Shown one piece after another: positions 1 through 64,000 of a stretch of DNA of 64,000 nt. The stretch comes from Temnopleurus reevesii (Eukaryota > Echinodermata > Echinoidea > Temnopleuroida > Temnopleuridae). Within the stretch, counting starts at the first letter, position 1. Every line of letters starts with the position of its first letter. The notes under the pieces were generated by a model, which searched no databases, was not told where the DNA came from, and saw only the letters and a list, made by a program, of their open reading frames with translations. Where the stretch lies: the NCBI GenBank assembly GCA_036244855.1, contig BQKZ01000695.1, positions 50,859 to 114,858 on the forward strand. Reading direction: 5' to 3'. The position numbers and the translations under genes were made by a program.

Positions 1-100
1 CAACACGATCCACGCCGACTCTTTGTTACTTCACAGTTAACTGCGTCAGAACAACGAGTCGGGGTGAATCGTGTTGCTTCCAGGGTCCTATGTGACCGGA
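1..100. repeat. MITE-like palindrome, family B (partial)
   Basis: This is the right part of a short inverted-repeat element whose outer arm reads TCCTATGTGACCGG. Two fuller copies lie at about 16982-17112 and 44846-44982. The arms pair around a central GTTAACTG-like core. The left end is cut by the window edge. It has no coding capacity. Confidence 0.8.
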
Positions 101-607
101 GCATAACAAAAGATTGTGACCCAAATCTTATTTTATTCTCAAAAATCTTGATAAAAAATGATGGCACAAGCAAATTGACCGCTGATTTAGGTCTGTTGAG
201 TTTGACTAGATGAGATTTTGTTTGGTCAAGAGACAAGCGTATTTCTATTTATGACCGTGTCACTTTGATGGTAAATATCAGATAGCATTGTGAAGAAGTT
301 GATATTTTCGTTAATGGCAAACCGAAATAAACAAAGCAATTACTTGAATAAATGGAGTTTTGTTGAGACTTGAGGGTTATTGGAGGAAAAATTTGAGTAA
401 TAACGATATTAGTGATGACAATAATGATATCCAGTTCACGCATAGCTCATGATTGCCATGTATGTAGTGTACCTATACTCTTACAAAACAGGAAAACCGG
501 TATGGACAATATAGATCTGCTTGAAATGAAAGAACACAGCATACATTTGGTGTTGTGCAATGGAGTCATATTCCTTGCAAATCATGTGTTGAAATAATAC
601 TTCTGAT
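101..607. other. non-coding, nothing recognised
   Basis: AT-rich sequence with only short open frames on both strands. I see no exon-like pattern, repeat or RNA gene. Confidence 0.5.
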
Positions 608-862
608 GGCCGACACACACCTTTGCGTTTTAGCATGCGTCTCCCCAGTGTTTTTGACAATCAAAAACGGTCTCCAAGCGCACGGCATAGCCTGATCAGA
701 CGGTGGACTGACGTTCGGCAAAACGGCTTGCCCTTTAGGAGTGTACGCCGAACGCCAGTCCACCGTATGACCTGCGTCTCTGTGCGTCCAAGGAGCGTTT
801 TTTTTAATTTTCAAAAACGTTGGGCCGACGTAGGCTAAAAACTTAAAGGTGTGAGTCGGCCT
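608..862. mobile_element. MITE-like element, family A, copy 1
   Basis: About 250 bp with terminal inverted repeats of the form GGCCGACTCACACCTTTGCG at the left and AAAGGTGTGAGTCGGCC at the right. Inner inverted blocks read GGTGGACTGACGTTCGGC and its complement. Seven or more copies occur in this window, all non-coding, so it looks like a non-autonomous DNA transposon family. Confidence 0.85.
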
Positions 863-2423
863 TTAAGCATAGTCTTAAACTTATCTAAAACCAGCAATAT
901 TTCGAAGGTAATTTGAGACGAGTTGCATAAATCCAAAGAAATCTAAAAGAGTACAAGCAGTCTCAATGAAAATTATAACCAAAACGTATTTTGTGTGCCA
1001 CCTTTGAGAATAAAGAAGGGTACAGGACCAGAACACTCCCACATATCACTTAAAAAAAACCAGTTTATTATCAAATATATATACGCACCCTTTTCCTCCC
1101 ACGTCATATAAACGCACGTATCCAAGGATATAAACACCCCATAGACATGATAGACGTATTCATAATATTTGGTATACCCACATAATTATTGCACACACAT
1201 AGTTCACCCACATTGTCTTGCTAATAAGCATGCAGGACTTTTTTTAAACTTCCATCGACCGACCCTCTGAAAATGGCCGGACCTAAACTTTTATCTTTGA
1301 TTTTTCTCTTTTCACTGAAACGTGTCAAAGTTAAAAAAGGTCACAGTTGATTGGAAGATAAACATGTGAAATACTACCCGTTAAGTCATTTGATACATTT
1401 GTCAGAGATATTTACTGCTTTCTCATCCGTCTTCTTATTTTCTACATGAATGTGTTAAAAATAGAGTAAAAAAAAACAACGTTTTCCGAGAAACCGAAGC
1501 TATTTTTTTTACAAAATGAGATTTTAGGGCAAACAACTTATGTGTCTAAGTTATGATCATCAGGAATGATTAATGACTGGAAAACTAACCTACAATGATA
1601 ATGCATAGCGACAGAGGAATCTATTGACCAATACTTAATCATTTTGATAATTGATATACTATCTTTGCTGTCTGCTTGATAACAAACTTGCTTTGTCTTT
1701 TTGGATGCCTTGTGAACTTGTTAAGCAAATCATTCAATGTGCCATAAGTTCACATAACTGTATCATGGGTCGCCTGTTCTTTTTCTGCTTCTTCTCCTTC
1801 TTCCTAAACATATTCTTCATCTTCTTCTTCTCCTCCTTCTCTTGCCTTAACTTATCCTTCTTCATCTTCTCCTACTCCTTCTTCTTTCCTCCTCATATCA
1901 TTTTACTTTTTCGAATTCTTTCCTTTTTATTCCACACGTTCTTGGTTGCACTTTTAAACTTATATTTTAAATACGAATTATTCTTGTTCTTCTGTTTCTA
2001 TTATTGTTGTTATTATTAACCTACATGTTGACTTTGTTTCATTCTCAAAATGGATACTTGTGTCATTAGTGTCCATGAAGCTATTGCCTACCTTTATTCT
2101 CTCTTTTCATTTTCATATCGAGAAATGCTCAATTTCCTGATATAGTCAGACAGGGGTGTGAGAAGAATACGAACAATAATTTCAAACAATCATGAATAAG
2201 TAAATAAAGCTGCATTTTCTGTCATTTATATTCCACAAAAATGATAAACAACAAGGTGACATCTATTTCCGCCATTACAATTGTTTTTAATTTCCGTGAG
2301 AATTTTAATCTTTAAAGAACGAGCCTCGAAATAATGAATTTGTTAATTTCATTCATGAAATTTTTGTGGTTTATTTGTTGATTTGGTCTGTCAATGACAA
2401 ATGACCCGCAAAGTGTGCACTTC
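863..2423. other. non-coding, pyrimidine-rich tract inside
   Basis: No exon or repeat family recognised. Positions about 1780-1900 form a CTTCTT-rich pyrimidine tract that gives an artificial Phe/Leu-rich open frame. Confidence 0.5.
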
Positions 2424-2541
2424 TGGGCCCCGTATCATAAACATTCCAATTAATCGTATGATTAATATCAATCGTAAGTCATGGGAAATCGTGTAGTGAA
2501 TATTTGCGATTGATCGCAATCTGTTTTATGTTACACGCCCC
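2424..2541. mobile_element. MITE-like palindrome, family D, copy 1
   Basis: A short palindrome that opens with GGGCCCCGTATCATAAA and closes with TTTATGTTACACGCCCC, with inner ATTAATCG/CGATTGATCG arms. Better preserved relatives are at 46840-46992 and 62564-62694. Confidence 0.7.
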
Positions 2542-4419
2542 TTATTTTTCATTTGTTAGCCATATCAGACGCGTGTCAATTAAGGACTGAATAATATCTT
2601 TCCGTCCCTAATTAATATAAATATGCACTGTTCCATTGTCCGTTTCCTATTGTTATAAATCGTACGAGATAGGAAGTCCAGATTTTCGTCACCAAAATAC
2701 AAACATGTTTTGTTTAAAGGGTATAGGAAATATCCTTGATACATAAAATGTATTTTAATAAAGATTTACAAGATTAGTTTTTATGAATAAATATAGTGTA
2801 GTTCTTTTTATGTAGGCGTGCATCATGCAAACTAAAAACAAAAAACAAAAAGTTATTCTAAACAAGACTTTTTCATATTTCGGTGAATAAAACTTGTTCA
2901 TGAGCAGGAGGTTTTTAAAAGCTCTCATGTCTTCCTTAGCTAAGATCTTCAATTTAAATCGGATTTGAATCCATGTGCAATTTTTACGCGACACTTAAAT
3001 ATCACATTCTCCAATAAGTATTTCATGAAACTCATCTTTCTAAAACAGAGTCTTTATGTTTTCGCATAACATATGTTTACTCGACAGAAGAAATTCGTAC
3101 AAAAATTAAATACTTTCTTATGTATGTGGCTATAAGGACATTTTTGCGAGGGATACATAAAAAATGAAAGGTCTTTCACCTAACTTATTTTCTTTTCAAA
3201 TATAGATGAGTTAAAACGAATAGTTTCGATACCCTTTTGATTTGATTGGGAAAGCTGTTTTGATCACTCATGCTCTCGGGGATCTCTTGCTATGGATCGC
3301 TTTAACTTGTTATCTCGTGCGTATGACTTTTGTCCTTAATATGATATTTTAAGGATTCCTTAAGATTCCTTAAAACGATTTTTAAGGATTCCTTTTGCTT
3401 AATCGTGAAAAGGAAACTTGACCTTAATACACCTGTTTTACCTATTAAAAGTAAGAGCCGAGGGTGATTTTATACACACTGCAAAATCCAAGGTGTTAGC
3501 GTAACATCCATTCAGTGTTCATATTCTTCAGCTACAGCACAAAGTGTTAAACATCAGTGCATATTTACACGAATAGAAATTATGTCATATCATTTTCCAC
3601 ATTGTAATCAAACAAATTTCGTTCAATTTCGATGCAAGATTACAATCAATTCTTGCAGACTGGTAATTTTCTAACAATTACGGTGCTTCGCAGACACCAA
3701 GTCGGCGAGATATTAACACTTTGGTGTATTTGCAGTGTACTGATCATGGTCGGTGTAGATGGCCCGGTCACCTTTGCTTGCCCATGACATCATTGTATTT
3801 TTTTTAGTGTCAAACTAGATTATCATTTCAATGTTATCCTCCGTTGAATATTTAGAAAGCATTATTGTGATTGTAAATAAACTCCCCGATTTTTACAGGA
3901 CAGTGTTTAAAAGTGCATTCGTCTCATTTTTTGTCAACCAAACCTTTCAAATATTCTTGAAAGTCGTGTCGTGCACTTGTAATTTCAAAATCGTAGGAGA
4001 TTGATATGATTAGAAATTAGATCATTCAAACTATCATGCTATGAAAATCGAGTATAGGATATATATTTTATTGATTGATTTATTAATTAATTTACTTATT
4101 TATTTTTATATACTTATCTATTTATTTTTTTTATATACTTATTTATTCATTTATTGTTTCACATGTTGGGCAGATCATCCTTTCCAGAAAAACATGATGT
4201 TCTTCAAAGTTAATATGAACGCATGTATTATGTTTTTTTTTGTTCAGGAAAGGAAATAACAATTTTGAGTTATTAAGTAACAGAATAGATAAGTTAAAAG
4301 AGTTTTGGAAAAGAAACAATTTGCAATAAAAATAAATTCTATAAAATGCAAGTCATTTATTTGAGACTGAAACATTTCAATAACCGTTTTTCTTCCTGTC
4401 TTTCCAATTATTCTTCCAG
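2542..4419 (+). other. probable 5' intron of the HES gene, no exon seen
   Basis: Sequence upstream of the first recognised HES exon. I looked for the conserved basic region of HES proteins (a MEKRRRARIN-like run) here and back to position 1 and did not find it, so the first exon(s) probably lie left of the window. The stretch is otherwise AT-rich and featureless. Confidence 0.4.
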
Positions 4420-4513
4420 AACAACAGCACGAGACAGAACAAGCGAGAGAAGGCCGACATTTTGGAACAAACCGTCAAATTAGTCAAGCAACTTCGACAA
4501 CATGGGGCAAGAG
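4420..4513 (+). CDS. hes: HES exon, end of bHLH domain
   Basis: The acceptor TTCTTCCAG ends at 4419 and the donor GTGAGA begins at 4514. The 94 nt read as 31 codons plus one base. The peptide covers the loop and helix 2. It departs from the usual SRHSKLEKADILEMTVKHL in having NKREKADILEQTVKLVKQL, with a charged residue in place of the conserved Leu before Glu-Lys. This internal exon matches the position of exon 2/3 in vertebrate HES genes. Confidence 0.9.
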
Positions 4514-7500
4514 GTGAGAGAGAATTTCCAAGACAATACAAAATCTAGACATCTTCTGTGATAATCTCTTACTTTAACTCCAAGTCACGAATCAAACCGT
4601 TATACCACGGATTTGCTTTCTTCGCAAATGTTGGTATCAGGAGTTTGTTTCTCTCTTTATATTTACTCCCCTCAAGTATTTTTCATTTTCTTCACTATGG
4701 ATATATCCTTGGGAAAGGGAAAGAAAAGTAAGGCTTACAATTTGTGAAATGTTTAGAAGGAGTAAACAAATTGAAATACGGAGACGTTAATAAATGAATG
4801 AAATACCGTGAAGGTTGTGGAGCGATTGGTAGTTCTCAAGAAATAGTAGTCTAGTTATAGATAAATTGTTTAAATGAGCTTTTAACACTTCTGAACAGTA
4901 GAAAGTAAGAGTTAATGATGATAATCTGATAAAATTGATTAATTAAAAGTCATTCGTAATGGTACAATGTATGAATACCAACGATGGATCGCGATTACGG
5001 TTTCTGAGCAATTTGTTTTTGCAATTGTTTTCCCGAATTACTTTGATAACAAATGTCTTAAGTATTCGTTTAATTTTTTCAAGGCCTATGATGTGAAACT
5101 AGCTTTCACTCCTCCCAAATGAACTCGGGTTCATCATTATTATCAGATCACATGCACACAAACTTATAATACTTCATGTTGGTAGACAAACCAGTGAAAA
5201 AGCATAAAGCAAACATTTTCTTATTTTTCATTGAAGTTTGCACTTTTTTAAAATGCACTTTCCCACAGAAGTCACTGCCCTAACATTTCTAATAATAGTT
5301 TGAATAAAAATTCTTTGCCTCCCACTTAATCGTGGGCGAAACAAACACATGTAAACGTTTAATGTTACAAAAAGACAGCAAAACTTTTAACACGCCCCTA
5401 TTGCACTCTATTTTTTTACATTTTCTGTTGGGGAAAATGTTGGGTAATTCTGTAAAAAAATAGACATTGTATTTCGTGAATACAATGCAATTTTACTCTG
5501 AAATAGTCTAATAATAAACACAATTGAGGACTAATCGAGCTATTTATACGCCAGTTAGGGTTGTCAAAAGTCACAATAAACCTGATAAATGCAAATAAAT
5601 CCCAGTGGGCGCCCTCTAAAGGGTGTAGTTGTTCCTAATAGCATAACACCTGTGTCAATGTCGAATAAGTATACTTTTGATTTCTGTGGGGGATTGATGG
5701 AAATAAAGGGTTTGGTACCTCTCACAAAAGCAATGTCAAATTCATTCAAGACACACCTCCAGACATCAAATTAAGAACTAGCGGTTTGGGAATCATTATT
5801 GTGTTACAGCGGTTAAAAATGGTTAGAAATGAAAGAAAGTACACAAAAATAACAGTCGAATTTTGAAGATTGTAAAAATATTTTGTAATGTACGTTAATT
5901 GACATTTGTTTGAACAAAGGGCGATGGAATGCATAAGATTTATTCATCAAATCACCTTTTAAAAGACGAAAACGCTTTTTTGAGTCCATTGAAATCTTCA
6001 AATATCGTAGGATCGCTTTTTCTTTAACAAATCAAATTGGATGACCCAAAACTATATCACAAATATGTCACTGATCTATATTTAGATCAGTTCTGAACTA
6101 TTTCACCTGCAGTATGATTTCTCATTCAATAACAATAAGTGATCTCTTTCCACTCAGTAAGAACTAATGCATGGTCAAGATGGTAGAAGTTAATAATGTC
6201 GCCAATTTCAGAAGGCATTGAAACAGATTACGGTATGCCAACTTTATCTAATGTTCATTGAAAGCTTTATTTATTACATCACAGAGCCTCACACGTTGGC
6301 ATTTTCACTTTTCATAAATCATATAGCAACTTACTAGTGTATAAAATAATTTTTTAAAAAATGCCAAATTAGTTAGAAAATTCAATTAGAAATATGTAGT
6401 TTAAAACAGAATTATCTATAGAAATCGTGCAATGCGAATAACATTTTTAAAACAAATATGTTGTCTCTGGATGGCATTATTACTCAGCTGGAAAAGAAAA
6501 ATACCGAGACCACATACACAAACATGTAGCGCCTTCTAATCCCGCTCATGGTCATATTATTGATTTCATTGCGTGGCAAAAGGACCTCCAAGGTCGAAAG
6601 CAAGAATGAAAACCCAAGCAGACAAACATATACCATTATTCGCAGCCCCTCGCATTTGAGGTAAAAATATGCACAAATAGTTCTCAATTCACTTGATCTA
6701 GAATAGAAAAATCGCCCCCTAAAAATAGTTCACCGCTCTGAAAAGAGATCACGATATTTTATGATACATTGGGCACTCTGTGGCAAGAACAATGGTTATA
6801 AAAATCTAATTAATGCTAAAACAATTATATATAAATGAATTAAGGAATAAATGCAACTTACAAATGAATTTAAATTAAATTTATTCATCTAAACATATTT
6901 ATTCATTTTTACAAGTTCTCATTTAAACTATTTAACATCATGGTATTGACATTAAAGAAAGCCGATACATAATTAATAGCAAAAATATGTATGTTATAAC
7001 TTTCATCTTCCAAAGTTATGGGTATTTACATTTTCCTTATTTTCATATAATTTCAACGACCAAGGGCGACCCAAACTTAAATATAAAAATACTAATAATA
7101 ACAACAATAAATATTATTTTAATGATTATAACACAGGGAAAATATAACAACAAGATATCGATTTGACATCTTGTTAAAAATTTAGATTCGGCAAAGCTTT
7201 ATGATTGAAATCGGAAATAAAATTAGAAATCATTTCTTTTTCCATTGTAAAAAGTACTTATTCTTAACATGCCAATTGGTATTAATTGATCAAAAAACAA
7301 AAGGCACGTCTTTAACACCTATTTTAAGGCCTGATTTCAAAGATTTGAGGAGCGCAGATTTATAGAGCAAATTTACAGCGATGTTAATTAGTGTTCGCAA
7401 GCACAACCCGGTCCAAGGGTTAAATTCTTTTGACTGACTTGTTAGAGACGAATTTAATTGATTAGTTGTTTTGTGTATCTACCACTCTTAAATTGTGGCT

Positions 7501-10450
7501 TTATGATACGCATATTGAAGAGCCTTTATTTGTATTTCCCATCATAGGCTATGTACTGGGGGCTGAATTCGTTCCCACGTACTTAAAGGCTGGTCATCGT
7601 CTTATAAAATTTTAGGGAAATTTTGAAGTGAAATTTTTTATTTTTGTAAAAGCGTCTTTCAGAAAAGGATGACTGCATATTTTGCATTATTATTGTGTGA
7701 AGATATACTAGCTAATATCATACAGAGAAAAAAAATCTTTAGTGCTCTTTAGCAATAGTATAGTGTTAAATTTCCTTCGTGCCCTAACGTTATTTCATTA
7801 TTCAATGACGACAAAATAATATCAATATCGTTGTATGAAATTCTTGGCTTTCATTACTTGTTATGGAAAACAAACAGTTATGAAAATGAATTATCTTCAT
7901 CAGCATTAATATGAGCATATTAGTAGCAGCATAATCAGCATGTATGCTATTCTGTTTAAAAAAAGTATTTTAAAACATATGTTGGGACTTCTAGTTAATC
8001 TCCCGATTAAACCAAAATCGTGTAGTATAAGAAAAGGGAAAAGAAAATTGCATTAAATTTCAGATGCTCAAAGATACAACTTCATACGCCGTTTTAGCAT
8101 CATTGTTAATACCCTCAGAACACGAAATCAGATCGGATATTGTCTTTTCGGAGGTCATGAACATATTTTATCAGAGTTGAACTGAATGCCAGAATATTCT
8201 AAAATAATATAGTGTTAATGTTGCATTGCATACGCTTAGAAAAAAGTGCACGAAGGGTGAAAAAAATGTGCAATCAGCGGCAAAACTCTTTATTTATGTT
8301 AAATCATTACACTATTTGTGTACACATTAAGCAAGTTACATAAAGGGATCAAACAATATAATGCAATGCAATACAATCTTCTTGAGTCCTTGATTGATTT
8401 TAAAGTCGCCATTGTCAGGACCATGATGAAAAGCAGCTGTGCTGATCGTGTGCTTTTTTTAATCCTGAATAAAGATCTTGAATATATATATTGTCTATAC
8501 ATGGGAGCATGACACGATATCGAATACGGCGCTGTTTTAAAATAAAAAATAATGATCTCACATTCATGACATTGTCAAATGAGCTAGTTTAAATCCTTCT
8601 GAGCACTCCAGAGAGTGCAAAATCACACCAAAAAAGGCCCAATATAATGAATATTGCAGCCCAGAATGGTGCTCCCAGTGTCTCATTTGTTTGTACCTTT
8701 CAAGGTCCGATGTTGCGCCTTTATTCCTTAGTGCGCATGTACATATCAAGGCTAGATAACACATTTATCTTATCCTTGTGCTTAATCTGATCAAGGAAAA
8801 CTGACAGAAATCTATAAAATGCGAAACTGGCCATTTTTTCATACACGATGCGGAATAAATAAAATCATGATATAAAGAACGAAATCCCCATGAATTGCAT
8901 AAAGTTAATCACGCTTTGAATGAAAAGGGGGAGAAAACTAGGTAGTAAATGTCGGATTTGGTAAGGATATGGAAGGCCGTTATGCCATTTGAGTTGGATT
9001 ACTGATGTGCTTTTCTATTTAGAGTATCGTCTGATACTCCCTAAACACAGACGGGCTTTTCTCACCTTAACTCAAATAGGGTTAAATGGATTGAAAAGAT
9101 GTACAATACGGAGTGACCTCAATGCTAGACATATCCTTGCGCCTTCCGTTGAGCACAAATCAGTCAATTTTCATCATTTATGATTTCCTTCTTTCACCTT
9201 GCTCTACATAGCAGCTAAACAAAATCACAACAAAACATCAATAACGACAAACTATAACAGGATAAATTTTTCATAGCGTAATACATTATGCAACATTTTG
9301 TGCTCTAAAATTAAATTTGAAGTTATTTGTTGCTTTTTGTTTGTTAAGTATGTTATTCGATTGTTTCATGAAAATGTGGAATATTTTAGTGACGATTGAT
9401 GACCAACGTATGGAAAAATGGCAATCATATAATTCAATTTTCTTTTTTCTTTTTCTTTTTCTCGTAGGCAATCACACAGCAGACCCAAACTCCCAAGTGC
9501 AATTCAGAGCAGGATTCAACGAATGCATGGCAACCGTCACACAATTTCTTTCAGCCAATCAGGGCTCGTTGAACGGAGAAGCGAAGGCGGGGCTAATGTC
9601 CCACTTGGCAAACTCCCTGCAGTGCAACAAAGTTTACCCAGAACGCTTGCCCCACCCACCGCGACGGCGCCTGGAGGAAGCAGCCAATAGCATTAGCGCA
9701 CCCACCAAGCCGCAGCCAACTTCCAACCAATCACAGGTCGGCGAGCCGAGTGGGGCGAGCTCTATGAACGTTGTGCATCCAATGAGAACGCCTGCTCCGG
9801 CTGCAGCGGCCATGACGTCGTCTTCACCACATTCCACAGTCTCGGTGCCGGTGAGCGTGCCAAACACGATGACCGGCGCTCTGCCTAGTCTCACCGCCAG
9901 GCTGGAGTTTACCTCAAACGGAGGCAATGTACAAAACGCAACTCGACTAGTGCCAATTCATATTCCAATCAAGGTGCAATCGCCTGGACAGATCATTCTA
10001 GTTCCATGCCAGTCGCAGATGTTAAATGGCAACCAGCTAACTACGCCGATTATCCCTGTTATGAGTCCTCCCACCGCCAACCTCGCCTCCACCCCTCTCT
10101 CCTCCGCCGGGAGCTCGGGCTCAGTGGCAATATCACCACCCCACCACCACCACCACCAGTCGCCACAGAAACCCATCGGACAGCCTCTCGACACCGCGGG
10201 CGCGTCCACCTCGGGCACCATCATGTATGCAGCTTGCCCCACGCCTGGTACCTCTGGTGGCGCTGGCGCCGCGGCAGGTCCTGGCGTGATGCACCAAGCA
10301 GCGCCGTACCCTGTCGCTTTTGTTGCCATGGGTGATCCCGCCGAAATGCAGAATGGTGCACAACTGGAACAAATCTACCAGAATCTACCTAGGATCCTGA
10401 TCCCCGCAAACCCACCGAATGGTACAGAGCCAGTCTGGAGACCTTGGTAA
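4420..10450 (+). CDS. hes: HES/Hairy-type bHLH-Orange repressor, 3' two exons
   Basis: Joined exons 4420-4513 and 9468-10450. HES proteins bind DNA as dimers in the nucleus and recruit Groucho/TLE through a C-terminal WRPW; many are direct Notch targets. Seen here: the first exon encodes the end of the bHLH domain (KADILEQTVK, matching the KADILEMTVK of family members). The second opens with an Orange domain (FRAGFNECMATVTQFLS, then LMSHLANSL) and ends in EPVWRPW before TAA. The intron is phase 1 on both sides, so the frame is continuous. The visible part is about 358 residues, so the Pro/Ser/Thr-rich tail is longer than in typical HES proteins, which total about 280. The basic region is missing from the window. 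WRPW rather than YRPW argues against HEY. The exact HES paralogue cannot be told. Confidence 0.93.
4514..9467 (+). other. HES intron, about 4.95 kb
   Basis: Bounded by GTGAGA and a long pyrimidine tract ending CTCGTAG. AT-rich; I found none of the palindromic families inside it. Around 8300-8500 a fragment ending in AATAAAGATCTTGAATATATA may be the tail of an old retroelement, which is a weak call. No convincing internal exon. Confidence 0.8.
9468..10450 (+). CDS. hes: HES terminal exon: Orange domain, linker, WRPW
   Basis: It starts after the acceptor TTTTTCTCGTAG and ends at TAA 10448-10450, about 327 codons. The Orange domain lies in roughly the first 50 residues. A basic PPRRR patch follows, then a long linker rich in Pro, Ser, Thr, Ala and Gly with a run of five His (around 10138-10155), then the WRPW tetrapeptide. 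GC content is clearly higher than in the flanks. An upstream ATG at 9317 keeps the frame open but lies in the intron, and the phase match with the previous exon supports the splice start. Confidence 0.95.
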
Positions 10451-10739
10451 AGACTATTTTACCATTCCAGGATCTTCAACCATTTTAATTAATTTGACGA
10501 ATTATCAAATTGGACACGCTAATTTTCATCGTGCAATCTGAATTAAACAAAAAAAAATAGTAACGAAAGTTGAAATTAGTTTGCTAACTTTCGGAGAGAA
10601 ATGAAAAAATGACTCTATAATTGCTTAAAGCAATGCCAGAAAAAGTTTGAAAAGCGATCCGAATTTAGATGTTTAGATTTCTAACAAAAAATTCAGTTCT
10701 TTTGAGAGCTTGATAGCCACTAATGCTTCACACTAAGAA

Positions 10740-11098
10740 TTAGAGTGCAGTTTCGCACCGATGGGTGCGTATTCGCTGGTATAGAATTATCTTTTAGGGT
10801 TAGAGATCGATCTCCACCCTAAAGGCCCCAGCACACCAAACACGGCACGGCATAATGGGCTGATGGGACGTTTTTTTTACGCGGTATCTTGGTTGCTATT
10901 GGCCAGTGCGCTCCTCCGCGTAAAGGATGGTCAAGAACTGGCCAATCACACGGGAGACATCGCGTAAAAACCGTGCTGTATTGCCGTGCCGTGTTTGGTG
11001 TGCCCGGGCCTTAAAGGTGCATATCCTTCTACACCCTACATGTTGCTACTATTGTACAAGTTGCTGAATCCCTAAGGGTGTAAAATTGCACCCTAATG
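10740..11098. mobile_element. composite palindromic element with nested insert
   Basis: The outer arms TTAGAGTGCAGTTTCGCACC (left) and the complement of TTAGGGTGCAATTTTACACC (right) match at about 16 of 20 positions. The middle is occupied by a separate palindrome of family F at 10822-11013, which suggests insertion of one element into another. Confidence 0.55.
10822..11013. mobile_element. MITE-like palindrome, family F
   Basis: Starts AAAGGCCCCAGCACACCAAA and ends with the matching TTTGGTGTGCCCGGGCCTTT. The inner arms CACGGCACGGCA and TGCCGTGCCGTG also pair, as do TTACGCGGTATC-like blocks. Only one copy was noticed in this window. Confidence 0.75.
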
Positions 11099-11100
11099 TC

Positions 11101-11283
11101 TTAGGGGGTGTTGTTTAAAAGTTGTAATTGATCGCAAGTTGCTGTCGATTTGAACGTGCCAATCAAAATCACTGTTTCATATGCATCTTCTTAAATGCGC
11201 ATACCGTGTGCCAATGAAAATGTGCGTTATAATTTGCAAAGTTGCAGTTGACTTGCAGTTGATTTTGAACAACACCCCTAAGT
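11101..11283. mobile_element. MITE-like palindrome, family C, copy 1
   Basis: Ends TTAGGGGGTGTTG and CAACACCCCTAA, with inner matching blocks (GATTTTGATTGGC-type and GTTGCAGTTGA-type). TTA/TAA flanks could be a 3-bp target duplication like that of PIF/Harbinger elements, which is inference. Other copies are at 16512, 51771 and 62492. Confidence 0.8.
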
Positions 11284-11637
11284 GTATTATTGACTGACTG
11301 AGCTGACAGCTTATCGATAAAACTGACAACAAAATCATAACGTGCTTCCAATTATTTGACAACACTCTTCATCAGCAATCATTGATTTGTGCGTGTTTGA
11401 AAGTGTGGAGATAACTAAAAATGTGTGTGCTGTGGTATTGTGTGTTTTTCTATCGCTTCCCGCCATGTTTTCTAAATTTCGATTCCAATTTTACAAATGA
11501 AAGAATATGAGATAGTCTTCCACCGACGTCTTCCAAATTACAGAAAAATTATTTTCAATATGAACACCAAATATCATCGGAGATTATGTATAAATATATA
11601 TATGCAATGTTTACATAACAGACTATTGTGTCTTCCT

Positions 11638-11643
11638 AATAAA
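11638..11643 (+). promoter_or_regulatory. candidate poly(A) signal of HES
   Basis: AATAAA about 1.19 kb after the stop codon, the first canonical hexamer in a suitable setting. No transcript evidence is available. Confidence 0.35.
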
Positions 11644-11649
11644 CAAGTT

Positions 11650-12860
11650 TTGATTAAATAACGCGGGCCGCAAATAATATAGTGCCTTATTTGCCATCTC
11701 TCATTTGGTTATATTTTTATGACATTTATGAAAACATTGAATGGGTCAAAGTTTTATTTTTGAAAAAAGAAAATATATTCATTTGCAAGAGAATGAAAAA
11801 AATAATAAAAAATAAGATTTGGGGTCAGGATGCTTCCCTCAATAAGGGAAACTTTTAAGATTAGTGGATTTAGCACAAATTATTTTCGAAATATTAAAAG
11901 TCGGACGCAAATTCAATGCTCCTTTGTAAAGCTATTAAAATCGGAACCCGCTTGAATACACGGCGTAAGGTTCTATTCTCTGTGGCCCAATTAACTTTTC
12001 GGAAAAAGTTTATATCGTGTTATTTGGTAAATAAAAGAAAAAGTACATTTCATATATGTATTGGCTATATAACATAACATTCAGCAGGAAAATAATAGTA
12101 CTAAAATATAATTCATGCATTGCATGTGAAAAGAAAATGAATATATGTATATTTGTGGAACTGCTCGCGAATTTGAACAGGTATTTACCATGTTAACTAA
12201 TAAAAAAAAAATGTTTAAAGAAATACACATAACACAGAACGGTGTCTAAAATGGAATTGCTGTATTCAAAATATTTGATGTGTCAAAATGTATATAAGGA
12301 ATTTCTTTAATATGAAAAGGTGAAACATTTTTCCTAAAAAATTGATTATATTTATTTATAATTCCTGATTGGAAGTATGAAGTGTGGAATCTGAAGTGTA
12401 TTCTATAATATTGTATATCATAAAGAATATATTATATTTCTTGGTATCTGATTATATTTATATGGATTTGAATATATAAAACCACTGCTCGGTGGTAATT
12501 TGCTTTGAAAATACAAACCTCCAGTGTGTTTAATTGTCTGACAAATTGATGGATAGAAGGAGAATTCGTGGTGAAGAAATTTCATGGAACACCCCCCCCC
12601 CCCTTCACTAAAAAGAGGACAGATGAAGCTGAGGGTAAGATGCAAAAGTGGAGTAAGCAGGTAAGGGAGAGATGCAATGCGGAGAGATCAGCAGATAATA
12701 ATATTAATAATATTGATTATTTATATAGCGCTAAAAACAGAGTATCATAGCGCTTTACGATTTAAGAGAACAAAATAAAGAACAAAATAAAGATCGGAGT
12801 AAGAGATGTAGTAAATATGTATGCCTTAGAAATAAAAAAATATTAAAGGGCATGTGTAAA
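11650..12860. other. non-coding AT-rich DNA, SINE-tail-like fragment
   Basis: No gene seen. A run of C at 12591-12602. At about 12700-12775, AATAATATTAATAATATTG beside TTATATAGCGCT and GCGCTTTACGATTT resembles the tail of the SINE family found at 48478 and 57299. Confidence 0.45.
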
Positions 12861-12863
12861 TTT

Positions 12864-13335
12864 GTGTGTGTGTGTGTGTGTATGTGTGTGTGTGTGAGTG
12901 TCGAACTGTGTGCAAGAATATCTACGTATACTATGTATCTGAAAGAGTAAGAAATCGTATTGTGCAAGAGAAGGAGAGAGACGGGTATAGCAAATCATTG
13001 CATAGGTATTTGTGTGTGCGTGCGTGTGTGTGTGTGTATGTGGTTGTGTGTTGGTTTGTATAAATGTGTGAAGTGGTATTATTGATTTGCTAATTATTAC
13101 TCCTGCCCCACTTTCTCTACTCACGTTCTCTTATCTCTATTTTAACACACTCTCTGACACACACATAAGCATACACATTTTCTGTTCTTATATGACTTAT
13201 TCTATCTTTCCCTGCTCTCTCTCCCTCTCTCTCCCTCCCTCCCTCTCCCTCCCCTCTACCTCTCTCCATCTCTATCTCTCTCCCCCTATATATATATATA
13301 TATATCTCAATCTCTATCTCTCTCCCTATCTCCCC
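12864..13335. repeat. GT and CT microsatellite cluster
   Basis: (GT)n at 12864-12900 and about 13012-13042, then CT/CCCT-rich DNA at 13215-13335 with an (AT)n run near 13287-13306. The open frames here are repeat artefacts. Confidence 0.9.
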
Positions 13336-13481
13336 CAGCACTCCTTATTTTGGATTCCTGCACACATTGCAAATAGCCCAACCCAACACCATTAAACTCC
13401 AATGACTCGGTCATGCATTACTATAATTAGCGTCAATCATGTTTATTGAATTATTTATACGATCTATATGCGTAGAAATTA

Positions 13482-13535
13482 AGAGGACACGCTTTGCTAA
13501 CGTTATATGTGTCTGTCTGTCTATCTCTCCCTCCC

Positions 13536-13566
<31 letters not shown>

Positions 13567-13606
13567 CCTATTATCTTCAAATAGCTATTAGCCAAGCGTG
13601 TCCTCT
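13482..13606. repeat. inverted repeat with CT microsatellite in the loop
   Basis: The left arm AGAGGACACGCTTTGCTAA (13482-13500) and the right arm TTAGCCAAGCGTGTCCTCT (13588-13606) match at 18 of 19 positions. The spacer holds a (CT)n tract at about 13512-13568. Confidence 0.75.
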
Positions 13607-14292
13607 ACGAAATTCTGAACTCAGGGACTTAGGGACTATGAAATATATTCAATCTTCGCTTTACATGATGTTGGGTGTACATATCCTATAGCGTTAGCAA
13701 AAATTATGTGTCTCCTGTGCTGTGCAGAGAGGGCAGTCAAGCAAATTCAATTCATGCTTGGTAAACTTCGCATTTACGCTTAGCCTCCACCTCCCCTTAT
13801 AGAAAAGAAGGTTTGGTTGCTCACCAATACCATTTTTTTTTACATCAAAGTGTCGGTCCGTCGAGGTTTTTTAGATTATCTTTTTGAGCAAAAAAAAAAA
13901 AAAAACAATGAGGAAATTAATCAGTGATGGAGAAATTAGTAAAATATCTGAAAATTATAATTCAATTTTAATTCCACATGCTTATCTTCAATTTTACAGT
14001 CATGTGATTTCTTTTTGATATAATCGAAAAGCAACGATAACAAGTTTAAGTAGGAGGGTAGCCCGGTGGAGGGCAACCACATATATTTTTAGCCTAATGT
14101 GTATACGAAACCTATAAAAAGCAAACAGGTGAGACGAACACACCTGGAATTCTTTTTTTTTTTCTCTCTCTCTCTCTCTCTCTCCCTCTTATCTTCTCTC
14201 TTCTATATCGGTCTGTCTCCTTCTCTCTCTCTTTCTTTCTCCCCTCTCTGTTCTCTCTTTTCTCTACTCTCTGTCTGTCTACCTCCCCCCTC

Positions 14293-14330
<38 letters not shown>

Positions 14331-14890
14331 TCTTTCTCTCCCTAAATCATGGCTCGTCGTGGGAAAAGCAAAGTCGGGGTCTTCAACAAATACCATACTT
14401 GCCTTTCTCGCCCAAACAAATATCATTTCGGTCAAACAAAGGGCCACAAATGAAAAGGTTATCAGCCAAGAAGAAAATACCATAATCCCCAAATAGCAAG
14501 TACGAAGACAAATAGTTGGGTCATTTTTCGAAGTAACTTTAAACACCAATCTGTTTAATACGTAAAAAAGTGGACAAATAGCATATTTTTGTCACGAAAT
14601 GACAAACAGAAAACCTTTACTGACCCGAACTATATTAATGGTGTTAGGGTCCATGTACCCCATATACCCTATTGGGAAATGGCCAAGTTTTTAAATCTGA
14701 CAGATCAGGGGTTTCACAAAGTTTTTGGAGGATTATAAACGTATCCGATGATGACCAATCGTGTCCCCTGAGAATATCCGCACTTAGAAACCTGAGGACT
14801 ACAAGATATATTTCTTTAAAAAACATATTTTCAAAACAAAAATTATGGCTAACATAATGTCCAGCGTAAACGAAATACATATATCATTTG
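13586..14890. repeat. pair of diverged dispersed repeats
   Basis: Segments at about 13595-13650 and 14758-14812 share CGTGTCC.CT, CTTAG and ACTAYRARATATATT in the same order, so they look like two old copies of one repeat. A (CT)n block at 14158-14342 lies between them. No gene recognised. Confidence 0.4.
14158..14345. repeat. CT-rich microsatellite block
   Basis: Poly-T followed by long (CT)n runs with interruptions. Both strands give Ser/Leu- or Arg/Glu-rich artefact frames. Confidence 0.9.
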
Positions 14891-15785
14891 CGCAGAAACA
14901 TGAATGGAAGACGCTTGACTGGCAATAATTTTATTCGGCTATAGATGCATGCACATGCTATACCTTCAGCCACGCTTTTTCCCTGCACATCTATGTCGGA
15001 TCAACTGGAGATAAGCTGGACCCCACGGAAGACCACCCCCCCCCCCCCCCCCCCTCGTTGGGCGAGCTAAATGTGGGTAATCCATCGTAATTTTTTAATT
15101 GTATATGTCTTTAATACGGAAATAAAATCAATTCAATATATCAAATGGCTATCAATGCGTGTATGATAGATCTTTTACGTGCGCACTGGCCATTAAATGG
15201 GGCGAGACCCCCCTGAGGGTTGCAGCAGGTGCCTGGTATGTGGTAACCTATATACCCTACTCTACTTTTCTTTTTAAAATGGCGCCTTGCTGGGCATTTG
15301 CTTCGATGACAAACTTAGTTGACCTATTAATAGAAATTTACATTTATTCCGCTATTACAATTTCATGATCTAATAGGCAAATTTAAAGTCGGCCCGGTTG
15401 ATTTTCACAACATTCCGATTGCTGACACTGAAAACGTGTGAACCGTTGAAAAATATAAATATAAGTTGGAATATCAATTTATGTAATGGCTATTTTGAAA
15501 GGAATCTTGTTTGATTGATGAATGTCAATCAATTAAAAAGAATTAAAGGTCACTTAAAGATTAAATTAAAACTGAAAGGTTTGACAGGATTTTTATAACG
15601 CCGGATAGCAGATGCCGATAACTATATACGCTACTATGAAATTTACGAAGCGTATGACTATGTTGATCTCTTACGAGAGATTAAAAATGAAAACGAAATT
15701 TGTTAAACCTATATCAAGCGTAGATTTGCGAGATTTACTGATAAATATATGAACATGAACATAGACATAACCTTTTTCTCGATTT
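14891..15785. other. non-coding, nothing recognised
   Basis: AT-rich DNA with a run of C at about 15037-15054. An AATAAAATCAATTCAATAT stretch near 15121 may be a LINE-type tail. No exon seen. Confidence 0.45.
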
Positions 15786-15799
15786 TATTGGCGTGTATA

Positions 15800-15857
15800 T
15801 TGTGTGTGTATGTGTGTGCGTGTGTGTGTGAGAGAGGAAGCATCTGTTAAAGAAAGG

Positions 15858-15901
<44 letters not shown>

Positions 15902-15945
15902 TAGAGAGGGAAGGGGAAGAGAGAGAGAGAGCGAGTGTGAGTGTG
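15800..15945. repeat. GT and GA microsatellites
   Basis: (GT)n at about 15800-15830 followed by (GA)n at about 15862-15932. Confidence 0.9.
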
Positions 15946-16511
15946 TGGGTATATAGATTAATGATAGTTTTCAATTATTTGTTTAATTCAGTACAATTTA
16001 ATTTATCAATTTACTTTACAATGAGCATAAAATTACAAAATATTCATACAATGAGTCAATTACAATTGGTTGATGGCAGCAGTCAATAAGAAAATGCTCT
16101 TATGGGAGGCCGAGGCCGACCGATAGGTTTGTCCATCCTTGGAAGGAGTTTTGAGCTGAAGACCCCTCCCAGTGCCCTTCCCCCAATCCCCCATCCCCCT
16201 TTTTGTCCCATGAATTTGTTAAAACCCTCATCAATTGTTCAATCGTTTTTGCTATCTCACGAAGATAGCAAAACACTGGATTCATTTGTCCTATATCATC
16301 ATTGCTATTCTGTCTACTCTGTTACTCATTCTTTCGTTTCTTAAAACTGAAAACTACATGTCGCCTTAGACCCCGTTCAAACCTAGTTGTCAATGTGGCT
16401 TCCACTAAACTAGTTTCGAAAGCTAATTTACAGATTTAGAATGCTAATCGTGTCCCCGGACTCCCCGCAAAAGTGACCCTGTTGTTATGATGATGGACAA
16501 AGAGCTGGATT

Positions 16512-16688
16512 TAGGGGGTGTTGCTCAAAATCAACTGCAAATCAACTGCAACTTTGCAAATTGTAACGCGCATTTTCATTCGCGCACGGTATGCGCATTT
16601 AACAAGACGCGCATGAAACAGTGATTTTGATTGGCACATTCCGATCAATTGCAACTTGTGAACAATTGCAACTTTTGAGCAACACCCA
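16512..16688. mobile_element. MITE-like palindrome, family C, copy 2
   Basis: Ends TTAGGGGGTGTTGCTCAAA and GAGCAACACCC, with GCGCATTTAACAAGACGCGC and TTTTGATTGGCACATT inside. Clearly the same family as 51771-51952. Confidence 0.85.
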
Positions 16689-16981
16689 CATAGATGCCTT
16701 CCGCGCGATCTTCCCGCGTTTACATTTCTATATTCCCTTATTGTTTCTACAAACCGCGGATGAAAACAGTCAGATGCTTGACATATTTAGGGTGAAATGT
16801 AAAACTGAGGCAACTTTACGAGTCTTGAGCGTTCAAACTACCGGCTGAACTGGTTCCTGGTAACGAAAATCTACCAAACCAACTGGATTTCTGAACCAGT
16901 TTTGAATTCTTCTTTTATGACCGCTTGTCCCGTTTGGACCTGCCATCGAATTAGTTCATGTTAAATTGGTTTCTCTAAATC

Positions 16982-17112
16982 CTCGGTCACATAGGACCCC
17001 GGAAGCAACACGATTCACCCCGATTCGTTGTTCTGAGGCAGTTAACTGTGAATGAACAACGAATCGGGGTGAATCGTGTTGCTTCTGGGGTCCTATGTGA
17101 CCGGGGCTTTAG
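16982..17112. mobile_element. MITE-like palindrome, family B, full copy
   Basis: A near-perfect palindrome: left arm GGTCACATAGGACCCCGGAA, right arm its complement ending GTCCTATGTGACCGGGGC. The centre holds GTTAACTG. It could fold into a hairpin of about 60 bp. Confidence 0.9.
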
Positions 17113-17200
17113 AATAGTATCTGAACCGGGTTTTAGTTTATGTTAAACTGCTTTGCGTTAAAGTGGTTTAACACCGTATATCTGAACGGGTCTTTAAACT

Positions 17201-17654
17201 CTCCCCATGACCACGTCTACCACTTTACCCCCCCCCCCCCCATCAAATAAAAACATATTCAATTCAATGCCTTATCTTCACAAAACACGATAAAATATGT
17301 GTATTATAGTCAAGTATAAACTTGTTCAAGATAATCTCTTGAGCAAACTTGTCGAGTATCTATCTGTTCTTGTTGTTTCCATGACTTTGTTTTGTGATTT
17401 TTGTTTGGTTTTGACTGGGTGCGTTAGCGTGGGAATGTAAACGTTCCAATAGGGGGCCACCTTTGTAACGTGATGGTATTAACCTAGCTTTTCCATGGTA
17501 AACACCATTTAAGTCGTGTCAATAATTATTGGTGGTCGAGGGGTGCACGGAAGACGTGACGGGGAATTTTTTGATGACGGATAAAAATGAAATAGGCATG
17601 GATTTATTTTCATTCATTGTAAATTATTCTTTTTGCTGGAATAAGTCAATAGCT
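17201..17654. other. non-coding, nothing recognised
   Basis: Includes a poly-C run at 17229-17240. No exon or repeat family seen. Confidence 0.45.
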
Positions 17655-17905
17655 AAAAGCAGACTCACACCTTTGTAATTAATAGTCTGCGTCGGCCAAC
17701 CGTTTTTGGAAATTAAAAACGCTCCCTTGACGCACAGAGACGCAGGTCATACGGTGGACTGACGCTCGTCGTAAGCTCGTCGAACGCAAGCTGAACGTCA
17801 GTCCACAGTCTGATCTGCGTATGTTGTAGGTCCAGTGAGCGTTTTTAATTTTCAAAAACGGTAGGCCGACGCAGACTAAAACACAAAGGTGTGAGTCAGC
17901 CTTAA
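17655..17905. mobile_element. MITE-like element, family A, copy 2
   Basis: Left end AAGCAGACTCACACCTTTG and right end CAAAGGTGTGAGTCAGCCTT. Inner blocks CATACGGTGGACTGACG and CGTCAGTCCACAGTCTG form the second inverted pair. Confidence 0.85.
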
Positions 17906-18536
17906 AATCCTTTCACCTAAGGTAAAAACAAAATAATCAAAACAATTAGGAAAAAAATGAGGCAACACGCTTTTGTTCGTAAAATGGCCTCTTTGGTAAC
18001 GTGTATTTTTTCGAATGATCTTTGTTACCCCTATAACAAATAGAATAATTGTATGTTCGTTCTAAATGAATTTAAAAGAAAATGGAAATTATTGAACAAT
18101 ATGAAAATTGGATGAAGACTATTACGTGCGATGGATTTTGATGTTTTAATCTGCAATACAAAAAAATAAAGCACTGTTTTACTTCAGTAGTAATACCAAG
18201 TAGATAAATGCCTGACAACACTCTCTATAAATCAGGTTGAATTATTTAGTACTTTAAAGGAAAAAAAGTGTTCTCTCGCTCACTGATTAGTTGATTCAAC
18301 ACGTAAAATGAAACCTATTTCACAAAAAGCATTTAATAGCGTGTCGCACATTCCAAACACCAGCTGCAGGTTAACAATTCACGATGTTCATTTTCTTTTT
18401 CGTTTACCATTTTCTGACCCATTTTCACTGTGTATCTTTTTGTATTATTTCGTAATATTAGTTCCTATATGAATATCTTTGGTATAATCTAATGCAAAGA
18501 TATGTCTTTACTTTTAAGAGCATGAAATTATGACAT

Positions 18537-18792
18537 AAAAACGCTGGTGTTAAAGTTAACACCAGCCGGAATCTATATATGACCACACCAGAAAAAGTGT
18601 TAGAATAACACCAATTTAGAATCCATTTATAATATATTTTAATAACCTCTGGTGTTGTTTAAGGCCGCGATCAACGCCAGTCGAAGTAGAAATATATTGA
18701 TTTCATTCCAAATGATGTTATTTTAACACTTTTCTGGTGCAGTCCTATATAGATTCCGGTTGATGTTAAATTTAACATCAGCGTTTTTGCAG
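18537..18792. mobile_element. MITE-like palindrome, family G
   Basis: Ends AAAAACGCTGGTGTTAAAGT and ATTTAACATCAGCGTTTTTG. The inner CCGGAATCTATATA and TATATAGATTCCGG arms match perfectly. CACACCAGAAAAAGTGTTA and TAACACTTTTCTGGTG also pair. Confidence 0.8.
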
Positions 18793-19154
18793 TGTGATTC
18801 CTTTCGACTCCGCCTTTCTTCACCTCGTTTTTACAAAAAAAAAGAAAGAAACTTTTTCAGGTTGAATTGTTCCTTATACGGGATTATTCGATTTCCATAA
18901 AAACGTAAATCCTGTTTTGTTCAAATCTGATTTTCTGGTTTAATCCTTTAAATTCGCCAGTCATCTGAATCAAATCCCCGATTTCCCATTTATTCATTAA
19001 GTGCAGGCCGCGTAAAAGCTGTTAAATCTCAACTTAGAATAAGCAAAGAAAGCTAATCCAAGACAAAAGGTATAAATTGACATCCAGACATGTCATATAC
19101 ACTGACAGTGCAATCCAGAGTTCACTGCGATAGCTTTTACATTTTCCAATGATT

Positions 19155-19388
19155 TAAGACCGACTTACACCTGTGTGTTTGTAGCCTGCGTCAGCCCATG
19201 GGCAGAGTCTTCCGAATATTAAAAAAAAAAAACGTTTCCTGATCGCAAATAACGCGCAGACCACATTGGATTCACGTTCGGTGTAAGTTCCGAGACCGCA
19301 ATCCGAACGTCCACCGTCTGATCCGCGTAAACTGTGCTCTCGGGGAGCAGCACGCAGGATAAAAACGCAAAAGCGTGAGTCGGCCTTG
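19155..19388. mobile_element. MITE-like element, family A, copy 3 (diverged)
   Basis: Left end AAGACCGACTTACACCTGTG, right end AAAGCGTGAGTCGGCCTT. The middle still shows GGATTCACGTTCGGTGTA and the inverted GAACGTCCACCGTCTGATC. Confidence 0.75.
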
Positions 19389-22257
19389 ATAGTTTAGTTT
19401 GGTATTTTAAAATGTAGGAATTAAAGAAATGTCATCTCTCGACTTCTGGCATAAAAGCATGTTACTATGGAAATTCTATAGAACTACGATTCAACCAACT
19501 TAATATTTCAGAGAAGTCAGAATTTCGAAATCCCGATTATTCATTTCAATCAACATTAAAAATGTTGTAAAAAACTTTGAGTCGTTACGAAGTTTTGCCA
19601 TTTACCTTTATCACCTTCCCAGTTGAGCATTATCAAATAAAAGGATAATTGGCATGATGTTATGACATTTATAATTTGACCAAATTCTCTAGGCAAAATA
19701 GGCAATATGCTTAATAATTGGAAGGCAAATATTATGAACTTGTATTAAAATGAGCAATTGATAATTGATAATAAACTAAAATAATGACATAAATATGATC
19801 ATGAGGCCAGTATTAGGGCAAATTCACATCGTCATATTAGTTAAAAAAATAATCAAATTCTTCTACAGGGCATTATGATCACATGAATTCTCTACAATTT
19901 GAACAATCATGTAATCTACAGGTGAAAAATAGATGTAACTGAACACGCGTTCCTTCTTTTCATATGGTGGCTACATAGAAATGCCATTCAGATGACTGAA
20001 ATTTAAAATGCATCCATCTATTTCCCCCACATGACTTTGAAATGATATTCCCCCAAAGTATACGAAAAAGTTTGATTTAGATAAACGTTTGAATCTGTTG
20101 AAAAACAAGCACTAGGGGCGCCAAGAAGACCATCTGAAGTGCACATTTTGTATTAGTCAAGTGATACGGTAAACCAAAAGATAAATAACCACCAAACGTG
20201 CCAAAAGTTTGCGTGAAAGCTTTGTAGAACTATCATATACTTTAATGTCACCGAGTAAATGCAAAACGAATTCTTTCATTTTATTTTGTTTATAGTGCCT
20301 AGGGATACACAAGTATATTAATGTTTTGCTCTCTAAAGTGTTGGAGGAAATATACCAATAACATTATCGTGTATATTTTTGAATTGTCCAAATACATTTG
20401 ATAATAATGAAGTTCCTGTTAGAATATCAATCTGTCGAAACAAATATGGCTAAACATCGGTTATCTTTGAATGGGGTGAAAGTTTTTTTTAACTTTAAAT
20501 CATTGACATTAAACCTAAAGGGCCAAATCTGATGAATTTAACATGAAAAGGAGACTTTTCACCCAATTCACTTGACTGAGGCAGGCCAGGCGCCAGGCAG
20601 ACGACTCCAAAGTTACGATAATTCGATTATCCCAGCTTAACGCCAAAAAATAAATACGCGCGAACAATCGAAAGAAAAGCATTGCGTATCCCCGCACTTC
20701 GCTCTTGTATAATCAACTCACGGGCCAACCAGATTCGGATAAAACAATCCCTTTTCTCCATCTTGTCTCCACCTCTTTTGTTACCAGGTTACTTAATCCC
20801 TTAAGAAATCGGATAAAACTAGAGTTAAGTTAACATATCAATTGCACCGATTGGAGATAGAGTGCCCTATCTATACGCCCAGGTAAATAAACGTCGGTCT
20901 GATTAGAGGAAAGAGGAATTTGATTGTAGAACCTAAGTGGGTGCTATTCTAGTAGAACAATCGAAAAGAAAATATATTCTTTGACAGCAAAATAAGTGTG
21001 TTTTCTAAAGTGATAAAAAGTCAAATGTTTCCAAGACTTGATCACACATTTACTCTTTTTGCACATTTACTCTTAATGAATATTCTGGAGACTTGGGGCC
21101 CTGTGGTTAATTGAAAAATATACTGTGAGCCTTAATTACGGGGTTGTCTTAATCGCACTTTAAATATCCTTCACTTAGATTTTGTAACTGATTGTTAAGC
21201 ATGTTATTTAGATACTAGAGTTCCTAATTCGATTGATTAAATCTGAAATTGATTAAATGAAATGTATTCGCAGAAATGATATACAATGCCCATGATTGCA
21301 TTGGAAATTTGGAATGTGCAATATTAAAAGTCGTATAGAAAAATCTATAAGAGTAAGTTTAGCTTGTGGGCAAAACTCGTCATGTAACAAATCAAAAATC
21401 ATAATTTGTGTAAAACATAGCTGAAAACAGACATCAGTACTATAATTATAATATAAAGGAAAATGTGTATTCTTAAACGTTAGCACATGTGCCACAAAAT
21501 ACATCAATGCCCAATTTTTTTTCCTGAAATCCATCATTGTCAGACTGAATAGTTTTGAGGATTTTTTTTGTTGTTGACAGAATCGATTTGCATTTCTCTT
21601 CTTTAAATGTCGGAAGTTACAAGACAATAGAACACATCTTTAAAATTGGCTTTGGAAATTGCAAGATTAAACGCTCACTTGAACATTGAATTTCCTGCTT
21701 TGTTCTTTATCAGTCTATGATGATGAGTCATACGAAATAGATCTAGCAACGAGAGGAAATGGAAGAATTTAAGAGCATTAAAATCTATTTAAAAAAGTGG
21801 TAATTCTTTTGAAATATGACATCTCGGATGAGTGTGCGCCTGTGATCGAATTGTCTTTCTTTTTTGAGGGGGGGGGGAGGGATGGGGGGGGGGTTCCGAG
21901 GATTTTCAGTTTCGACAACTTTGTTTGGGGGAAGGTAATTAAAGTTATAGAAAAGCAGGTGTGATTCATGCAAGGATATACCCCTCATCTCCTACCCCCT
22001 CCTTCTCCATCCCTCGATTCTCTCATAAAGCGAAGTAGAGGGGCAACCCCTAAAATGGCGTGGTCATCACTAAAGTGTTCGCCGGCACATACACTCCCAT
22101 GTATGAAAACTAGCAAGTATCAATACGCATATATCATTTACAGTGATTTAGACGGTCAAACAGTTTGAAAATTGCAGCGAAAGGAGTATGTTAATATGCA
22201 TCATATACAACCCAGTTCTACGTTCAATAGAATCAAGTAAAAATCGTATGACATCAA
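19389..22257. other. non-coding, nothing recognised
   Basis: About 2.9 kb of AT-rich DNA. Poly-G runs occur at 21868-21892. All open frames are short and unlike any family I know. Confidence 0.45.
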
Positions 22258-22480
22258 AAGACCGACTCACACCTTTGCTTTTTTAGCCTGCGTCGGCCAA
22301 GCGTTTTTTAAACGTCTGGAATCAGACGGTGGACTGACTTTCGGCCTTCAATCAAAGAGCGTACGCCGATCGTCTGTCCACCGTATGAGCGGCGTCTCTG
22401 TGCGTCCAGGGAACATTTTTGTCAAAAACGCTGGGCCGACGCAGGCTAAGAAAGGAAAAGGTGTGATATGAGTCGGCTCA
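22258..22480. mobile_element. MITE-like element, family A, copy 4
   Basis: Left end AAAGACCGACTCACACCTTT, right end AAAGGTGTGATATGAGTCGGC with a small internal insertion in the repeat. Inner GACGGTGGACTGAC and GTCTGTCCACCGTATG arms are present. Confidence 0.8.
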
Positions 22481-22879
22481 GTTTGTTAAGAAAATAGATC
22501 TGTTTACAAATAATTCCTGTCACAACCACGAAAAGTAACCTCAAATGATATATACAAAGAGAAATAAAAATTGTGGATGATATGGTCCACATGGTAAAAA
22601 GAACACATGGGGATAAAATTAAGTTAAGTCCTAATTCAGTGCTTTCATTTTATCTTTATGATTGACAAGAGTTGTGACATTATAAATATTTCATTCATTA
22701 TACATTAATCGTTATGACCTTGTTAATTGTACCATAATTCATGCTCCACTTCTCACTAAAAATAAAACAAAGGTTCATATATTCCCACAAAAATAGTTTT
22801 CCGTCATCTAATTATCAATTTGTTTTGTTATCATGTGGTTATTGCCATATTTTTCTTGTCCTGGTTGCGCTTACACAAT

Positions 22880-23290
22880 TAGGAATAAAGGTGCAGCATT
22901 GCACCTTTAGAGAGGAGAATGCGAAACTGGGAGCACCTTCTTAGATGCGATATTGTCAGCACCCTTTAAGTAGAAATCGAACAAAAAATGTATTTCGCAT
23001 TTTACATTGTACGGAGTGGCTCAGAGGATTCGAACCTGTGTCTTCGAGGACGTTGGAATTGCACGGTTCGAGCTTATGCGATAGTTCCATGCACAATTGA
23101 TGGCGACTTTCAAAGATATCAAACAAACAAAAAAATAACATAAAATAACGCAGTTTCCTCTTGAGGCTGTCAAAAGGTACCATATTGCAACTTTTTAGTT
23201 GTTTGCACCCCTTATGTAACTTTTTTTTGCTAAGCGATTGCACCTTTCTGCGAAGGTTTGCACCTTTTGAACATATCGATTTTGCCACGG
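22880..23290. repeat. degenerate inverted-repeat region
   Basis: AAAGGTGCAGCATTGCACCTTT at 22888-22909 is itself a palindrome, and GCACCCTTTAAG near 22970 recurs inverted as TTGCACCTTT near 23240. It looks like an old palindromic element with an unrelated middle. Weak call. Confidence 0.35.
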
Positions 23291-23565
23291 TTGAAGGTTT
23301 TAATTAACGCAATAAAGATGCTATCATGACCAATTATATCAATCTAATTAAAAGGTGTATTTTTACAGTGGTCGCGTTCAGGCATGGTTGAATTGCGATT
23401 AATCTATGATTTTTATATTCATCTTAGGTCAAATGATGGATGCGTTATCCTCTTCTTGCTATGATGAATAAATAAGTTCAATCAGGGTGCCGTGTTAGTA
23501 TTTCGAGGATTTTGAGGAGAAGTATGATGCTAATTGCACATTGTGAAGTATTATATACTACATTA

Positions 23566-23705
23566 TTGGCCCCGTAACACAAATGTTTATGATTAATCGA
23601 TAATTTGAAAGAATAGTTCTGATTGATTACTTGCCAGTCTATTGAACAAAATGTGTCTGCAACGAATATCATGATTGGTCATTTTCAGTAGCGATTGATT
23701 GCACA
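23566..23705. mobile_element. MITE-like palindrome, family D, degenerate copy
   Basis: GGCCCCGTAACACAAATGTTTATGATTAATCG at the left matches the start of family D (shown in part: GGCCCCGTAACA). The right arm is only loosely preserved. Confidence 0.45.
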
Positions 23706-23843
23706 CTTTTATTTTACAGGGCCGAGAAATTTATCTGGATTGCATTGCAATGAGAAGCACTTTGAAAGTAATTGGAACAGCAAATAAGTGGTATGACCCC
23801 CCATGACCACTGTGGGTATGACCAACATACCTCGTGGATCTCC

Positions 23844-23882
23844 CCACAGAAATCGGAATACGTATATTCCGATTTTTGTGGA
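23844..23882. repeat. short perfect hairpin
   Basis: CAGAAATCGGAATACGTATA is followed by its near complement through TTCCGATTTTTGTG, giving a stem of about 16 bp with almost no loop. Confidence 0.6.
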
Positions 23883-24273
23883 TCTACCGTCCACAGAACA
23901 GGCGGGCGCCACCAAACCGCCACTATATACACAGCGTACACATACACGTGGCTTGTGTGCCGAACTATAGGCTACTGTGTTCCGAGTTTTATGGCGTCTT
24001 TTAGCACACGCCACGAGTAAACCACAGAGATGTGTGTGTATAGCTATGCGGAGTCAATCACCTCTGGTGTACGTCCACGGCGCGTATGATAAAACGATGA
24101 ACAGATCTCGGCTCATCAAAAGAACACCAAAATCATTAATAAGAATAAACATAATTGGGTTGACGAGTTCAATCGTTCAATAAGTGATCAGAGTTCAGAG
24201 AGTTCAGAACAAGGTGAAAATGTCACTTGTTCGATAGGAATTTTGGAGGAAAACAACACCAAAACAATAGAAT

Positions 24274-24827
24274 NNNNNNNNNNNNNNNNNNNNNNNNNNN
24301 NNNNNNNNNNNNNNNNNNNNNNNNNNNNNNNNNNNNNNNNNNNNNNNNNNNNNNNNNNNNNNNNNNNNNNNNNNNNNNNNNNNNNNNNNNNNNNNNNNNN
24401 NNNNNNNNNNNNNNNNNNNNNNNNNNNNNNNNNNNNNNNNNNNNNNNNNNNNNNNNNNNNNNNNNNNNNNNNNNNNNNNNNNNNNNNNNNNNNNNNNNNN
24501 NNNNNNNNNNNNNNNNNNNNNNNNNNNNNNNNNNNNNNNNNNNNNNNNNNNNNNNNNNNNNNNNNNNNNNNNNNNNNNNNNNNNNNNNNNNNNNNNNNNN
24601 NNNNNNNNNNNNNNNNNNNNNNNNNNNNNNNNNNNNNNNNNNNNNNNNNNNNNNNNNNNNNNNNNNNNNNNNNNNNNNNNNNNNNNNNNNNNNNNNNNNN
24701 NNNNNNNNNNNNNNNNNNNNNNNNNNNNNNNNNNNNNNNNNNNNNNNNNNNNNNNNNNNNNNNNNNNNNNNNNNNNNNNNNNNNNNNNNNNNNNNNNNNN
24801 NNNNNNNNNNNNNNNNNNNNNNNNNNN
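24274..24827. other. assembly gap (554 N)
   Basis: A run of unknown bases. Open frames drawn through it are meaningless. Confidence 1.
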
Positions 24828-26040
24828 AAACTTCAATTTGACAGATAACGATGTTTTACCGTGAACAGGTTGTGAGAATTGGTGATCTATTGCCATTTCT
24901 TGAGGTAATAATACTATTAACGCGAGATGGCGCTACTCTTGCTATTTACATTACCACTATCATTTTATCTAAATTCATTTTTTCGGATAGCAGAATATTC
25001 ATCCGTCATTGACTAAGTGGTCATGTCTAGTAAATGAATCTAACGGGGTTAGAACATGTGAAGTTATACTTTCATCAATACACATTTTAATCGTAAAAGT
25101 TTGTTTTCCTGATTGAAATAGGAACATATCTGTTTCAGTTGACGTCTACTCGCGCTATCACCATCACATAATAGAGCCAATGCAAGACTTGTCAAACAAG
25201 CGACAAAAATACTCCCCTTGCGAAAAAAATGATTTTTTTTTTCTTTTAATAAAGTATCACAGTAACGTCACATGTTTAAATTATATAGACGGTGTTTGTG
25301 GAGTAATGATAGTGGGCTAAAACCGCACAATAATTTGAAATAAAAAAAAAATCGGCAACTTTCCCAATATGGAGACATATTGGGAAAGCTGCCGATTTTT
25401 TTTATTTCAAATTATTTAATGCAATAAAATGGGCAGAAATTTATCGGGACCCTGTCCTTACAGAGCTGCTATATGCTGCACTGGCAGGTTAACCAATATC
25501 ATAGGTCATTGCACATGACGGTCTTATAAGGCATCCCTGTCATACCCAACAAGCAAGTGTCGCAATACACACTGCACAATTATTGTAAGAAATTTTAATT
25601 GTATTTTCAGCTACTCCTATTAGAGAATTTTCATTTGTGATTGACTTTTAGAGCGAACTAGTACAAAATAGTTATAAATTAAAAAGTCAATTGGCCAATA
25701 TACCACATGAGACGAAAAGACGGAATGTGGATGATCTGCCCATATCATCTATTGAATAAACAATTTCTTAGGAAATATTCAAGATAAAATATATTATTAA
25801 TTTCTGTATATATATAAACTATTGAAAGCAGGACTCCAGACCAGGACAATCTTAATTTCATGGAAAGCATACAAACAGATAAACTAAAAGTTTGAATCAG
25901 ACAATAAATAGGAATGTTATGGATAGTTGAAAAATATTTCAATATTATCGCTATTTCTGATCATCTTCTTTCGGATGGAAATGATATTTTCTTTTTATCT
26001 AAAAAAAAAACAGAAATAGGTTAACATAGAGTAACTATTC
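24828..26040. other. non-coding with one hairpin element
   Basis: AT-rich DNA after the gap. Apart from the hairpin at 25329-25417, nothing is recognised. Confidence 0.45.
25329..25417. repeat. near-perfect 40-bp hairpin
   Basis: The left arm runs 25329-25370 and the right arm 25378-25417, both containing ATTTGAAATAAAAAAAA, ATCGGCA and CTTTCCCAATAT or their complements. The loop is about 7 bp (GGAGACA). It may be a very short MITE or a fold-back element. Confidence 0.85.
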
Positions 26041-26046
26041 TGTTTA

Positions 26047-26209
26047 TCATTACCATCATCGTCGTCGTCATCATCATCATCATCATCATCATCACCATCA
26101 TCATCACAATCATCATGATCCTCATCATCATCATCACCAGCGCATCATCATCACTATCATCATGATCCTCCTCATCATCATCAACACTATCATCATCTCC
26201 ATCAAGTAT
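26047..26209. repeat. ATC trinucleotide repeat
   Basis: Imperfect (ATC)n with GTC, ACC and CTC variants, giving Met/Asp-rich artefact frames on the minus strand. Confidence 0.9.
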
Positions 26210-28040
26210 CACCATTCTTGGTCAAAGTCCTTTTATACTCACCTGGAATATGTCTTTCTTTCTTAAAAAAAATCTTTTGCATTACCTCTGCCTACTTTGT
26301 TTGTAAAGAAGAAGCATCATATTTGTACTAACTCATGGTTCTATGTCAGCGTATTTTGTAGTTAAAACGTTGCATCAAATCTCACTGATTGACAGAACCT
26401 CATTTCATCTCATCCTTTTCGGTCATCAGTTTCAATTCTACCACCAGTTGTTCGCGAAACCTGTAAAATCCTCAAATTTCTCACACTCCCGCTACGTAAA
26501 TCGGTCCATGTTTTGTAAATGTTACAACTCCGATTAAAGAATTCAGAGGGGTAAATGCGTGCCCCTCGCTAAATCCTATACGTCAATCAGTTTTTAGATT
26601 ACTCTGGGATTTTTGACCAAATCTCCCGTAGTGCAGTGTGAATGTGATTTAATTCGACATGTCGAAGTGAATGAAAACTCGAGAGCTTTTCACCTAAACG
26701 ACACTCTGAATTCATGTCGTGCTCTGTCAATTCCAGAATTTGACGTCACTTTGAACTGTCAAGATTTTTTTAGTCGGACCTGAGTCGAAATTCTGAGTAC
26801 GGTCATCATAGTCCGAGAATCAAAACTTTTAAAATAACTTTTAACGTACATGTTAGAAATGTCAAATGACAACACAAATATGTATGCATATAATTAATTT
26901 ACCTATAAGTTTTGAACATCGGTAAAAAGAAAAAATAATAATTGTTCTTAGTCTATAAATAGACACCTGCGCTGCATAGCCACTTCTTTTTCTTCAGGTT
27001 CACTTGCACGACTAGAGGAGATAAGACAAAACAATTAGTAGATGAAATTTGTATAAGGGCGATGTCATCGCACAAATATGTTCTGACGTATTCATTTTGC
27101 TCAGTAAATGAAAATTACTATGAAAGTTTTTAAGTTGTACATTTTCCAAATAAATGAACATTAAATCACACAATAATAGTTTTTAAAACTTGCGTTTGTT
27201 TTAACGTAATGATGGCAAAAAAAGCCAAATATCTGTGTGATATTTTCGGAGCTATGATAACAATATCTAATCCAACAACTTATGTGCAACATCTCTTTTA
27301 TCAGTTCTATATCATCATCATTCAATTAATATTCAAATACGCTTGTGCCTTGTTTCTCTAATATTTTGTTCACTTTTGAAGGAATTTTAATGACGTATGT
27401 GATAAATATACGCATGATTAATTAATTCAAATTTTATCTAATTGGCACATGATTTCATATCATTTTAGGTATACAGCAATGAAAATGATCAAGTTAGAAA
27501 AAGCACAAAAGTGTTAACATTCAAACAATACTTTTGATTGGTGTGAGATTGAATAGGAAATATCCTCTAAATTGCCTTTAAAAAACTGTGAAGGAATTTG
27601 CATGGCTTAATTTCTAACGGAATAAATCGTTGAAGCAGAGAATTTGCACAAATCTTAAAAATTCAAACATAGATAGAGATGCCGACCGTTGCCGAATATG
27701 CATAAATTAACACACGAATATAGTTGCAACAGCTAGTTGAGAGCAAAAAAAAAAAAAAAGACAACAATAACCACATCATCTACAATTCAACTGTAATGAA
27801 CGACTTAAATTCATGTGAAAATAACATCATGCATATTCTAATACGGTTGGCATATATCTGCATTATTTGACTTCATTGTAACTGCCTTGAAATTAGACAG
27901 GACAATAAAGAGCTGATGGTGTTTCACATACACCTGCATTTAAGAGTTCTTTTAGTGCTTTTAAAGTTTCATAACATCTTTTATCTGTTCATTGAGCTTC
28001 AAACCAACGCTCTAGGAATCTAGCGCATGCAAATAGTTCT
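26210..28040. other. non-coding, nothing recognised
   Basis: AT-rich DNA. No exon, RNA gene or known repeat family seen. Confidence 0.45.
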
Positions 28041-28720
28041 TAAACTTCGTAATCACGTGGCATCATTCTCTACGCCAATCATCTCCCCATGATCGCTTAA
28101 AGGGGAACTTCACCCAGAAATGTTTGTGCTCGCAGTGGATGGAGAAAAATACAATGATTAAGCTGTGAACATTTGAGCAAAATCTAACATACCTTTCGAA
28201 AGTAATGAATATTCAACTGAAACTTTTGATTTCCACTCCTCGTGGGTTCCTTAAATTGGCAACCTACAGGCACAAAATGGGTGCCAACGGTAAGAGATCT
28301 CAATTCACTTTGTACACAAAATGCTCGCATTTTTGTTCCTTTGTAAGAAAAACAGACATGTAGAATCAATATGTCCGTCAAGAGAAAAGCGAAAAAGTGT
28401 CTACCTTTCTAGAAAAAGAAGAAAATGTGAAAAATCTGTGTAGAAAGTGAAAGGAGAGTTCTCCATGTTTGCAGCCATTTTGTGCCTGTGGGTTGCAAAT
28501 TTAAGGAGCCCATGAATGGTAGAAATCAAAACTTTGAAAAATCTTAACTTTCGAATGGATTTATCGGATCATGCTCAAATTTTCACAGTTTGATTAAAAA
28601 TTATCGTACTTTCATCCATCCATTGCAGGAACACCAATGTCTGGGTGAAGTTCCCCTTTAAACTTCGTAATCACGTGACATCGTTCTGTACGCCAATCAC
28701 CGCACAATGATCGCTTAATT
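28041..28720. mobile_element. long inverted-repeat element flanked by 60-bp direct repeats
   Basis: The element 28099-28661 opens AAAGGGGAACTTCACCCAGA and closes with CTGGGTGAAGTTCCCCTTT. The arms extend for up to about 190 bp with mismatches and meet at GGCACAAAATGG / CCATTTTGTGCC-type blocks. On both sides lies the same sequence, AAACTTCGTAATCACGTGRC and onward to ATGATCGCTTAA (28041-28099 and 28660-28717, about 85-90% alike). Such long flanking repeats are not a normal target duplication. Confidence 0.8.
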
Positions 28721-29019
28721 CTCTTGTGTATCTTGATCGCTACATGGGTGCAATGAAGGCACGCTAAATTGAACTGACATGTTGATCGTCTTTTTTATTC
28801 TTCTATTCCACTGCTCGTGTTGTGTACAAACAATAATACCTACACAGGATTTACGATCAATTACAAGGCTTTGTGATTTTACATAAATGATCCCCCATTT
28901 ACAGTTCCCTAATTCTCTCGGTTTAGAAGCACTTAGCAGGTATCATGCCGCGTTACCTGTAATCTGAATGGACATTTGCACAAGAGGTTTTATATTTTGC
29001 ATGGCGCAATGCGTTTTTG
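28721..29019. other. non-coding, nothing recognised
   Basis: Short intergenic stretch without visible features. Confidence 0.4.
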
Positions 29020-29765
29020 ACGCAGAACAATAAGCGAACTCTGCAGGATGGGGCTATACAGAGTAGGCATTTTTCATGCCATTTGTCATGCTTAAACTAT
29101 CATTTAGGTTTTTATTATTTAGGCCAAAACGTTTGGAGTTGAACATACTGTGCAGAACAATACCCCAGCTCTGCAGGGTGGAGCTATACAGAGAGTATGC
29201 AATTTTTATGCCGTTTGTGATGGTTAAACTATCATTTGGGTTTTTATTATCAACAAAGTTGGGGCCAAAACGCTTGACGTTGAGCATACTGTGTAGAACA
29301 ATACGCGAACTCCGCAGGGTGGAGCTATACAGAGATTATGCAATTTTTATGCCGTTTGTGATGGTTAAACTATCATTTTGGTTTTTATTATCAACAAAGT
29401 TGAGGCCAAAACGCTTGACGTTGAGCATACTGTGCAGAACAATACGCGAACTCTGCAGGGTGGGGCTGTAGAGTATGTAATTTTTATGCCGTTGTGATGG
29501 TTAAACTATCATTTAGGTTTTTATTATCAACAAAGTTTGGGCCAAAACGTTTGACGTTGATAAAACTGTGCAGAACAATACGCCAACTCCACAGAGTGGG
29601 ACTGCAAAGTATTATAGGTAGGCCTAGGTAGGCTTAGGTAGGCTTACTTGTCATGCCGCTTGTAGATTATTAGTGTTTTTTTATCATCTACAAAGTTGAA
29701 GCATAACATTTTGACGAAGATCAAACTGTGCAGAACAAGACTCCAACTACAGAGTACGCACTTGT
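29020..29765. repeat. minisatellite, about 130-160 bp unit, six copies
   Basis: Successive units begin GCAGAACAATACGC at about 29021, 29151, 29293, 29433, 29570 and 29730. Each carries GGTTAAACTATCATTT, TTTTTATTATC and GGCCAAAACG. The unit keeps an open frame over three copies (29076-29471) because the period is near a multiple of three, not because it is coding. The last copies are degraded. Confidence 0.85.
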
Positions 29766-30419
29766 AAACCTACATGTGCATGCCAAACTATCATTTAAGT
29801 TTCAATTGTCTACAAAATTGAAACACTTGCAAATTTATTGGAAGAGTGAAATAAGTGAAAATAGGTGAACATTTCACGTTTAAAGATGAAAGGGAATCCA
29901 AAACACAAGCGAGTTTTGTGATCAGCATCTGAGCTTATATGACAAGAAAGAAAAGTGGAAAAATTGTAAGATCCAGAAAACAAAACTTTTTTGGCCCTTT
30001 TTCACCTTGGTGCCCCTATATAATGCCTATTATTCAATATAGGCCTCTGTCCCGGAGGTTGGATCCCCGTGCAGTGAAAGATATGCCGCCATTGACATGT
30101 GTGACATTCTTACAGCATAGTGATAGATATATATAAAAAAAAAAAAAAAACTCTTGTGCAAGACATCAAGCAGTGTGGACTGGAGTTTGTATCCCGATTG
30201 CTAGTTAACGTGGCGATCACAAAAATATTTAGAACTAGCACTCATCTGCTCATTAAGACAAATCATTGTGATATAACGATTACAGTTATGAAATTAACCA
30301 TCTTAATCGAAAATCTCAGTAATTTAAACTGATGTCCATTTATTTCATTAAAAACACAGTATTAACTAATCACATCTGTTTATTTGGTGAAATGTGAAAT
30401 ACCCGGCCTCTCTCTCGCA
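29766..30419. other. non-coding, nothing recognised
   Basis: Contains a poly-A run at 30136-30150. No gene seen. Confidence 0.45.
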
Positions 30420-30825
30420 CTCACAAGCATGTTAACACGTATGTGCCCTGTACACTATCATACCTATTTATTGTTTATTGTTTACAAATTTCCACACTTT
30501 ATATCATTGTAATGTTGCAACCTATCTCTATTCTCTCTTCTATTTCCTTCCTCCTTTTCCACCTATCCCTTTCTAACTTTTGTACATAATTGTTTAATGT
30601 ATTGTTTTGTGTATTTGTACTGTTCAATGTATTGGCGCTCCCAACACAGGCTTCGCCTTCTAGATCTGCGCCCTTTCCTTTAATTTGTATGTATTTTGTT
30701 TATGCTATTTCTGTATATTATTGACATTTGATTTTCTATTTTGAATATTGTATTGATGTATACAGAAATGTGTCAGTTTGAAGGAAAAAATAAATGTTAT
30801 TTTGAATTGAATTGAAAAAATACCA
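30420..30825 (+). mobile_element. possible 3' tail of a non-LTR retrotransposon
   Basis: A T-rich, non-coding segment with TTCAATGTATTGGCGCTCCC and a downstream AATAAATG, closing in short repeats TTTTGAATTGAATTGAA. This is the typical look of a truncated LINE 3' end, but no coding part is attached. Confidence 0.4.
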
Positions 30826-31039
30826 GAACGTGGTACTTTCGACATTTCAGCTATAAATGGTTGCAAGGTTTGGAAAGTTTTTCAAACTCCACGTATGCCG
30901 TTTGAAGACGCTGCAGTTCAACATTCTGAATTGAATATTCTTTCTAATTTTGGTGAGACAATTATGACTGTCGCGTTGTTTGCTTCATGAATGAATGACG
31001 CTTGACATGCCATGCTCTTGAAACATAGGAATTTAGACC

Positions 31040-31910
31040 AATAAACACTTCACCCCCCCCCCCAGTGAACATCCTTGAAATTGATTATTTACAAGAATGG
31101 GTAACAGCGGTCATTACTTTTTGTTTTGGTTAAAATGACCTGTCGGGATGCGCTCGTCAACAAAGATGACAATGTTCTCCTTTCCAGCTTTTGAGATGGA
31201 TTTTCTTCTCAAGATCGATAATTTTTGTAAATGACATGTGACGATGATGCAAAAAAAATCAGTGAAGTGCTTCACACCCCCCCCCCCTCGTTCAAGATCC
31301 TCCTTGAAACTTAATGGTCTAAAAGAATGGGTAATAACAGTAATCACTGTTTGCTTTGGATGAAAGATGTGTTGGGAAGCAGCTTTCGACAAAGACGAAA
31401 ATGTTTTCCTCTCTCTACTTTCCAGATTTTCTCCTCAAAATCGACTATTTTCGAAGAAAATGACATGTGACGTTGATGTATAACAACAGAGAAGAGCTTC
31501 AACCCGACATGAGTCTTCTTGAAACCGATCACTCTAAAAAGAATGCATATTAGTGGTCATTACTGTTTGCTTTGGATGAAAGATGTGTTGGGAAGCAGCT
31601 TTAAACAAAGACGAAAATGTTTTCCCCTTTTCACTTTCCAGATTACCTCATCAAAATCAATAACTTTCGAGGACGATCACACCGGTGAACACTGGTGAAG
31701 AGCATCACCCCCTCCCATCCACCTCCTCGAAATCAATTGATCTATAAAGAATAGGTAAGAGGTCATTACTGTTTGTTCAACATCAAAGAAGTGTGGGAAA
31801 GCACACTTCTACAAAGATACCAATGTTATCCCTTTTTTTGTTTTTGAGATGGATTTTCTTCTCGAGATCGATAATTTTCCTAAATGACGTGTGATGATGA
31901 CATGTGATTG
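31040..31910. repeat. tandem repeat, about 220-bp unit, four copies
   Basis: Each unit has CCTTGAAA(C/T), AAGAATGGGTAA, GTCATTACTGTTTGCTTTGG, CAAAGA.GA.AATGTT and GACATGTGACG. Units begin near 31065, 31298, 31515 and 31725. Poly-C runs mark the first two borders. No coding frame is kept. Confidence 0.8.
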
Positions 31911-32760
31911 GGGATAAAATGATGGGTGGGCTATTGATCCGGGTAGGATAAGAGGAGGGGATCTGGTACTCGGCGTTCCCAAGTGGCGTCAAGTTCAACC
32001 AGGGAGGTGCTCTTTATGGCCCGATAGATCTTTGGAGGGGTGCCCCATTATGGTCGATGGATAAAAGATGTAGGGGGGGGGGGCGTTCAAATACTTGTTA
32101 TATCTTTAAATTTTCTCGTTTCACATATTTCCTGAATCACCTGTCCTTTCATCCGCTATCTTCCTATTTTTTTACCTTCTAATATTTCCCTTTTTCTATC
32201 CCTTGCTCACCTGTTGTCGATGAAAAAAAGTAGAATACTTCCCATTTTCCAATGTTTCTTGAGGAGTGAAGGTAAAGAAAATTTAAAGATATAAAAATGT
32301 TCATCTTGTGAGAGAGAATACGTTTGTTTTTATGAAGGGACGTGCGTGAAATGAAGAATAATTTTGCCTGAAACTATTTTGGAGGGCTTTCCTTCGCTAG
32401 ATAAACAATTTTTCGTAAACTGTCAAATGACGTGTAATGATTAGACATGATTGAGGATAAAATCTTATGCACGATTGGTGGGCTATCGATCCAGGAGAGG
32501 ATGAGAGGTCTGGGGGTTGGGGGGGNTCAAGTTCACCCAGGGAGGTGCTCTTTATGGCCCGATAGATCTTTGGAGGGGTGTCCCATTATGGTCGATGGAT
32601 AAAAGATGTAGGGGGGGGGGGCGTTCAAATATTTGTGTGGCTTATCATGTCTTTTCGTCTGTTTTCTATCAGCTGTCCTCTTTTCATCTATCTTCATCTT
32701 TTATGACCTGCTTATCTTTTCTTTTTCTTTTGATCGCCTGTTGTTGATGAGGAAAGTGAA
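31911..32760. repeat. duplicated segment around a single N
   Basis: About 31890-32100 is repeated at about 32440-32640 (GGATAAAAT, GGTGGGCTAT.GATCC and GGGAGGTGCTCTTTATGGCC in both, each ending in poly-G then CGTTCAAATA). A lone N at 32526 lies inside the second copy, so this may be two joined contigs and not a true repeat. Confidence 0.7.
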
Positions 32761-34796
32761 ATTCCCCCCATCTCATGTTTTTAGAAAGGGAATTTGAGGC
32801 TATGAATATGAAGACTCGTCATGCTCGTATATATCAATTATTATGAGCGTGAATACAGACTCACAGAAGCTATGACCAATATTACATGAAACTATATGGA
32901 TAAAACACGAGGGGGGTCCAAATATTTGTTATGCTTATCTTCTCGTTTCGCCATCGGTCGTTTGCAAAAGTGATTTTGTATTCACATTTCGTTTCCAAAA
33001 TAAGACTAGGAAGGAAAAAAGAGAAGATTTCAAAGTCTCCATCCAGTTTAAATTTCAGATGGAATGAAACGGCACAAGATTAGGGTGCAAAATTGGAGAT
33101 TGTGTGCAAAAAATAGAGCTGATGACTTTTTAAAGATTGCTGTTCAAAATATGAGGGGCACAACTGTTGGAAGATGTTCACCCCTTCCTCCTTCTCTCTC
33201 CCCCCCCCCCCCGGTCATCGAATCCTGGGTAAGGACATATGCTCTGAGTTGAATGTTCTTGTGAAGGGTTTTTCAATATGAAATTAAAAAAAAAATGAAC
33301 TAAAATCATTTTGAAAAGAACGTTATGCTTCTACTTCGTTTGACGCACTCGAAATATTATTGTGAATTTATCTGAAAGCTTTATTCTCCTATAAACCCTT
33401 CTATTAATAAACATTATAGTTATAAAAGAACAAAGAAAAGAAGGCTTAAGAAACAACAACAGTTTGACGGAAGCTCATACACCATGTACACGCAGCGCTA
33501 AGGCGAGTTTGTACAAGTTGCTTTCTGACTTGTTCGTCCTATACAAGGTGCCTAGCTGGTTTTCGCAAGTCGCCTTCCCGCCTTTTTCAACCAAAACAAG
33601 GCTCCGTGTATGGTGAGTTGAACAACCCGCCTTCGCGCTGCATGTATAACATGTATAAGCTTCTGGAGGATGTACTGTCGTTCCTAACTATAGGAGCTAG
33701 GATTAATTCATGTATAGAAACGCGCGTTAATTTTACTTCTTCTTTTCCTGTTTTTACGATTTTATTTTTAATAGAGCGAAATAGCAAGTACCTGACGATG
33801 TTTGAAAATTAACAGTCAAACGTTAAAAAACAAGAAAACAAAGCCACGAACATGTGTACCTTCTTCCTCGTTCTATAATAGCCAATCTAATTGGTTTTCT
33901 TAAAGGCTCAGGCTAAAGATGTTTACTCCCCTTCTCACGATAAATTGCTCATCTTTTCAAGAAGATGTAAAAAGTAAAGACAACAAACCAGGATTGTTTT
34001 GTTCTTTCGACCACACGCCTCGTGCCACGGTCAAAAAGAACCAAAGCCTTTTCTTTCGGGACAAAGGATCCAGGACCTGGTCTTTTCTTAGACCAAGTCC
34101 TGATTGGGACCAAACAATAGGAGGGGGAAGAGAGGTAGCCCAAGCCACGCGAGTATTAAAACTTTTTCAATGGGCTGCCGAGCTGTAGCTCTTGTTTAGT
34201 TTGTGTAATCTCGCTTAAATGGTTCGTGTTTTTTATTCTGTTTAAAAAGGAGTATTAAAGAAAGGTCAACATCTCATCAAAAGAGAAGAAAATCTCGTAA
34301 TTGGGGAAGCAAACAAATTTGCTTTCAAAAGTGATAAAAAACAAGGTTGTGATAGCTCGTGAGATAGATGAGAAAGGAAGGAAAGACTTGGTAATATAAG
34401 TTATTGTACATGTTGAAAGACATCAAATGTCAAAGGTGAAGGAAAAGGAGAAGAAAGAGGAAAAATGTAAAGATTCGCTTCCCTCGTTTGATTATGACCC
34501 TAGAAGATAAGGCCTCAAAATTGTTTGGTTGCCCAATAATCATGATAATGCATTTTCTAAAACAAAACGTCACTTCATCGAAAAAAATACTTTGAAAAAG
34601 GAGATGATAGTTAATAGCATGCGAACATCAGATAATTACTTGCCATGTCATGTATTTCTCATGCTTATCTGTACTTTTACTTATATCTTTATTTTAGATT
34701 TCAGCTATTATTGTAAGTGACTCAGGAAAGAGCAATATAGATAAGAGAATGAGCAGATGAGTAAATGAGTGAAGGTGTTAAAGAAGAAAAGGAAGA
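32761..34796. other. non-coding, small hairpin inside
   Basis: Mostly AT-rich DNA with a poly-C run at 33200-33212. A hairpin AGGACCTGGTCTT / AGACCAAGTCCT lies at 34070-34102. An open frame at 33919-34188 shows no known family. Confidence 0.45.
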
Positions 34797-34880
34797 GTGA
34801 GAGAGAGAGAGAGAGGGAGAGAGAAAGACAGAGAGAGATAGAAAGACAGCGAGAGAGAGAGAGATACAGAAAGAGAGAGT

Positions 34881-34925
<45 letters not shown>

Positions 34926-34945
34926 GGAGAGAGAGAGACTGTGTG
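34797..34945. repeat. GA microsatellite
   Basis: Long imperfect (GA)n with AAGA and CAGA interruptions. Confidence 0.95.
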
Positions 34946-35174
34946 TGAATGGAAATGCAGGGGGTACGGTTTGACAGATTTGACTTCAAATCCATAAAGC
35001 TAAATGTGTTTACTTTCTAATTTAAGTGTTTATCTAGTTCTTCCAATTACCACTTCGTATTCATTGTACAGCATTATGCCAATCATGGACATGTACATGA
35101 ACTTAGTATTCTGGGAGGGGTAATCCGGGAAGCTAAAGCGGGGGTACATGTATGCACCTGTCTATTCGGCTCCT

Positions 35175-35398
35175 AAAGGCCGACTCACACGACACCTTTG
35201 CGTTTTTACCCTGCGTCAGTCCAGCGGTTTTGAAAATAAAAACGCTCCCCGAACGCAGGTCATAATGAGGACTGACGGTCGACGTACGCAAGTCGAACGT
35301 CAGTCTACCATCTGATCCGCGTATGCTGTGTGTCCAGGGAGCGTTTTTAATTTCCCAAAACGCTGGGCTGACGCAGGCTGAAAACGCAAAAGGAAAGG
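35175..35398. mobile_element. MITE-like element, family A, copy 5 (right end altered)
   Basis: The left end AAAGGCCGACTCACACGACA carries a short insertion. The inner arms are intact, but the right end reads ACGCAAAAGGAAAGGATGTA and lacks the GTGTGAGTCGGCC terminus. Confidence 0.75.
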
Positions 35399-35483
35399 AT
35401 GTAGTTTAGAGGCGTGTATCATTCAAATTTGAATATTTACGCCAGAAGAAGAAGAGAGAAAGAGGATCGCCATCTTAACGTCT

Positions 35484-36468
35484 NNNNNNNNNNNNNNNNN
35501 NNNNNNNNNNNNNNNNNNNNNNNNNNNNNNNNNNNNNNNNNNNNNNNNNNNNNNNNNNNNNNNNNNNNNNNNNNNNNNNNNNNNNNNNNNNNNNNNNNNN
35601 NNNNNNNNNNNNNNNNNNNNNNNNNNNNNNNNNNNNNNNNNNNNNNNNNNNNNNNNNNNNNNNNNNNNNNNNNNNNNNNNNNNNNNNNNNNNNNNNNNNN
35701 NNNNNNNNNNNNNNNNNNNNNNNNNNNNNNNNNNNNNNNNNNNNNNNNNNNNNNNNNNNNNNNNNNNNNNNNNNNNNNNNNNNNNNNNNNNNNNNNNNNN
35801 NNNNNNNNNNNNNNNNNNNNNNNNNNNNNNNNNNNNNNNNNNNNNNNNNNNNNNNNNNNNNNNNNNNNNNNNNNNNNNNNNNNNNNNNNNNNNNNNNNNN
35901 NNNNNNNNNNNNNNNNNNNNNNNNNNNNNNNNNNNNNNNNNNNNNNNNNNNNNNNNNNNNNNNNNNNNNNNNNNNNNNNNNNNNNNNNNNNNNNNNNNNN
36001 NNNNNNNNNNNNNNNNNNNNNNNNNNNNNNNNNNNNNNNNNNNNNNNNNNNNNNNNNNNNNNNNNNNNNNNNNNNNNNNNNNNNNNNNNNNNNNNNNNNN
36101 NNNNNNNNNNNNNNNNNNNNNNNNNNNNNNNNNNNNNNNNNNNNNNNNNNNNNNNNNNNNNNNNNNNNNNNNNNNNNNNNNNNNNNNNNNNNNNNNNNNN
36201 NNNNNNNNNNNNNNNNNNNNNNNNNNNNNNNNNNNNNNNNNNNNNNNNNNNNNNNNNNNNNNNNNNNNNNNNNNNNNNNNNNNNNNNNNNNNNNNNNNNN
36301 NNNNNNNNNNNNNNNNNNNNNNNNNNNNNNNNNNNNNNNNNNNNNNNNNNNNNNNNNNNNNNNNNNNNNNNNNNNNNNNNNNNNNNNNNNNNNNNNNNNN
36401 NNNNNNNNNNNNNNNNNNNNNNNNNNNNNNNNNNNNNNNNNNNNNNNNNNNNNNNNNNNNNNNNNNNN
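35484..36468. other. assembly gap (985 N)
   Basis: A run of unknown bases. It sits immediately before the first copy of a duplicated block. Confidence 1.
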
Positions 36469-38174
36469 ATACTGTGCACTTGTGGAGTGTTTTTAATAAA
36501 AAAAAAAACCCGTTTGGTTGGACGCATGCAAAAAACATAAAGGTGTGAGTCGGCCTTAGGAGAGGTGTGTTCTTTGCACCTGTTGTACAATGATCTTGGT
36601 GAAATCGGGACCGTTTCGAACTTCACAGCGGTCAACTCAAGTACGTCATAGAGCTTCCTGAAGTATTTGCCAAGGCCCAATTCAAAACGCTTTCAAAACT
36701 TATTTCCTCATAACGAGATTAAAAGCTGAGGGGGTTGCGAAAAATATGAAAATCCTTTTACTTTCAATTATCAGCATCATGAGAATTTTCAAAGCATCAA
36801 TATTAGAGGAACTTCTTTTCTAATGGGGGTGGAGAAAGGACGTATTCAATAGACATTCTATCGCAAAATTTGAAGTATTTTCATGATTTGACGATTTTTC
36901 AAGCTGCAAATTTTTTCACCACTACTGACACAATTTTTTTTAAAGGAGTGAAAATTGTATTTAAACAGAAAATGAAAACAAGGACATTGAATCACCAAAT
37001 GGATGTTTAATTGTATCAAAGGGGGGGGGGGGCATCGTCAAGCCTGCACACGCACGTAACAAACTTCTATTTAACATAATTTTCTTTTGTTTTTCTTTTT
37101 TTTTCTTACCAGTTTTACAATATCATCTTTGCAAGAAAAAAAACACCAAAATGATATCAACCAACAAAACATGATGCTAGTTCGACAACTGTAAAAAAAA
37201 AGTTTTGTTAGAGCCCAATTATATATCGCTATCCGAATCCTGGATCTGCGCCTGGAAATAGATTAAGTGTAAAGACAAATGTTCGGGCATGATGATTCTG
37301 GTAAACATATAAAATGTGGCTTAACTGAATAGGTAATTAGGACAGCTACTTGCTAATTGGATATGAAAACATGAATGAATGAACTCGGGTATGGCTCATT
37401 TTGGCTTTATGTATATACCTTTTGGCGACAAAGCATAAACCACTTCGGATGAATTCAAGAGGGACACATTTCTTAAAACATACAGCTTAATAAGATCCCA
37501 ATAACCATGATCATCGCTACAATTGTTGAGGTTAATGCCGGAAAGATCGACACATTTACATGTTTATTTTTATACTTCTCCACAAATGTTAACTTTTAGA
37601 TATCTGATTTGTATTTGGTGAATTAAGAAAGATGTGATTTACTTTATAAATTTGACAGAAAAGAATCAAAGCTGGTTTCGTTGTTCACTGGCTAGGTTTA
37701 CCCCCGAATTGGTCTTCTCGTTGATCTGAGATACTCAGAACTGATTAAAAAGAATAAATACGACAAGAAGACACTTTGTTTCTTGCGTTGTGTGAATTCT
37801 CAACTCATACGATTTGGCTCTTGTTACATCTGTTCATATGGTCAACAGGTCAAAGACATAAATTTTGATTCGTTCCATTTTAAACAACCGCATTCTACGA
37901 TCTACTTGACAAAACTTAACTACAAAACACATCAATTTTAATTAGTTTGTTTCTGGATTATTCTCTTTTGCTTTGATGTTCTTTATTGGTGTGACCATTC
38001 ACGCTAATACGCGATGACGATGACTTTGCCACACGCCCGAATAGCAATAGCGCGCGCAGACGATAATGATAAAGTCAACAAATTAAGGCTTTTATTTTCC
38101 CACCAACAATTAGTCAAGTATGTAATTGTCTGCTGTCGCCGTAACGGTAAATAACTACAGACAGTCCGTTGATC
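36469..38174. repeat. duplicated 1.7-kb block, copy 1
   Basis: It begins inside a family-A MITE right half and ends exactly at the lone N at 38175. It matches 38445-40179 nearly base for base over long stretches. Non-coding; the shared open frame (MGLGKYFRKLYDVLELTAVK) reads across MITE and flank and is not a known protein. Confidence 0.9.
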
Positions 38175-38278
38175 NATATTATGGAACTACTATGTGTTTA
38201 ATTTCAATGTCTTATCGAGCATTTATGAATATTTCTGTAAGAGGTTGGAAGTTGGAAAGGTAAGAGGAGAGCAGGGGT

Positions 38279-38534
38279 AAAGGCCGACTCACACCTTTGC
38301 GTTTTCAGCCTGCATCGACCCAGCGTTTTTGAAAATCAATAACGCTCCCTGGACGCATAAAGACACATGCAATACGGTGGACTGGCGTTCGCATATACGC
38401 TCCTTGAGCGGAAGCTGAGCATCAGTCCACCGTCTGACCAGCGTATACTGTGCACTTGTGGAGTGTTTTTAATAAAAAAAAAAACCCGTTTGGTTGGACG
38501 CATGCAAAAAACATAAAGGTGTGAGTCGGCCTTA
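38279..38534. mobile_element. MITE-like element, family A, copy 6 (complete)
   Basis: Left end AAAGGCCGACTCACACCTTT, right end AAAGGTGTGAGTCGGCCTTA. Its right half is the same sequence as 36469-36558, just after the gap. Confidence 0.9.
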
Positions 38535-40179
38535 GGAGAGGTGTGTTCTTTGCACCTGTTGTACAATGATCTTGGTGAAATCGGGACCGTTTCGAACTTC
38601 ACAGCGGTCAACTCAAGTACGTCATAGAGCTTCCTGAAGTATTTGCCAAGGCCCAATTCAAAACGCTTTCAAAACTTATTTCCTCATAACGAGATTGAAA
38701 GCTGAGGGGGTTGCAAAAAATATGAAGATTCTTTTACTTTCAATTATCACTATCATGAGAATTGTCAAAGCATCAATATTAGAGGAACTTCTTTTCTAAT
38801 GGGGGTGGAGAAAGGACGTATTCAATAGACATTCTATCGCAAAATTTGAAGTATTTTCATGATTTGACGATTTTTCAAGCTGCAAATTTTTTCACCACTA
38901 CTGACACAATTTTTTTTAAAGGAGTGAAAATTGTATTTAAAAAGAAAATGAAAACAAGGACATTGAATCACCAAACGGATGTTTAATTGTATAAAAAAAA
39001 GGAAGGGGGGGGGGCATCGTTAAGCCTGCACACGCACGTCACAAACTTCTATTTAACACAACTTTTTTTTCTTTCTTTTTTTACCATATTTGCAATATAA
39101 TTTTTCCAAGAAAAAAAACCCCAACAGCAACACCAAAATTATATAAACCAACAAAACATGATGCTAGTTTGACAACTATGTAAAAAACAGTTTCGTTAAA
39201 GCCCAATTATCGCTTTCCGAATCGTGTTTTGCGCCTGAAAATAGATTAAGTGTAAAGACAAATGTTCCGGCATAATGATTCTGGTAAACATATAAAATGT
39301 GGCTTAACTGAATAGGTAATTAGGACAGCTACTTGCTAATTGGATATGAAAACATGAATGAATGAACTCGGGTATGGCTCATTTTGGCTTTATGTATATA
39401 CCTTTTGGCGACAAAGCATAAACCACTTCGGATGAATTCAAGAGGGACACATTTCTTAAAACATACAGCTTAATAAGATCCCAATAACCATGATCATCGC
39501 TACAATTGTTGAGGTTAATGCCGGAAAGATCGACACATTTACATGTTTATTTTTATACTTCTCCACAAATGTTAACTTTTAGATATCTGATTTGTATTTG
39601 GTGAATTAAGAAAGATGTGATTTACTTTATAAATTTGACAGAAAAGAATCAAAGCTGGTTTCGTTGTTCACTGGCTAGAGTGAGTTTAATTCCTCTAGGT
39701 TTACCCCCGAATTGGTCTTCTCGTTGATCTGAGATACTCAGAACTGATTAAAAAGAATAAATACGACAAGGAGACACTTTGTTTCTTGCGTTGTGTGAAC
39801 TCTAAACTCATACGATTTGGCTCTTGTTTCATATGTTCACGGTCAACAGGTCAAAGACATAAATTTTGATTCGTTCCGGTTTCAACAACCACATTCCTAC
39901 AATCTACTTGACAAAACTTAACGACAAAACACATCATTTTTAATTAGTTTGTTTCTGGATTATGCGCTTTTGCTTTGATTTTCTTTATTGGTGTGACTAT
40001 TCACGCTAATATGAGATGACGATGACTTTGCCCGCACACGACCGAATAGCAATAGCGCAAGCAGACGATAATGATAAAGTCAACAAATTAAGGCTTTTAT
40101 TTTCCCGCCAACAATTAGTCAAGTATGTAATTGTCTGCTGTCGCCGTAACGGTAAATAACTACAGACAGTCCGTTGATC
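38445..40179. repeat. duplicated 1.7-kb block, copy 2
   Basis: Same order as copy 1, with scattered substitutions, homopolymer differences and a 20-bp insertion at about 39678-39697 (AGTGAGTTTAATTCCTCTAG). It continues past CCGTTGATC into CTAGGTAACC, where copy 1 stops at N. Confidence 0.9.
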
Positions 40180-41260
40180 GCTAGGTAACCGAGCTAGGTA
40201 ATGCACTGGGCAGAGTGAAAAGGGTTAAAATACCACTTTTTAAAGCTTTAAGCCAAACTTGGCGTTTAAACTGGACGATATTCAACCGCGGCGCCACGAA
40301 TCTTTGCTTATCAAAACACATCAAACAGAAAACAATATATTGGCAAAGGCGCGATCACACGTTTGCGTTAATTGGCAACTATAAAATCTATTTTACGGTA
40401 ATCAGGCGCCGACGTGTGCAAGGAAGACAACTGCAGGGGTCTTAATGCGATATTTGTATTCGCTAAACGTAATGCGAATTATTCAGCGTTGGCCAAGCAT
40501 CTCCTCTGCGCATTCCTCACATGCACAAAATAAGGGTTGTGAAAAAGTAGGCTTCAAGAAATATGTTTAGTGCTCCAAAAAGCTAATTCAAATTGTACAT
40601 AGGCACACTTTAGGAATTAAGTATCTGTGGTAGGCCTACCCGTTATTCAATTTTCATAAATTTGATAATACTTGTATAACTTCTTTATTTTCATGTATTC
40701 TTTTATGTCTTTTCATCAGTGTTATGTTGATTAAAAAAACAAATATGACAATGTCTCACTCTTCAATACTTTAGACTCTATCACAGACTCTTATACCTGA
40801 TCGTTACGATATAAATTTTGAAAACTAATCATTTAAAAAAAAATCATAACTTGATTACTCTCGTTTCGAACTATTTTCTTAATTCTATCTCTCAACCTGA
40901 TTTTAAATTCCCAATTATAGTTTTATATGCTAACCTTTTTAAACTTATGTGACCCGGAACAGAGCAAATGCAAGCAAATTGTGGAATTTTATCTCCTGAA
41001 TGTTTACCGATCGATTACAATCCAACTACTTTACGCAAACATTAAAGATATCCCCACTTCAGATGGAATTTATTCACAATTTAACATGATACGAGCATTT
41101 ACTTTTCAACATTTTTATCAAAGTTTACGTAATTTTGATAGTACGTGATTTTACGTAATGAAGATGCTATTAGCACGGGCAGTTCCACATGAACGCGTTA
41201 ACAGAATTAAGAATTTAACGGAAAGTTTGAGCTACATTCTTGTCTGTTATAATTAACTCA
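40180..41260. other. non-coding, nothing recognised
   Basis: AT-rich DNA with no exon or repeat family recognised. Confidence 0.45.
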
Positions 41261-41264
41261 CAGT

Positions 41265-41470
41265 TTTATTTTTTTATTAATTTTTTTCCACTTTCAATAT
41301 TTACAATATTCACAATGATATTTACAATTTCTATACAAATAATTACAAATTTATATATAGATTACAAATCACAAAGTAAAACACATAGAATTCTACATAG
41401 TCAGTGATAGTAGAATGAACGATTCGATTTCACGAAATCGAAAGGGAAGGAGGACCAACTAAACAGCACA
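41265..41470 (-). mobile_element. possible LINE 3' end
   Basis: Read on the minus strand, a T-rich tract ends in AATTAATAAAAAAATAAAAC, like a retrotransposon 3' UTR. It lies downstream of the reverse transcriptase fragment at 41846-42165 and could belong to the same element. Weak call. Confidence 0.35.
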
Positions 41471-41845
41471 GCTTGCAGGGTGTTGGTCCACCTAGTTAAG
41501 ATGGAAATTTAAATGTACCTCAAAATTGTCCAAAAGGTGAATAAATGTAAAACAAATATTGATAATGAGTATTCAAAACGATCCGCAGCGATAAATAAAA
41601 AACTCGTGGAATATAAGAAACACACTCTTTGATCAGTTGATTTAATTGATTATATTTATCTAAAAAATAGTTCGACGTTTGATGCAGGTAAATTTGCCAC
41701 ATTATCTTTAGTTTTTGGTGGAATTCAAGAATAATACATGAATAATAAAAACAGTTCCTATACAGCGCATCATACCTTTGAAAATGTCTCACGCGCTTCA
41801 ATTACAGAGTTATAGAAGAAGAAATAAATTACGTTACAGTTGTTT

Positions 41846-42165
41846 GAAAAGATGGGTTTTATTTAGCGTTTTGAAACGTCCAACAGAATAGGCAGCTCTC
41901 AAATTATTCCACAGCTCAGGAGCTGTGTACGGAAAGCTGACATCACTAGAATTCTTTGTTTTTTGCCGAGGTACAACAAAGAAGGTCTTCTTTTAATGGT
42001 TCTCAGAGCTCTACTTATTTATTATTGTTTGAGAAAGTCACATAAATACGATGGAGCCAAAGTATGAAAACACAAGAATGCAAGAAGTAAGATTTTGAAT
42101 TTGATACGTGACTTGATTGGGAGCCAGTGACGAGATTTAAGGACCAATGAGAAGTGTTCAAGTTC
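41846..42165 (-). pseudogene. decayed non-LTR reverse transcriptase C-terminal fragment
   Basis: The minus-strand translation gives SRHWLPIKSRIKFKILLLAF followed by HTLAPSYLCDFLKQ. This is the conserved segment after the RT domain of Jockey/CR1-like elements (usual form HWLPV..RI.FKILLL...LAPSYL). After stops and a frame change comes PYTAPELWNNLR, then GRFKTLNKTHLFKQL and a stop, matching the usual C-terminus (LWN.LP, FK..LKTHLF). At least one frameshift and stops show that it is dead. The 5' part is absent. Confidence 0.8.
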
Positions 42166-42652
42166 AAATCAATTTCATCTTATGCGACAAAACCGGGAAC
42201 ACTTCCAGAACGCAATTTTTATGCTTTCAATATGGTAGACTAAATATTCCATGAGAAAAACGCCTGAAAAAGACCCGTTCGACTTTTCCATCGACTTAAC
42301 AACGTTTTCAATTAACGAAAAAAACATGTACCTCAATGACAATAACCAAAGTGTACCATCGCTTTACAATTTAAAACCCTTTCCCACCCTCCTTTTCTAT
42401 TCCGTTAATTTTCACACTTGATCGGCAAAAGGTCTTGTGTCTTTTTCGCGGAGAAACTCGAGAAAACTTTTCTAAAGAAGCGAGAAAAACCTGCGCCGGA
42501 ACGTTTTAATTGGACAACAATGCGAGATGTCTTTATCTTGTTAAAGTTAGCTCTCAATAATTGTTTTGGTCTTAGTTGGAGGCTGGGTGTTGAGGAAAAA
42601 TATTTGAAGGTGAGCGGAGGGGAGAAAACAGCTATGTCTTTCACGAATAAGC

Positions 42653-42866
42653 AACAATTTATTTTCGACAGACAATCTCATTTGTGAAAACGTGTTAGAG
42701 CAAAGAGAACTCGCTCTTTTGTTCAAGTTCCTGCGACAAAATGCCCTTAAACATAGACAACTTATTTTCGACAGACAAGCTCAATTGTAAAAAAAAAAAA
42801 ATGTTAAAGCAAAGAGAACCTTTCCTTTTGTTCAATATTCAGCCCCAAAATGCCCTTAAACATAAA
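42653..42866. repeat. tandem duplication, about 105-bp unit
   Basis: Two units share TTATTTTCGACAGACAA, TTAGAGCAAAGAGAAC (second unit TTAAAGCAAAGAGAAC) and AAAATGCCCTTAAACATA. No coding value. Confidence 0.8.
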
Positions 42867-43599
42867 CTTTGTTAAATTTGCATGTCCTAAATTAAGCACT
42901 TCGATACCCAATCCCGTGCTTGGTCTGTTGGTCATGAGGCTGATTACCCTCAATCAAACATCAATCATCATTTTAGAAAAAAAAAACTTGCAAACGTGCC
43001 TAAAGATCGAAAAGTGAAATTAAAAAAAAACGTTTACCTCCGTGATTAAAGACAATGTTCAAGATTGTTTTCGTTTAAAAATCTTAACTGCCAGATTCTA
43101 AATGCTACCTAAATGGTCGATTGTGTACATAAACTAAGCCTATAAGTAATTATTAGACTTCAAAATCAACGTATAGAAAATAAAGGAAAAGGGCTGCCTA
43201 TACATGCGCTTTAATAAAGCGACTATAACCAACTTCTGTCTAGCGATCATGAAATTTGAAAGACGGTCCATGATCGCAGAAATGCCAATGGAAGCCGCTT
43301 GACTGACGTTTAACTGTTTAAATCGATCGGCTGGCACTCAGCGTACGCATGCGTAAGCATCAGCTAAGTGTCATCCCTCTGAATTTGTACGTTCATAGAG
43401 CGTCTTGGATATTTCATGAACGCTGGGCAGATGTCATCGTCATCGATAAAATTTCCCTCACACCTAAACGAATTGAGGCGGACGAAGCCTGACGAATTGG
43501 AAAAATACGGTAGCTTAGACATGCAACACAAAGGCGAGTTAATTGTTCTCTAGGACGAGAAGACGACTGATGCAAACTCGCCTTCGCACAGCACATATA
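42867..43599. other. non-coding, possible degraded family-A relative
   Basis: Around 43200-43440 there are inverted GACGTTTAACTG / CATCAGCTAAGTGTCAT-type blocks and GAACGCTGGGCAGATGTC, resembling family A but too decayed to be sure. AAAGGCGAGTT / AACTCGCCTT form a small inverted pair at 43530-43583. Confidence 0.4.
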
Positions 43600-43823
43600 A
43601 AGGCAGACTCAAACCTTTGCGATTTTAGCCTGCGTCGGCTCAGCATATTTGGAAACTTAAAACGCTTCCTGGACGCACAGCGTACGCTGATCAGACGATG
43701 GACAGACGTTCAGCAGTGAGCTCAAGGTGCGTACGCCAAACGTCAGTCCACCGTATGACCTAAGTCCTTGTGCGTCCAGGGAACGTTTTAATGTCCAAAT
43801 ACACTGGGCCGACGCAGGCTGAG
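43600..43823. mobile_element. MITE-like element, family A, copy 7 (right end lost)
   Basis: Left end AAAGGCAGACTCAAACCTTT, inner GATGGACAGACGTTCAGC and AACGTCAGTCCACCGTATGA. The right terminus beyond GACGCAGGCTGA is missing. Confidence 0.75.
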
Positions 43824-44845
43824 GTTGTCATAAAAAATTACGTACGAAGAAGAAAGTCATAGGACGAAATTCATCTCTTTTGACTGACAGTGTGTTACAA
43901 ATGATGCACATTCTATGTCCATCGAGAACTATGTCACAGTTTATTGATAAAAACATACGATGTGACGCACTTTTCTGCAAGGTTTTTCCTACACAATGTG
44001 ATTCAGAAAAAATGAAAAAGGGTTTTGGAAGCTCCGAGATCAATCTTAGCGATATTGACACCTCGAGAAATTTTAGAAAACAGCCGAACAAATTTGGCAT
44101 TTTGATAATATCAGTAAAACGAAATCAGTGTGGCATTATATTTTTCTCACCTTAAAGAGAACTTATAAGATGAACGATTCTGAGAGAAATATGAATATTC
44201 GAATTGGCCATTTGAAAATGTGCAACATTGTTTGAAGTTTAAAGTTTAAAAAACTTGACAGTTTAAAATTCTTTCTTGAAGAAGGAATAAAAGCGAATCA
44301 TGATGTGTGTGCATTTCTGGAGAAAAACAGCGTTTTCTAAATGGTATATGTTGTAATAGAATTTATTAGATTCGTGCTGTTATCTATTTTGATTCTAGCA
44401 TGACTAGAGAGGTAGAAAGATAGTGGGAGAGAGGGGGAGGTACTAAGGAAAGAAAACTAACAAAAATTAACTCGGGAGAAATTACGAGCTCTAAAATTTT
44501 CGTTTTTCTGGGGCAACCTGTAGCGTTTGATCTCACACTCTCAATCTCATATTGTTTGAATAACTTTCCTCCTAATTTCACTTCAAACATTTGAAACAAC
44601 GCACACAAATTTCACACTTCCACGTTACTTGTTCGACACTCAAAAGCGTTGAATTGATTTATTGCATTTAGAGAAAAGGCACAACGAGATAATTTGCATT
44701 TGATCATTTGTGTTTGAGATTGTGAGAAAGTAAAATATTGACCGACTCGTGTCGCCTAATTAACATTCTTTTTATAGAGAGGGGTTTATTTTTATAACAA
44801 GTTAATGTGTGGCAGTGTAGTGTTTGTGGGGTTCAAAATCGATCG
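43824..44845. other. non-coding, nothing recognised
   Basis: Overlapping open frames of about 90 codons occur on both strands at 43828-44155, but neither resembles a known protein nor has exon-like signals. Confidence 0.4.
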
Positions 44846-44982
44846 TAAAGCCCTGGTCACATAGGGCCCCGGAAGCAACACGATTCACCCCGACTCGTTG
44901 TTTGGAGACAGTTAACTGTGACTTAACAAAGAGTCGTGTTGAATCGTGTTACTTCCGGGGTCCTATGTGACCGGGGCTTTAG
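44846..44982. mobile_element. MITE-like palindrome, family B, full copy
   Basis: Left TAAAGCCCTGGTCACATAGG and right TCCTATGTGACCGGGGCTTT pair. The centre holds GTTAACTG. Confidence 0.9.
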
Positions 44983-45344
44983 CGAGTGCTTGAAACCCGT
45001 CAAGAGTTGGAACTATTGGTGGAGTTTGATGGACACTGTATGTTTGGAGTGTTGATAATGGAAATAAAAGCCAATTGAACAAATATAAGATTGTTGTATA
45101 GGCAATGGAGTTAAAGTTATTACGACTTACTGAATACAAGCATGTGTTCGGGCCCGAAGTGTGGTGTGCATCCCCGTATTTTATCAAAAAAAATTTTGTT
45201 GTAATTTATTTTAATAGAAGAAAGATAAATGAAGGAGACGAAAAATTAGTGAAGACGCTCTCTTCTATTCCTTTTCCTTTATTTGCTTGTCAGGAAACAT
45301 TAACCCCCCGTTCAAGTCAATCCTGGATACGCGCCCGGCTTATG

Positions 45345-45812
45345 ATAGTCACCGCCACCACCACCACCATCATCTTGACCATCACCGCCATCATTATCAT
45401 TACCATGACCGTCATCACCATCGCGACCATCACCGTCACCACAATCACCACAACTACCATCATCATCATCATCATCATCGTCATCATCATTATCACCATC
45501 ACCACCATCATCATGGCCGTCACCACAACCACCACCACTATTCCCATTACCAGCACCAGCACCACCACCACCATCACCACCACCACCACCACCACCACCA
45601 CCACCATCATCACCATCACCATCACAACCACCATCATCATCATCATCCTCCTCACCACCACCACCAACACCACCATGATCACCATCATCATCACTATCAC
45701 CACCACCACCATCACTACCACCACTATCACCACCACTACCACCACCACCACCACCACCACCATCATCATCACCATCACCACCACCACCACCATCACCACC
45801 ACCATCATCATC
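45345..45812. repeat. long CAC/CAT trinucleotide tract
   Basis: About 470 bp of CAC, CAT, CAA and TAC triplets. It gives a poly-His frame, a poly-Thr/Ile frame and a poly-Met/Val frame on the other strand, all artefacts of the repeat. Confidence 0.95.
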
Positions 45813-46110
45813 ATCTACAAATCATTCATCCATCACTTCAAAAACAGTATGTAAAACCAAAGAGAAAGAAGATATCTTCATCGAAAAAAAAGTATCACCT
45901 TTATTTTCTATAGCTGTAACTGTACACTATGTATATATGTATATAAATTTATGAGAAAATTCTAAAGTGAGTATTGTTTACATGTACAAACAGACTAGGT
46001 ACTTCTATACACTTAATACTTTGTCTAGTGTTATAGCATGCATAATCATGGCAGCTCCTTAACCAAATCCAACAACAGGCTATGTGTGTTGTGAAACTGT
46101 ATGACCAGGG

Positions 46111-46672
46111 AGGTGTTTCACCAAGATAAGAAAGACTTTATGCACGACTTTACGTTTGACTGGTATCAGTTCTTGCGCGTAAACGGTAATCATTCATAAT
46201 ATTACGCGCATTCAGCGCAAGAAGGGATACCAGTCAAACGTTAAGTCGTGCGTAAAGTCTTTCTTATCTTGGTGAAACACCACCCAGGGCTGTGTTTCAC
46301 CAAGTCGTCCTTAAAGTTACGCACGACTTTATAAAAGACTGATGTAAGATTCGCGATTATTCAGTACAAGAACCGATACCAGTCATGCATTAAGTCGTTC
46401 TTAAAGTCTTTCGTAACTTGGTGAAACACCGCCCTGGGTTGTGTTTCATAAAGCGATGCGTAGATCTAGTTCTTAAAGTCTTTCGTAACTTGGTGAAACA
46501 CCTCCAAGGAAGGTGCTTCATCAAGCTATGGAAAACTGTAAGCATCACTGATATCATTTCTTATTCTGAAATCTTGTAAGATTACGAATCATTAAAGCAC
46601 AAAAACTGATATCAGTTGTTGTTAAAGTTATTTTTATAGACTTCCTTATCTTGGTGCTACACCATCAATAGG
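46111..46672. mobile_element. cluster of four related palindromes, family E
   Basis: Element 1 (46111-46283) has arms GTGTTTCACCAAGATAAGAA / TTCTTATCTTGGTGAAACAC and inner GACTGGTATC / GATACCAGTC. Element 2 (46288-46436), a partial element 3 (46437-46503) and element 4 (46508-46672, diverged) follow directly with the same ends. No coding capacity. Confidence 0.85.
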
Positions 46673-46839
46673 CAGGTTGTCAAAGGTGCATTTTGGGAAG
46701 TGAAGTGAATGACCTGGGTCCCAAAATTTGTGAGCTAGGATGCAAAATTTGTACCCCGAGATGAAAATTCTGCTACAATAGAGCATGGGTTTAGAGGTCA
46801 TTGGACCCAGGGATCATCCCAGATCACAAGCTTCGCGTC

Positions 46840-46992
46840 CAGGGCCCTGTAACATAAAGGTTTGTGATTAATTGCTAATCTGATAGCGATTAGTATCAAT
46901 CGCAAGTCTATGGCAAATCATGTACAAAAGTTTGCAATTGATCGCAAAATCAAATAGCGATTAATCGCAAACCTTTATGTTACGGGGCCCAG
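46840..46992. mobile_element. MITE-like palindrome, family D, copy 3
   Basis: Left AGGGCCCTGTAACATAAAGG and right CCTTTATGTTACGGGGCCC, with inner TAGCGATTA / TAATCGCTA-type arms and CAATCGCAAG / TTTGCAATTGATCGC. Confidence 0.9.
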
Positions 46993-48477
46993 GATCACAA
47001 GTGGTCACGAATATCATGTCCCATATCACAAACACTTGGCCACTTGTTGAAGGAACTTTTAAGCCACAATACATAATCTATATATATCAATACAATTTAG
47101 AATTTTTTTTTACATTCTACTGATAGAGCAGTAGACACAACTACACACACTTATCAAAATTACTGTAAGAAGCAACAGCCATTTCAAGAAATGGAATATG
47201 GCCTGTGTTTTATCATACATAAACTTTCTAGTACAATAAAAGCGCCGTTGATATACAGGGTGTGCATGTACCTTCTTTCAGAATCTGAGCTGATGGAACT
47301 TTACTGATGAAAAAAGTGGTGCACATACACCCCCTTGTGATACTGATGGAGAAATATTTTAAACACACCTGATCTAAAGAAAAAAAGCTAGCGATGGCCT
47401 AGTAATATATCATATATTTTTAAAATTGCAATGCCAGTTGTGCTTTTTATCTATGCAATTTAAGTCTATACGAGATAAATTGTCTAAACTATACAATGTA
47501 TATAAAACAATAATTGTTGAACCAAATTAAGAGCCGCCAACATCGTATAAATAAAGATTTCAACCATTTCAATCCTATTTTCAGAAAGAATATCCTATTC
47601 TTTGCTTCCCTCTAGTTTTCAATGCTCTGTATCTCAAGCACTTAAAATAGTCCATTTTATACCTATAAGTATCTAATTCTCACGTAAATATCCCACTAAA
47701 TACGACAAAATCCTACTAGATGGCAACTCCAACCATTTCACATACATTAATAATAATCAAGAATAAAATTCGGGTTCTGCTGAAACACGGTATGGCACTT
47801 TTTCTTTACAAATAAAATATCACCTTTATGAAAAAAGACATATGAACTGTAACATGGTTTGTTCAAAGAAGACGATTGAGTGTTTTTACTGTCATGCAAA
47901 TGCATCATCTTTTACATATTCAATATTTAAATAAACATTGTAGACAAAAATCATTTGATTTTACATCTCAATTGAATAAGAATGGACAAAACAATTTTCC
48001 ATCAAATTATACAAAAACATAAGCGTTAAGGCATTCGTCAAGTGTATCATTATTTTCAAATAATGGCACATTCTTTATTGAATAATAAGCATTTATATGA
48101 GCAAACGTTGAGAAGGATCCTAAAGCATTCAATTGAGTTTCCATAAGAGATTTTCAAGAGTCAAAAGATTACTGATTAATGCCATAAAATTGAATACACA
48201 TATTTCAAACGAATTGACATATACAGCGAATCAAAAATAGGCATACACTTCTATGAAAAACATATTAGCTGCACATATTCAACGTAGTATTTTACTTACT
48301 GTATATCCAATTTAATTTGGGCAAGTGTTTTCTATCCTACTGCAGCAAATGTTATGAAAGAAATGTTTTCAAATAACAAACATGCCTGCAGCATTACACA
48401 TTAAAGTCCTTTTGAAAACTAATAGCAAATGTCCCCTTTTCACACTCTACCAAGGAACAGCTTCTAGGATGAATTAC
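46993..48477. other. non-coding AT-rich DNA
   Basis: Nothing recognised. It could belong to a long 3' UTR of the mind bomb gene on the minus strand, but no signal proves it. Confidence 0.4.
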
Positions 48478-48760
48478 ATATAATATATATATGCAATTTA
48501 TATATAGCGCACATATCCACTCTGAGTGCTCAAGGCGCTTTGCATTTATTACCCTGGCTTTAGCCCGGCAGCCACCAGCACACTTGGCATTTCAAGGAAT
48601 AAAGATTCCTGCCAGGTACCCATTCACCTCACCTGGGTTGAGTGCAGCACAGCGTGGATGAATTTCTTGCTGAAGGAAATTGACGCCATGGATGGGATTC
48701 GAACCTACGACCCTCTGGTTGAAAGGCGAGAGTCACGACCACTAACCACGGCGCCTCCAC
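48478..48760 (-). mobile_element. tRNA-derived SINE, copy 1
   Basis: Read on the minus strand it starts GTGGAGGCGCCGTGGTTAG (box A-like GTGGTTAGTGG), then has box B GGTTCGAATCCC, so the head resembles a tRNA gene. The body follows with AGGTGAGGTGAATGGGTACC, CAAGCGC-type AAGCGCCTTGAGCACTCAG and the tail GCGCTATATATAAATTGCAT. A related copy in the other direction is at 57299. Confidence 0.85.
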
Positions 48761-50272
48761 ATGTATACTAAAATCATAGGAAGACAACTCATATATGCAC
48801 CTATTATATAATACTACTTTCTTCCCTTGAATAATATATCATGCCCCCAAACTGAAGGGGTTAAGAAAAGACATTTATTGGGCAAAGAGGGACATATGCA
48901 GTCCTTCACCCCCCCCCCCCCAAATTCAAATTCTGAACTGTGTTATAATTTCTCTGCACCCAATTGGTTTATCCCCATACCCTTCTGCCACTGATAGATG
49001 GTGTGGTCTGCTATTTAGATATTAGATATCATTATTCTCTTCCATCCAAATATGTTATATTGAACAATTTGGTAGAAGATCTGTGATGCAAGATAAATCA
49101 TAACACATGTAGACGTCCATGTTTCCAAAAAGTGATTGTCGGAAAAGTTACTCTTGCACAAAACCAGTAAATTTCATTGAAACATACTTTTCTATTAACA
49201 TAGATTTCAATTGGATGTCTTTTTTATTGCTGCTATGTCGGGATTTCTTTGTATTGATGCAAAACTACGCTATTGCTATCGTCCCTTCATGAAACCATAG
49301 ACGATTAATCCAGAAAGATTTATAAGCTTTCCTTCAAAATAGACAAAAACATTAATGAAAGATATTTTGCGCAATTACAGCTTGTGCCCTTACAAATTTG
49401 TATACAATTTTATGAACATCTTTTTAAAAAATTAAGTACTATTAAAGCCAGATATAAGTACAATACCATTATCAATTAATACATTTTTTTTTCAAATCAG
49501 ACTTACTTTACTTGAATCTTAATATCCAAAAATATTACAATTCCTGCAAAACATTCACACACAAAAATGGGTTACATGTAGACAAGAATATTCTCCTTGA
49601 AATGCAATTATAAGAATTAAAGCAAAAACTTTTCATGTTGAGCAAAACTTACCCATTCAATCAGAGGTTAGATTAGAATAGAGAGAGTTTGCAGTTCCAA
49701 AGTATAACTTGGAAACATTTGATTTCAAACAGGGCAAATTTATGAACAGTGCACACAACATCTCAAAATACATATTAGCAAACAAATTGTTTGCATCAAC
49801 ATTTCTCAAACTAAACAATCAATAAAACATTTAGAACAACACATTGTTCATTGTTCATACATGAGAAAAAAATTACAGTACATACTCTTTTACATAAATA
49901 TTTGACACAAGTAGAAAATATTTACAATGCAATATTCAATTCAAACAACAAATGCCTGATTCCAATAAAAATTTCATTCGTAAATGGGTATATATATTTC
50001 ATTTTTAAAATAGTTATCTACTGATTTTTTATTTTGTTTCAAGAAAGTATGAATAATGGATGGTCTTGTATATTGCTAGCGCATAACATAGCGCATAAGT
50101 GTCTCCGGATTCAAAATACGCATTTCATTTCATAAAGCAACACAATACAAAGATCTCTCATTTGATAAAGTTTTCAGTTTGATAAAGCTTTCAGTCGTAG
50201 AAAAAAAATGTTGAGGTAAACGTGCTATTTCACTACAATTTATTTCAAACATCTATTTGACGCATGCCTATG

Positions 50273-50325
<53 letters not shown>

Positions 50326-51328
50326 GTGGCCTTTTTTTATGGTCACACTCTACCCCTGCTGGGGGTTCATGTTGCTTGGGAACCGATACCAGTCTTGCAG
50401 GCAAATATTGAAACTAAAATATTTTCAGATATCTGTAGACCTCCCAAAATTTCAGACAGAAAAATGGTGATGATACTACTCAAGAGTAAAGAAAAACATG
50501 ACAGAAAACATTGACAAAATTGCTAAAAAATGGGCATGCGATTTGACTCATATAGAGGCACAAAATAATAGAAAACTGGCCAAAACAAATTATGAAAACG
50601 GAATGTCATGCAATTAAGTATGAATGAAAGAAAGCAGATCAGAAAATTTTACTTTGGTTGATATCACAAAATGCATAAATTCATATTTAATTTCATATTT
50701 CACAGAATGAGATTCAAACGAATAGCACTGTATAAAGCAGTTTATGCAGCATGCTGGCAAAAAAGTTGTTGGTATTAGAGAGAAAATGTTTGCTTTTTCT
50801 AGTAGACGGATTTACTAATAGATTCAAATTTTCTGCATCCTTTATACACAAAGCTTGTTCTTAACAACATCAAAGCTTGCCAGAGGCTTGTCCAACATAG
50901 CAACAATTAATGTATGTTAACTACGTTCCAGGTATTGTAGTTCAATTGTTACTTACCAGTTGAAGAAATAACAAGTCATTGGCTAGAAGCATGCACAAAT
51001 TTGGATCTACTAGTATACACCCATATTTGGGCCAGACAGTCAATTCATTTCTGAGTAGTAGAGAAAGAATATACATTACATGTACATGTGTATATCAAAA
51101 TTGAGTTACCGGTATATTCAAACTGAGAAATAAGTTACATATGAAGAATACAACATTCGCACTTCTGATCAATGTGCTGAAACCTGAAAATTAGTAATGC
51201 CACTTTTTGAGGATTTGAATAACCAACTTTTTGAATTTTTGACTGAATTGTGAATGAATAAATACATTTTCATAGCTGCCAACATGAGTCAATAGAAAAT
51301 CGTAATAATCCTGTTCCAAATTCATAAT
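48761..51328. other. non-coding AT-rich DNA
   Basis: No exon seen. Contains a poly-C run at 48909-48922 and a (GAT)n tract at 50273-50324. Confidence 0.45.
50273..50324. repeat. GAT trinucleotide microsatellite
   Basis: About 17 perfect GAT/ATG triplets. The poly-Met frame is an artefact. Confidence 0.95.
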
Positions 51329-51770
51329 CTTCACATATTTTACATTGAAATGCATGGTGCTAGTGTTGCAAAATTAATAGTCTTCACTTGGGCTAACACA
51401 AAACTTGACAAATCTGAGGCCCAAATTCATAATAATTACTAAAAAATAAGTAATAGTTTGCAGCTATGTTGCTGTACATGCCGGACATACCGGTACGTGT
51501 AATAACACACCAATGTGCAAATATATGTGGTATACAGTACATATTCTGACTTTCTTATTGAAATGTTCACTTGAAAAAAAAACCCAACCCAAACACTGAT
51601 GCAATATTGCATTGCTTCAGAAGACCCAGGAATACCTAGCTGAAATTCACCATCATGTTTTACTCATATTTGAATTACTTCACAAGAATTTTAACGTGAA
51701 CACAGACTTCCTGAGTATGTTTTAAAGACACTGCAAAACTAGATGCAAAACTAGGCAGCATTACAGTCTC

Positions 51771-51952
51771 TGAGGGGGTGTTGCTCAGAATAAAGTACAA
51801 ATCAACTGCAACTTTTGAAATTGTAATGCACATTTTTATTTGTGTGCGGTGTGCGCATTAAACAAGACGCGCATGAAACAATGATTTTGATTGGCTTATT
51901 GCGATCAACTGTAACTTGCAATCAATTGCAACCTTTGAGCAACACCCCTGAG
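51771..51952. mobile_element. MITE-like palindrome, family C, copy 3
   Basis: Ends GAGGGGGTGTTGCTCAGA and TTTGAGCAACACCCCTGA. It is present in block I but absent from the matching place in block II (about 53169), where GCATTACAGTTTCTATCAAG reads straight through. Confidence 0.9.
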
Positions 51953-52557
51953 TCTATCAAGGTAGCCAATGGCTTGAATTTATGTAAACTAAAAGTTTAA
52001 CTAGAAAATATCAATAATGAGATGAGAAATGTGCACAATGTAGGTGACATCCAATACAAAACTTACTTCTTCTCCTCTATACAACAAAGAATTCATTAAG
52101 AATTTCTTATAAAATATACCACATTTAGGAAAAACAAGTAATTTGATAGCTTTCATGTAAAGGCCATCATTAACTTTTTTTTAAACATGGAGACCTTTAG
52201 ATACAATTTTCTAGAGACAATCGTTCAACGAAAGTTGACCTTAGGTTTTTGGGCATGGTAGATGACCCGCTTTACAATTTGTGAAATATTTCTAGCATGT
52301 GCTTCCTCCAGCGAAGGAAAAGAATTAAAATTCAAGAACTTATTTCATCTCAGCAACCCCTTTTACCTTTTATGTTAAGGACTATAGCCAATCAAAGACA
52401 AATCTTTGTAGTTATAGGCGTGCGACAGAATGAATGTTTGTTGAAGATACCAAACCTGGAGCCTGTAACATCCAGAACTTAATTTTCCGTCTGTTGGAAC
52501 TGCAAATGACTAGACATTAGAGCTTTCTTGAAACTTTAGCTTGCTGATTGGCTCTTT

Positions 52558-52757
52558 CATTAAAGAGTGAGATCTTCTTAGTGATAGGTTAGCGACAGTG
52601 AGGACATTGTTTGAGCGGTCTTGAGCACTTCTTGCAGACGGAGTGCCCACATAGAAACACCACATTGCGTTTGTTCTCCATGCAGATCGCACAAAGGATT
52701 TCCTTTCCAATCTGCTGAAACTGCAGATGACTAGACATTAGAATTTCCTCGAAATGT
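52558..52757 (-). pseudogene. extra RING3 copy (block I), premature stop
   Basis: The minus strand encodes [20 protein letters not shown] then [15 protein letters not shown] and a stop in place of the Lys codon that follows in the functional exon. All zinc ligands of the C3HC4 finger are still present. The first half is identical in sequence to the copy at 54292-54450 and the 3' flank resembles that of 53851-54007, so it looks like a recombinant. It ends at the lone N. Confidence 0.85.
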
Positions 52758-52759
52758 TN

Positions 52760-53850
52760 CTTCACATATTTTACATTGAAATGCATGGTGCTAGTGTTGC
52801 AAAATTAATAGTCTTCACTTGGGCTAACACAAAACTTGACAAATCTGAGGCCCATTTCATAATTACTACTAAAAATAAGTAATAGTTTGCAGCTATGTTG
52901 CTGTACATGCCGGACATAATAACACACCAATGTGCAAATATATGCAGTATCTAGTACAAATTCTGATTCTACTTTTTAAATGTTGACTTGGAAAAAAACA
53001 TCTAAACACTGATGCACTATTCAATCGCTTCAGACGGCTCAGGAATACCTAGTTGAAATTCATTATCACGTTTTAACCATTTTTGCATCATTTCACAAGA
53101 GTTTTAGAGTGAACATAGACTTCCTGAGTATGTATTCAAGACACTGTAAAACTAGGCAGCATTACAGTTTCTATCAAGGTAGGCAATGTGTTATGAATTT
53201 CCGATTCACAACACATTCTTGTGAATTTACAGATTTTCAGGTAAATGTAAAATAAAATTTTCATTAGAAAATTTCTAAATACAAAGCAGTTGAGCTGAAA
53301 CATTTTGTAAAATGTAAAAGGACATCCTACTAACTTCTGCTCCTCCATACACAGAAGAATTACTTAACAATTCATTATAAGATAGACCATAAATGTAGCT
53401 ACAAAAATAGCAGTCATTTGGATAACATTCATGCTTGAGTAGAGGCTATAACTTATTCTTTTTGACATGCACACCTTTGGATGACATTTTCAGAGACAAT
53501 CGTGCAATAAAAGTTGACCTTTCGATTTTTGGGCACGGTAAATGGACTCTCTTTACAATTTGTGAAATATTTCAAGCATGTGCTTCCTACAGCGAAGGAC
53601 CAGAATTAAGATTCAAGTACTTATTACATCTCAGCAAACTCTTTTACCTTTTGTGTAAGGCCTATAGCCAATCAAAGACAAACCTTTGTAGTTATAAGCG
53701 TGCGGCAGAACGAATGTTTGTTGAAGATTATACCAAACCTGGAGCCTGTAAAATGAAGAACCGCCTTTTCCATCTGTTGAAACTGCAGATGACTGTAGAC
53801 TGTAGATGATTAGAACTTCCTTTAAATGTTCATTTGAAAACTGGATCTTC
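52760..53850. repeat. duplicated block II
   Basis: Second version of block I, without the family-C insertion and with many small differences. It leads directly into the array of RING3 copies. No coding content of its own was recognised. Confidence 0.85.
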
Positions 53851-54007
53851 AATTAAAAAGCAAGATCTTCTCAGTTATGGATTTGTGGGAGAGGGCGAAT
53901 ACTATTTGAGCGGTCTCGAACACTTCTTGCACACGGAATGCCCACAAAGGAACCCCACATTGCCTTTGTTTTCCATATTGGACAAAGGACCTCCTCTTTT
54001 ATCTGTT
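53851..54007 (-). pseudogene. extra RING3 copy, decayed
   Basis: The minus strand begins EEVLCPIW, where a deletion removes the second Cys and shifts the frame. Later CGHS-type sequence survives only in another frame. Clearly non-functional. Unit length and flanks match the neighbouring copies. Confidence 0.85.
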
Positions 54008-54070
54008 GAAACTGCAGTTGACTAGAGATGAAAACTTTCTTGAAATGTTAGCTTGAAGGCTATCTATTCA

Positions 54071-54229
54071 ATTAAAGAGTGAGATCTTCTTGGTTATAGG
54101 TTTGCGACAGAGGGGACACTGTTTGAGCGGTCTTGAACACTTCTTGCAGACGGAATGCCCACACAGGAACACAACATTGCATTTGTTCTCCATGCAGATC
54201 GGACATAGGACCTCCTCTCCAATCTGCTG
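54071..54229 (-). pseudogene. extra RING3 copy, intact finger
   Basis: The minus strand reads [40 protein letters not shown], then [13 protein letters not shown] and a stop. Every zinc ligand is present and there is no internal stop over 53 codons. The nearest acceptor-like CAG gives phase 0, which does not fit the phase-1 donor of the preceding coding exon, so use as an alternative last exon would need a different splice partner. It may be a silent copy or an alternative exon. Confidence 0.75.
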
Positions 54230-54291
54230 ATAGTGCAAATAATTAGAGTTTAGAACTTCCTTGAAATGTTAGCTTGAAATCTTGCTGTTCA

Positions 54292-54450
54292 GTTAAAGAG
54301 CAAGATCTTCTTTTTTATAGGTTTACAACAAAGCGGACTCTGTTTGAGCGGTCTCGAACACTTGCATATGGAGTGCCCACAAAGGAACACCTCATTGCGT
54401 TTGTTCTCCATGCAGATCGCACAAAGGATTTCCTTTCCAATCTGCTGAAA
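54292..54450 (-). pseudogene. extra RING3 copy, zinc ligand lost
   Basis: The minus strand reads [39 protein letters not shown] and ends LLFN stop. One Lys codon is deleted in CKKC, and Cys is replaced by Ser in the last Cys pair. The frame is open, but the finger is probably broken. Confidence 0.8.
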
Positions 54451-54467
54451 CTGCAGATGACTAGACA

Positions 54468-54790
54468 TTAGAATTTCCTCGAAATGTTCACTTGAAGACT
54501 TTCTCTTAAATTAAAGAGTGAAATCTTTTTGGTTATAGGTTTACGACAGAGCGGACACTGTTTTAGCGGTCTAGAGCACTTCTTGCAGACAGAATGACCA
54601 CAAAGGAACACAACATTGCGTTTGTTCTCCATGCAGATCGGACAAAGGACCTCCTCCTCCATTTGCTGATACTGATCCTTGAGACGTTTTAGCTCCTCCT
54701 CCTTGGATACCCGCCCCGACGATGCCCCTCGGGGTGTTGATGAGCCGGATGATGATGAAGATGATGATGCAGCTGGATGTGATGATTTTG
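54468..54790 (-). CDS. mib2: mind bomb terminal exon: Ser-rich linker and RING3
   Basis: The acceptor TTCTCAACAG precedes 54790. The exon starts with a Ser-rich stretch ([14 protein letters not shown]), then a short charged helix ([18 protein letters not shown]), then RING3 ([28 protein letters not shown]) and KKISLFN. Compared with the family, which ends within a few residues of this point, the protein runs on for about 15 more residues to TAA at 54468-54470. The spacing C-x2-C, C-x-H-x3-C-x2-C, C-x2-C is complete. Confidence 0.93.
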
Positions 54791-54816
54791 CTGTTGAGAA
54801 AAGAATAATAAAAATG

Positions 54817-54892
<76 letters not shown>

Positions 54893-57800
54893 TAATAATA
54901 ATACATGGATCTTATATAGCATACTTTCCATCCTAATAAGATGCTCAATGCGCTCAGAACAAATTAATTGAAGTAATGAAATACAGGGTTATGAAAAGAA
55001 AACTTAGAAAAGGGAAAAATCTATGATATTGCAGTGTTCAATATTCAATTAAGCCCTGTCTTAATATTGTTGGACACATTTATTTTCATTTATTTCATAA
55101 CATGATATAATTTCAAGCACCATATCACGCAAAATGCATGGGGATGTGTATTTTTTGTATTAATATTAATCAATATAGCTGGAATTCAGTCATTATTTTG
55201 CAGGGGGTTATGTTTTGAAATTATTGTGAATCATTACTGGGTTGAAAATTCAATAACACAATTATACATTTCCATACCAAATGCATGGGAAGTTAGGAAA
55301 TAATATCAAGAAATATCACCTCATAATGAAAATGACATTGGAATTTAATGAATTTTACTTCCTAATCATGGATTTAACAACTTACAATACTACTCTCACA
55401 ACTCAAGTCTCTAAAATTCCAACATATATGTATGGTAAATATCTTTGGCTTATACAGGATATCGAGTATATTGATCAAGTATGAATAATGAAAGCAATGA
55501 TGAACCTTGTTTGGAACTGGAGGATGAGGATCGATGTTGCTGGGAGGATGACGACGATGACGATGATGAAGGACCAGACTGGGACGAGGACGAGGAGGAG
55601 GAGGATGAGATGGTGACTCGGTGTCCAGCTGGTTGGGGTACGCAGGCAGTAGGGTGAGGGCAGGGTGGGGTGTGATGGAGAAACATGCATAAATCATAAA
55701 GAAATGGTCATGCACCATGACATAATACATTGAAATGAACAAAAATTAAACAAAATAATGAAGGGCGAGTTGAAGGAAACCATCACAAAGGTACTACTAC
55801 ACATGATATCAGACAACAGGCAGATGATCTTAGCCACATGATCATAGCCAAAGGGCCTTCCTACCAGGAACCTGTTGCATGAAACTTCTTGCCATAGAAA
55901 ACTCTGGCAAACTTTATGCCAGAGTGTTTACCTGTGGAAGAGTTTATGGCGAAATTTCTCTTTGTCAAAGTTTTTGTTATTTGCCAGTTTTCTTTGGCCA
56001 AAACGTTTTATGCAACGGGATCAAGGTGTTGATAAAAAGCAAATAATAAATGGCCTTACATTTCCTTTCTGATAATATTTTTCTTGAAAAAAACTTTTGA
56101 TTCATGAAAATATGAATTCAAGTTATGTCTAACCATGAAAAACATTGCTACTTGAAAATTACACTAAACCAGTGATTACACATTGAAAAGGGAACAAAAA
56201 GAGTGGATGGGGAGAAGTGGAGAGGGAGAGTTGAAACATATGCTCAAAGATTAACATGCATCTCACAGTTAACACAGACATGAATCTTGGGGTATTATAA
56301 AGTCAACATACCGAGACAAATTAAAAACATGCTTGCATACAGTTAATGATGCAAAAGAACATGAATAAACAAAATTACATGCCAAATCATTGATTTTTCC
56401 TAGTTGATAAATCTGATATGCATAAAATAGACTTACCTTTGTCTAACATTTCTTTAACAGGTTGTCCACATGCTCTGCAAGTCTTCTCCTTACAACAGCA
56501 TCCTATGAGAAAAGACAACCCATTCCAGGGGTTAATGGTTACATTAAGATATTGGATATGTACAGTATATAAAACGTTAATGCAGCTGAGCAAGCAATCA
56601 GAGAAATCTATTCACACCCGAAATGAATCACTTAGTGCTTCATAGCATGAAAATGGAATTAGAGCTTGACATTTATAATCAAAACTTCTAAAAGCCTGTT
56701 GGAATAAGTTACCTTTGACATTCAGGCAGTTGCGATCCCTCCCTTCCTTCAAGAGAGAATCTACAATGTTTCTTTTTGGCGATCATGATTTCTACACATC
56801 CTTTTCGCGAATGCAATGTATGGCTTTGCCTTTTTGGTGTCATTAATCAATTCAATATAAGAGACTGTGTTACTTAGGGAAAAGTGTAAAAGAAAAATTA
56901 GTATTACTTTTATCATTATAATCATTATTTACATGCATTTACTGCATAAGTTGACATTTTTGCGGTAGTGTTATTTTCGCAAATTTAGAGATCCGAACCT
57001 TGCAGAAATTTGTACTCAGTATGATGCACTTTCATACGCATACAAACACTGTCAAAAACGTAAAAATATGCTAAAATATCAAACTGGTCCAAAATATCTG
57101 CATTTGAAAATGTTGGCTATACAGAATTTTGTCCTTACCTCTGCATACATTTCTATGACCACAAGGTAGAAAGGTTACTTCAGCCTTGTTGGTAGAACAC
57201 ATTGCACATTTCTTCTCTTCTATCTTCACACGATCCTTCACCTCAATCTAAAAACAAATGGAATATAAAAAGATTTAAATTATGGTTGGAACTCTGTTGT
57301 GGAGGCATTGTGGTGTAACGGTTTATAACATTTGCCTTTCATCACAAGGGGTGTAGGTTCCAATCCCACTCATGACATTAATTTCCTCCAGCAAGAAATT
57401 CACCCTTATCATGCTGCATTCGACCCAGGTGAGGTGAATGGGTACCAGTAGTATGAAATTCCTTGAATGCAGTGAGCATCATATGGTGGCCTTGCTATAG
57501 CCGGGTAATAATGAAGCGTGCTTAGAAACATTTTGTATTAAGTGGTATATAGATTTTGCATATTATTTTGACCATTATTATTATTGTTGGAACAGGACAA
57601 TCAGGTAAAGAATAGTGTGGGGGAGGCATATTGAAATCAGAGAGGGGAATCAAGGAAAAGGTTAATCATGCACCAAGCAAATATCAAGTGGGAAGGAAAA
57701 TACAATGAAAGAGAAAAGGAGGCAAGGCAATAGAAAACAGCCGAGACAGGGAGAAATAGAAATGAAGAAGGGGAAGGGAAAAGTCATACTTTGCATCATT

Positions 57801-60800
57801 TTTGGAAGATTGCAGCACAGTCCATACTGGCCATCGCACAGTTTGAATCAACAATTTGCTGGCTCCTGACACATCCTACAGTCTGACATAATCATCTGCA
57901 TGTTATCGGGGAAATCCCCGGAGATATTATATATAGAGAGAAAAGGAGAGAGTGGGGAGAGAGAAGGTGGAAGGGAGAGTAGAAGAGACATACCTTGCAA
58001 GTAAAGCACTTTTGGAAGAGTCCTGCACAGTCCATACAGGCTATCTGGTGACCACAAGGTTTGAATTGGCAGTTTGCTGGTTTCTGACACATCCTGCAGT
58101 CTGACATCATAGCCTCTAGGTTCCCAGGGGTATCCCCGGATCCACTTTCCACCGGTGCTGCTGGCCCTGGTGCTGGCACTGGCGCTGGTGGGGGGCCCGA
58201 TGGAGTAGTGGGGCCTCTCACATTTTGGTTTGAGGAGCCTGCAAAGGATAGATAAAAGGAACATACTGTATCAATTGAAAGAAAACTTGACAGGGAAGTG
58301 AAAAAAACAACTCATGCTATTTTCCATATTTTGGGCATGGAAATTGAAAAATTGATTAGCGATCCACTGGGTGCTTGCCAGGTATAATTGTTATGCATGG
58401 CTAACAACTCTAACCGATATCCTTAATTGATGCAAGCAAATTTCTTGTGGTGCAGACTAAAATCACATCATGAAGGAATGATAAACTTTAAATGTAAATA
58501 TTTTATTTCATTAATTTACAATCATCGGCTGAGTTCCCTGGAAATACACTTTCATCTATTTCTAAACTCTAATTTCTCTAGAATAGAGGGTCAAATTTCT
58601 AAAATTGGGGAATATTCATGACAATTTTTACCTGGGGTATCTGTTCTGCTAGCCAGTAACCTTTCTTGACTTGCGCTCCTGCGTCTTCGACCGTGCTTGG
58701 ATTCTTTGTCCTGCCTCTGCTTTTGTCTGTTGGAATAAAACAAATAAATCACTATATTTTTATCTAAATCATGATATACTTTAATTTTGAATTTCATTTC
58801 TGCTGTTTGTTATGTCAAGAATATCAAGAATTATTGGCGGCAAACAGAATGGAATGTTCATGTAATTCTCTGACAAATCTCACTATGGAATCAAGAAAAT
58901 GAGGTGTAGTGAAATCTAAATCCTGTTGCTGGGGGAAATACATTGATTTCATAGATAGTGTATTCATGTATCAGAAATATTTCAGAGATAAATCATATCT
59001 AACTCTGCTCATACGTAGAGATACTAACGGCAGTTAATGAATCCATACAGGGATAGATATTACAATGTGAATAACCAAACAGCAAAACCCAATATTCTAT
59101 TATGAGCGAAAACAATATGCATGGCAACATGGAAAGTAAGCACTGCATTATTTTAAAAATATGTCTGAAATTCATTGAATTTGCTTAACTTCATGAAGGG
59201 TTTTATAAATATTGTTGTTTACGTTACGTTTACTGAAAATAAGTCCTACCTTCTTTGTTCATAGAGTTGAAGCAAGTAGTTCTTGATCTTGATGTCTAGG
59301 ACCAGGTCCAAGGGAGATTTATGCTGATGATTCCTATGAGTAAGACTACCTCCAGCATGGACTAAGTAACACACCGTTGCTATCGCCATGTTCACAACCA
59401 GCCCACTGACAATCTTGGTTCGGTACTGCGAAGATGGAGGGGGAAAAAAAGTTTAGGACCAAGTCCAACAGAGATTTGGTACACAAGATAGAACAGTACT
59501 TTCAGGTCAGTGCTAGGAATACATGCAAAGTATTGACTGTTACATCGCTTTCAGCATAGAATTCTTGTCTAACTAGAACGAGATGAAGACAGCAAGCTAA
59601 ACAAGATAGGACACTACTTACAAATGAGCTATATGAATACATGGTAATCACTACCTGTTGTATAATAGGGGAGCCATCTCTTCTTGCGTACACCTCGTGT
59701 CTAACGAGAGCAAGATGTAGACTGGTATCAACATCATCCTCCTCACTTCAAGCTACACAAGATAAGACACTATTTACAATCAAATTGCAAGAATACACGT
59801 AGATTACTCCATGTTGTATAATGGATGAGTCATCTCTTTCTGCATATACCTCCTGTTAAACTAGAACAAGATGAAGACAAAAAGCTAGACAAGATAGAAC
59901 ACAATTTTCAAAACAATGCTACGATTACATGTAAAATGCTACCTGTTGTATAATGAGTGAGTTATCTCTCCCGGCATACACCTATTCTCCAACAAGAACA
60001 AGATGAAGACAACAAGCTAAACAAGAAAGGACACTACTTACAAAAGCTACATTAATAAATGTAATTATATCTCATCTATGAATATTCATGAGCTATCAAG
60101 CTATATGATTGGTCGGTGGGAACAAACATGCTTACATATATTTCAACTAGTAAAGAAGCCTCTAAAACGAGTTTGATATATTTTTTGATATACTCAACCG
60201 CGGTAGAAATACACAACTGCGCACGCACAGAACATGTGAAGCGATCCGCGAGAACCTAAGCAAATATGGCAACGTACACGAAAAATTTTGCTGTCGGCCA
60301 GCTTTTGATCTACTCATTTGTAATTATTCATTCTGTGAAATGTTTAAATTGATAACATTAACTTTCTCACAACAATGCTCTACTCTACATTAGTACTAAT
60401 ACTACGATTCAGGAGAAACATATTGTTTAATAATCAGTTAGAAAATGTAGCGAACAGTGACAGTGCAGCACTGTGCTGTGACTGACTGTGAAATTTAATG
60501 ACTGTGCCGTGTCTGAGTACAGTGCGTCTGAAAACACGACAGTTAGGCCGAGTGTCTGAGTAAGTTTAACTTGTTTTCTCTTAATTTTAATGAGATATAA
60601 ATCAAATACCCAAACAGTTACTTCAAAAGTATATTGGAATTATAATCCTTCGGATGGGCTGGCAAAGGAAACTATATTTCCTCGGGAGCTTCGCCCCTCG
60701 GAAAAATAGTAACTGCCAGCCGATCCTCAGAAATATAATTCCAATATACTTTCTCAGAGTTCGAGATATTTGAATAATATACAACCTGTTGTATAACTGG

Positions 60801-61980
60801 CGAGTCATCCCTCTAAGGATAGACCTCCTGTCTGACAAGAGCGAGATGGAGACAGCAAAATGGAGACGTGAAACCAGCTACACAAAATAGAACACTAACG
60901 GAGGACAAATGGTAAGAATACATGCACAATACTACCTGTTGTATAATGGGCGAGTCATCTCTCTCTGCATAAACCTCCTGTCGGACGAGAGCGAGATGTA
61001 GACTGGTGTCGCCATCCTCATCCTCTGCCGACACCTCAGCTCCCTTTGAGATGAGAAGCTCAATCACGTTGGTGTGGCCTTGGCCTGCTGCTAGGATGAG
61101 GGGCGTCTGACGGCGGTTGTTCCGAACATTCACATCGCCATGACCCTGTCATTGGGGAGGAAAAATAATGACGATTGTCAGTATAAGCTCAAGGTTGTTG
61201 AGAACTAGGAGTTCGATTAAGAGAGTGTGCAGTCTGGCTGCAAGAATAAAAGGTATTTGACAGCAGTTGTTACAAACCTTATTCTAATTTGGAATATAAA
61301 ATTTGAGCAGGATGAAAAGAATGATATACAATACTATTAAAGCAAAAGTCGCTGTTGTACACAATCGACCTTCATACACAGATTCCTTAGCCCTTACTTC
61401 TGTGCTAAGGTAAACAACACAGGTCATCTCTATTGAAGGTTGGCCACTATTGAAAGGGGGTTATTACAGACATATGGCAGCTGTGACAAATTGATTGCAC
61501 AGTAAAAATCTGCTTATTTAATCTTTAAGTTCAAAGACATGTAGTTAATCATGCATCCCCAGGCCCATATGGTACATGTAAAAGTGTTACAGGAAAGCAA
61601 TGTTTGTGTGCTAAGGATGCCCTTGTCAGATGTAGATCTTATTATATGAAAGTTTATACAAAAGTAGGGAACAATGATACACCCAATAATCATTTCCATT
61701 CTAAATATTATCAACAAGCTCATATAAACAGTAAAAATATACATATAGGATGACCAGCAAACCTGGGTTGTGATTCATGAAGCTGTGCATAGATCTACGC
61801 ACGAATGTACGAAAGAATGGTGATACTATCTTCAGTGCAATTAAGCGCCAGCATTTATCTTTGAGAGCGAGAAAGGATCACCAGTCGTTCGTACAGTTGT
61901 GCATAGAACTAAGCACAACTTTATGAAACCCAAACCAGAACTCTGACAGCCACTGCTACTTGTTAGTAACCTTTGAGTAC

Positions 61981-62011
<31 letters not shown>

Positions 62012-63850
62012 TAAAAAAACATACAGAAATATCTGAAAGAACAAATAGACAAATCACAAACCTGAACAAGAAGAGTCTCAGCGACATCTCTGTGGCCATT
62101 GAGCGCTGCAAGATGAAGGGCTGCATAACCATCATCTTTCTTCAAATTCACCAACTGTCTTGCTTTTAAAACCAGTTTTTCAGTTGCACTGCAAAAGGCA
62201 AAAATATATGACATTTTTATATTTTTTAGGATAACTAAGACAACGACTGGTCAAAATATTTATAAAATACAGATACCAATATTGAGATATTAGTCCTAGA
62301 TCTTGAAAAATAATATCTTCACAAGAATAAGGTGTGGTAAGAAATCACCCGAGTCACGTATTTATTGCATGAAGCCCAATGAAAAAACATGAAAATAAAT
62401 ATTTCAAAATGTAGATGAAAAGAAATATTTATTTGTTAAACAAAGCAATATTCATTAATAATTGGCATATATAGAGTACCAATCTCTATCTAGAGGGTGT
62501 TGCTACAAAAACTGCAAATCAATAGGAAATTGAAACCTGCATTTTCAGTCGCACACGTTCTGTGCCCCGTAACATAAAGGTTTGCGATAAATCGCTATTT
62601 GAGTTTGCGATCAATTGCAAACTTTAGTACATGATTTGCCATAGTCTTGCGATTGAGATTAGCAATCAATCGCAAACCTTTATGTTACGGGGCCCTGGGC
62701 TTCTGACAAGATGTGCATGAAATAATCATTTTGATTGGCATGTAAAGACAAACTGCACCTTGTGATCAATTGCAACTTTGTAGCAACAACCTGCTAGAAT
62801 GGTTGGTCTACATTCATCCACCATAACAATTTTCTCCTACTAGAACCTAATTCGAACCTGGCAGACAGTGGCAAATGTGGATGTGATTCTTCCAAAGGGA
62901 ATTAGTGTCCTAATATCGTCCCTTTGGAGCCAGAAAGGCGCTATCACTGTAAACGGTGATTGAAGCGAGTGACCTTCTTGCATTACGCTGACTATGTGAT
63001 GGAGTAAAAAATGAAACTTACTACTTGTTGCCCTTTAGGGCAGCATGATGGAGAACGTTGAACCCTCTGCGATTCTTGAGACTCAGGTCAGCTCCATGAG
63101 CCTCGACAAGAAGATCAATGATGTCACGATTGTCCTTGGCGATGGCATCGTGGAGTGCTGTATCACCATACAGGTCCTACAAAATGAAATGGAAACTTAT
63201 GTAAGAGAAAAAATATCACTAATGCAAGGGCCCAAATGAAACTGACAAAGGCTTCAATCTACATCTAAATAGAAGTTGAATACTAATACCGATAATTGAA
63301 AGTCAACTTCCTCCTATCACAACACAATGAGTCAAGCAACCTTGATTCCCTTCATTGATTATGCAATATACTTGATGATTTACATTTGATAATTGTTCTT
63401 AAAAAGCGTGAGGTTATCAAGTGGTACCCTAAATACCATTTTCAAGGTTCCCTGCATTTCATGAAAACAATGTCATCTCAGTTTTTACCAAAATTCCCCT
63501 CAAAGTAAATCAAATGTGATGTGCTTTCACATCAAAATCTATTTCACCAAATTGAACCTAAAATATATGCATAATTGCCAAATAAAAACTGTTATTATAT
63601 TTCTGTCATTATCTTTCTAACAAAAATGTGTAAAAAGAAGAACTAAATATCTACAAAAACCCGTAATTTCTCATAATTTGGAAGATTTCTTACCTGTAAG
63701 TTAGCATTACATCTGTGCCGCAGAAGGACCCTGACACAATCCACAAAGCCTTTGTTGACAGCTACATGAAGACTGCTACAATTTCCCTTATTGACAACGT
63801 TCATGTCGGCATTTTTACTGATTAGGTACTCTGCAACATCTGGTTGTTTA
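54468..63850 (-). CDS. mib2: mind bomb-type E3 ubiquitin ligase (MIB2-like), 3' eleven exons
   Basis: Eleven exons joined in one frame give about 594 residues and a stop: 63850-63694, 63176-63022, 62188-62062, 61145-60936, 59425-59250, 58726-58632, 58238-57994, 57247-57139, 56502-56437, 55628-55506, 54790-54468. Mind bomb proteins ubiquitinate Delta/Serrate-type ligands and promote their endocytosis, which activates Notch in neighbours. Seen: ankyrin repeats ([33 protein letters not shown]), a basic linker, three C3HC4 RINGs and an Ser-rich spacer between RING2 and RING3. The ankyrin part looks closer to MIB2, yet three RINGs are as in MIB1, so the paralogue is uncertain. The N-terminal Mib/Herc2 and ZZ domains must lie right of the window. 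Three exons have tandem partial copies next to them. Confidence 0.92.
54812..54902. repeat. AAT microsatellite just upstream of the terminal exon
   Basis: About 28 AAT triplets (plus strand), ending some 20 bp before the exon acceptor. On the gene strand this is a (TTA)n tract in the region of the branch point. Confidence 0.95.
54903..54965. mobile_element. SINE tail fragment
   Basis: TCTTATATAGCATACTTTCC and GATGCTCAATGCGCTCAGAA next to the AAT repeat resemble the 3' end of the SINE at 48478, with the microsatellite as its tail. Fragmentary. Confidence 0.45.
55506..55628 (-). CDS. mib2: mind bomb exon: Ser-rich spacer
   Basis: Phase 1 on both sides. Encodes [20 protein letters not shown] followed by a second Ser run and [12 protein letters not shown]. 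The Ser runs come from TCC/TCA/TCG triplets. The acceptor is CCCCAACCAG; another AG nearby could be used, so the 5' edge is less sure than the rest. Confidence 0.75.
56437..56502 (-). CDS. mib2: mind bomb exon: second half of RING2
   Basis: The 66 nt exon encodes [20 protein letters not shown]. Together with the preceding exon it completes the finger (CRGC, then CRAC). The intron therefore cuts RING2 between its second and third ligand groups. Donor GTAAGT is perfect. Confidence 0.88.
57139..57247 (-). CDS. mib2: mind bomb exon: first half of RING2
   Basis: Encodes [20 protein letters not shown] then [15 protein letters not shown]. It matches the KIEECVVCSDKKA.VLFQPCGH pattern of mind bomb RING2. 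Ends in phase 1 before GTAAGG. Confidence 0.92.
57299..57580 (+). mobile_element. tRNA-derived SINE, copy 2
   Basis: Starts TGTGGAGGCATTGTGGTGTA, has a box B-like GGTTCCAATCCC, then CAGGTGAGGTGAATGGGTACC-type body sequence (shown in part: GGTGAGGTGAATGGGTACC), and ends in ATTATTATTATTG. Opposite orientation to the copy at 48478 and inside a mind bomb intron. Confidence 0.85.
57787..57921 (-). pseudogene. decayed tandem copy of the RING1 exon
   Basis: Minus strand: [13 protein letters not shown], then a stop where the real exon has CQFK, then frameshifted remains of the [12 protein letters not shown] part and CTGCAATCTTCCAAAAATG. The donor GT after the last codon is lost. The copied unit includes the CT-rich intron sequence after the exon, so about 210 bp was duplicated. 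Confidence 0.88.
57994..58238 (-). CDS. mib2: mind bomb exon: Pro-rich linker and RING1
   Basis: Starts in phase 1 after CCTTTGCAG. A Pro/Ala-rich linker ([14 protein letters not shown]) leads to RING1: [30 protein letters not shown]. All ligands are present. Ends in phase 0 at AAG|GTATGT. Confidence 0.93.
58632..58726 (-). CDS. mib2: mind bomb exon: basic linker
   Basis: Encodes [20 protein letters not shown] and [11 protein letters not shown]. The RRRRSAS run could be a phosphorylation or nuclear-type basic site, which is only a guess. Flanked by TTCCAACAG and GTAAAA. Phases 2 and 1 fit both neighbours. Confidence 0.85.
59250..59425 (-). CDS. mib2: mind bomb exon: last ankyrin-like segment
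   Basis: Encodes [20 protein letters not shown], then [20 protein letters not shown]. This corresponds to the ACFL...GAD...N..G.SPLDL segment just before the RING part in the family. Acceptor CTTCGCAG, donor GTAGGA. Confidence 0.9.
59535..60935 (-). repeat. tandem partial copies of the ankyrin exon 3' end
   Basis: The last part of exon 60936-61145, with its splice donor and about 70 bp of following intron, is repeated at about 59535-59600, 59654-59740, 59810-59875, 59942-60010 and 60786-60855. The 59654 copy still reads open ([20 protein letters not shown]) up to CAACAG|GTAGTG. The 60786 copy has a stop. Units are about 130-156 bp apart, except where 60045-60780 is inserted. Confidence 0.88.
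60045..60780. mobile_element. insert within the exon-repeat array
   Basis: About 735 bp unlike the array. Its right part holds an inverted repeat: AAGTATATTGGAATTATA (60627-60644) and TATAATTCCAATATACTTTC (60734-60753), with an inner GGGAGCTTCGCCCC hairpin and GGGCTGGCA / TGCCAGCC. The left limit is approximate. Probably a transposed element; family not recognised. Confidence 0.55.
60936..61145 (-). CDS. mib2: mind bomb exon: ankyrin repeats
   Basis: Seventy codons, phase 0 at both ends: [20 protein letters not shown], then [20 protein letters not shown], then [20 protein letters not shown]. This matches the MIB ankyrin region (V..RN...Q.PL.LA, AEDE.GDT.LH.AL). Its 3' third is the source of the downstream repeat array. 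Confidence 0.93.
61146..61767 (-). other. mind bomb intron, nothing recognised
   Basis: AT-rich intron sequence without visible elements. Confidence 0.6.
61768..61935. mobile_element. MITE-like palindrome in mind bomb intron
   Basis: Left GGGTTGTGATTCATGAAGCT and right AACTTTATGAAACCCAAACC pair loosely. GTGCATAGATCTACGCAC / GTGCATAGAACTAAGCAC and a GGTGATACT / GATCACC pair lie inside. Related to the 46437-46503 element (CATAAAGCGATGCGTAGATC). Confidence 0.65.
62062..62188 (-). CDS. mib2: mind bomb exon: ankyrin repeat
   Basis: Encodes [20 protein letters not shown] and [20 protein letters not shown]. The [19 protein letters not shown] segment is highly typical of mind bomb proteins. Acceptor CCTTTTGCAG, donor GTTTGT. 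Confidence 0.94.
62492..62791. mobile_element. family C element split by a family D insert
   Basis: The outer halves (AGAGGGTGTTGCTACAAAA ... CACACGTTCTG and TTCTGACAAGATGTGCATGA ... TTGTAGCAACAACC) together match family C. Family D at 62564-62694 interrupts them. TTCTG on both sides may be the target duplication. Confidence 0.8.
62564..62694. mobile_element. MITE-like palindrome, family D, nested copy
   Basis: GCCCCGTAACATAAAGGTTT and AAACCTTTATGTTACGGGGC form near-perfect arms, with CGATAAATCGCTATTTG-type inner sequence. Confidence 0.9.
63022..63176 (-). CDS. mib2: mind bomb exon: ankyrin repeats
   Basis: Encodes [20 protein letters not shown], then [20 protein letters not shown], then [10 protein letters not shown]. 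Two possible donors occur, GTAGTA and GTAAGT. The GTAAGT choice (end at 63022) keeps the family's spacing to the next exon. Confidence 0.94.
63694..63850 (-). CDS. mib2: mind bomb exon: ankyrin repeats
   Basis: First recognised exon from the 5' side: [20 protein letters not shown], then [20 protein letters not shown] and HRCNANLQ. Acceptor CCTTATACAG, donor GTAAGA, starting with one base of a split codon. The preceding exon is beyond the right edge. Confidence 0.92.
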
Positions 63851-64000
63851 CTGTATAAGGAAAATACAATGATTCATAAAAATAGTTTTACATGGTACAC
63901 AAGAAGCTTGTGTTTGATAAAGAAAATATGTTCAGTCAACTCTGTTTAACCCTATTTTAACTGGGCTTTTTCAGACCAAGTTTATACTGGGGGGGGGGGG
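63851..64000 (-). other. mind bomb intron up to the window edge
   Basis: Intron sequence; the last ten bases are a run of G at the window end. Confidence 0.6.

What the first reader, a model, noticed from the sequence alone, without database searches (positions are those of the whole stretch)
52558..54790. Tandem array of the terminal RING exon of a mind bomb gene
Behind the real last exon (RING3) lie four further copies of the RING3-coding segment on the same strand. In transcription order they are: one with a lost ligand, one fully intact, one decayed, and one with a premature stop beyond an N. Unit length is about 220-240 bp. If any copy is spliced in, the ligase would change its catalytic finger. 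The intact copy at 54071-54229 does not fit the phase of the normal preceding exon, but a phase-0 donor exists at the end of the RING1 exon (57994).
Basis: partly seen in the sequence, partly recalled or inferred. Interest (0 to 1): 0.75.

Follow-up and report, generated by a model that had tools for sequence, protein, structure and literature searches.

The report
Decaying RING-finger repeats behind urchin MIB2
A sea urchin ubiquitin-ligase gene is followed by several extra copies of the piece that encodes its last RING finger; most are broken, but the way they changed suggests that some were used as protein-coding sequence for part of their past.

Summary
The array is real. The window holds the 3' half of a sea urchin MIB2 gene (11 exons modelled). 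Behind the last exon lie four copies (c1-c4) of its terminal 159 coding bases plus about 62 bp of flank (period 221 bp), and two internally deleted remnants. c1, c3 and c4 carry lesions; c2 is intact. A search of the 558-Mb assembly found the unit only here.

The copy beyond the N is uncertain: the 96 and 95 bases flush against the N are exact copies of sequence across the gap, so I read the N as an assembly joint and distrust the first half of c4.

The copies did not drift neutrally as one set. Pooled omega is 0.19 (p=6e-7 against 1; 0 of 100 null simulations reach it). c2 with c4 looks constrained (0.03); c1 with c3 fits neutral decay (0.52). A second array in the gene, of an ankyrin exon, gives a similar signal that fades once CpG codons are masked; that control has little power.

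Best reading: a mostly dead array in the probable 3' UTR, with a partly coding past. Live use of c2 as an alternative terminal RING exon is possible (about 0.25) but undemonstrated; no transcript data were available.

The parts
57994..58238 (-). E7, exon encoding RING1; donor at 57994 in phase 0
   Evidence: gene model with GT-AG sites
57139..57247 (-). E8, first half of RING2
56437..56502 (-). E9, second half of RING2
55506..55628 (-). E10, Ser-rich linker exon; donor AAG|GTTCAT in phase 1
54468..54790 (-). E11, real last exon with RING3 (R3 = 54668-54510); runs 13 residues past the ancestral stop
54292..54447 (-). copy c1: in-frame loss of one Lys, ligand Cys38 to Ser, Pfam RING score below cutoff (20.5 vs 27)
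54071..54229 (-). copy c2: intact RING, eight ligand positions kept, TGA stop kept; Pfam 43.7 bits
53852..54008 (-). copy c3: decayed, -4 and +2 indels, stop, lost ligands
53640..53779 (-). remnant c3b: unit with internal deletion (end approximate)
52759..52759 (.). single N, probable assembly joint; flanking 96 and 95 bases are exact copies of sequence on the other side
52559..52717 (-). copy c4: stop at codon 43; bases 52717-52663 identical to c1 and unreliable
52360..52496 (-). remnant c5, paralogue of c3b (end approximate)
51329..52758 (-). second block, collinear with 54049-52760; two aligned pieces at 76% and 83% identity
54224..54229 (-). CAGCAG in front of c2, candidate phase-0 acceptor
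   Evidence: CAGCAG|ATT at the 97.4th percentile of 784 AG sites in 50000-64000
59543..60853 (-). five partial copies of the 3' end of ankyrin exon E4 (61145-60936), used as comparison array
57797..57922 (-). decayed partial copy of the RING1 exon E7

Best explanation
Shown: the terminal part of the last MIB2 exon (159 coding bases plus its 3' flank) is repeated in tandem in place, and a larger block that includes such a unit is repeated again beyond the N. c1 and c3 are broken and together fit neutral decay; c2 and c4 changed mostly at synonymous sites. Inferred: the array now lies in the 3' UTR or just behind the gene and is mostly dead. For a good part of their history some copies were under protein-level constraint, most simply because they could be joined to upstream exons as alternative terminal RING fingers through acceptor-like sequence in front of the units. 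That use is lost, or nearly lost, in this genome. The duplications probably arose by unequal exchange.
For: Array and lesions. Single locus as far as searched: one search found 5 matches, which are R3 and c1-c4; one search found 6, of which the sixth is a 43-base match to the start of the exon on another contig; both score only the best candidates. No AATAAA or ATTAAA lies between the R3 stop and 51840, only one TATAAA at 54319, so the array may be transcribed as 3' UTR. Constraint: pooled omega of copy branches 0.19 against 0.016 for R3, p=5.8e-7 vs 1 (best of 9 topologies tried out of 15 possible); 0 of 100 null simulations reach the observed statistic; still 0.16, p=2.1e-6, with 6 CpG-polymorphic codons masked. 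Four topologies refitted give 0.18-0.19, and the copies without R3 give 0.18, p=2.7e-7. Without a codon model: 28 of 51 minimum changes among the copies fall at third positions, P=0.0012, and 24 of 42, P=0.0012, when CpG sites are dropped. Split: R3+c2+c4 gives copies 0.027 (p=1.2e-5 vs 1), R3+c1+c3 gives 0.52 (p=0.14). If copies were only re-seeded from the working exon and then decayed, the ratio should stay at or above about 0.5 (my derivation, assuming a clock); that bound is rejected for the pooled copies at p=0.0016-0.004 and for terminal branches at p=0.012.
Against: Only 53 codons and five sequences, and only codons 19-53 of c4 in the model fits. The c2+c4 subset was chosen after the codon table was seen. 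c4 carries much weight: without it the copies give 0.25, p=1.2e-4 vs 1 but only p=0.048 vs 0.5, and c4 is the copy next to the assembly joint. On terminal branches singly, c1 (p=0.14) and c2 (p=0.13) do not reject neutrality. The E4 fragments, four of five of which carry stops or truncation, also show low omega (0.22, p=1.3e-4), which rises to 0.54 (p=0.23) after CpG masking leaves 14 codons; a shared process that does not involve function is therefore not excluded. One tree is assumed although exchange between copies is likely. No phase-matched join from the E10 donor exists. Nothing on transcripts.
Confidence: 0.5

Rival explanations
1. c2 is a live alternative terminal exon. An upstream phase-0 donor (RING1 exon at 57994, or the weak GAG|GTCCTT at 54650 inside the last exon) is joined to CAGCAG|ATT in front of c2, so that part of the MIB2 protein carries a different RING3.
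For: c2 intact with the TGA kept; RING scores 43.7 bits in Pfam and matches the MIB1 RING3 structure 8v0d at 6.7e-13; acceptor at the 97.4th percentile of 784, within the range of the 11 real ones scored by leaving one out (48.5-99.0); both joins keep the frame; constraint on c2 with c4.
Against: No transcript seen. The donor at 54650 lacks A+3 and G+5. Skipping from 57994 would lose RING2. The sister copies c1, c3 and c4 are broken. The c2 terminal branch alone does not reject neutrality (p=0.13) and carries R17C.
Confidence: 0.25
2. Dead from birth: the copies are unselected duplications in the 3' flank, and the excess of synonymous change is chance, CpG decay, or repeated re-seeding from the working exon by conversion.
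For: Three of four copies broken; local same-strand duplications are common in this window (61 of 306 tiles, including tiles of this array and of the 36-40 kb duplication); c1 with c3 fits neutral decay; the E4 array of the same gene behaves similarly before CpG masking.
Against: Neutral copies rejected as a set; masking CpG leaves the RING3 signal; the re-seeding bound is rejected at p=0.0016-0.012, though only at p=0.048 without c4.
Confidence: 0.2
3. c4 and its block are a misplaced haplotype or paralogue contig, so that c4 was or is the terminal RING of another gene copy, not a unit of this array. This is compatible with either a dead or a once-coding c1-c3 array.
For: Exact flush matches of 96 and 95 bases at the N; at all three single-N joints in the window a flank next to the N matches sequence on the other side, one at 93% over 1.7 kb; c4 has a terminal omega of 0.03.
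Against: 17-24% divergence in the two aligned pieces of the block is more than I expect of alleles (recalled); no second RING3 locus was found in the assembly (all with capped candidates); without c4 the other copies still give 0.25, p=1.2e-4.
Confidence: 0.15

Closest known systems
Tandem exon duplication (survey PMC9013439; abstract and Results section read)
   Same: In-place copies of an exon of the same gene; that survey finds them in coding and untranslated parts
   Different: Here a part of a terminal exon with its 3' flank is copied, without the exon's own acceptor, so a working exon needs a new splice site
lola-type alternative carboxy-terminal zinc-finger exons (PMC1947980; passages seen)
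   Same: Common upstream exons could be joined to one of several terminal exons that each encode a finger
   Different: [quoted passage not shown] here no transcripts are known, most units are broken, and the units are 77-87% alike
MIB1 RING3 (PMC6713736, passages seen; PDB 8v0d)
   Same: The copied domain corresponds to the one RING that MIB1 needs for the substrates known so far
   Different: This gene is MIB2, where the same need is inferred

Membership tests
MIB2 E3 ligase gene | Ankyrin repeats followed by RING fingers, best match to annotated MIB2 | tested here: met
   78% identity over 626 columns to S. purpuratus MIB2; ankyrin families and three RING stretches in Pfam
MIB2 E3 ligase gene | N-terminal MIB/HERC2 and ZZ domains | tested here: inconclusive
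   outside the window; a match to MIB2 residues 1-79 lies on another contig, C7630
Tandem exon duplication | Same-strand adjacent copies of an exon of the same gene | tested here: met
   (3' part of the exon only)
Alternative terminal exons | Open reading frame with intact domain | tested here: met
   c2 only; 1 of 4 copies
Alternative terminal exons | Acceptor and phase-compatible donor | tested here: inconclusive
   acceptor CAGCAG|ATT at the 97.4th percentile; normal E10 donor is out of phase; phase-0 donors at 57994 and 54650
Alternative terminal exons | Protein-level constraint on copies | tested here: met
   pooled copies and c2 with c4; not c1 with c3, and not c2's terminal branch alone
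Alternative terminal exons | Transcripts with the alternative join | not testable with these tools
   no transcript data held

The most novel reading that the evidence does not exclude
Sea urchin MIB2 carried, and may still carry in c2, a cassette of alternative terminal RING fingers, so that this ligase could exchange its last, presumably catalytic, finger by splicing. The array now shows such a cassette being lost.
Probability: 0.25. Interest if true: 0.7.

Novelty: new member of a known kind. Interest (0 to 1): 0.42.

Why it matters
If copies were used, a ligase's catalytic finger became a splice choice. I saw no paper that describes this for MIB genes, but I saw only search listings: 10 of 104 papers, 4 of 4 and 1 of 1. 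If they were not used, the locus is still a caution: repeats flush to single-N joints can look like extra exons, and copies of an exon can mimic constraint when CpG decay is ignored.

Tried and rejected
A poly-RING read-through protein: rejected, since the unit is 221 bp (not a multiple of three) and c1-c3 keep a TGA after the RING. Chance similarity: rejected. A second MIB2 locus as the source: none found in the assembly (candidates capped, one search scored 41 of 1929). An RNA-family element: no Rfam match at gathering score in 51000-58500. Phage collection search with c2: no match. Short annotated proteins from the last exon: 186 candidates, none with E<=0.001, weak because of the length filter. 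The E4 array as a clean neutral control: only partly usable. A splice of the copies to the E10 donor: out of phase.

Full report
What it is. The window lies on contig C695 (50859-114858) of a 558-Mb assembly. On the minus strand it holds the 3' half of a MIB2 gene: 11 exons, of which 11 of 11 acceptors end in AG and 10 of 10 donors start with GT, giving a 594-residue C-terminal protein with ankyrin repeats and three RING stretches. The best annotated matches are MIB2 of the sea urchins Strongylocentrotus purpuratus (78% over 626 columns) and Diadema setosum (68%), ahead of sea stars at 49-51%. So this is a sea urchin and, by this divergence, not S. purpuratus (inference). The RING3 part of the real last exon is identical to the S. 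purpuratus protein up to KKI, then differs at one residue before LF.

The array. Behind that exon the segment CAG...LFN (159 bases) plus about 62 bp of flank is repeated with period 221. Copies c1, c2 and c3 follow without a gap. A remnant with an internal deletion follows (c3b). After an N come c4 and a second remnant (c5), in a block collinear with the first. c1 lost a residue and a ligand; c3 has two indels and a stop; c4 has a stop after the eighth ligand; c2 is intact. Copies c1-c3 keep a TGA after LFN, where relatives end; the real exon has lost it and runs on 13 residues. The assignment of the eight ligands follows the C3HC4 pattern as I recall it together with the Pfam match.

The N. 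It is one of three single-N joints in the window. At all three a flank next to the N matches sequence across the joint; of the two longer gaps, none has a match flush to the gap. One of the three (32526) lies inside a local tandem array, so its match has another possible reason. At 52759 the flush matches are exact for 96 and 95 bases; beyond them c4 falls at once to paralogue level, while the other flank stays close for some 160 bases in the gapped alignment. I read this as an assembly signature (inference). I therefore masked codons 1-18 of c4 in the model fits and in the position counts; the pairwise counts are given both ways.

Is it dead? Pairwise counts are skewed to synonymous change: R3-c2 13 S / 3 N, c2-c4 (codons 19-53) 9 S / 1 N plus one stop, c1-c2 12 S / 11 N, R3-c3 20 S / 11 N, R3-c1 16 S / 12 N; the least skewed pair is c1-c3 with 13 S / 19 N. 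The flanks differ by 0.25-0.71 substitutions per site. Private changes are rarer in coding than in flank for c2 (5 of 152 against 7 of 62, p=0.043), c3 (p=0.046) and c4 (p=0.034), not for c1 or R3 (there c4 was not masked). A codon model with separate omega for R3 and for the copies gives 0.016 and 0.19; omega=1 for the copies is rejected (2dl 24.98, p=5.8e-7, best of 9 topologies tried out of 15). In 100 simulations under that null the largest value was 7.63. Four topologies agree, and leaving out R3, c3 or c4 does not remove the rejection of neutrality. c1 with c3 fits neutral decay (0.52, p=0.14); c2 with c4 does not (0.027, p=1.2e-5); this split was made after seeing the codon table. A copy re-seeded from the working exon and then decaying should show a ratio of at least about 0.5 (my derivation, assuming a clock). 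This is rejected less strongly: p=0.0016-0.004 for the pooled copies and p=0.048 without c4, p=0.012 for terminal branches. Individually, c4 (p=8e-5) and c3 (p=0.029) reject omega=1 on their terminal branch; c1 (0.14) and c2 (0.13) do not.

The control and its limits. The same gene has five partial copies of ankyrin exon E4 in the next intron; three have internal stops, one is truncated, one is open in the 21 codons compared. They too give a low omega (0.22, p=1.3e-4 on the best of 105 topologies), but masking 7 CpG-polymorphic codons brings it to 0.54 (p=0.23), while the RING3 copies stay at 0.16 (p=2.1e-6). After masking only 14 E4 codons remain, so the contrast is suggestive, not proof. Position counts say the same: RING3 copies 28 of 51 changes at third positions, 24 of 42 without CpG sites (both P=0.0012); E4 copies 20 of 36 (P=0.005), 8 of 17 without CpG sites (P=0.1). 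Within the RING3 copies the excess sits in c2 with c4 (9 of 11, P=0.0014) and not in c1 with c3 (14 of 33, P=0.16). Local same-strand duplication is common in the window (61 of 306 tiles, these arrays included), so the duplications themselves are ordinary.

Could a copy be spliced in? Against a matrix from the gene's own 11 acceptors, CAGCAG|ATT before c2 ranks at 97.4% of 784 AG sites (real sites, left out one at a time, 48.5-99.0%); the like site of c1 ranks at 92.9% and the c3 site at 82.9%; the alternative TATCAG|CAG of c2 ranks at 71.7%. These sites would start the copy in phase 0. The E10 donor is phase 1. Phase-0 donors are the RING1 exon end (57994) and a weak GAG|GTCCTT at 54650 (86.8% of 831 GT sites; the real E10 donor 84.8%). 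The second would swap the finger and keep the rest of the protein. The matrix is small and these are possibilities only.

What it would mean. [quoted passage not shown] An exchange of RING3 by splicing would resemble lola, where common exons join unique terminal exons that mostly encode zinc fingers, by cis- and trans-splicing (PMC1947980, passages). Tandem exon duplication as such is well known (PMC9013439, abstract and Results).

Verdict. A real tandem array, one copy intact, one copy uncertain because of an assembly joint, mostly dead today, with a substitution record that speaks for a coding past of some copies, c2 and c4 first. Live use of c2 is open. The three rivals are not all exclusive: the one on c4 can hold together with the others.

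Noticed in passing
59543-60853: Five partial copies of the 3' end of ankyrin exon E4 in the following intron, with acceptor-like and donor-like flanks; three have stops, one is truncated, one (59744-59655) is open over the part compared.
   Followed up: partly
57797-57922: Decayed partial copy of the RING1 exon E7 just behind that exon.
   Followed up: partly
54468-54509: The real last exon has lost the TGA after LFN and reads 13 residues further; c1-c3 keep the TGA.
   Followed up: partly
36469-40179: 1.7 kb repeated at 93% identity, one copy flush to the single N at 38175: possible haplotype or false duplication.
   Followed up: partly
29001-29800 and 31001-32800: Further local tandem arrays of roughly 140-280 bp units outside the gene.
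   Followed up: no
9266-10447: Plus-strand open frame with a Hairy Orange domain (Pfam 44.3 bits) ending in WRPW, a motif that I recall from HES/hairy repressors; about 44 kb from MIB2.
   Followed up: partly
G000:C7630:24027-24263 and 21584-21820: The region matching MIB2 residues 1-79 occurs twice, 2.4 kb apart, on another contig, so the gene seems to be split between contigs in this assembly.
   Followed up: no
54804-54903: An (AAT)n microsatellite (33 units) lies just in front of the last exon's acceptor.
   Followed up: no
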